Shown here: positions 1 to 34,436 of the stretch, in pieces | How positions within the stretch are numbered: the stretch's first letter is position 1 | Layout of the letters: each line of letters starts with the position of its first letter | Program-made: the position numbers and the translations under genes | The notes under the pieces: model-generated | Databases searched by the model: none | The model's input: only the letters and a program-made list of their open reading frames with translations | Told to the model about the DNA's origin: nothing | NCBI GenBank assembly: GCA_903868145.1 | Contig: CAIPTY010000064.1 | Coordinates: 1-34,436 of the forward strand | Length of the DNA stretch: 34,436 nucleotides | Direction: 5' to 3' | DNA from: an uncultured Desulfuromonadales bacterium | GTDB lineage: Bacteria; Desulfobacterota; Desulfuromonadia; Geobacterales; Pseudopelobacteraceae

Positions 1-1
1 C

Positions 2-124
2 ACAATTTTACAGGTACTGAGCGTCACCATCTTCGAGCGAATGCCCTTATTGCAAGCACTTACAGATTCCGATTACAGAAGCGAAACAGACGAAAATAAT
101 AACCAACTGTTTTTATTCAACTAA
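2..124 (+). mobile_element. IS4-type transposase, C-terminal end only (partial)
   Basis: A frame open from the window edge ends at TAA 122-124 and encodes about 40 residues, including ILQVLSVTIFERMPLLQAL and a final NNQLFLFN. This matches my memory of the C-terminal tail of IS4-group DDE transposases, which typically read LSVTLFEKTPILQAL followed by NQLILF. The catalytic part lies outside the window. The right inverted repeat of the element should lie within the next few dozen bases, and the segment CGTTGGGACACTACTG just after the stop is a candidate for it. Without the left end this cannot be confirmed. Confidence 0.65.
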
Positions 125-127
125 ACG

Positions 128-583
128 TTGGGACACTACTGTCCAAACATAAATGATTTATATGGCAATGACTACGATGTTACTTGGAAGCTAATGGTTT
201 CACATCACTCTTACGTATTAGCCAGTTCTAAAATCGATGCTATCAACAAAGCTTTGAACTTCGAAGGTGAACATACTATTGACTGTGGCAATAATCCTTT
301 TGAATTAACTTGCGAGTTGAAAACTGAAGATTTGAAGTTTGCATATGATTCTGATGATTCAGTGCAAGTCGAATCCGAAGGTACCGTAGAAAAACAATTA
401 TATGGAGTGGCCTGGACGCAGAACATATTTTATAAAACATCCGTTAGTGCAGCCACTAAAATTCATGCTATCGATGAAGCTATGCGTATTGAAGTGCCGC
501 CATCAGAATGGAGTCTCCCTATTTCGTTTGCCTGCAGTAAAGTTGGAAACTATGATAATGACGATGGTTTTCAAGATGACTAG
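128..583 (+). CDS. Hypothetical protein with two internal repeats, possibly 5'-truncated by the IS
   Basis: Unrecognised 151-residue acidic protein. Residues 17-46 and 93-122 align without gaps (offset 76) and share about ten identities, including V18/V94, W20/W96, V30/V106, A32/A108, KI at 35-36/111-112, AI at 38-39/114-115 and E46/E122, so it is an internal duplication of a small alpha/beta unit. The pattern faintly recalls the DpnD/PcfM type of mobile-element protein, but I would not assign it. The only start that keeps the first repeat whole is TTG 128, four bases after the transposase stop and probably inside the IS terminus; no ribosome binding site is obvious there. ATG 194 would cut the first repeat. 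The original 5' end may have been lost to the insertion. Confidence 0.5.
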   Translation: MGHYCPNINDLYGNDYDVTWKLMVSHHSYVLASSKIDAINKALNFEGEHTIDCGNNPFELTCELKTEDLKFAYDSDDSVQVESEGTVEKQLYGVAWTQNIFYKTSVSAATKIHAIDEAMRIEVPPSEWSLPISFACSKVGNYDNDDGFQDD

Positions 584-591
584 TTGAAATT

Positions 592-627
592 CTCCGGATG
601 GACGTCCTTGATACCGTCCATCCGGAG
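592..627. terminator. Perfect 13-bp hairpin between convergent genes
   Basis: CTCCGGATGGACG (592-604) is the exact reverse complement of 615-627, with a 10-nt loop. It lies between the convergent ends of the repeat protein (stop 583) and the DUF3631-like gene (stop 663), as expected for a bidirectional terminator. Neither side has a U-tract, so it may act as an RNA end-protecting hairpin rather than a classical intrinsic terminator. Confidence 0.55.
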
Positions 628-662
628 GACCCCGTAGTGATGACGATTTATACGGAGTTCAT

Positions 663-1142
663 CTATAACAGACTACGGTTGAACCATTCATGACTGTACC
701 CCTTGTATGCCTTGCCTTTCTCGAATCTTAAATCCTTTGAGTGAATACCGTAGGGCTGGAGCAATATAGAAAGTTTTCTGGCATCCAAGCGTTGAGCATC
801 CCATGGCCTGCTCTTATCTGATGTCAGAGCATCCAGTATCGACTGTGTTCTGAGCTTCTCTGCCTTCTGCTTTTTGAACAGAGATTTTATATCGGAGTGC
901 AGTAGCTGTGATAATTTATGCGAAACCGCAGACGTGCTTTTTTGAGTTGCTGCTGGCTGGGGCTTCGCCGGTTCCAGCTTCACAATCACCCTGGCATTTT
1001 TCTTACTTTTAACTGTTACTTTTGATTCCAGCTTTACCGCAGGTACAGTCTGTGTGCTGCGGCATGACTGAACTCCAGAGCTTCTGTTACTGAGAGCGAT
1101 AACCTTCATCCGTGGGCGCTGTTGCTGATTACTTGCTTGCAT
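663..1142 (-). CDS. DUF3631-like C-terminal domain protein
   Basis: 159 residues. The N-terminal half is basic and low-complexity, rich in Gln, Lys, Val and Ser (residues 1-75). The C-terminal part, from about residue 95, follows the DUF3631 pattern: an LRTQSILDAL helix, then RPWDA, then LSILLQPYGI, then the KGY signature near residue 148. DUF3631 usually forms the C-terminal part of longer plasmid or phage helicase/primase-like proteins, so this is a short stand-alone version; its job is unknown. ATG 1142 is preceded by a strong AGGGAGG six bases upstream. It is the last gene of the leftward module, separated from the VWA gene by about 130 bp. Confidence 0.6.
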   Translation of the reverse strand: MQASNQQQRPRMKVIALSNRSSGVQSCRSTQTVPAVKLESKVTVKSKKNARVIVKLEPAKPQPAATQKSTSAVSHKLSQLLHSDIKSLFKKQKAEKLRTQSILDALTSDKSRPWDAQRLDARKLSILLQPYGIHSKDLRFEKGKAYKGYSHEWFNRSLL

Positions 1143-1181
1143 AAATCCTCCCTAATACTTGATTGATTTACCCGCATACAC

Positions 1182-1194
1182 TGATAAATTATCA
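1182..1194. promoter_or_regulatory. Palindrome TGATAAATTATCA, candidate operator or promoter element
   Basis: A perfect 13-bp inverted repeat with a one-base centre lies 40 bp upstream of the DUF3631-like start, in the 129-bp gap (1143-1271) after the VWA gene. On the minus strand it supplies TTGATA, a possible -35, with no convincing -10. It could be a repressor site for separate control of the last gene; this is inference only. Confidence 0.3.
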
Positions 1195-1271
1195 ATTTTT
1201 TAACTGGAGATATTGGGAGCAGGCATGGCTATGGAGTAACTCTGAATGATTAGCAGAAAGGCAATGAGTGA

Positions 1272-2927
1272 CTAGCGGCTGGTCAGCAGCCCTTCCATAA
1301 CCCCGAACATTGCTGCCGGTAGTTCTTGTATCGAATTGATTACCTGGTGATTACTCCAGAAACGCTGAACGCTCTTGTCCATGATGCCGATTGCCGCAAT
1401 CTCGATACCGTCTTTCATGGTTCTCTGGGTGGCGGACTTTGTCTCCTGGTCTTTGTCAGGACAACCGTCTGTTAGTATCAGCATAATTTTCCGTGGCTCC
1501 GGTCGCTGTAGCAACATAACCCGCCCAGCCCATATGGCATTGTGAGTGGGTGTCCCGTCGAACGGGCGGTGGTTGAAGTTTTCAGACTGGGGTTTCTTGC
1601 CGAAGTCGACAAGTACATTAACTTCCGGGTCTTTGTTTTTGCCGCTGAACTCAACTGAACAGACGGCAACTCCCTTCAGACCGAAAAGAGTATTGTGCAA
1701 AGCATAGGCTGCGGCATTGGCAACTCGGCATTTCGAACTCATGCTGCCGGATAAATCCAGTAGCACCGTGACAGCGGTATTTATATTAACCGTATCAACC
1801 TTCTTCCTGAATATTCTGGGGTCGCCCAATCCCAACTTGACAAGACGCCCTGCCGCCAACTTCCTGCCGGAAAGTCCGTATGTCTCCGGTTGCCTCTTTA
1901 TAGACTGCAGCATCCCCATCAACCGAGCCCGCATTCTTGATGAAGCAGAGACTGCATCCACCTCATCAAGTTTGCCGTTCTTTGCTTTCAGCCTTCCGAT
2001 TAACGGTAACATCGGTATTCCCAACCTCAAACTATCCGGTACATCATCGGCCATCTTGTCCAGCTCCGACTGGATAAGTGCTGATAAATCACCATAACCG
2101 GTCTGGGTCTTCAGCATTTCCTCAATCTCTTTTTGGGTAGGACGATTCCCACCACTTGAGCCAGCCCCCTTACCACCGGCACCTGATGCCTGATTACTTT
2201 CTGGTTGCTGGCTGCTTCTGCTATATTGTTTTCCATTACTACTTGGACTCCCCCCGCTGTCCCCCTGCTTCCCTTGTTTCCCGTTCTGCCCTGACTGTTG
2301 CTGTTGAGCTGTCTGTTTCGGCTTCGCTGATATTTGCTGCTGCTGAATCAGCAGGTCAATGAGCTTTTGCGCCATCACCGTTGTATCTCTGGTACTGCGG
2401 AGCTTGGGGATGTCCTTGATAATCACATCCACCTCGTCAACGAAATCAAGTCCGAAGGCATCATCCATCATTTCATTGCATACCATTTCAAGCGGAAGTA
2501 TGGATTTGTGATTCATCAACCTACCGAACCCGAATGCCATAACCTTCCCTAAGATGGCATGGGGAAGGTTTTTAGGTTCAAGGCTCCCCTTATTGACATA
2601 GTGACTGGTAACCGCTTCCAGATTGAAACAGGTACCGGGTCGAGCCTTGATAGTCTCCATATCAACCCGGATGTCCTCAATGACGTTCATCATGTCACCG
2701 AGTAATCCGTCCGGTCTGCCACCCTTGGTGAAATTCTTGTGCCCGATTTCATGAAAAACCAGTCCAGTCATCAGCATTCTTCCAAGTGGTGTTGACGGCA
2801 TCCGTGCAATATTGATATGCGAACCATCAGGTTTGCAGTAGGAGCCGTCACCACCAACGGTAATCGTTATCTTTGCATCCTTGCTGAGTGTCATTGCCAG
2901 TCCGGCAAGCTCCTGGTCTCTTATCAT
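1272..2927 (-). CDS. CobT-like protein: zincin-type N-terminal domain plus VWA domain
   Basis: 551 residues with three parts. Residues 50-90 carry HEIGH (59-63) followed by NVIED (81-85), the layout of the putative metallopeptidase domain of the DUF2201_N type. Residues 195-262 are a Gln/Gly/Ser-rich linker. Residues 385-551 form a von Willebrand A domain with a complete metal-ion-dependent adhesion site: DLSGS at 391-395, DGTPT near 457-461 and LTDG at 485-488. CobT-like VWA proteins normally work with a CobS/MoxR-like AAA ATPase, and one is encoded four genes upstream at 4234-5208, so a chaperone-like remodelling pair is likely. There is no sign of cobalamin synthesis here; the substrate is unknown. 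GGAG lies 7 bases before ATG 2927, nine bases after the previous stop. Confidence 0.85.
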   Translation of the reverse strand: MIRDQELAGLAMTLSKDAKITITVGGDGSYCKPDGSHINIARMPSTPLGRMLMTGLVFHEIGHKNFTKGGRPDGLLGDMMNVIEDIRVDMETIKARPGTCFNLEAVTSHYVNKGSLEPKNLPHAILGKVMAFGFGRLMNHKSILPLEMVCNEMMDDAFGLDFVDEVDVIIKDIPKLRSTRDTTVMAQKLIDLLIQQQQISAKPKQTAQQQQSGQNGKQGKQGDSGGSPSSNGKQYSRSSQQPESNQASGAGGKGAGSSGGNRPTQKEIEEMLKTQTGYGDLSALIQSELDKMADDVPDSLRLGIPMLPLIGRLKAKNGKLDEVDAVSASSRMRARLMGMLQSIKRQPETYGLSGRKLAAGRLVKLGLGDPRIFRKKVDTVNINTAVTVLLDLSGSMSSKCRVANAAAYALHNTLFGLKGVAVCSVEFSGKNKDPEVNVLVDFGKKPQSENFNHRPFDGTPTHNAIWAGRVMLLQRPEPRKIMLILTDGCPDKDQETKSATQRTMKDGIEIAAIGIMDKSVQRFWSNHQVINSIQELPAAMFGVMEGLLTSR

Positions 2928-2936
2928 GATAGTCTC

Positions 2937-3857
2937 CTAGAAATCCCAGGTAATCGGCGCAACTTTGCCGGTATTCTGATTGATGAGTGTTTCTGCTTCT
3001 TCCGGTTCATCATCAATGTCCTCAGTCACCAGTTCCTGCTGAACCGGTCGTCCCATACTGGCCAGCTGACTACCAACCAAACCGGCAATCATGTTCAGGT
3101 CCGTACCTTTAATGGTCCCTTGCGCTGGCAGCTTATTCAGGGTGTCATCTATTATCTGAATGGCTTGAGCAATGGACGGGTCAAGAAACAGCAGGCCATT
3201 GAGCTTTTCTCTGATGGCCTTGATGGGACGGAGTGTCTTGTGGGTGATTTCCTGTTTACCGACAAATGAGTTCTCGAAGGTCTGGCGGGCGGTTACCCGT
3301 ACTTCGTGGCAAAGTTGCCCGTACAGGCTGTTCACTTCTTCATCGAGACCATTCTCAACAAGGTCAGCAGGAACTTTCACATCAAAAGCAGAGTAACTGA
3401 AGGATAATGATTTCTTGATATGGCCTAAAGAGTCTACTGATGCCCGAATGATTGGTGCCCACTCTGTAGGGTTCGAGTCAATCCACTTCTCGACTTCTTC
3501 CTCATACACCGATAGAAAATTAGCTTTGGCAGTCTCGAATTCACCTTTCAGTCTCTTCAGTTCCAGCGTGAGTGGTTCCACTCGCTCTCTGGGAATGGCG
3601 TACCCATCGCCGCCGAAACGCACCCCGTTACTTAGGCAAAGCTTCATGGCTTGCCGTTTCAGCTGCATGAATATCTTTACTGCGTCGGGGCTGATAATCC
3701 GTTTACTACCCAATGTTGCGAGTGTATCCGGTGGCAGTTTACCGACATCAACGCCATTTGCAGCCAGGTCACCGCTCTTCAATGCCTTGCGTCCCTGCCA
3801 GAGTGTAATGTTCAGGACGACGAGATTCAACTGGTCGAGTATGTTTTGCGTATTCAT
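2937..3857 (-). CDS. DUF3150 family protein
   Basis: 306 residues, helical, with a long charged segment at about 90-130, recognised as DUF3150-like from its N-terminal LNLVVLNITLWQGRKAL and the following IPRERVEPL region. DUF3150 proteins are typical companions of CobS/CobT-like ATPase-VWA pairs on proteobacterial plasmids and ICEs, where their role is unknown; a structural or adaptor role in that complex is inference. The start ATG 3857 has AAGGAG at good spacing. The protein ends in ITWDF, nearly the same as the INWDF end of the gene just upstream (3872-4237). Confidence 0.75.
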   Translation of the reverse strand: MNTQNILDQLNLVVLNITLWQGRKALKSGDLAANGVDVGKLPPDTLATLGSKRIISPDAVKIFMQLKRQAMKLCLSNGVRFGGDGYAIPRERVEPLTLELKRLKGEFETAKANFLSVYEEEVEKWIDSNPTEWAPIIRASVDSLGHIKKSLSFSYSAFDVKVPADLVENGLDEEVNSLYGQLCHEVRVTARQTFENSFVGKQEITHKTLRPIKAIREKLNGLLFLDPSIAQAIQIIDDTLNKLPAQGTIKGTDLNMIAGLVGSQLASMGRPVQQELVTEDIDDEPEEAETLINQNTGKVAPITWDF

Positions 3858-3871
3858 TGCATTTCTCCTTG

Positions 3872-4237
3872 TTAGAAATCCCAGTTGATTGATTCATTCG
3901 GCGCTTCCACCCAGTCAACTGCAGGTGTAGCTGGTTTCGCCTTCGGTTGCGGCTGCGATTGAGTGTGTTGCTTCTGACTGTGCCAGCCATGTTGCGGGGT
4001 GAATTCGTCAACAGGAGAGTAACGGTCCTTACCGGTCTGCTTCTGACTGATGATTTTATTGAGTGCCGTCATATCCCCAGGCTTGGCAGCATGCTGGTTA
4101 ATCTGATTGGTCCGTCCCCAATAAGTATGTATTTCTCCCTTGCCAGTCACGGAACCAACCCAGTCTTTACCACCGGAATTTGATGATGCTCGCAGATGTA
4201 CTGCATAGACGGTATCGGGTTGCAGATGAGGAATCAT
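3872..4237 (-). CDS. Small WGR-like protein of the CobS/CobT module
   Basis: 121 residues. Residues 10-75 resemble a short WGR domain: a DWVGSV strand, then YWGR at 39-42, then a Lys-rich segment ending in GKDRY at 69-73. WGR domains in PARPs and some bacterial proteins bind nucleic acid ends. The tail from about 80 is Gln/His/Pro-rich and disordered-looking and ends INWDF. The ATG overlaps the CobS-like stop (ATGA at 4237-4234), so the two are translationally coupled. The WGR assignment rests on pattern only and could be coincidental; the coupling makes it very likely a real gene. Confidence 0.6.
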   Translation of the reverse strand: MIPHLQPDTVYAVHLRASSNSGGKDWVGSVTGKGEIHTYWGRTNQINQHAAKPGDMTALNKIISQKQTGKDRYSPVDEFTPQHGWHSQKQHTQSQPQPKAKPATPAVDWVEAPNESINWDF

Positions 4238-5208
4238 GGTGTCACCCCCTCTATCTGCGGAGCAGGCACGCCAAAGTTGGTCTGAATCAGCGTATGCAGC
4301 ATTGCCCTAACGTGCGGGTCTACACCATTGCCGAAGGCTTTATCAAAAGAGTGGTACAGTGGTGCAACATCCTTGCGGTTCCACGCCTGAATCAACTTGC
4401 GTCCCCACCGCAACAGGTCACGGATGGAAATGGGACCGGGACAGTTACCGTCCTGATACGCCCGCCGAATATCGGCAGCAGTCTTCACCATAGCTTTCAT
4501 GATATTCGGTTGTAACTTGCCACTGAAAGTGTTCTCCAGTATCTTTTCCTCAACCTCAGCAGGTGGATAGGTCATTTCCCACTTTTCAAAGCGATTAAGT
4601 GACGCAAGGTTGAAGATATTGGTTGCGGCATAGATGTCACCACCCTGACCATCACCACGGGTATTGGCAGTTGCGGCCATGTAGATGCGACTGGCAGGTT
4701 TGATAATGGTACCGTCGTCAAGAGTAACAACCGCCCGTTCCAGTAAGCGGTGACAGGCCATGATGACTTCCGGATTGTAGCCGTCTATTTCATCAAAGAT
4801 GATGGCAAACCCCTGTTCATACGCTTTGAGTAAGTCTCCCGGGACAAAGACAGTATCGCCTCCCCGCAACTGTACTCGTCCCAGAATATCGTCCGGTTCT
4901 GTTGATGATTTCGCACTGACAATGACGGTTGGAATATGGAGAGCGGCGAAAACATTCTTCAGTGCATCAGTCTTGCCGCAACCAGTAGGACCAGAAATCC
5001 AGAGCGGGTCGGGGTTTGGTTCCGTCAACCATTCAATAAAGTCTTTTGCTATGCGAGCATCCCATACGTATCCGGGAGTTGCCCGAGGTACCAGCGGATG
5101 ACCAGGCTTGAATCCTGCCAGTTCCAGTTGCGACGGAAAACCGAATACTTCCTGTACGGTATAGTTGGCCGGAATAAGACTGAATCCTTCCCGAGTAGTA
5201 GTCTCCAT
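4234..5208 (-). CDS. CobS/MoxR-like AAA+ ATPase
   Basis: 324 residues. Walker A is GPTGCGKT at 73-80, Walker B is IIFDEID at 136-142, sensor 1 lies in AATAN at 178-182, and an Arg-finger candidate is R206 in LNRFE. The fold and the upstream PGYVWD region fit CobS-like AAA+ proteins of the MoxR group. A longer frame starts at 5247, but ATG 5208 has AGGGAGA six bases upstream and leaves a 35-bp gap after radC, so I chose 5208. It should partner the CobT-like VWA protein. Homologous pairs sit in conjugative elements, away from cobaltochelatase genes, so the cob name describes ancestry only. Confidence 0.88.
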   Translation of the reverse strand: METTTREGFSLIPANYTVQEVFGFPSQLELAGFKPGHPLVPRATPGYVWDARIAKDFIEWLTEPNPDPLWISGPTGCGKTDALKNVFAALHIPTVIVSAKSSTEPDDILGRVQLRGGDTVFVPGDLLKAYEQGFAIIFDEIDGYNPEVIMACHRLLERAVVTLDDGTIIKPASRIYMAATANTRGDGQGGDIYAATNIFNLASLNRFEKWEMTYPPAEVEEKILENTFSGKLQPNIMKAMVKTAADIRRAYQDGNCPGPISIRDLLRWGRKLIQAWNRKDVAPLYHSFDKAFGNGVDPHVRAMLHTLIQTNFGVPAPQIEGVTP

Positions 5209-5243
5209 GCATATCTCCCTGTTTTTCACTGAACTGTTGCGGG

Positions 5244-5744
5244 TCATAACAGCCCCCGTTCCACAAACGACACGTACTGACCGTCACCGATGATGATGTG
5301 GTCGAGTACCGGAATGCCGATAAGCTCTCCCGCTTCCTTGAGGCGTCTGGTAATCGTAATATCTTCCTGACTGGGATTCGGGTCACCGGTCGGATGGTTG
5401 TGTACCAGAATGATTCCCGCAGCAGAAATGATGCAGGCGGATTTGAAGACTTCCCGTGGGTGGACTATCGACTGATTGAGACTGCCGACTGATACCCGGT
5501 CAAGGCAGACGATGCGGTTTTTGCCATCAAGATGCAGGCAGAGAAAATGCTCTTTAGTCTCCAGTACCAGGTCTTTGAACATCTCGAATACCTGGAGTGG
5601 TGAGGTAAAGCGTTCCGTAGCGAGATAGAGCGGCATATCCTCCCGGATGACTTCCCTGCTGTAGACCGATTTGATAACCCTCAGCCGCAACGTTTTGGTT
5701 TGACAGTCACTGCCGTATTCCTGAATTAGCTCTTTCATGTTCAT
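5244..5744 (-). CDS. radC: RadC-family JAMM/MPN domain protein
   Basis: 166 residues, the length of the stand-alone JAMM domain of mobile-element RadC proteins; it lacks the N-terminal helix-hairpin-helix part of chromosomal RadC. The metal motif is complete: an upstream Glu at 65 (KEHF), then HNHPTGDPNPSQED at 115-128 with H115, H117, S125 and D128. Despite the name, a DNA repair role is not established; the fold is that of Zn-dependent isopeptidases. Two starts are possible, ATG 5744 and ATG 5738. The latter lies about eight bases from AGGGGGAG and may be the better one. Confidence 0.9.
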   Translation of the reverse strand: MNMKELIQEYGSDCQTKTLRLRVIKSVYSREVIREDMPLYLATERFTSPLQVFEMFKDLVLETKEHFLCLHLDGKNRIVCLDRVSVGSLNQSIVHPREVFKSACIISAAGIILVHNHPTGDPNPSQEDITITRRLKEAGELIGIPVLDHIIIGDGQYVSFVERGLL

Positions 5745-5753
5745 AACTCCCCC

Positions 5754-5918
5754 TTAGCGTATTCCGGCTGCAACAACGATTGCCAACGTCACCAGTGCCA
5801 GTATTGCGGGAAACAACCACTGCTTACGTTGCGCCCTGTAGCGGTTCCTCATTGAGCGTCCTGTTTTCCTGCGTGGCTTGACATCCATTCCGATGAGACC
5901 AGTTCCAAAGTGCGACAT
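5754..5918 (-). CDS. Small single-pass membrane protein
   Basis: 54 residues. A basic stretch (KPRRKTGRSMRNRYRAQRKQ, about 17-36) precedes one hydrophobic helix near the C-terminus (LFPAILALVTLAIVVAAGI), predicting a tail-anchored or N-in protein. ATG 5918 has GGAGG five bases upstream. A longer frame from 6041 would run through the hairpin at 5935-5967 and is not credible. It ends nine bases before radC, so the two are probably co-transcribed. The function is unknown. Confidence 0.65.
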   Translation of the reverse strand: MSHFGTGLIGMDVKPRRKTGRSMRNRYRAQRKQWLFPAILALVTLAIVVAAGIR

Positions 5919-5934
5919 ATAAACCTCCAATAGA

Positions 5935-5967
5935 AAACGCCCTTGAACCGTGGGAACAAGGGCGTTT
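5935..5967 (-). terminator. Hairpin with short U-run, probable minus-strand terminator or attenuator
   Basis: AAACGCCCTTG (5935-5945) pairs perfectly with CAAGGGCGTTT (5957-5967), with an 11-nt loop. Read on the minus strand the stem is followed by TTTTCTATT. It lies just after the nuclease stop (5989) and just before the ribosome binding site of the 54-residue gene, so it could separate or tune the two halves of the module. Confidence 0.6.
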
Positions 5968-5988
5968 ATGTAGTAGTGAGTACTGAAA

Positions 5989-6957
5989 TTAAGCGTTTGC
6001 TGTTTTAACCGGTTTGCATTCCAGCTTTGTGTATCCAGCACGTTCCTTTAACACTTCCGGGTAAATATCAGGGTACTGGCTCTTCAGCAGTTCCCCATCA
6101 ATCGTCATGCTTGCCGCAACGGAAGAAACCAACAGGTCAACAGTGTTGCTTCTCCCCTTGAAGACCGGTCCGGTAAAATCCACCAGTTCCTGCCGGATAC
6201 TCTTCATCTCCTTTTCAGCACGGCTTTTAGTGCCGTTCAGGTGCGCATACTTATTGGCGAGAGCTTCTATTTCCGGTGGCAGTTCAACCTTCGGTACTGT
6301 CATGGCGGGGCAATCAGAGCGGTAAGAGCAGAAGGAACAGGATTGCGTGACTGACGGCCTTGCTTCGTCCTTTTCTTCCAGGCAGTCAAGCAGGTACAGA
6401 GCACGGCAGTACAGATAATTAAATACTGCATCGTTGTACTCAAAACCGTTGAACTGGTGAACCTTACCGGCGTTCAGGTCGATTGCCAGTATTGAACCAC
6501 CCAACTTTCCTTCCGGATACTGAATCCGCAACAGCCCAAGCTGGTAATGAAGTTGGTCTACCCATTGCGGGTACGGTTCATCAGGAATGCCGGAAACAGA
6601 TTTAACCTCGATGACGTGCAGTTCCGGTGTACCATCCAGGTCGGTATAGAAAAGAAAGTCTACATGGGCTTTCAATGGATAATTGGGATGGCGTACTTCA
6701 ACCTGCGTGTCATAGAGATGTTCTGCACCACCAGCATCAAAGATGTTTTCAATCAACATCTCGGCAACATGACCACGACTGAATTTGAGCATGGTGCTGA
6801 CGGAAGGTGTTATCGGTTGCTTCTTCTGCAGATAGACTTTCCGGGCACACGAGCCAACGTCACTTGAACCGATATACAGGGTACGGTCACCAAGTTCGGC
6901 ACTTTTGTTGCGATTCAATGCTGCTACTGCAGTCTCGAAAAACGGTATGAGATTCAT
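5989..6957 (-). CDS. Cas4/AddB-like PD-(D/E)XK exonuclease with Fe-S cysteines
   Basis: 322 residues. Nuclease core: RGH at 61-63, D100 in KAHVDFLFY, EVK at 117-119 and Q135/Q139 in the QLHYQL helix. One cysteine at 37 and three at 207, 210 and 216 (CSFC then CP) form the split four-Cys set that binds a 4Fe-4S cluster in Cas4 and AddB nucleases. It follows a Bet/RecT gene, so its likely role is the resecting exonuclease of a two-component recombination system. No CRISPR array or cas1/cas2 is visible, so a CRISPR role is not supported. ATG 6957 has AAAGGA about eight bases upstream; ATG 6972 is a weaker alternative. Confidence 0.85.
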   Translation of the reverse strand: MNLIPFFETAVAALNRNKSAELGDRTLYIGSSDVGSCARKVYLQKKQPITPSVSTMLKFSRGHVAEMLIENIFDAGGAEHLYDTQVEVRHPNYPLKAHVDFLFYTDLDGTPELHVIEVKSVSGIPDEPYPQWVDQLHYQLGLLRIQYPEGKLGGSILAIDLNAGKVHQFNGFEYNDAVFNYLYCRALYLLDCLEEKDEARPSVTQSCSFCSYRSDCPAMTVPKVELPPEIEALANKYAHLNGTKSRAEKEMKSIRQELVDFTGPVFKGRSNTVDLLVSSVAASMTIDGELLKSQYPDIYPEVLKERAGYTKLECKPVKTANA

Positions 6958-6980
6958 GGCAAATCCTTTCATGGGTTAGT

Positions 6981-7093
6981 TACGTCAAGGCGCATGGTTA
7001 GCGCCCTGACGTAGATTGTTTTGATGAAAGTCAGTAGTTGCGGCACTTGCGAGTAACAACACTTCGTCAGTCCCTTTGGTTAGCGCCTTGACG
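6981..7093 (-). repeat. Inverted arm with two alternative partner arms in the recT-nuclease gap
   Basis: The 137-bp gap between the Bet/RecT stop (7095) and the nuclease start (6957) contains TACGTCAAGGCGC at 6981-6993. It can pair with GCGCCCTGACGTA at 7001-7013 (one mismatch) or, through its 11-base core, with GCGCCTTGACG at 7083-7093 (perfect). The two partners belong to a 16-bp direct repeat with one difference, GGTTAGCGCC(C/T)TGACG, at 6996-7011 and 7078-7093. Mutually exclusive hairpins of this kind could set the ratio of annealing protein to nuclease, or simply be stalled-ribosome or transcript-end structures. Confidence 0.5.
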
Positions 7094-7094
7094 A

Positions 7095-8078
7095 TTAAAA
7101 CGGTTCATTCTTGAATTTGTAAATCCAGCGTTTCTGGTCGGGACTCCAGCGGAATCCGGATGACTTTAGTACTTCTTTCTCGTTGAAAGAGTTGGCACTG
7201 ATTACGCCGTCAATCCCGTCAACGATGATGTCGTAGGAGATATTCTTGCCATCGAGTAAATCGAGTACCTGCAAGGCTACTTCGTCAATGACCTTTACCC
7301 GTGGCGGTGGTACATCCGGCCAGCTGTCATCATCGTCTGGAATCGGCGGCGCAGGAGGTTGTGGCGGTTCCGGTTGTTGCGGAGGAGCTGGTACTGTCTT
7401 CTGTTTTGAATACTTTGGAGTTTCAGAAGGCTTGACGATGGCGAGATGGGATTTATCCGCTTCAATTCTGGTGCAGTCCGCTTCGATGGCCTGAGTGACA
7501 ATCTCGCCGTTTGCCAGTTCGAAACCGGCTCCCAGTTCCTCGGGGCAGTACACACCATGAATATTGAACGCTTTCCGCAACGCCTGGGATTCGGCAACTT
7601 TCTTCAGCATGGTCTCCGGCTTTTCCAGCCAGAACTTGGTTGGGTTGCCTTCGGCGGTTCTCTGACAATATTCGTTGTACGATACCTGCACGGTGAACGG
7701 CTTGGGACTGTCCTTGCGCCAGACTGAACACTCTGCCACCAGTTGGTGCTTCACCAACCATTTACCATTTTCCAGTGTAGGTACTTCACGGATACCGGCA
7801 GTAGTCTCGATTCCGGCAAATTTGTTGGTGCGGTGAGCGATAGACAGGAAACCGTCTCGTCCCACCATCGGCTCAACCTTGTTGAGCCATTTTTCTCCTA
7901 CCTTTTGCCTGCGGTTGACGAAGAAAATCTCTTTGGTGATGGGGTTGAGGCACAGTTCCCGTGCCACGGAGAAACAGTACTGCTGTTCCGCTTTACTGGC
8001 TCCTGATGGGAAGAACTGGGATTCGATGACTGCCATCTGGTCCTTATCGAAGTCTATTTTTGCTAATGCAGTGCTCAT
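7095..8078 (-). CDS. bet: Bet/RecT-family single-strand annealing protein
   Basis: 327 residues. Residues 1-190 match the phage Bet recombinase pattern: LCLNPITKEIFFV (42-54), then PMVGRDGFLSIAHR (70-83), then WLEKPETMLKKVAESQALRKAF (150-171). Such proteins anneal complementary single strands after exonuclease resection, which fits the nuclease gene that follows. The middle, 215-260, is a Pro/Gln-rich linker. The C-terminal 60 residues end with SSGFRWSPDQKRWIYKF, a small module seen at the end of various mobile-element proteins. ATG 8078 has GGAG seven bases upstream; an in-frame TTG at 8126 is unlikely. Confidence 0.88.
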   Translation of the reverse strand: MSTALAKIDFDKDQMAVIESQFFPSGASKAEQQYCFSVARELCLNPITKEIFFVNRRQKVGEKWLNKVEPMVGRDGFLSIAHRTNKFAGIETTAGIREVPTLENGKWLVKHQLVAECSVWRKDSPKPFTVQVSYNEYCQRTAEGNPTKFWLEKPETMLKKVAESQALRKAFNIHGVYCPEELGAGFELANGEIVTQAIEADCTRIEADKSHLAIVKPSETPKYSKQKTVPAPPQQPEPPQPPAPPIPDDDDSWPDVPPPRVKVIDEVALQVLDLLDGKNISYDIIVDGIDGVISANSFNEKEVLKSSGFRWSPDQKRWIYKFKNEPF

Positions 8079-8167
8079 GGTAGTCTCCTCTCTTTTTGGG
8101 TGATGATGATTTCGATGAAACGGCAACGGTCATTGATTTGATTGTGGTCACCTCCTTGAAACAGAAA

Positions 8168-8195
8168 AGACCCAAAACAGATGCAGTTTGGGTCT
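8168..8195 (-). terminator. Intrinsic terminator on the minus strand
   Basis: AGACCCAAA (8168-8176) pairs perfectly with TTTGGGTCT (8187-8195) around a 10-nt loop. On the minus strand the stem is followed by TTTTCTGTTTC. It lies between the AAA ATPase gene (stop 8335) and bet (start 8078), so it either ends the ATPase transcript or attenuates read-through into bet. Confidence 0.7.
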
Positions 8196-8334
8196 CCAGG
8201 TACTATGTGATGTTGGTATTGGGCATACCGGTAGTGTCAGTTTGTCATGGTGCTATCCTCCGTGGTTGTTATTGGGATTGGAATGAACTGAAGTGAAACA
8301 GATTGAAAAGCTGGGCTGGAAAGGAAAAGTTACA
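8196..8334 (-). other. Gap with an orphan Shine-Dalgarno and a three-codon frame
   Basis: No normal gene is seen between the ATPase stop and the terminator. On the minus strand GGAGG (8261-8257) is followed at eight bases by ATG ACA AAC TGA (8248-8237), a three-residue frame. A second strong AAGGAGG lies beyond the terminator at 8157-8151 with no start codon at normal spacing. These could be a leader region for bet or scars of lost small genes. Confidence 0.35.
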
Positions 8335-10182
8335 TCAACTGGTATGTACAGCGGCAAAGCCTATCCTGCCAGCGCTGCCATTACGCTTCATTCGGCTGGT
8401 GAGTTCTTCTCTGGCAATGTCGAGGAGTATCTTGCTGTCGAGGGTTGTCAGGCCTCTGTAGGCCAAGACACGAACTGCACGTTCGATTACCAAGCGGATT
8501 TCACCACCGGACAATCCCAAATCAGCAAGAATCCCGATATCCACATCATCAGACAACCTTTTCATCGGCAAATGACTCTTCCACAACTCTATCCGCAGAT
8601 TTTTATCGGGTGCAGGCAGTTCCAGCTTATAGGTGAAACGTCTTGAAAACGCCTCGTCCAAAAGGTCACGGCGATTTGTGGTACCGACTAAAATGCCGGA
8701 GAAACGCTCCAGTCCCTCCAAGAAGAGATTCTGCATATTGTTGTTCATGCGGTCTACCGAGTTAGTTCCTGCATCACGGCTGCCTAACAGCTGGTCAGCT
8801 TCGTTGAGCAGCAGTACCGGCGACTTTCCAAGTTCCTTCTGTAGCATGGAATAATCATCAAATATGCGTCTCACATTCTGTTCACTTTCACCGACCCAAC
8901 AACTCAAGACCCGTGAGGCATCAATTTTGAGTAACGGCAGTTTCAATTCTGAGGCGAGATACTGTGCAGTTAGAGTCTTGCCAGTACCAGGTGGACCGTA
9001 GAGCAACACAGTAGAACCAGTCGGAGAACCCCATGCAGCAGGCAATGAGAGATGCCAACCTTCCCTGACTTTTTTGCCTTGCCGTGATTCGCTGAATATC
9101 AGGGACTGGATTGCTTCCGTTACCTGAGCCGGTAACTGGACTGACTCCTTTTTGACCTTCGGTTCCTCCAGGTCGAAAAGCGTGTTTTTCTTAACCCGCT
9201 GTTTCAAGTCATCAGAATTCTTGCATTGACTCTTTCCGAGCAGAACTCTGGCGCCGAGTTGTGATAGTCGTACTGTTTCGCCGAATTCACCACGGGTTCC
9301 TTCCAGAAGTCGGTGCCGTATCAGCGGACTCTTCTGGCCGAACAGATGGTCTTTCATGCGCTGCCTGCAGACTCGCCCTTGAGCAAACAGGCTGGTAACT
9401 TCCGAAGTGTCGCTGAAATCGAAAGATACGTCACCATCCCGCATTCCCAACAGCCCAACCAGTGAGAGATACTGGTAGATACTCAGGGAATATTTCTTAT
9501 GCGCTTCCGCTGCCGGTAGCTTGCAGGTCGAGGCCTGCACTCTCTGGGTAATCCGTCGAAACCAGCCATGCGGTTCCACTGAGGACAAATCGGCTTCAGT
9601 GTTGGTGACACGGTACAATTCGGAGTCGTCGTTGATGATTGCCTGCAGATAGGTGAACAAGGCATCCAGACAGGTATCGTTGGAAGTGAAGGCTCTACTG
9701 ACATTCTGACTTTCCCCAATTTCCTTGTGAAAAGTATCCCCAAGCTCGATGCAGGTCTGCAGATAACTGAATGGCGGCTCGTCAGTAAAGGACCTGCCGG
9801 GAGTATCAATCAATCGAATCCACCCAAGTTTTTCCAGTTCACCAATGCTTTTCAGGTAAGTGGTTGTCCGCTCCGGGTCTATCACCAGCTTCTCAATGAC
9901 CTCGAAGCCTTCAATGACAGGGTCATTGGCAACTTTACCCATGAAGATGTACGCCAGGGTGGTAATGGTAGATGTTGAGAGTTTTTTTAGGCATTCGGGT
10001 TTGCCACGTACCGAGCCGATGACTCCCTTGAGAAGTTCCACCTCGTCGTCATAGGTCATGGTGAACTTATGGCGACTATGCTTTTTCTGTTTCAACCAGT
10101 ACTCCTTCAGCTCCTCTTCATGCGTATCTTTTGCCTGCTCATGCCGGGTGGTAACGCACATGAGATATTGTGCCATTTGCAT
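8335..10182 (-). CDS. AAA+ ATPase (Cdc48/FtsH-type core) with a long N-terminal region
   Basis: 615 residues. The first 370 form an uncharacterised helical region with winged-helix-like stretches. The AAA module follows: Walker A GPPGTGKT at 396-403, a WVGESEQNVRRIF pore/second region at 429-441, Walker B LLLNEAD at 457-463, sensor GTTNRRD near 500 and arginines in FSRRF near 512-515. In Walker B the usual Asp is Asn (N460) while the catalytic Glu (E461) is kept; I believe this occurs in mobile-element AAA proteins. Its partner is unknown. ATG 10182 has AAGGAGG seven bases upstream; the frame is open to 10269 without a better start. It is the first gene of the leftward module, divergent from BREX. 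Confidence 0.8.
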   Translation of the reverse strand: MQMAQYLMCVTTRHEQAKDTHEEELKEYWLKQKKHSRHKFTMTYDDEVELLKGVIGSVRGKPECLKKLSTSTITTLAYIFMGKVANDPVIEGFEVIEKLVIDPERTTTYLKSIGELEKLGWIRLIDTPGRSFTDEPPFSYLQTCIELGDTFHKEIGESQNVSRAFTSNDTCLDALFTYLQAIINDDSELYRVTNTEADLSSVEPHGWFRRITQRVQASTCKLPAAEAHKKYSLSIYQYLSLVGLLGMRDGDVSFDFSDTSEVTSLFAQGRVCRQRMKDHLFGQKSPLIRHRLLEGTRGEFGETVRLSQLGARVLLGKSQCKNSDDLKQRVKKNTLFDLEEPKVKKESVQLPAQVTEAIQSLIFSESRQGKKVREGWHLSLPAAWGSPTGSTVLLYGPPGTGKTLTAQYLASELKLPLLKIDASRVLSCWVGESEQNVRRIFDDYSMLQKELGKSPVLLLNEADQLLGSRDAGTNSVDRMNNNMQNLFLEGLERFSGILVGTTNRRDLLDEAFSRRFTYKLELPAPDKNLRIELWKSHLPMKRLSDDVDIGILADLGLSGGEIRLVIERAVRVLAYRGLTTLDSKILLDIAREELTSRMKRNGSAGRIGFAAVHTS

Positions 10183-10349
10183 AGAGAACCTCCTTGCTTG
10201 GATAGTTTTGCGATGATTATTGAATCGGGGATTCGTAACAAGAGACGGACTTATTATGACGCAGCGCAATTACAGGGAATCGCAGTTCAGGCTATTTGGT
10301 GATGGATTCGAGGGGTGTTATTTAACCGGCTTAAGAGGGGTAGCAGAAA

Positions 10350-10496
10350 TCTGACAACTTTCTGGAGGCTTCGGGAGTGAATCTTTGGGTTTTCTTCTTT
10401 GCCAGCCTATGTGTACTATATCAAAATAACTGAATAAAGTCAAATAGATGGATATTTTATGCATTTACCGTAAGGTCGGCAATTCTGACAACTTTC
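10350..10496. repeat. 13-bp direct repeat TCTGACAACTTTC upstream of BREX
   Basis: Two identical copies lie at 10350-10362 and 10484-10496, 134 bp apart, both between the divergent transcription units. Two same-strand copies of this length in a regulatory gap suggest binding sites for one regulator, possibly the adjacent ribbon-helix-helix protein. Chance or a relic of an insertion are alternatives. Confidence 0.45.
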
Positions 10497-10580
10497 CTGC
10501 TCATTTAACTGGAGGTGATAACACGAGTGCCATTCATTAAAATCGACGTCATTTCTTTAAGTTACGCCCCGTAATCCTAT

Positions 10581-10609
10581 TTGCTTCTGCTGTGCATTTG
10601 CTGTATATT
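10581..10609 (+). promoter_or_regulatory. Sigma70-type promoter for the RHH-BREX operon
   Basis: TTGCTT (10581-10586) and TATATT (10604-10609) are separated by exactly 17 bases. Transcription would start near 10616, about 20 bases before ATG 10636, which has CGGAGG in between. The -10 matches consensus at five of six positions. Confidence 0.6.
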
Positions 10610-10635
10610 ACCGCAACATTCGGAGGTATATAGAT

Positions 10636-10821
10636 ATGGCCATTCTAAAGTCCACCAACCTTAATCTCAGAATCGCTCCTGAAGTGCGTGAAGCCCTGCG
10701 TCAAGCGGCAGAGCGTGAGCATCGCAGTGTCAGCAATATGATTGAGTTGCTGATAGTCCAGCACTGCCAGCGAAATGAAATCCCAATCATCAAACAACAG
10801 ACAGATAGCAAGCCGTCCTGA
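10636..10821 (+). CDS. Ribbon-helix-helix (Arc/CopG-type) DNA-binding protein, candidate BREX regulator
   Basis: 61 residues. The core is the standard beta-helix-helix: strand LNLRIAP (8-14), helix EVREALRQAAEREH (15-28), turn RSVSN and helix MIELLIVQHC. Arc-type proteins act as dimers and usually repress their own promoter. It is the first gene after the promoter and lies 35 bases before brxA in the same direction. BREX loci are more often led by the WYL-domain regulator BrxR, which is absent here, so autoregulation of the operon by this protein is a reasonable inference. No adjacent toxin gene is seen, so an antitoxin role is less likely. Its ribosome binding site is CGGAGG. Confidence 0.8.
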   Translation: MAILKSTNLNLRIAPEVREALRQAAEREHRSVSNMIELLIVQHCQRNEIPIIKQQTDSKPS

Positions 10822-10855
10822 CAGAGGGTTTTTAATGTTAATGGAGCTACATTAG

Positions 10856-11464
10856 TTGAAAGAAGCAAAGCCCCACTATAACGCTGAAATAACAGCAGGC
10901 TCTCTCCTTCTCAAGGAAAGCCGTGCCATCGTGCAACTGCTTTTGCAGGATGCTGATGCGAAAATGTGGCAGCGGGCAATCGCTGTTGACAATGTCCTGC
11001 AAAAGACATCCCCAGCTACTGCCAAACGTATGGCTACGCTCATCAAGAAAAGGCTTGAGCTTATGCCACGGGAATTGTGGGGCATGATTGCTGATGGGAC
11101 AACAGAAGTGGCAACCCAGTGTCTGCTTGCTGCAGCTATCAAGCACAGCCGTTTGCTTGGGGACTTTATGCAGCAGGTCTTACGGCGTCACTACAGGGCA
11201 TTCACTCCAAAGCTGGAAACGAGAGAATGGGAAGCATACCTTGTCGAGTGTGCTCACATTGACCCTGCAGTTGTCACATGGAGCGCAATAACCAGAAAGA
11301 AAATGGGACAGGTTGTCTACCGGATACTCTCTGAAGCCGGATACCTGGACGGTACACGGTCACTCAAGCTGCAACCGGTGCTTGTTACCACTGAAGTCAG
11401 TAAATTCCTTTATACCCACAATGAAAACTACATCCTGAAATGCATGGAAATAACCCATGAATGA
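10856..11464 (+). CDS. brxA: BREX protein BrxA (DUF1819)
   Basis: 202 residues, matching the DUF1819/BrxA size and N-terminal pattern (YNAEITAGSLLLKESRAI). BrxA is a small helical DNA-binding core BREX protein; its precise role is unresolved. It starts with TTG: the nearest upstream ATG (10841) runs into a stop, and GGAG lies nine bases before TTG 10856. The C-terminus overlaps brxB by eight bases. Order and orientation with brxB and brxC are those of type 1 BREX. Confidence 0.9.
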   Translation: MKEAKPHYNAEITAGSLLLKESRAIVQLLLQDADAKMWQRAIAVDNVLQKTSPATAKRMATLIKKRLELMPRELWGMIADGTTEVATQCLLAAAIKHSRLLGDFMQQVLRRHYRAFTPKLETREWEAYLVECAHIDPAVVTWSAITRKKMGQVVYRILSEAGYLDGTRSLKLQPVLVTTEVSKFLYTHNENYILKCMEITHE

Positions 11465-12032
11465 TGCCCTTAAAGAGCGATTGAACAAAATACTGGACCG
11501 TATTACTTCCCCTGAGTTCCTTACCAATGCCGGACTCGGTAATGAAATCGGCTTCTACATCTTCGATTACCCTGCTGAATACGAGCTTGAGGTTCGTCAG
11601 CATGTGGATTTTGTCGTTGATAAGGCTTCCAAGCGCAAACCGGAACTGAAAATAGCGCATATCAACCTTTTCAAGGTGGTCGTGGATTACCTTCAGGAAC
11701 GTGGTTATCTGGATAGAGCGGTTGCCCTGCAGCGGGACAAGGGCGATGAAGCTTTGTTCAAGGCGTTGAAGGGATTGCTGCACGAAGAAAAGATTGCAAA
11801 GGTCTTTGCCGAACTTGCCCAACCTGAAAACCATGACTTCGTATTTATGACCGGAATCGGCAACGCTTATCCGCTGATACGGTCACATACACTGCTGAAC
11901 AATCTTCACCCGCTTATGGGTGGGACTCCGTTGGTGGTCTTTTATCCTGGTGCATACGATGGTCAGGGACTGAGTCTGTTCGGCAAAATGAAGGATAACA
12001 ATTATTACCGGGCTTTCCGGCTTGTGGTGTGA
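11457..12032 (+). CDS. brxB: BREX protein BrxB (DUF1788)
   Basis: 191 residues, full length for DUF1788. Diagnostic parts include LGNEIGFYIFDYP (27-39) and a C-terminal HPLMGGTPLVVFYPGAYDGQ that leads into LFGKMKDNNYYRAFRLV. BrxB is a core component of type 1 BREX, thought to act as a structural partner in the modification and defence complex. It overlaps the end of brxA, implying coupled translation, and is followed after 26 bases by brxC. Confidence 0.93.
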   Translation: MNDALKERLNKILDRITSPEFLTNAGLGNEIGFYIFDYPAEYELEVRQHVDFVVDKASKRKPELKIAHINLFKVVVDYLQERGYLDRAVALQRDKGDEALFKALKGLLHEEKIAKVFAELAQPENHDFVFMTGIGNAYPLIRSHTLLNNLHPLMGGTPLVVFYPGAYDGQGLSLFGKMKDNNYYRAFRLVV

Positions 12033-12058
12033 CTACTTGATATAACCAGAGGGAATTC

Positions 12059-15000
12059 ATGCATATCAAAAATATCTTTGAGAAGAACCTGTTTCGCACC
12101 ATCAATGGTGTCGTAAAAGCCGACCAGAGAGACGAGACCGTCGTCTGGCAGGAGCTTGATGAATACGTCGTCACCAAAGAACTGAACAGGTATCTGCACC
12201 AATTTTTCACGTCATACCTTGGTGCCATAGATAACCCCAATGACACAGCCGCCTCAGCACGTATGGGTGTCTGGGTGTCCGGCTTCTTTGGTTCCGGCAA
12301 GTCACACTTTATCAAAATCCTTTCCTACCTGCTTGGCAACTGCCAGGCTCATGATGCTGAATCAAATCAATACCGCAAAGCCGTCGAGTTCTTTGAAGAG
12401 AAAATTGCCGATACCATGTTCCTTGAAGACATCAAACGTGCGGTTGCGTCCGATACGGATGTCATTCTGTTCAATATCGACAGCAAGGCTGATAACAAGG
12501 ACAGCAAAGACGCCATCCTTGCGGTATTCCTGCGGGTATTCAATGAGAAGCTCGGCTTCAGCGGCGATGACCCGCATATTGCCAACATGGAACGTTACCT
12601 TAAGAGTAAGGGCGTTCTGGACACCTTCCACAAAGCATTCAAGGAAGCATCAGGGAATGAGTGGCTGAAAGAGCGTGATGCCTATTCGTTCAATCGGGAC
12701 CACATTGTCGATGCCCTTTCCCATGCATTGGGTATGACAACGGAATCAGCCGGCAAATGGTTCGACGATGCCGAGGACAAGTTCCGCATCAACATTGAAG
12801 GCTTCAGCAAGCTGGTCAAAGAGTACCTGGACAGCAAAGGTCCTCAGCACCGGATTGTTTTCCTCGTGGATGAGGTAGGTCAGTTTATCGGCAGCGAAAC
12901 CAATCTCATGCTCAACCTTCAGACCGTTACGGAGGATTTGGGGCGTATCTGTAACGGCAGAGCGTGGGTCATCGTTACTTCTCAGGAAGATATTGATGCT
13001 GTCCTGGGTGAGGTACGGGGTTCCAAGGCGAACGACTTCTCAAAGATTCAAGGCCGTTTCTATACTAAGCTTTCCCTGTCCAGTGCTAATACTGATGAAG
13101 TTATCCAGGCACGTCTGCTGGAAAAGACCGGCGACGCCCGCCGTGCCCTTGAAGATTTGTGGAATCTGAAAGGAGATATTCTCAAGAACCAGATTAGCTT
13201 TACCCACAGTGCCACCCTCAATAATTTTTCAGACAGCAAGTCATTCATCGACAACTACCCCTTCGCTCCTTACCACTTCCAGTTGATACAGAAGGTTTTT
13301 GAATCGATTCGCAAAGCTGGTGCTACCGGTATGCACCTCAGTCGTGGTGAGCGTTCCATGCTTGATGCTTTCCAGTCGGCGGCGACGAGTATTTCCGAAG
13401 AGCGTATCGGCGCATTGGTGCCACTGTATGAGTTCTATCCGGCCATTGAGAGCTTCCTCGAAACCATTGTCAAGCTGACTATCCAGCAGGCAGATGACAA
13501 TACCGGTCTTGAACCGTTCGATACCAAGTTGCTGCGTGTTCTGTTTCTGATTCGCTATGTGGACATCATCAAGCCGAACGTGGACAACCTGGTCACACTC
13601 TGTATCGAGAAGGTTGATGATGACCGTCTCACTCTCAGGCGGAAGATTGAAGAGAGTCTTCAGCGTCTGGAGAAGGAAACCCTTATCACCAGCAATGGCG
13701 ACCTGTATTTCTTTCTCACCAATGAAGAGCGGGATGTATCACGGGAAATAAAGAATGTGGATGTCGCCAGCAGCGAGCAGACCAAACAGCTTGCGGCACT
13801 GATATTTGAAGAGGTCTACAAAGACGACAACAAGTTCCGTTACCCGGTCAACAAGCGGGATTACGGCATTAACCGTATCTGCGACGGGCAGTTCTTCGGG
13901 ACAAATGCCGGTCATGACCTGACACTTGAGGTTATTACCCCCCTGAACGACGATTATGCTGCCTTCAATCCGGCAAAGTGCATCATGCAGAGTGCCAGCA
14001 CCAACGGTGGTTGCGTGATTATCAAGCTCGCCGACAGGCAGGAGTTTGGTCGTGAACTGCGGACACTGCTCCAGACCGAGAAATACAACCGCCTGAAAAA
14101 TGACCCTTCTGCCCCGGATAGTCTCCGTAAAATCCTGAAAGACCGGATAGAACAGAACCGGGAGCGCAAGAACCGCTTGATTGTTCTGCTGGAAACCTTG
14201 CTGCAGGAATCTGATTACTACGCCTTTGGAAAGACCTTGCAGGTAAAAGCAAATTCTGCCAGGTCAGCCAAAGATGAAGGTATCAACTATCTCATCGAAA
14301 ACATTTACTCCAAGCTTGGTTATCTCAAGGTGCTGAAGGAAGAGCCGTTGAAAGAGATAGCGGCTATCCTTAAGAGCAACGACATCGGACAATATTCCCT
14401 TCAGGTCGAGGGTGGAGATGCCAACGAACTTGCCGTCAAGGAGGTCAAACAGTTCATTGACCTTTCAACCGGGAGTAATCAGAAAGTACTGTTGAATGAA
14501 CTGGTAGACCGTTTTGTTCGTCGTCCGTTCGGGTGGTCAGAGTGGGAAATCATCCTGCTGGTTTCTCGGTTGTTCATGGCTGGTGACATAACCCTCATGT
14601 CAGACGGCGCAGCCCTTACCCCCAAAGATGCGGTAGACCCGCTGTCCAAGCAGGTTAAATGGAAGCAGGTCACCATAATCAAGCGTAAGGCGGTCGGCGA
14701 GGAAGAACTCAATAAAGCCCGGACGCTTGGTAAGGACATCTTCCATGTTATCGGCCCCGAGGGTGAAGACCAGCTCAATCAATTTCTTCGTGACCAAATG
14801 GTGGGATGGCAGGACAGCCTGAACTCATACAAGCCCCTTGCCCAGAGTGGGAAGTATCCCGGCAGCTCAACCATCGTCAACGCTCTCAAGCTCGTTCAGA
14901 AGCTGCTCGCTATCCATGATAGCTATGAATTTTTCGATGCATTCAACAAGGCGAAAGATGACCTGAACGACCTTTCAGACGATATGCAGGAACTGACAGG

Positions 15001-15637
15001 GTTCTACACTACGCAGAAACCGATATGGGACAAGCTCCAGACGTACATGGACGGTGATTTCAAAGCCAACCGGCAGGAGCTGGAAAAAGACGCTGATGCA
15101 AAGAAGGCATTGATTCGTCTGGATGAAATACTCAAAGCACCACGCCCGTATGGCATGATAAAGGAAATTGAAGGTCTGGTTGCTGCCATCGCTGTAGTAA
15201 ATACCCAATGTCTTGCCAAAGAAAAGGAACTTCTCCTTGTGAAGCTGGAGAAGGAAATAGCCGTTGTTGCCGAAAATCTGGGTGCATACAATGCGTCGGC
15301 AGACTTGCGTAACCAGGCACTGAAGCCGCTGCAGGACATCAAAAAGCAGGTACAGGAAGAATCACAGATACCCAACATGCATTACCAGCTGAACAAAGCA
15401 GTTGATGCCGTTGATACCGCAAACGAGCTTATTGAGAAGAGTGTCGAACCGACGACTACATCTGTTGGCACTGGCGTAATCCCACCAAAAGCCAAGCCGG
15501 TGAAGTATGTCAGCGCAACAAGTCTTTCCACGAAAACCTTCCTTGAGTCGGAACAGGATGTAAATGATTACCTGGAAGTATTGAAGAAAGAGCTTCTGGC
15601 GGCAGTGAACAACAGCATGCGAGTCAGAATCAAGTAA
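12059..15637 (+). CDS. brxC: BREX P-loop ATPase BrxC
   Basis: 1192 residues, normal for BrxC (DUF499-related large ATPase). Walker A GFFGSGKS is at 75-82 and Walker B IVFLVDE at 266-272, followed by GQFIGSE. The N-terminus MHIKNIFEKNLFRTINGVVKA is typical of the family. Long helical and coiled-coil-prone segments run from about 940 to 1140. BrxC is required for phage restriction in known type 1 systems and probably powers complex assembly or DNA handling. The site AGGG lies seven bases before ATG 12059. No frameshift or composition break is seen. Confidence 0.95.
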   Translation: MHIKNIFEKNLFRTINGVVKADQRDETVVWQELDEYVVTKELNRYLHQFFTSYLGAIDNPNDTAASARMGVWVSGFFGSGKSHFIKILSYLLGNCQAHDAESNQYRKAVEFFEEKIADTMFLEDIKRAVASDTDVILFNIDSKADNKDSKDAILAVFLRVFNEKLGFSGDDPHIANMERYLKSKGVLDTFHKAFKEASGNEWLKERDAYSFNRDHIVDALSHALGMTTESAGKWFDDAEDKFRINIEGFSKLVKEYLDSKGPQHRIVFLVDEVGQFIGSETNLMLNLQTVTEDLGRICNGRAWVIVTSQEDIDAVLGEVRGSKANDFSKIQGRFYTKLSLSSANTDEVIQARLLEKTGDARRALEDLWNLKGDILKNQISFTHSATLNNFSDSKSFIDNYPFAPYHFQLIQKVFESIRKAGATGMHLSRGERSMLDAFQSAATSISEERIGALVPLYEFYPAIESFLETIVKLTIQQADDNTGLEPFDTKLLRVLFLIRYVDIIKPNVDNLVTLCIEKVDDDRLTLRRKIEESLQRLEKETLITSNGDLYFFLTNEERDVSREIKNVDVASSEQTKQLAALIFEEVYKDDNKFRYPVNKRDYGINRICDGQFFGTNAGHDLTLEVITPLNDDYAAFNPAKCIMQSASTNGGCVIIKLADRQEFGRELRTLLQTEKYNRLKNDPSAPDSLRKILKDRIEQNRERKNRLIVLLETLLQESDYYAFGKTLQVKANSARSAKDEGINYLIENIYSKLGYLKVLKEEPLKEIAAILKSNDIGQYSLQVEGGDANELAVKEVKQFIDLSTGSNQKVLLNELVDRFVRRPFGWSEWEIILLVSRLFMAGDITLMSDGAALTPKDAVDPLSKQVKWKQVTIIKRKAVGEEELNKARTLGKDIFHVIGPEGEDQLNQFLRDQMVGWQDSLNSYKPLAQSGKYPGSSTIVNALKLVQKLLAIHDSYEFFDAFNKAKDDLNDLSDDMQELTGFYTTQKPIWDKLQTYMDGDFKANRQELEKDADAKKALIRLDEILKAPRPYGMIKEIEGLVAAIAVVNTQCLAKEKELLLVKLEKEIAVVAENLGAYNASADLRNQALKPLQDIKKQVQEESQIPNMHYQLNKAVDAVDTANELIEKSVEPTTTSVGTGVIPPKAKPVKYVSATSLSTKTFLESEQDVNDYLEVLKKELLAAVNNSMRVRIK

Positions 15638-15648
15638 CCGGAGATTCC

Positions 15649-18600
15649 ATGAACAAGGCGAAACTCAAATCATACGCTCCCGCAGCACGTCGGGATTTCA
15701 TACAGGCAGTAACCGACCGTGCTCACTTCTTCGGAATATCTGAAAAGGAGATTGTACCGGTCGAAGAGAGCGGAGATGTTGCCATCATAGGCGGTCGCCC
15801 ATTTCCACGAACTGTTGCTGTTCAAAGAAGAAAACTCGATGCACGGGTAAAGCGGGATGGGTTCGGTCAGGTTATGGAATCGGTAGCCTATACGTGGTTC
15901 AATCGTTTTCTTGCCCTTCGCTACATGGAACTTCATGGATATTTAGAACACGGCTTTCGAGTTCTCAGTAGTACGGGAAGCAGCACTACCCCGGAGATAC
16001 TTGACCATGCTGCCCAATTAGACTTGCCGGGTCTGAACAAGCAGAAGGTTACAGAGCTAAAGCTTGACGGTAACAAGGATGCTGAACTGTATCGAATATT
16101 GCTGGTAGCACAGTGCAACGCATTGCATTCTGCAATGCCCTTCCTTTTCGAGAAAATTGAAGATGAAACCGAACTGCTCCTTCCCGATAACCTGCTGCAT
16201 TCCGATTCGCTCATCCGCAAGTTGGTGACTGAAATTGAAGAAGAAGACTGGCAAGAGGTCGAAATTATCGGCTGGCTCTACCAGTTCTACATCTCCGAGA
16301 AGAAAGACCAGGTTATCGGCAACGTTGTTAAAAGTGAAGACATCCCGGCAGCTACTCAGCTCTTCACCCCAAATTGGATTGTGAAGTACATGGTTCAGAA
16401 CAGCCTGGGGAAGCATTGGCTGGCAACCTATCCTGATTCGCCACTCAAGGCGAAGATGGAATATTTCATTGAGCCTGCCGAGCAGACTGATGAAGTCAAA
16501 GCGCAGCTTGCGGCCATCACTCCCGATTCACTTGACCCGGAAAAACTGACTCTGCTTGACCCTGCTTCCGGTTCCGGGCACATCCTGGTTGAGGCATATG
16601 ATGTTTTCAAAGAAATCTACCTTGAGCGTGGGTATAGCAACCGAGATTTCCCCCGGCTGATTCTGGAAAAGAACCTCTTTGGACTGGATATTGATGACCG
16701 TGCAGCACAAATGGCTGGGTTTGCATTGTTGATGAAAGCTCGTAAGGATGACCGGCGTATTTTGCGGAGTGAAAATCCTGTAAAGCTTAATGTTATGGCA
16801 ATACAGGAAGTTGGAGTTTTTACTATAGAGAATTCTCATTGGGGTGAAAATTCAAAATCTATAAAGGAGTTGGTTAACCTCTTTGCTTCCGGTAAGACAT
16901 TAGGCTCTCTAATCTCGGTGCCTATTTCTGTAGGTGACAAGCTGCCGATAATCAGTACGTTAATTGACAAAAACTATCTTTCTGGCGACATTTTTGTCCG
17001 TGATGCTGCTATTAGTTTGATGCCAATATTGCGGCAAGCTGAAGTTCTGTACAAAAAATTTGATGCTGTAGTTATGAACCCACCGTATATGGGTGGTAAG
17101 GGCATGTACTCAAAAATAAAAGAATATTTAAAAGAATGCTATCCAGACTCGAAAACGGACATTTATGCTGCTTTTATGGAACGTGGATTGATGCTTTTAA
17201 AGCAGAATTCGCTGCTGTCTATGGTGACGATGCAAAGTTGGATGTTTCTTTCATCCTATGAAGCTTTAAGAGCAAATTTGATTGGTAGCAACACACTCGT
17301 TAATCTTGCGCATTTTGGAGCTCGTGCCTTTTCTGAAATATCTGGTGAGGTGGTCCAAACTGCCGCTTTTACATTTAATAATTCAAAACATCCTAACTGG
17401 AAACCAACATTTATTCGGCTGATTGATGGAAATGAGGAAGACAAAAAATTCAATCTTATTAAGGGAAACAATCGTTTCAACAATATAAGTCAAAAAGAAC
17501 TATTAGTGATTGATTCCAATATTATAGCTTACTGGGTAAGCAAGATTGCATTACATCATTTTGCGGGGGAAAAACTAGGAAATATTGCCGAAGCAAGGCG
17601 TGGACTACAAACAGGCAACTCTCCTCTTTTTATTAGGGAATGGTATGAAGTTTCTTCAGATATGACGCAATTCAAAAGTGCGTCAAAAGAAGAATTGATT
17701 AAATCGCCAAAAAAATGGTTTTTGTTCAATAACGGCGGAGAGTTTCGCAAATGGGCTGGGAGCGTTGATTATGTTGTAAACTGGAAAAATAATGGTGAAG
17801 ATATTAAAAACTCAGGGAAGGCTATTATACCAAGTGAAAACAGATACTTTCAGCCAATGCTCACTTGGTCACGTTTGAGCGGAGGAAAAACCGGATTTAG
17901 ATACGTCCGCCAAGGCGTAATACCTGGTGATACGGGACCAGGTATTTTCATTACTGACCCCTCCCGATTATATTTACTCCTCAGTTTTCTAAATTCAAAA
18001 GTAACTCAATTTTATCTTAATATAATAGTTCCAAACCTTACTTTTTTAAGTGGAGACATTGAAAAAATTCCGTGCGGACAAATAGTTTCAATTGGAGATA
18101 AGGTTGGTGTGAATGGAGAACGGTGTGTCGATATCACTCAATTAGATTGGGATTCTTACGAAACATCCTGGAATTTTGATGTGTTACCGCTTACTTCAAA
18201 CAAATTAAAAGACAAGAACATATCTAAATCATGGCAAAATTGGCAATCACAATGCCTCGCTAGATTATCTCTAATTCAAGAGCTTGAAACCGAAAATAAT
18301 CTCCTATTCATTGAAGCATTTGGATTGCAAGAAGAACTAAGTCCAGTACCGCCGGAAGAACAATTAACCCTCACTCGTGCAAATCTTGAATTGGATATTA
18401 AACGTCTAATCTCATATGCCATTGGCTGTATGATGGGACGGTACAGCATTGACCAGGCTGGGCTAGTGTATGCTAACAGTTGTAATAAAGGATTTGACCA
18501 ATCAAATTATAATTCATTCCCTGCAGACGATGATGGTATTGTACCAGTTATGGATACGGGTTGGTTCCCGGATGATGCAGCCAGCCGTTTTGAAGAGTTC

Positions 18601-19134
18601 CTAGTTGTTGCATGGTCACCTGAAACACTTGAAGAAAACTTGAAATTCACTGCCGACAGCTTGTCACCCAAAGGTAGTGAGACCCCACGGGAAACCATAC
18701 GCCGCTATATCAGCACCCAGTTCTTTAAAGACCACCTGCAAACCTACAAGAAACGCCCAATCTACTGGCTCTTCTCAAGCGGTAAGCAAAGGGCCTTCGA
18801 GTGCCTTGTTTACCTACACCGCTACAATGAATCCACTCTCTCCCGTATGCGCAATGAGTACGTTACCCCTTTGCAGGGCAAGTTCTCTGCGCAGGTTGAC
18901 TACCTGGCCAACGAAGTTGACTCGGCGTCATCAACAGCAGAACGCAACCGTTTACAAAAACAGCTTGATACTCTGCGGAAGAAGCAAGTAGAGCTTGCTT
19001 CATTCGACGACCTACTGCGCCACTACGCAGACCAGCGTATCAGTCTTGACCTTGATGACGGAGTGAAGGTGAACTACGGGAAGTTTGGAAGTCTGCTGGC
19101 AGAAGTGAAGGCTGTAACCGGGGGTAGTGAATAG
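15649..19134 (+). CDS. pglX: BREX adenine-specific DNA methyltransferase PglX
   Basis: 1161 residues. SAM-binding motif I is DPASGSGH at 304-311 and catalytic motif IV is NPPY at 477-480, the class that makes N6-methyladenine in non-palindromic BREX sites. PglX supplies both host marking and target recognition. The reading frame is intact. The ends are near 55 percent GC while roughly 16790-18660 is far richer in AT (by hand: 34/60 G+C at 16501-16560, 17/60 at 17461-17520, 33/60 at 18841-18900), indicating that the region from before motif IV through the target-recognition domain was exchanged. The last 200 residues include coiled-coil-like helices. It starts 11 bases after brxC. Confidence 0.95.
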   Translation: MNKAKLKSYAPAARRDFIQAVTDRAHFFGISEKEIVPVEESGDVAIIGGRPFPRTVAVQRRKLDARVKRDGFGQVMESVAYTWFNRFLALRYMELHGYLEHGFRVLSSTGSSTTPEILDHAAQLDLPGLNKQKVTELKLDGNKDAELYRILLVAQCNALHSAMPFLFEKIEDETELLLPDNLLHSDSLIRKLVTEIEEEDWQEVEIIGWLYQFYISEKKDQVIGNVVKSEDIPAATQLFTPNWIVKYMVQNSLGKHWLATYPDSPLKAKMEYFIEPAEQTDEVKAQLAAITPDSLDPEKLTLLDPASGSGHILVEAYDVFKEIYLERGYSNRDFPRLILEKNLFGLDIDDRAAQMAGFALLMKARKDDRRILRSENPVKLNVMAIQEVGVFTIENSHWGENSKSIKELVNLFASGKTLGSLISVPISVGDKLPIISTLIDKNYLSGDIFVRDAAISLMPILRQAEVLYKKFDAVVMNPPYMGGKGMYSKIKEYLKECYPDSKTDIYAAFMERGLMLLKQNSLLSMVTMQSWMFLSSYEALRANLIGSNTLVNLAHFGARAFSEISGEVVQTAAFTFNNSKHPNWKPTFIRLIDGNEEDKKFNLIKGNNRFNNISQKELLVIDSNIIAYWVSKIALHHFAGEKLGNIAEARRGLQTGNSPLFIREWYEVSSDMTQFKSASKEELIKSPKKWFLFNNGGEFRKWAGSVDYVVNWKNNGEDIKNSGKAIIPSENRYFQPMLTWSRLSGGKTGFRYVRQGVIPGDTGPGIFITDPSRLYLLLSFLNSKVTQFYLNIIVPNLTFLSGDIEKIPCGQIVSIGDKVGVNGERCVDITQLDWDSYETSWNFDVLPLTSNKLKDKNISKSWQNWQSQCLARLSLIQELETENNLLFIEAFGLQEELSPVPPEEQLTLTRANLELDIKRLISYAIGCMMGRYSIDQAGLVYANSCNKGFDQSNYNSFPADDDGIVPVMDTGWFPDDAASRFEEFLVVAWSPETLEENLKFTADSLSPKGSETPRETIRRYISTQFFKDHLQTYKKRPIYWLFSSGKQRAFECLVYLHRYNESTLSRMRNEYVTPLQGKFSAQVDYLANEVDSASSTAERNRLQKQLDTLRKKQVELASFDDLLRHYADQRISLDLDDGVKVNYGKFGSLLAEVKAVTGGSE

Positions 19135-19962
19135 ATGGCAATTGAAATCCCAAAGGTATTATACAAATACGAGCCAATAAATGAATACAGCTTGCGAAAC
19201 ATCAAGAATGCTACGCTGTTTTTCAATGCTCCAGCATCATTTAATGACCCGTTTGATTGCTCCTTAAATGAAGCTTCATTTGTTTATGGAGACAACGACC
19301 GAATTGAGCTTTTTAATTACTTACAGTCCACAGGCAGATTGGGTAACGTTGCACACGTTAAGCATGTAGATGAGATTCCTGCTCGTTTTAAAGAACAAGT
19401 TGAAGCAGCAATTATTGGCTGTATTCCAGAAATTGAAGACAAACAATTAAATCGGTATGGCTGCACTTGTTTTTCAGAATTAAATAATCATATCCTTATG
19501 TGGTCACATTACGCCAATTCTCACAAAGGAATGTGTTTGGAATTCGATACTTCTTTTGACCCATTTACAAGAGTCTTTCCCGTTCAGTATTCGCCTAATT
19601 TTCCTCAGATTAACCCAGTAAAAATGATTACAAATTTTGGGACTGACGTTATTTACAGAGAAAGTGTTAAGCCGCTGCTGACCAAATATGAATGTTGGGA
19701 ATACGAGGCAGAATGGCGGCTTTTCCATGTAGAACCACGAAAATTATATGGGTATCCAGTAGAAGCATTGAAAGCCGTATATTTTGGAACTCAAGTCGAT
19801 TTAGCGGATTTGGAAATCGTATGCCTGGTTCTTCAAGGACAGTGTAAGGACGTAAGGTTTTACCGTGCTCAAAAAGGTAAACTCAGATATGAAATTGAAT
19901 TTGTGGAATTTGACTACACGCCGCACATAGAATCAGTCAACTCAAGTGGAGGAAAGTCATGA
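19135..19962 (+). CDS. DUF2971 family protein inserted in the BREX operon
   Basis: 275 residues. The family pattern is clear: LYKYEPINEYSLRNI at the start, LFFNAPASFNDPFDC (about 28-42), then CTCFSELNNHILMWSHYA and GMCLEFD in the middle. DUF2971 proteins are widespread, recur near defence genes and have no firmly established activity. The ATG follows the pglX stop directly (TAG ATG), and its own stop overlaps the Fic start (ATGA). It is AT-rich (20/60 G+C at 19261-19320) unlike the Fic gene after it, so it was probably acquired separately yet fitted into the operon. A role as an accessory effector or regulator of BREX is inference. Confidence 0.85.
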   Translation: MAIEIPKVLYKYEPINEYSLRNIKNATLFFNAPASFNDPFDCSLNEASFVYGDNDRIELFNYLQSTGRLGNVAHVKHVDEIPARFKEQVEAAIIGCIPEIEDKQLNRYGCTCFSELNNHILMWSHYANSHKGMCLEFDTSFDPFTRVFPVQYSPNFPQINPVKMITNFGTDVIYRESVKPLLTKYECWEYEAEWRLFHVEPRKLYGYPVEALKAVYFGTQVDLADLEIVCLVLQGQCKDVRFYRAQKGKLRYEIEFVEFDYTPHIESVNSSGGKS

Positions 19963-20711
19963 ACTACCAAAATCGACTTGCTGACAACGACCTGCTCCAA
20001 GAGGAGATACGGGCTCATAGGCCGCTTGACACATACGAAGTAAAGCAGCTGAAAGAGTATTACCGTATTGGCCTGACTTGGTCCAGCAATGCCCTTGAGG
20101 GGAATAGCCTTACTGAGAGCGAAACCAAGGTTGTTCTGGAAGACGGCATTACCATTGGCGGAAAGCCGATGAAAGACCACTTTGAAGCAATTGGCCATAG
20201 TGAAGCTTTCGACCTGCTCTACAAGCTGGCGGATAGCCAGGACATCACGGAAGACGACATCCTTGGATTGCACCGACTTTTCTATTACCGGATTGAATCA
20301 GAAACTGCCGGAAAGTACCGGGAACGCAACGTTATCATCACCGGAACCGACTTTACACCGCCGACACCAGCGGCAGTTCCGCTTGCCATGCAGGAGTTCT
20401 TGGGTAACTTACCTTCTCTGAGGCAGCTTAATCCGGTTGAATATGCCGCTATGCTGCACCTCAACTTGGTAACCATCCACCCATTCATTGACGGCAACGG
20501 CAGAACCGCACGACTGCTTATGAATCTTGTCTTGCTGCAGGCTGGTTATCCCATCACCATCATTCCACCCATTATCCGAGGTGACTATATTTCTGCCCTG
20601 CGGGATTCCAATAAGGGTGATAACAAGCCGTTTATTGCCTTCATATCCTGCTGTGTGTGGGAAAGTCAGAAAGATTATATACGCCTGTTGGAAAGCCTTG
20701 ACCGTAAATAG
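19959..20711 (+). CDS. Fic-domain protein with intact active site and inhibitory motif
   Basis: 250 residues. The Fic signature HPFIDGNGRTAR is complete at 174-185, including the catalytic His and the phosphate-binding Arg. The N-terminal SNALEG (43-48) fits the inhibitory helix motif (S/T)xxxE(G/N), so this is a class II-like self-inhibited enzyme. Fic proteins usually transfer AMP from ATP to a hydroxyl side chain of a target protein; some remove it or use other nucleotides. It overlaps the DUF2971 stop by four bases and precedes pglZ by 21 bases, so it is expressed with BREX. The target could be a BREX protein, a host translation or gyrase target, or a phage protein; nothing here decides. 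Confidence 0.92.
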   Translation: MNYQNRLADNDLLQEEIRAHRPLDTYEVKQLKEYYRIGLTWSSNALEGNSLTESETKVVLEDGITIGGKPMKDHFEAIGHSEAFDLLYKLADSQDITEDDILGLHRLFYYRIESETAGKYRERNVIITGTDFTPPTPAAVPLAMQEFLGNLPSLRQLNPVEYAAMLHLNLVTIHPFIDGNGRTARLLMNLVLLQAGYPITIIPPIIRGDYISALRDSNKGDNKPFIAFISCCVWESQKDYIRLLESLDRK

Positions 20712-20732
20712 ACCTCGATTTAGCGAGAAACC

Positions 20733-23333
20733 ATGTCCAAACACCAACTGACAGATACACTTCAAAAGATTTTTCATGACGAGAATCAGCGCATCGTCTT
20801 CTGGTATGACGCCGATAAAGAGTTTGAAGACGGGCTGTCCGACTTGAACCTTGATGGTGTCAAAGTCGTTTTTCTCAACCAAACCGGTGCGCTTGAGGTG
20901 AAAATCCTCGTCGAGATGCAGGATACCGTAGGCAAGTACCTCCTCTACGCCCCCTTCGCAGAACCGGACGTCAAAGACGATTGGCTATTGGACATCCGCT
21001 TATACAGTCGCACGTTCCATGCAGACCAAGCTTCTATTCAGTTGAATGAGCTGGGACTTGGCAACTTGTCGTTGCGTCCCTATCTTGCAAAACGCAGGAA
21101 GTTCTTCAACAAAGACCGCATGAATCGCCTGAAGAAGTGGGTAAAACCTGAAGATACAGAAACTGACCTTGACCTGAAAATGCTGGCGGTTCTGACAAAA
21201 GCAGACTTGCCGGAGACATTCTCCATTTTGATGAAGCTTTTCGGGGAGCTTTGCCAGCACGAGGACAATCAACCGTTGCTCGTATCGCAGACGGCATGGG
21301 ATGAAATAAAGAAGTTCGACCTGACAGAGTCATTCTGGGAACAGGTCACTTTGACATTCGGATACAAGGAAAACACCCCTTCACTGAATGACCTTCTCAT
21401 CCGTATTCTGGTCACTGATTTTGCCAAGAGCAGTAAAGGTGCCGTACCCATTGCCCTGCAGCATTTCGTATTGGCCAACAAGAGTCTGTCCCTTACCGCC
21501 TCTGTCTTTGCCAACCACTGGCGCAGCAACATCAACCATTTCAGTTGCTACAACCAGTTATCCAAGACGGTTTCAAAACAGTTGAAGCTGGAAAACCACC
21601 TGGGCGACCTTGACGAACAGTCTTTGCTGGAAACCATGACCTTTGAAGAGGTTGAGCGAAGAATTATCCGCTGCCTGCTTGCAAAGATGAAAAACGGATT
21701 TGCCTTTGGTGATGAGATTAAATCCGTAATAGCCCAAAGGCTCGACGGATACTGGACGAAAGAAGCTTTTGCAACCGGCAATATCAATTACCGTGTGCTG
21801 TACGGTGCACTCCTGGCTGCTGCCGACCTGTTCGAGCTGAGAAGCAAGTACCAGGACGGCTTGAGTTACCCAGATGCCGTTAGCATGTACAACGCATATA
21901 CCCGTGAACTTCACCTGTTTGACCTGTTGTATCGACAGTTTCACGAACGGGCTGACCAGATTGAATTGGCAGGAACGGACATCCTGAAAGGGCTGCGGGA
22001 AGATGTGGAAGGGTGTTACGGCAACTGGTATATCGACCAACTTGCCCTATCGTGGGGGGCGCTCATTGAAGCACCCAACGGAAGCGGGCTTATCAATAAT
22101 TGGAGCATTAGAGATGTCGCCAACCAGCAGGACTTCTTTGCAAAGACCGTTAACAAGTCACTGGATGATTATCCTACCGGACGGGTCTATGTTGTTATCA
22201 GCGATGCCTTCCGCTACGAAGTGGCTGTGGAACTGACAGACGAGCTGAACGCCAAGTCCCGCTATGATGCCGATATTACATCCCAGTTAGGCGTGTTACC
22301 GAGTTACACATCATTGGGTATGGCTGCTCTTTTGCCACATCAGTCACTGGATTATAAAGCCAGCGGCGATATTGAAGTGAATGGGCTTCCCACGGCATCG
22401 CTGGAGCAGCGCAGCAAAATACTCGCTGAAGTCAGTGGTACGGCAATCAAGGCGGAAGAGCTGTTGGCAATGAGCAGAGAAAAGGGACGGGAGTTCGTCA
22501 AGCCGCACCGGATAATCTACATCTACCACAACCAGATTGATGCATCAGGTGATTCCGCTTCCACCGAATCCAACACGTTCAGTGCAGCACGTACCACTAT
22601 CAATGAGCTGACGGCTCTTACCGGCTATATCATCAACAATCTAAATGGCAGTATCGTGCATATCACTGCTGACCACGGCTTCCTGTTTCAGGAAACATCT
22701 CCAGGCCAGCAGGACAAAAGCGGCCTTGATTCTAAGCCTGACGGAACATTGAAAGCTAAGAAACGCTATCTGCTCGGCAATAACCTCGGTGGTAATCCGA
22801 AAGTATGGAAAGGGACTACTGCAACAACCGCTGGCACGACAAACAGCCTTGAGTTCTGGGTGCCGAAAGGTGCCAACAGATTCCATTTTGCCGGTGGCGC
22901 CAGATACGTTCATGGCGGAGCAATGCTGCAGGAAATAGTTCTCCCCATCGTTACGGTGAAGGGACTGCGTGGTGTTGAAAAACCTACTAAGGTCAATGTA
23001 TCCCTGCTTGGCACCGTTAAGAAGATAGTCAACAATATGCAGCGCTTCGAGTTTATCCAGACGGAAGCTATATCCGAGAAGGTTCGTCCGGTTACCATGT
23101 CGGTCTCTCTCCGGGATGATTCCGACCAGCTTATCAGCAACGAAATCAACCTGACTTTTGACAGTGCATCAGACCAGATGAACGACCGGAAGAAATCGGC
23201 AAGCCTCATTGTTAAATCAGGAACGTATGACAAGAAGAAAGAGTTTTACCTCGTAATGCGGGATACGGCTGACAATACCGAGATAGACAGAATTCCGCTG
23301 ACGATTGACCTGTCTTTTGGAAATGAATTCTGA
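20733..23333 (+). CDS. pglZ: BREX phosphatase-fold protein PglZ (type A)
   Basis: 866 residues, full length for type 1 PglZ. The N-terminus has RIVFWYDADKEFE (20-32). The alkaline-phosphatase-like core shows SDAFRYE at 490-496 and HITADHG with D647-H648-G649, metal-binding positions of the superfamily. PglZ is essential for known BREX function, probably through interaction with PglX; nuclease or phosphatase activity is debated. The ribosome binding site before ATG 20733 is weak (GCGAGAAACC). Composition is uniform with brxC. Confidence 0.95.
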   Translation: MSKHQLTDTLQKIFHDENQRIVFWYDADKEFEDGLSDLNLDGVKVVFLNQTGALEVKILVEMQDTVGKYLLYAPFAEPDVKDDWLLDIRLYSRTFHADQASIQLNELGLGNLSLRPYLAKRRKFFNKDRMNRLKKWVKPEDTETDLDLKMLAVLTKADLPETFSILMKLFGELCQHEDNQPLLVSQTAWDEIKKFDLTESFWEQVTLTFGYKENTPSLNDLLIRILVTDFAKSSKGAVPIALQHFVLANKSLSLTASVFANHWRSNINHFSCYNQLSKTVSKQLKLENHLGDLDEQSLLETMTFEEVERRIIRCLLAKMKNGFAFGDEIKSVIAQRLDGYWTKEAFATGNINYRVLYGALLAAADLFELRSKYQDGLSYPDAVSMYNAYTRELHLFDLLYRQFHERADQIELAGTDILKGLREDVEGCYGNWYIDQLALSWGALIEAPNGSGLINNWSIRDVANQQDFFAKTVNKSLDDYPTGRVYVVISDAFRYEVAVELTDELNAKSRYDADITSQLGVLPSYTSLGMAALLPHQSLDYKASGDIEVNGLPTASLEQRSKILAEVSGTAIKAEELLAMSREKGREFVKPHRIIYIYHNQIDASGDSASTESNTFSAARTTINELTALTGYIINNLNGSIVHITADHGFLFQETSPGQQDKSGLDSKPDGTLKAKKRYLLGNNLGGNPKVWKGTTATTAGTTNSLEFWVPKGANRFHFAGGARYVHGGAMLQEIVLPIVTVKGLRGVEKPTKVNVSLLGTVKKIVNNMQRFEFIQTEAISEKVRPVTMSVSLRDDSDQLISNEINLTFDSASDQMNDRKKSASLIVKSGTYDKKKEFYLVMRDTADNTEIDRIPLTIDLSFGNEF

Positions 23334-23349
23334 CCAGCAAGGATTATCT

Positions 23350-25389
23350 ATGGATAACGAATTAAATTGTAGCTTGGACAGCCTCCTGAATCAGCACTTT
23401 GCCGGTAAAGTCGTCAGGAAAGACCTGACCAAGCTGGTTAAGGAAGGGGCAAACGTCCCTGTCTACGTTCTGGAATACCTTCTCGGGATGTATTGCGCTT
23501 CCGACAACGAAGAGGTCATTCAAGAGGGTTTGAAGAACGTCAAAAAGATTCTGGCTGAAAACTATGTCCGTCCTGATGAAGCCGAAAAGGTTAAATCTAA
23601 AATCAAGGAACTGGGAACCTATAAGGTCATTGACAAGATTACGGTCAAGCTTAATGAAAAACGGGATGTGTACGAAGCACTTCTGTCGAACCTTGGCGTA
23701 AAAGGTGTCGAAATATCCAGCAGTACCGTAAAAAAGTATGAAAAACTGCTGGTGGGCGGTATCTGGTGCATCGTCACACTGAACTACTTTTACGAAGAAA
23801 ATATGAAAGGCTCACCTTTCAGCATCGGCGACTTGAAACCTATCCAGATGCCTAACATGGATATGGAGGGGCTTTTCGAGGGGCGCAAATCTTTCACGCA
23901 AGACCAATGGATGGATGTTCTGGTTCGTTCTACAGGCATGGAGCCGTCAGTTCTGGAGTCCCGTGTTAAGTGGCACCTGGTCGCCAGAATGATTCCTTTC
24001 GTTGAGAACGGTTACAACGTCTGCGAGCTGGGACCACGGGGAACCGGCAAGAGTCATATCTACAAGGAAATCAGTCCGAACAGTATTCTCGTTTCCGGTG
24101 GCCAGACCACCGTAGCAAATCTCTTTTACAACATGGGGTCGCATCAGGTCGGCCTTGTCGGAATGTGGGATGTCGTAGCCTTTGATGAAGTTGCCGGAAT
24201 TTCCTTCAAGGACAAAGACGGTATTCAGATAATGAAGGACTACATGGCATCCGGCTCTTTTGCGAGGGGTAAAGACCAGATTTCAGCCAATGCTTCAATG
24301 GTATTTGTCGGCAACATCAATCAGCCGGTGGATACCCTTGTTAAAACCAGCCACCTGTTGGCACCTTTCCCGGAGAACATGATTGATTCAGCGTTCTTCG
24401 ACCGCTTCCATTGCTATATCCCCGGCTGGGAAGTTCCGAAGATGCGCCCGGAGTTTTTCACCAACCAATATGGCTTGATTGTGGACTACCTCGCCGAGTA
24501 TCTGCGGGAGATGAGGAAATACAATTTCTCAGATGCCATCGACAAGTTTTTCAAGCTTGGTAACAATCTTAATCAGCGGGATACGATAGCTGTCCGCAGA
24601 ACTGTATCCGGTCTGTTAAAGCTCCTCTACCCGCATGGCGAATTTGACAAGGAAGCTGTTCGCCAGTGCCTGCAATATGCCCTTGAAGTCCGCAGAAGGA
24701 TAAAAGAACAGCTCAAAAAGATTGGCGGCATGGAATTCTATGACGTTCATTTCAGCTATATCGACAATGAGAGTATGGAAGAACGGTTCGTCGGCGTACC
24801 GGAACAGGGCGGCACATCGCTAATTCCTGAAGGTCAGCTGAAACCTGGCACGCTGCACACCGTTTCAACCGGAAGTGGCGGAATGCTTGGCTTGTACCGC
24901 CTTGAGCTTCAAGTAATTGGCGGCAGCGGTAAGCTTATGCTGTCAGGATTCGGCACATCGACGAACGCCAAGGAACCGGTCAAGGTAGCTTATGACTACT
25001 TCAAAGCAAACCTGTCGAGAGTGAGCGGTGTCGCCAAGGCCATTGACCATGATTACCACATGCACATGGTTGAGCTGCACAATACGGGACCGGCAGCAGC
25101 TTTGACGATTGCTTCATTTGTCTGCTTCTGCTCTGGATTGTTGAATAAGCCGATACAAGGGCAAATGGTCGTCTTGGGCGACATGAGCCTCGGCGGGAGC
25201 ATCATACCGGCTGAGAACCTTGCTGAGTCCCTCCAGGTAGCCTTTGATGCAGGGGCAAAGCGGATACTAATACCGATGAGCAGTGTGACCGACATCCCGA
25301 CTATTCCGGGTGAGCTGTTTGCCAAGTTCCAGACAAGTTTCTATTCTGACCCGGTAGATGCGGTGTTTAAGGCGTTGGGAGTGGATTAG
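23350..25389 (+). CDS. brxL: BREX AAA+/Lon-like protein BrxL
   Basis: 679 residues. The AAA+ core has Walker A GPRGTGKS at 228-235 and Walker B VVAFDE at 275-280. A C-terminal Lon-like domain begins near 500. At the Lon catalytic serine position the sequence is GPAAA (A582), and at the catalytic lysine position of the GxVLPIGGLKEK motif it reads LAES (S627), so the domain should be proteolytically inactive. BrxL is the type 1 effector or remodelling factor that closes the operon. A longer frame from 23305 overlaps pglZ, but ATG 23350 has AAGGA eight bases upstream and lies 16 bases after the pglZ stop. Confidence 0.95.
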   Translation: MDNELNCSLDSLLNQHFAGKVVRKDLTKLVKEGANVPVYVLEYLLGMYCASDNEEVIQEGLKNVKKILAENYVRPDEAEKVKSKIKELGTYKVIDKITVKLNEKRDVYEALLSNLGVKGVEISSSTVKKYEKLLVGGIWCIVTLNYFYEENMKGSPFSIGDLKPIQMPNMDMEGLFEGRKSFTQDQWMDVLVRSTGMEPSVLESRVKWHLVARMIPFVENGYNVCELGPRGTGKSHIYKEISPNSILVSGGQTTVANLFYNMGSHQVGLVGMWDVVAFDEVAGISFKDKDGIQIMKDYMASGSFARGKDQISANASMVFVGNINQPVDTLVKTSHLLAPFPENMIDSAFFDRFHCYIPGWEVPKMRPEFFTNQYGLIVDYLAEYLREMRKYNFSDAIDKFFKLGNNLNQRDTIAVRRTVSGLLKLLYPHGEFDKEAVRQCLQYALEVRRRIKEQLKKIGGMEFYDVHFSYIDNESMEERFVGVPEQGGTSLIPEGQLKPGTLHTVSTGSGGMLGLYRLELQVIGGSGKLMLSGFGTSTNAKEPVKVAYDYFKANLSRVSGVAKAIDHDYHMHMVELHNTGPAAALTIASFVCFCSGLLNKPIQGQMVVLGDMSLGGSIIPAENLAESLQVAFDAGAKRILIPMSSVTDIPTIPGELFAKFQTSFYSDPVDAVFKALGVD

Positions 25390-25410
25390 GCCAGATGGTT
25401 CTTATTGATT

Positions 25411-25439
25411 TTGAGGCAAACCTACTAAACAAATATAGC
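25411..25439 (+). promoter_or_regulatory. Candidate promoter of the accessory block
   Basis: TTGAGG (25411-25416) and TATAGC (25434-25439) are 17 bases apart, each matching consensus at four of six positions. The predicted start near 25446 would precede ATG 25485 by about 39 bases. It lies in the 95-bp gap after brxL and would make the accessory genes independent of the BREX promoter. No hairpin terminator for BREX was found in the gap. Confidence 0.4.
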
Positions 25440-25484
25440 CAATGGCTCAATAACTAACATCATCGGCGGTACAAGGAATATTTC

Positions 25485-28400
25485 ATGTTAGGATGGCTTC
25501 TGAATAGTCTTTCACGCCGAGCAAGCATTTGGGTGAACGAGTGGAACAATACAAGCCTAGACCGCAATAAGCTCAATTATTCATCCTTACAACGAATACT
25601 GTTACACGCAAGTGAAAGCCCTTTTTCATTTGTTTTGAGCATTTGGTTTTTTATATGTGCAATATCTATAGGAACCTGGATTGGTCAAGAATACTTTGAC
25701 CTCTGTTTGGTCACCTATTTGTGGAAGGAATCCGAACTTCTAACATATTTCGGAACTCTGTGGACTCTTCAGGGAACTGTTTGTGCGCTAGTTTATCCTA
25801 TCGTAATTGCCTTTGTTGCAGTTTTGTTGCAAAGAAGGAGCACAGTAAAATTAAGTCTTCGTCTTTATTATATCGACGCTGCAGTCATTCCATCTGGCGC
25901 AAGTGCGATTGCACTATTAACCTGGATGGGAATTGAGCACCTATCCATTTCCTATCTCCCTACTGAATTGTTGTCTGTTGTAATGGTTGGAAATTCTATT
26001 TGGTTCGTTTTAAACTCGATGCTCACAGGATGGTTTCTATATCGGACTGTGCAATATTTAAACGATGATGAACGACTTCAAGTTTTTAATCGTTTTGCTG
26101 TACAAATTGCTTTTCCACGTGAAGTAAAGAACCACCTCCTTGGGCTTATATTCTCAAATGCCCAATCTCAAGGATTCATTCCCGGAAAAGATTACACCAG
26201 TGATGATGATTGCCCAAAGGTATCACTTTATCCTGTATCTGAAGGTTTACCCTGTATCCGGGCCTACTGCAAACGCGAACAAGCAGTCATTGATATACGC
26301 TTACGTTTATTATCGTGGGGAGTATTCCTTTGGTTACGCCAAGCCAATAAAATAAAGTACCCCCAAAGTAACTCTCGACACTCTCAAGTGTTTCCTCTTC
26401 TAGAAATCCCGATTATTCCAGGTGAAACTTATAATGGTGATGTAATTCTTTGCCGAGTTGTCGGCAATATTATGCCAGGGACAGTGGCATCATTTTTGAT
26501 TCGACATTCCATTATATTTAGTGCTCCCCCTTCACCCAACATATCATTTTCAAGCTATGAAATTATGGAGGAACTCGCTGTTGAGGCACTTGTTCTTGCG
26601 GAACAGAAGAGATTCAATACTGCAAAAGAGGTCATTCGGGGGCTAGTAAACCTTCACGCAAATCTAATAAGAGCCGGTGCATTTGTTAATGACAACAACT
26701 TGCCTGACAATGCAGCTTTAATTCCCGACCCATACGGTTTCAGTTCTCTTCGGATACATGAAAATTGGTTACGCGTATACCGGCAACTTGCAGAAATTGC
26801 TGTCAAAGAGTTGCAATCTGATTCGAGTCTTTTTAAACAACACTGTTACCTCGCATACAAATTGGTTAATTTGCTTCAAGACCAAGACATTAACATTCTT
26901 CTATATCTTCAGAATTTATCGTCCCATTTGATGTATCGGATGGGTAACTGGTGGTCAAACAAAATAGAAGAGCATGGACAGATTACTCACAATGCAATTT
27001 ATGGAGTCATCCTTCCACTGTCTTTAGATAGACTTTATGATAGCGCGATTAAGGAATTTATTGGAGGATGGGAAGCACTTTGTTTGCGTGAGAAAGACAA
27101 AAATCTGGATACTGCAGATGCCACATGGGCTCACTATTCACGTCACGCGCTTTTTGCCGCTACTCATGCTGAACATACCGTTAAAATGATACTAGGTGCG
27201 GTGTTACGCGGTGATAAAACTGCAGCAGTCTGGCTTACAGATTCATTTCAAAAATGGTGGAATAACCAAAGGCACAAGTTTGATTCAAATCAATTTGGGA
27301 GCAACGAGAATCCACTTCTAACATTTGAGTGTGTGCATAAAAATTGGCAAGAAGTAAGAGAAAACCTGGAAGCAGTTCCAAATGGGCAACAAGAGCATAT
27401 TCTGGCGCAAAATGTTGTTTCAACAGTTCTTAGAAAATATTGGTCAGATTTAAGGCTTGTCCTAATATTGGTTCTTCTCGATTGGACGCCTGCAGAAGCA
27501 CCATCAAACTCTCTCACCTTGGAACTTATCAGTGCGCTTCTACATAATCGTGACTTGAAGCATGGAGGAAATATTGACGCTGATGTTAGTAGAAATGCGT
27601 CTAAAGTTCTTAATAGATTATTACACGTGCAACTTACCGACCGTGATTATGAGAATAGATTAGATAAAATAGTCGAATATGCCCAAGAGTTAAGAACTCC
27701 CAGCATGGTTTCTGGTCGTATTTATAGCAGTTCTGGTGCAAACGATATTCACTCTCTGTGTGTGGCTCAGTGCCAATTTCTCATAGCAATAGCGTCTGCC
27801 GAAATACCACTATCAAGTTATCTTAAGAAGGCAGTAACAAAATGGGCGAATGACCTGCAACAGTTGGAGCGGTGCTCGCGTCTGGCAAAACAGTTGAAAG
27901 AATGTACTGAATCAGAGTCATTTATTACTAAAACCGCAATCACTTCAACGATTCGCAAAGATATTGGCCTATCAGAGGATTTGAAAGACCCCCATGATTG
28001 GGTCATCGCTTCGCTTAGTGACTTTATTATACTTGTGAGTGAAACGCACGAAGTCACATTGGCAAGTGCTCAATTATCGCAAGTGAGAATCAATGAAGTA
28101 GCTGAGATGGTATCCAAGTATGTGTTAACGGGTGATAAAGATACCTTTCCTTTTTCTCTCAAGCCGTCTTTCCTAGAATCTTCAGAAATTACAGAGCCAC
28201 ATTATTTTACAATTTCCGGTATCGGGAAAGGTGCTTACACTGAACCTCCGCTTGAAACTGTAGGGTCTCATTTAGACTCAACTTTCAATGAGTATGTTTA
28301 TAAGTCAGTCGCAAGCTCAGTCATTGCCGATAGAATAAAAATAGACAAACTGAAACCCATTCGCTCTGACTCTGAAGTATCTTTTTTTGAAGACATGCAG

Positions 28401-28775
28401 CGAAGAGCGGATACTTTCCACAAGAAAGGGTTAACTCCATTGCTACTTGTTTCTGAGCATTGTCACTTAGAATGGCTCAATACGTGGCGATATCTTTCAG
28501 GACGTGCTGAGCAGACAAGTGATGTATCTTTCCGACAACCAAGGGAAGGTGATAGTCAGGGCTTAATCGGCTATTTTAACGATATTCCTGCCTATAGAGT
28601 ACCACTCTCAGTAGATAGATGTTTCGTGATTCCAGCTGAAGAATTTGAGGTTCTGAAATACACCCTGGATAGTAATGGCTCACCCATATCGGTAACAGTG
28701 ACGCAAGATGAAAACCATAAAATTAGTTTGAAATTTGAATGGTCTTTTCATTCATCACCCAGGAGTAAAAAATAA
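25485..28775 (+). CDS. Large membrane-anchored protein of unknown family, partner of the ApeA-like gene
   Basis: 1096 residues; not recognised. The N-terminus has a short amphipathic start and four likely transmembrane helices (about 47-66, 93-115, 129-149 and 160-186). The remaining 900 or so residues are soluble and mostly helical, suggesting a repeat-like scaffold, with a final beta-rich stretch from about 960. No P-loop, nuclease or protease motif is visible. Its TAA shares a base with the ATG of the ApeA-like gene (TAATG at 28773-28777), indicating coupled translation. The gene is AT-rich (20/60 G+C at 26881-26940), unlike brxL before it. AAGGAA lies before ATG 25485. A membrane sensor or anchor for the HEPN partner is my inference. 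Confidence 0.85.
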   Translation: MLGWLLNSLSRRASIWVNEWNNTSLDRNKLNYSSLQRILLHASESPFSFVLSIWFFICAISIGTWIGQEYFDLCLVTYLWKESELLTYFGTLWTLQGTVCALVYPIVIAFVAVLLQRRSTVKLSLRLYYIDAAVIPSGASAIALLTWMGIEHLSISYLPTELLSVVMVGNSIWFVLNSMLTGWFLYRTVQYLNDDERLQVFNRFAVQIAFPREVKNHLLGLIFSNAQSQGFIPGKDYTSDDDCPKVSLYPVSEGLPCIRAYCKREQAVIDIRLRLLSWGVFLWLRQANKIKYPQSNSRHSQVFPLLEIPIIPGETYNGDVILCRVVGNIMPGTVASFLIRHSIIFSAPPSPNISFSSYEIMEELAVEALVLAEQKRFNTAKEVIRGLVNLHANLIRAGAFVNDNNLPDNAALIPDPYGFSSLRIHENWLRVYRQLAEIAVKELQSDSSLFKQHCYLAYKLVNLLQDQDINILLYLQNLSSHLMYRMGNWWSNKIEEHGQITHNAIYGVILPLSLDRLYDSAIKEFIGGWEALCLREKDKNLDTADATWAHYSRHALFAATHAEHTVKMILGAVLRGDKTAAVWLTDSFQKWWNNQRHKFDSNQFGSNENPLLTFECVHKNWQEVRENLEAVPNGQQEHILAQNVVSTVLRKYWSDLRLVLILVLLDWTPAEAPSNSLTLELISALLHNRDLKHGGNIDADVSRNASKVLNRLLHVQLTDRDYENRLDKIVEYAQELRTPSMVSGRIYSSSGANDIHSLCVAQCQFLIAIASAEIPLSSYLKKAVTKWANDLQQLERCSRLAKQLKECTESESFITKTAITSTIRKDIGLSEDLKDPHDWVIASLSDFIILVSETHEVTLASAQLSQVRINEVAEMVSKYVLTGDKDTFPFSLKPSFLESSEITEPHYFTISGIGKGAYTEPPLETVGSHLDSTFNEYVYKSVASSVIADRIKIDKLKPIRSDSEVSFFEDMQRRADTFHKKGLTPLLLVSEHCHLEWLNTWRYLSGRAEQTSDVSFRQPREGDSQGLIGYFNDIPAYRVPLSVDRCFVIPAEEFEVLKYTLDSNGSPISVTVTQDENHKISLKFEWSFHSSPRSKK

Positions 28776-30262
28776 TGGCAGACAGAAGTCTTAATGAAGC
28801 CTTTGAAGCTTTTGGAGAATGGTTCTTGCCGGAAGACCAGGAGCGTAAAATTGCCGGACATCTAAATTACACCTCAGACGGTACTGAACTGCATCTAAAT
28901 GAATCGTTTCAAGTATTGCGTGGAATTATTGGAGCAGGAACCCAAATGCAGGACTACCCAGTAATTTATGGGATAACGCGTGAAGGTGAAGCAATAACGT
29001 TGTTAAAGGCACAGCGAATGGGTGTTTCTTTTAATTTTGGAGCTGGTGGTCTGCGGGAACCCGAGCGTATTCGTTCTTCCTGGCTACTTGTTGGCGCTCA
29101 TGTGCCCCCTGATTTTCTCTATGATAATATGAGTTTTAGAGTTCCTGGCTTACAGATTTGGCTCTCTCAAAAGTCGATTGAGCATTCATTTGCAAAAGAA
29201 CTAGAAACGAACAACTACTCTGTCACATATGTAATTCGCAATATGCCAACGGAATCTATCCGTCTCGCTGCAATTGATGCAAACATAAAATTTAACTTTG
29301 ATTGGGCCACAAAATGTGACGAATTTACATCAATTGAGTTAAACGTTTCGGCTTGGGTAACTATCAGTCCTGATAAACCCCAGAATATTGACTGGTTTAT
29401 CCGAGAGGAAAATAAGATTACAACGATGCTTTCCTTTATATCCGGCTCAACAATGTCACCTGATTGCATACGCACGTCAATTAACGAGAATCACAAGGCA
29501 AATTTCCTGATTACTTTAAGGGAATCAAAGTGCTGTTCTTACACTAATCCCAACGATTTTTTTATGATGAAAGCTGGAATGGGGATAGAATTTGAAAACG
29601 TTGCATCAGCTTGGTTTGAAGAATACCCAAAGTTGCACATGCCAAGCCAATTAGGCTTGAGTGTGTTGTCTTCAGAAAATCTTTGGCTTCATGTCAAATT
29701 CTTATCATATATGCAGGCACTTGAAGGGTTTCACCGGGGATTGTACGAAGGAACCTATATGGAAGACAGTCAGTATCAGGCTGTAAGAAGTGTCTTATGT
29801 GCGGCTATCCCGACAAGTATTGAAGTTGACCATAAGGCTTCGCTAACTTCACGTATCCGTTATGGTAATCAAATATCGCTGAATAAGAGACTAACTGAGC
29901 TGTCAAAGTTATTGTCAGAACCGATACGCGCTACGATTTTGGGCAGTGACGGTAAAATCCCGCGAAAGTGGATAGACACAAGAAATTACTACACGCATTG
30001 GGATGAGGAATTGAAGGAAAATGTTTTGGACAATCAGGGCATGTATGATGCTACTGTGCGTATGTCTCACTTTTTGCGGGCGCTGTATCTTAATCTAATG
30101 GGAATACCGCAAGAATCCGTTCTAAAGTCACTTCATAACACAAGCAACTCTTCACAGCATTTGATTCAAATCAACTTAAGAGAGCATACGCCAAGTAATG
30201 ACCGTGCAGGCATGATTATGTCGATACAGGAAATAGATAACGGTAGTCGTGATAAAATATAG
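28775..30262 (+). CDS. ApeA-like HEPN-domain protein (probable anti-phage RNase)
   Basis: 495 residues. The N-terminal 60 residues fit the ApeA N-terminal domain: FGEWFLPEDQERKIAGHLNYTSDGTELHL. Near the C-terminus RNYYTH at 403-408 gives the HEPN RX4H catalytic motif, followed by a helical end. ApeA proteins are single-gene anti-phage systems thought to act as HEPN ribonucleases causing abortive infection. Here the gene is locked to a large membrane protein by an overlapping stop and start, which is not the usual stand-alone arrangement. It is AT-rich like its partner. Assignment to ApeA is by pattern memory; the HEPN motif itself is clear. Confidence 0.8.
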   Translation: MADRSLNEAFEAFGEWFLPEDQERKIAGHLNYTSDGTELHLNESFQVLRGIIGAGTQMQDYPVIYGITREGEAITLLKAQRMGVSFNFGAGGLREPERIRSSWLLVGAHVPPDFLYDNMSFRVPGLQIWLSQKSIEHSFAKELETNNYSVTYVIRNMPTESIRLAAIDANIKFNFDWATKCDEFTSIELNVSAWVTISPDKPQNIDWFIREENKITTMLSFISGSTMSPDCIRTSINENHKANFLITLRESKCCSYTNPNDFFMMKAGMGIEFENVASAWFEEYPKLHMPSQLGLSVLSSENLWLHVKFLSYMQALEGFHRGLYEGTYMEDSQYQAVRSVLCAAIPTSIEVDHKASLTSRIRYGNQISLNKRLTELSKLLSEPIRATILGSDGKIPRKWIDTRNYYTHWDEELKENVLDNQGMYDATVRMSHFLRALYLNLMGIPQESVLKSLHNTSNSSQHLIQINLREHTPSNDRAGMIMSIQEIDNGSRDKI

Positions 30263-30285
30263 AACCATCATATTGGAGATTAAAA

Positions 30286-30468
30286 ATGGCAATGACCGTA
30301 GAAATAAAAGGAAATAAACTTTGTATCGAAATTGACCTCGAAAAGCCGACTCCATCAGCATCAGGTAAAACGCTTGTGGTAGCCAGCACAAGAGGAAATG
30401 CCGTAACCACTGCAGAAGTAGACGGAAAACCTATCACCATTGGCTTAAACGCCTATATTAAACCTTAA
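30286..30468 (+). CDS. Small conserved-looking protein, 60 residues
   Basis: The protein begins with a beta-type segment VEIKGNKLCIEIDLE, followed by PTPSASGKTLVVASTRGN and AEVDGKPITIGLNAYI. I recall close relatives in Geobacter-type and other proteobacterial genomes, always as hypothetical small proteins. GGAG lies nine bases before ATG 30286. It is 23 bases after the ApeA-like gene and ten before the IHF-like gene, probably in one transcript. The function is unknown. Confidence 0.75.
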   Translation: MAMTVEIKGNKLCIEIDLEKPTPSASGKTLVVASTRGNAVTTAEVDGKPITIGLNAYIKP

Positions 30469-30478
30469 GGACAGCAAC

Positions 30479-30754
30479 ATGACCAAAGCTGACATTGTAG
30501 AGCGAATAGCCGAGAAAATTGGTTGCACGAAAAAGGAAGCTATTTATTACACAGAAGCGGTGTTCGCTCTTATGAAATCAACTCTTGAAACCGGTGAAAA
30601 GCTCAAGATAGCTGGATTCGGGAACTTTGAGGTTAAGCAGAAAGCTGACCGCCGTGGCCGCAATCCTCAGACCGGTGAGACAATCACCATTGAAGCCCGT
30701 CGTATCCTGACTTTCAAGCCGAGTAATGTACTTCGCCGAGCAATCAATCAGTAG
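30479..30754 (+). CDS. HU/IHF-family DNA-bending protein, IHF-alpha-like
   Basis: 91 residues, full length. It has the MTKADIVERIAEK start, the GEKLKIAGFGNFEVK core (39-53) and the beta-arm RRGRNPQTGE (58-67) with the intercalating Pro at 63, then FKPSNVLRRAIN. KIAGFGNF and the RRGRNPQTG arm place it with IHF-alpha rather than HU. AAGGA lies seven bases upstream. Mobile elements often bring their own nucleoid protein for recombination or stealth; here it is embedded in the accessory block. Whether it is the host's only ihfA or an extra copy cannot be told. Confidence 0.92.
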   Translation: MTKADIVERIAEKIGCTKKEAIYYTEAVFALMKSTLETGEKLKIAGFGNFEVKQKADRRGRNPQTGETITIEARRILTFKPSNVLRRAINQ

Positions 30755-30755
30755 T

Positions 30756-31262
30756 ATGCAAAATCAATCCATAATCGTGTGCGGGGCAGATGAGCTGGAT
30801 AACTTTTCAAAAGCGACGCATATCATTAGAATAGTGAATCCTAAAGTAGGAGCTTCAAAACCTGTATGGTTCAAAGGTGACTTCCTACAGTTGAGTTTTG
30901 GGGATGTAGTTTCTGATGCAGATGCTCATGCATATAATACACTACCTCCTACAGTAGACGATATTTACCAGGCTTTGGACTTTTCAAGGAAAGCTTGGGC
31001 GGTGAGTAATTCAACTCTTCTTGTTTCCTGCGATTACGGTGCTTCAAGGTCCCCAGCACTTGCATATGTAATCTGGGCAGACAAGATGGGTCCTGGAAGA
31101 GAGTTGGAAGCATTCACCCATATTATAAACATAAGACCAGAAGCTGTTCCAAACATCCTCGTTGTTTCTTTAGGCGACATGGTGCTCAAGCGCAATAACT
31201 CTTTAACAAAACCTCTGAGTGAATTTAACCAATCAATAATGGAAGCTTTGGGCTTGCTATGA
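30756..31262 (+). CDS. Protein-tyrosine/dual-specificity phosphatase-like protein
   Basis: 168 residues. LLVSCDYGASRSPALAYV contains the CX5R(S/T) loop of cysteine phosphatases with C92, R98 and S99, followed by a helix as in dual-specificity phosphatases. The segment GDVVSDADAH (49-58) could provide the general acid Asp. ATG 30756 follows the IHF stop by a single base (TAG T ATG), with no separate ribosome binding site, so coupling is likely; an upstream in-frame start at 30726 would overlap the IHF gene. Its last four bases overlap the next gene. The substrate is unknown; RNA or small-molecule phosphatase activity is possible. Confidence 0.7.
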   Translation: MQNQSIIVCGADELDNFSKATHIIRIVNPKVGASKPVWFKGDFLQLSFGDVVSDADAHAYNTLPPTVDDIYQALDFSRKAWAVSNSTLLVSCDYGASRSPALAYVIWADKMGPGRELEAFTHIINIRPEAVPNILVVSLGDMVLKRNNSLTKPLSEFNQSIMEALGLL

Positions 31263-31570
31263 ACTCATCTCATTTAGAAACAAGAATATTCAAAAATCCC
31301 GATAATGCAGACCTAATTGAGGCGGCACATCAAACAGGAATCATTTACAAAACGATTTTGGATGAGTTCGGCAATCTGTATCTATGGGATGGAGACTTGC
31401 TGTATCACCAACAGATAATGGAGCGGAATGGAATTCCTCAAGAGCTTTACGGCACTGCAGAGCGATTTCCAAAAGATTCAACCGGCGAGAAGCAACTTGC
31501 TGAATACATCCAGCATTGGCAAAATACTATCAAAGGGAAGCGATTTGTTGATGGTGCTTGGCTAGACTGA
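31259..31570 (+). CDS. Hypothetical protein, 103 residues
   Basis: Not recognised. Acidic to neutral, with an aromatic-rich centre (LYLWDGDLLYHQQIM) and an amphipathic C-terminal helix. Its ATG overlaps the phosphatase-like stop (ATGA at 31259-31262), and its TGA shares a base with the SRAP start (TGATG at 31568-31572). This double overlap supports a real gene and a shared function or expression with both neighbours. Confidence 0.7.
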   Translation: MNSSHLETRIFKNPDNADLIEAAHQTGIIYKTILDEFGNLYLWDGDLLYHQQIMERNGIPQELYGTAERFPKDSTGEKQLAEYIQHWQNTIKGKRFVDGAWLD

Positions 31571-32235
31571 TGTGCGGCCGATTCGTTACAGTCATACCAG
31601 CAGATGAATTGAAGGCGATTTTCGACCTGATTGAACGCCCGCAATTAGAGCCTCGATATAATGTCGCTCCCACCCAGAATGTCGGCGTAGTCCGCCAAGC
31701 AGACGACTCAACTTACCACTATGACCAATTGAAATGGGGGCTGGTGCCGTCATGGTCAACTGACCCGTCAAAAGGGGCTTCACTGATAAACGCCAGGTCA
31801 GAGACTGTTGCCGAAAAACCGTCGTTCCGTCACGCAATCAAGAAGAACCGCTGCATCATCCCCGTGTCAGGATTTTATGAGTGGAGCCATATCGGGACGG
31901 AAAAGCACCCTCATTACATCCAGCTATCAGACAAATCACCTATGGCACTGGCAGGTATCTGGGAACATTGGAAATCACCCGATGGAACCCCACTGGAGAC
32001 TTTCTCCATTTTGACTACAGCAGCAAACAAACTTATTTCAGCCCTTCATGAACGAATGCCGGTAATTCTCATGCCGGATGCATACGGATTATGGCTCGAT
32101 AGAAAACTCCAGGACCCGCAACACCTGGAACACCTCTACCAGCCTTATCCTGACGAATTGATGACTTACTATGAAGTCCCATCACTGGTGAACAATCCCC
32201 GCTTTGATTCACCGTCCTGTATCGTCCATGTCTGA
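31570..32235 (+). CDS. yedK: SRAP/YedK (HMCES) family protein
   Basis: 221 residues. Catalytic Cys2 in MCGRF would be exposed after Met removal and forms a thiazolidine crosslink to abasic sites in single-stranded DNA. Other family marks: YNVAPTQ (30-36), WGLVPSW (56-62), NARSETV (74-80), FYEW with the conserved Glu near 104, and the conserved His in HERMP (about 162). It protects abasic sites during replication. Its coupling to the preceding gene links DNA damage tolerance to the accessory block. ATG 31570 is chosen because Cys2 must follow Met. Confidence 0.95.
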   Translation: MCGRFVTVIPADELKAIFDLIERPQLEPRYNVAPTQNVGVVRQADDSTYHYDQLKWGLVPSWSTDPSKGASLINARSETVAEKPSFRHAIKKNRCIIPVSGFYEWSHIGTEKHPHYIQLSDKSPMALAGIWEHWKSPDGTPLETFSILTTAANKLISALHERMPVILMPDAYGLWLDRKLQDPQHLEHLYQPYPDELMTYYEVPSLVNNPRFDSPSCIVHV

Positions 32236-32343
32236 TGGCATTTACAGAATAATTTGTTACGCTCAATCACTTTGAGTTGCGGAACATTTCACACAATGGA
32301 GTTGGCTTCATATATCTCCTGAAATCCAATAAGAGTCCAATTT

Positions 32344-33048
32344 ATGATTGAACTGAAAAATGTTACCAAACGGTACGAATCTCTAACGGCTGTTGATGAC
32401 GTATCCTTCTCTGTCAAGTCAGGTGAGTGCTTTGCTCTGCTTGGTCCCAATGGCGCAGGAAAGACTACTATCGTTAAGATGCTGCTCGACTTTATACGTC
32501 CGACATCGGGAGACTTATCGTTAAATGGAATCCCAAGTACCCAAGCAGAATGCCGACAATCAATCGGATATCTTGCCGAAAATCATCATATTCCAGCGAA
32601 TCTGTCAGGGTGGCAATATCTCCTGCGTTGTGCTGAATTATTGGATTTAAGCCCGCCTGAAGCCATGGAACAATGCAGGCGCATTGTTGAGACTATTGGA
32701 ATGCAAGGTAGAGAACATGCAAAAACAGGCACGTATTCCAAAGGTATGGTTCAACGGTTCGGCTTGGGTGCTGCGCTTATGGGAGACCCGAAACTGTTAA
32801 TTCTGGATGAGCCCACTGGCGGTTTAGACCCAATTGGTATCCGGGAACTTCGCCTGCTTTTAGAGTCGCTGAAAGGTCAAGGCATGACTATCTTTCTGAA
32901 TTCACACCTACTGTCGGAAGTCGAGAAAATTTGCGATACCGCAGCTATTATCAATCGTGGCAGGCTTTTGGTGAAAGACGCTATTTCCGACATTGTTAAG
33001 GAAGGCGATACTCTGGAAGCTGTGTTTGTAAGACTGGTGAAAGGCTGA
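32344..33048 (+). CDS. ABC transporter ATP-binding protein (ABC-2 type exporter)
   Basis: 234 residues. Walker A GPNGAGKT is at 34-41, the signature-like YSKGMVQR at 131-138 replaces LSGGQ as is common in ABC-2 exporters, Walker B is LLILDEP at 151-157, and the D-loop GGLDP follows. It forms a transporter with the permease encoded one base later. The substrate is unknown. A 108-bp gap separates it from SRAP, with no strong promoter visible by eye. Confidence 0.93.
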   Translation: MIELKNVTKRYESLTAVDDVSFSVKSGECFALLGPNGAGKTTIVKMLLDFIRPTSGDLSLNGIPSTQAECRQSIGYLAENHHIPANLSGWQYLLRCAELLDLSPPEAMEQCRRIVETIGMQGREHAKTGTYSKGMVQRFGLGAALMGDPKLLILDEPTGGLDPIGIRELRLLLESLKGQGMTIFLNSHLLSEVEKICDTAAIINRGRLLVKDAISDIVKEGDTLEAVFVRLVKG

Positions 33049-33049
33049 C

Positions 33050-33898
33050 ATGGAAACTTCGAAAGCACTTGCTCCCATTAAAAAGATTATTAAATACACG
33101 CTTGTTGATGAAATGCGGCAAAAGAGTTTTGTCGTCATGTTCGTTATCTGCGCCATATGCGTATTTCTTATTCGTGGTTGTTATCAAGGTAATTACATGG
33201 TGAACGGACAAGCCCTTGATGCCGCAACCATTGTCAGAACATTATCGAAAGTGACCTTTCACATTATTGCTGCAGGCGTGATGGTCATAGCGGCCTTACT
33301 TTCGATGCGAATATTCAGGAACGACCGGAATGAGGGTATGCAGTCATGTATTTTGTCCAAACCGATAGCCCGGTGGCAGTATATTACGGGAAAAGTCATC
33401 GGATTATGGGTCTTGTCAGTACTGTTCATGTTCATCTTGCATAGCATTGTGTTCTTGATAACATCCATCAATTTAAAGGTATTCATGCCGGAATACCTGG
33501 TTGCCTCACTGCTATGTTCTATCAACTTGCTCTTTGTAATTGTTGCTGTGCTTCTGCTCTCATTACAGATGTCCGATATTGTCGCATTTCTATGTGTTCT
33601 AGGCGTTGGCATCGTTGGTTTTGTTGCTGACGGCATTGCTGCTGCCAGCCACAGTCAGATGGTTCAGTCGATGGTTCAGCAATCGGCTGCCAGTCCACAG
33701 TCGGAATTGACCTGGTGGAAAATTGTTTATTATTTCTGGCCGAAGTTGTTAGGTGTTCAACAGCTGGCATCCACGTTGATTGAAAGAGAGGCATTTCATG
33801 GATTCGGCTCTATCTACCCACTCATCAATATCCTTCTTTACTGCCTTATTCTTGGAGCTTTGCTTTTCAAGCGATTTGGGAATGAAGATATTGTCTAA
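33050..33898 (+). CDS. ABC-2 type transporter permease
   Basis: 282 residues with about six hydrophobic helices (near 26-44, 65-86, 112-138, 147-168, 173-196 and 256-276), the fold of ABC-2 permeases. The N-terminal cytosolic helix region (IIKYTLVDEMRQKSFV) is typical. It starts two bases after the ATPase stop, so both are one unit. The substrate cannot be told; such pairs move lipids, polysaccharides, copper-related factors or antimicrobials. Confidence 0.9.
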   Translation: METSKALAPIKKIIKYTLVDEMRQKSFVVMFVICAICVFLIRGCYQGNYMVNGQALDAATIVRTLSKVTFHIIAAGVMVIAALLSMRIFRNDRNEGMQSCILSKPIARWQYITGKVIGLWVLSVLFMFILHSIVFLITSINLKVFMPEYLVASLLCSINLLFVIVAVLLLSLQMSDIVAFLCVLGVGIVGFVADGIAAASHSQMVQSMVQQSAASPQSELTWWKIVYYFWPKLLGVQQLASTLIEREAFHGFGSIYPLINILLYCLILGALLFKRFGNEDIV

Positions 33899-33950
33899 AT
33901 TTATGGGATGCTTGATAAGCGGAGTGATTTGATGCAGAGATACGAATGAA

Positions 33951-34436
33951 ATGAGCCGCATCAAAGTCCAAAAGCAGACGAGCAAGATTAGCAAGCAGTC
34001 ACACACACGCGGACTGCACGTTGTTGCGCTCTTTGAAGGTGCAAAGGGGCTACTGGTTCTCCTAGTGGGTTTCGAGTTACTGACCTACCTCCACAAGGAT
34101 ATCAATGAAGCCGCCATGCATCTGGTAAAACATCTCCACCTCAATCCTGCCAGTCATTATCCACGAATCTTTCTCGACTTGATGGAACATATAGACGATA
34201 CCAAACTCTGGAGCATGGCTCTTGCTGCGGCAATGTACTTTGTTGTGCGCATGATAGAAGCTGTCGGACTGTGGCTGAGAAAAACATGGGCCGAGTGGTT
34301 TGCCGTCCTCACCGGTGGTATGTACGTTCCTGTCGAGATATATGAGGTGGCCAGTAAAGTCACATGGCCAAGAATCACCGTACTTGTTATAAATCTTGGT
34401 GTTGTATCCTACCTGCTGTTTGTACTTATCAAAGAC
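33951..34436 (+). CDS. DUF2127 membrane protein, 3' end beyond the window
   Basis: 162 residues are visible and the frame is still open at the window edge. After a basic N-terminus (about 1-23) comes RGLHVVALFEGAKGLLVLLVG, the DUF2127 opening, with further hydrophobic segments near 88-105 and at the end. The motif RMIEAVGLWLRKTWAEWFAVLTG is characteristic. The function is unknown. ATG 33951 lacks a strong ribosome binding site. It lies 52 bases after the permease and may be co-transcribed. It looks like ordinary genome backbone. Confidence 0.75.
   Translation, partial: MSRIKVQKQTSKISKQSHTRGLHVVALFEGAKGLLVLLVGFELLTYLHKDINEAAMHLVKHLHLNPASHYPRIFLDLMEHIDDTKLWSMALAAAMYFVVRMIEAVGLWLRKTWAEWFAVLTGGMYVPVEIYEVASKVTWPRITVLVINLGVVSYLLFVLIKD

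What the first reader, a model, noticed from the sequence alone, without database searches (positions are those of the whole stretch)
25485..30262. Overlapping membrane-scaffold plus ApeA-like HEPN gene pair
A 1096-residue protein with four N-terminal transmembrane helices and no known domain is fused in expression (TAATG overlap) to an ApeA-like protein with an RNYYTH HEPN site. ApeA is known as a single-gene system. The pair is AT-rich, lies directly downstream of BREX and has its own candidate promoter, so it may be an undescribed membrane-triggered two-gene defence system.
Basis: partly seen in the sequence, partly recalled or inferred. Interest (0 to 1): 0.82.

Follow-up and report, generated by a model that had tools for sequence, protein, structure and literature searches.

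The report
Membrane protein with capsid-like domain beside ApeA
Next to a standard phage-defence gene sits a separate, mobile membrane protein whose tail is predicted to fold like the shell protein of the viruses that attack bacteria, which could be a new way for cells to catch viruses while they assemble.

Summary
Both genes exist as described. MemL (my label; 25485-28775, 1096 aa) has four N-terminal membrane helices and overlaps by one base an ApeA gene (28775-30262) with the ApeA_NTD1 and HEPN_Apea domains and R403-NYYT-H408. No promoter was found in the gap before MemL.

The proposed two-gene system is not supported. None of 24 MemL relatives has an ApeA in the DNA examined around it, and none of five inspected ApeA relatives has a MemL.

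The surprise is inside MemL. It matches no Pfam, NCBIfam or PADLOC family, but its C-terminal 265 residues, folded alone (pLDDT 85, pTM 0.81), match HK97-fold phage capsids and encapsulins: all 50 listed VIA-align rows by title (best Z 11.0), and no BFVD row at E<=1e-3 is named anything else. Against this, TM-scores stay below 0.5 and sequence profiles show nothing.

The family is mobile: 244 plasmid records, many Betaproteobacteria, and some loci inside type I RM, type IIG RM/Druantia-like and BREX islands. The membrane part is the most conserved region. Leading model: a single-gene, membrane-anchored sensor or trap of assembling capsids. The fold is likely; the function is inferred.

The parts
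25485..28775 (+). MemL: 1096-aa membrane protein of an unnamed family (four TM helices, long helical region, HK97-fold C-terminal domain)
   Evidence: ORF; no Pfam, PADLOC or NCBIfam family at E<=1 and no convincing PDB sequence hit; relatives
25620..26057 (+). Residues 46-191: four transmembrane helices, N and C termini predicted inside the cell; the most conserved part of the family
   Evidence: Hydropathy and charge pattern, model helices, mean pairwise identity 49.7% against 31.6-38.7% elsewhere
26058..27977 (+). Residues 192-831: mostly helical cytoplasmic region, fold not assigned
   Evidence: Model mb6041bebff18; helical look-alikes only in the fold searches
27978..28772 (+). Residues 832-1096: predicted HK97 (phage capsid / encapsulin) fold
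   Evidence: Domain-alone model pLDDT 85.3, pTM 0.81; 50 of 50 listed VIA rows HK97-fold by title, best Z 11.0; Foldseek PDB best E 1.3e-4; BFVD best E 2.6e-5
28773..28777 (+). TAATG: stop of MemL and start of ApeA share one base
28775..30262 (+). ApeA-family HEPN gene, 495 aa
   Evidence: PF18862 ApeA_NTD1 1.6e-36 (residues 13-276) and PF18739 HEPN_Apea 2.5e-29 (residues 310-447); PADLOC PDC-S58 7.8e-55
29981..29998 (+). HEPN motif R403-NYYT-H408
10856..25389 (+). BREX operon upstream: brxA, brxB, brxC, pglX (Eco57I-type methylase), DUF2971, Fic, pglZ, brxL

Best explanation
The locus is two independent single-gene units that came to lie together behind BREX and are probably co-transcribed. 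The second gene is an ordinary ApeA: an N-terminal domain, thought to sense, and a C-terminal HEPN domain that, as in the family, would cut RNA on infection (inferred from family membership). The first, MemL, is a mobile family of its own. Shown by computation: four membrane helices with a cytoplasmic C terminus, about 640 mostly helical residues, and a C-terminal domain predicted to have the HK97 capsid fold. Proposed mechanism (inferred): the capsid-like domain, held at the inner face of the membrane, recognises or co-assembles with newly made phage capsid protein. This clusters MemL and switches on its conserved membrane part (pore or depolarisation), stopping infection before release. A conserved membrane part with faster-changing cytoplasmic parts suits an effector with a recognition arm.
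For: Family and mobility: 244 plasmid records and 14 genome loci from a one-pattern scan. Five enterobacterial plasmid members align with the genome family end to end (hhalign probability 100%, E 2.7e-40). Within the window's class 1 of 277 genomes has it, the window's own, while its nearest kin in the tree are Burkholderia and Cupriavidus: horizontal transfer. Fold. Conserved TM part in two clades: 49.7% against 31.6-38.7%, and 61.5% against 34.2-46.0%. Defence context: window BREX+ApeA; L019 with MemL between an HsdS-like ORF (by eye) and DUF3800 plus hsdR, hsdM upstream; L003 beside annotated type I restriction genes; L023 between a type IIG RM enzyme and a DruE-like helicase; L002 beside a protein with an LmuA-like N terminus; L009 about 2.4 kb from an annotated 'Abortive infection family protein'; L005 beside an annotated TrlF ATPase. 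Precedent for capsid sensing: CapRel SJ46 is activated by newly made major capsid protein (PMC9712102, abstract read).
Against: No functional data. The capsid link is structural only: no HK97 family in PHROGs, Pfam or PDB profile searches, and hhalign against 2 encapsulins and 3 Phage_capsid proteins gave probabilities of 0.3% and 0.2% (very shallow alignments). Foldseek TM-scores are 0.15-0.49, below the usual 0.5, with rmsd 5.8-23.7 A. Foldseek with the whole protein listed no capsid in its 50 rows. VIA-align re-scores Foldseek's candidates, so it is not an independent search. The models rest on 12-13 sequences, and the five domain models differ (mean pLDDT 85.3 down to 61.0). For most relatives I identified no defence gene nearby. 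The HK97 part is not clearly less conserved than the other cytoplasmic parts (33.3% against 32.2-38.7%). No channel was modelled.
Confidence: 0.38

Rival explanations
1. Capsid poison or trap: MemL has no active membrane effector. Its HK97-like domain joins assembling procapsids and, being tethered to the membrane, blocks shell closure, so infected cells lyse without infectious virions.
For: The same fold evidence. Assembly-blocking defence exists for tails: Tab (PMC10884400, abstract read).
Against: The membrane part is the most conserved region, more than a mere anchor needs; the 640-residue helical region has no role in this model.
Confidence: 0.2
2. One reading: MemL and ApeA form one membrane-triggered two-gene system in which MemL activates the HEPN RNase.
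For: One-base overlap, similar low GC, shared strand. The HEPN system Tha is triggered by phage tail proteins (PMC11087260, passages read), so a structural mimic next to a HEPN RNase is conceivable.
Against: 0 of 24 MemL relatives have an ApeA in the DNA examined; no HEPN_Apea match in 24 genomes or plasmid records; 5 of 5 inspected ApeA relatives lack MemL.
Confidence: 0.08
3. MemL is not a defence protein: it is a membrane-tethered shell or scaffold, or a plasmid or surface-exclusion function, that travels on mobile DNA and therefore often lands in islands.
For: Many relatives look like solo genes or lie on plasmids; HK97-fold encapsulins are cellular shells (PMC8987985, passage read).
Against: It lies inside a restriction operon in L019 and between defence genes in L023. 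No recurrent cargo-like or plasmid-transfer partner stood out among the neighbours, though the family tallies were capped at 25 of 111.
Confidence: 0.2
4. The HK97 match is superficial: a generic alpha/beta domain that happens to score against capsids.
For: TM-scores below 0.5, no sequence signal, no capsid among the 50 listed whole-protein Foldseek rows.
Against: All 50 listed VIA rows have the same fold by title, with rank 50 still at Z 8.7; the tool's note gives a typical best Z of 7-8 and 4-5 at rank 50 for models without a clear match (higher only for mostly helical ones). The PDB and BFVD libraries agree. VIA-align of the full-length model gave the same answer before the domain was cut out (36 of 50 rows).
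Confidence: 0.12

Closest known systems
ApeA (ApeA_NTD1 + HEPN_Apea; PADLOC PDC-S58)
   Same: The downstream protein has both domains over their curated cut-offs, in that order over nearly the whole length, and the R-X4-H motif.
   Different: Here it overlaps the end of a MemL gene; the five inspected relatives have no MemL.
Encapsulins and HK97-fold phage major capsid proteins
   Same: MemL residues 832-1096 match their fold in a predicted model.
   Different: MemL carries four TM helices and about 640 helical residues in front, shows no sequence similarity, and had no match in the phages collection.
CapRel SJ46 (capsid-sensing toxin-antitoxin defence)
   Same: Proposed trigger: newly made major capsid protein (PMC9712102, abstract).
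   Different: CapRel pyrophosphorylates tRNAs (abstract); MemL matches no such domain and would itself carry a capsid-like domain.
Tab (tail assembly blocker)
   Same: The rival model also has assembly interference (PMC10884400, abstract).
   Different: Tab acts on tails; no sequence comparison was made here.

Membership tests
ApeA (window 28775-30262) | ApeA N-terminal domain | tested here: met
   PF18862 1.6e-36, 126.6 bits against cut-off 25.5
ApeA (window 28775-30262) | Apea-like HEPN domain with R-X4-H | tested here: met
   PF18739 2.5e-29; R403-NYYT-H408
ApeA (window 28775-30262) | RNase activity and phage protection | not testable with these tools
   needs experiment
Encapsulin / HK97 major capsid protein (MemL) | HK97 fold | tested here: met
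   Predicted model only: residues 832-1096, 50 of 50 listed VIA rows by title, best Z 11.0; Foldseek E 1.3e-4. TM-scores below 0.5
Encapsulin / HK97 major capsid protein (MemL) | Sequence match to a capsid or encapsulin family | tested here: not met
   therefore not filed as a member
Encapsulin / HK97 major capsid protein (MemL) | Soluble stand-alone shell protein (feature recalled) | tested here: not met
   1096 aa with four TM helices
Encapsulin / HK97 major capsid protein (MemL) | Assembles into closed icosahedral shells | not testable with these tools
   needs electron microscopy
Two-gene MemL-ApeA system | Conserved adjacency across genomes | tested here: not met
   0 of 24 relatives
Anti-phage defence system (MemL) | Recurrent location in defence islands | tested here: inconclusive
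   Identified beside likely defence genes in 6 of 24 relatives (L002, L003, L005, L009, L019, L023) plus the window; neighbours were not scored locus by locus and no background rate was measured
Anti-phage defence system (MemL) | Protection against phage | not testable with these tools
   needs experiment

The most novel reading that the evidence does not exclude
MemL founds a new kind of immune protein: a membrane-anchored mimic of the phage major capsid protein that uses the HK97 fold to catch assembling capsids and kill the cell or the virion, carried as a single gene on conjugative plasmids and inside BREX, restriction-modification and Druantia-like islands.
Probability: 0.33. Interest if true: 0.92.

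Novelty: categorically new. Interest (0 to 1): 0.73.

Why it matters
The HK97 fold is known from viral shells and from encapsulin compartments. A membrane protein family that carries it, travels on plasmids and sits inside several unrelated defence islands would be a further setting for the fold. If the inferred role holds, bacteria turned the virus's shell building block against it, and capsid recognition by homotypic assembly becomes directly testable. The gene is compact, appears to stand alone, and already occurs on E. coli plasmids (19 of 5426 complete E. coli genomes carry the L007 version, 18 of them on plasmids), so tests in laboratory strains are easy. The result also corrects the reading of the pair as one system.

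Tried and rejected
Two-gene system: rejected on neighbourhood evidence. Known family: no Pfam, NCBIfam or PADLOC match at E<=1. PDB sequence search with the whole protein: only chance-level hits; with the C-terminal profile: five rows, best a ThiH stretch at 7.7e-4 and a protease stretch at 1.4e-3, both partial and not followed up. Own promoter: not found. Phage-borne copies: none in the phages collection, none in four viral-contig scans. A single-protein genome scan found nothing; the alignment-based one, with one degenerate pattern, gave 14 loci and is a lower bound. Whole-protein Foldseek listed only other proteins, long helical ones in the main, best E 7.3e-3, so the helical region is unassigned. 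hhalign to encapsulins and capsids was negative but based on 2 and 3 sequences. The PF18739 search over 24 genomes or records had a control that rang nowhere, so that call does not show its own sensitivity; the model does detect the window protein, an ApeA_NTD1 search recovered the window's gene, and tblastn with its own positive control agrees for the loci.

Literature: the listings of searches (at most 10-20 rows each; one search matched 1,040 papers and listed 15) showed no paper describing a membrane or defence protein with an HK97-fold domain; in two papers opened for it, HK97 occurs only in reference lists (PMC12458937 and PMC13190303, passages). The library lacks most subscription journals.
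Full report
What is there. Both genes are present at the stated coordinates. MemL, my label for the large protein, runs 25485-28775 (1096 aa); the second ORF runs 28775-30262 (495 aa). The stop TAA and the start ATG share one base. Upstream lies a BREX operon: brxA, brxB, brxC and brxL by PADLOC, a PglZ protein and an Eco57I-type methylase at the pglX position, with DUF2971 and Fic genes between them. MemL and ApeA have GC of 40.5% and 41.1% against 47.8-49.4% for brxA, brxB, brxC, pglZ and brxL; pglX (43.4%) and DUF2971 (38.2%) are also low. No promoter-like site is listed in the 95-base gap before MemL.

The ApeA gene is ordinary. It has the ApeA N-terminal domain (E 1.6e-36) and the Apea-like HEPN domain (2.5e-29), both far over the curated cut-offs, PADLOC's PDC-S58 model over nearly the whole length, and R403-NYYT-H408. 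Anantharaman et al. 2013 list ApeA as embedded in R-M operons in epsilonproteobacteria (PMC3710099, passages read).

MemL is a family. It matches no Pfam, PADLOC or NCBIfam model at E<=1. tblastn finds 244 plasmid records, all under 60% identity, 227 of them Escherichia, Klebsiella or Enterobacter; in only 2 does one place cover 80% of the query. None of 50,697 phage records matches. One of 277 genomes of the window's class has it, the window's own; two of 395 drawn from the phylum, the window's included. An alignment-based scan of one genome for each of 84,980 species, with one degenerate pattern, gave 14 loci, best Burkholderia seminalis (34% identity, residues 1-1088). Profile comparison joins the genome family with five enterobacterial plasmid members end to end (probability 100%, E 2.7e-40). 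In a maximum-likelihood tree of 20 proteins the window groups with Burkholderia (100/97) and then Cupriavidus (98/97).

Is ApeA its partner? I examined 25 relative loci; L012 and L019 carry the same protein, which leaves 24 relatives in separate records (L004, L025 and L026 share one truncated protein). Nineteen have more than 1 kb of sequence beyond an uninterrupted gene end (L003 among them, split into two ORFs); L004 and L010 are interrupted by insertion sequences; L025, L026 and L027 end at or near the gene. With the window's ApeA as query, phmmer over ORFs of 90 aa or more and tblastn over the DNA found nothing at E<=0.01. PF18739 gave no match in 24 of 24 of their genomes or plasmid records (its control genomes rang nowhere, so this is the weaker test). 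Conversely, of 50 plasmid records with an ApeA relative I inspected the five best-ranked; none has a MemL-like gene within about 4.5 kb (fewer bases at the start of one record), by annotation or by tblastn with 18 family members, while the ApeA query finds all five. The pair is so far peculiar to this genome.

What surrounds the relatives? In L019 the gene starts six bases after an HsdS-like ORF (by eye), with an hsdM further up and DUF3800 and hsdR after it. In L023 it lies between a type IIG restriction-methylase and a DruE-like helicase, with a DrmD/BrxH-like helicase further up. L003 lies beside annotated type I restriction genes; L002 beside a 1335-aa protein with an LmuA-like N terminus; L009 about 2.4 kb from an annotated abortive-infection protein; L005 beside an annotated TrlF ATPase. 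That is 6 of 24; L011 has a neighbour related to the L005 TrlF, and 2 of 126 neighbours match PADLOC's Ppl (which two was not shown). For the rest I identified no defence gene, and several lie among ordinary chromosomal genes. I scanned 126 neighbours in bulk, which gives capped family tallies, not per-locus calls, and measured no background rate, so enrichment is suggested, not shown.

What MemL looks like. AlphaFold2 with 13 sequences gave a full-length model with pLDDT 79.4 and pTM 0.66. Four N-terminal helices and the charge pattern (5 positive/3 negative before the first helix, 1/4 in loop 1-2, 4/1 in loop 2-3, 0/1 in loop 3-4) predict both ends inside the cell. Then come about 640 mostly helical residues. 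VIA-align of the whole model put HK97-fold shells (by title) in 36 of 50 rows, all within residues 854-1096, the other 14 being mostly helical or designed proteins on other parts; Foldseek alone on the whole protein listed no capsid. I then folded residues 832-1096 alone (12 rows): pLDDT 85.3, pTM 0.81 for the best of five models, whose means range down to 61.0. Foldseek against the PDB: five rows at E<=1e-3, best T. maritima encapsulin 7lil at 1.3e-4; 47 of the 50 listed rows are titled encapsulin, capsid, virus-like particle or phage vertex, the other three being an engineered nanocage (7mh2, two chains) and the Mmp1 complex (8won). VIA-align, which re-scores Foldseek's candidates: 50 of 50 listed rows HK97-fold by title (8won taken from its sister entry 8wol), best 2e0z_C Z 11.0, rmsd 4.4, 190 residues; rank 50 still Z 8.7. 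The element order (hairpin strands, a 27-residue helix, helix-strand-helix, then a run of strands) is what I recall for the E-loop, spine helix, A-domain and P-domain.

Against the capsid reading: TM-scores are 0.15-0.49, and no sequence method sees it. I therefore call it a predicted HK97 fold, not a member of the encapsulin or capsid families; common descent is not shown.

Conservation. Over 56 pairs of family members under 60% identity, residues 46-191 are 49.7% identical, the other regions 31.6-38.7%; the HK97 part is 33.3%. In five enterobacterial members the figures are 61.5% against 34.2-46.0%. So the membrane part is the constrained core; the cytoplasmic parts, the HK97 part among them, change faster. 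Polar residues inside the membrane helices (Q96, T98, N177) are invariant over the 13 aligned rows.

Reading. I take MemL as a stand-alone mobile gene whose capsid-like domain recognises or joins assembling phage capsids at the membrane, with either a membrane effector (favoured) or plain assembly poisoning (rival). Capsid sensing has a precedent in CapRel (PMC9712102, abstract) and assembly interference in Tab (PMC10884400, abstract). Shown: genes, family, distribution, lack of partnership in the loci examined, predicted fold, conservation pattern. Inferred: defence role, trigger, effector. The listings of seven literature searches showed no such protein in print in the library searched.

Noticed in passing
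window 19135-20711: A DUF2971 gene (GC 38%) and a Fic/DOC gene sit inside the BREX operon between pglX and pglZ.
   Followed up: no
window 7098-8126, 30479-30754 and 31558-32235: RecT, an HU-like ORF (recognised by eye) and SRAP flank the defence island, suggesting an integrated mobile element.
   Followed up: no
L002 1348-12315: On a Ciceribacter plasmid MemL is flanked by two unmatched genes (524 and 448 aa) and a 1335-aa protein with an LmuA-like N terminus and weak TPR signal; possibly another undescribed defence locus.
   Followed up: partly
L005 1962-4643 and L011 9353-11974: An annotated TrlF family AAA-like ATPase lies next to MemL on a Raoultella plasmid; the gene beside MemL on an Edwardsiella plasmid, annotated histidinol-phosphatase, is related to it (blastp E 1.2e-20).
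   Followed up: partly
L004 and L010: MemL copies on Cupriavidus and Klebsiella variicola plasmids are cut short next to IS66 and IS903 genes; two other Cupriavidus genomes (L025, L026) carry the same truncated protein.
   Followed up: partly
L003 4878-8076: The Paracoccus MemL is split into two overlapping ORFs, dividing the membrane part from the rest; either a natural split or a frameshift.
   Followed up: no
L023 99-19662: A Caenimonas locus strings together a DrmD/BrxH-like helicase, a type IIG restriction-methylase, MemL, an unmatched gene and a 2142-aa DruE-like helicase.
   Followed up: partly
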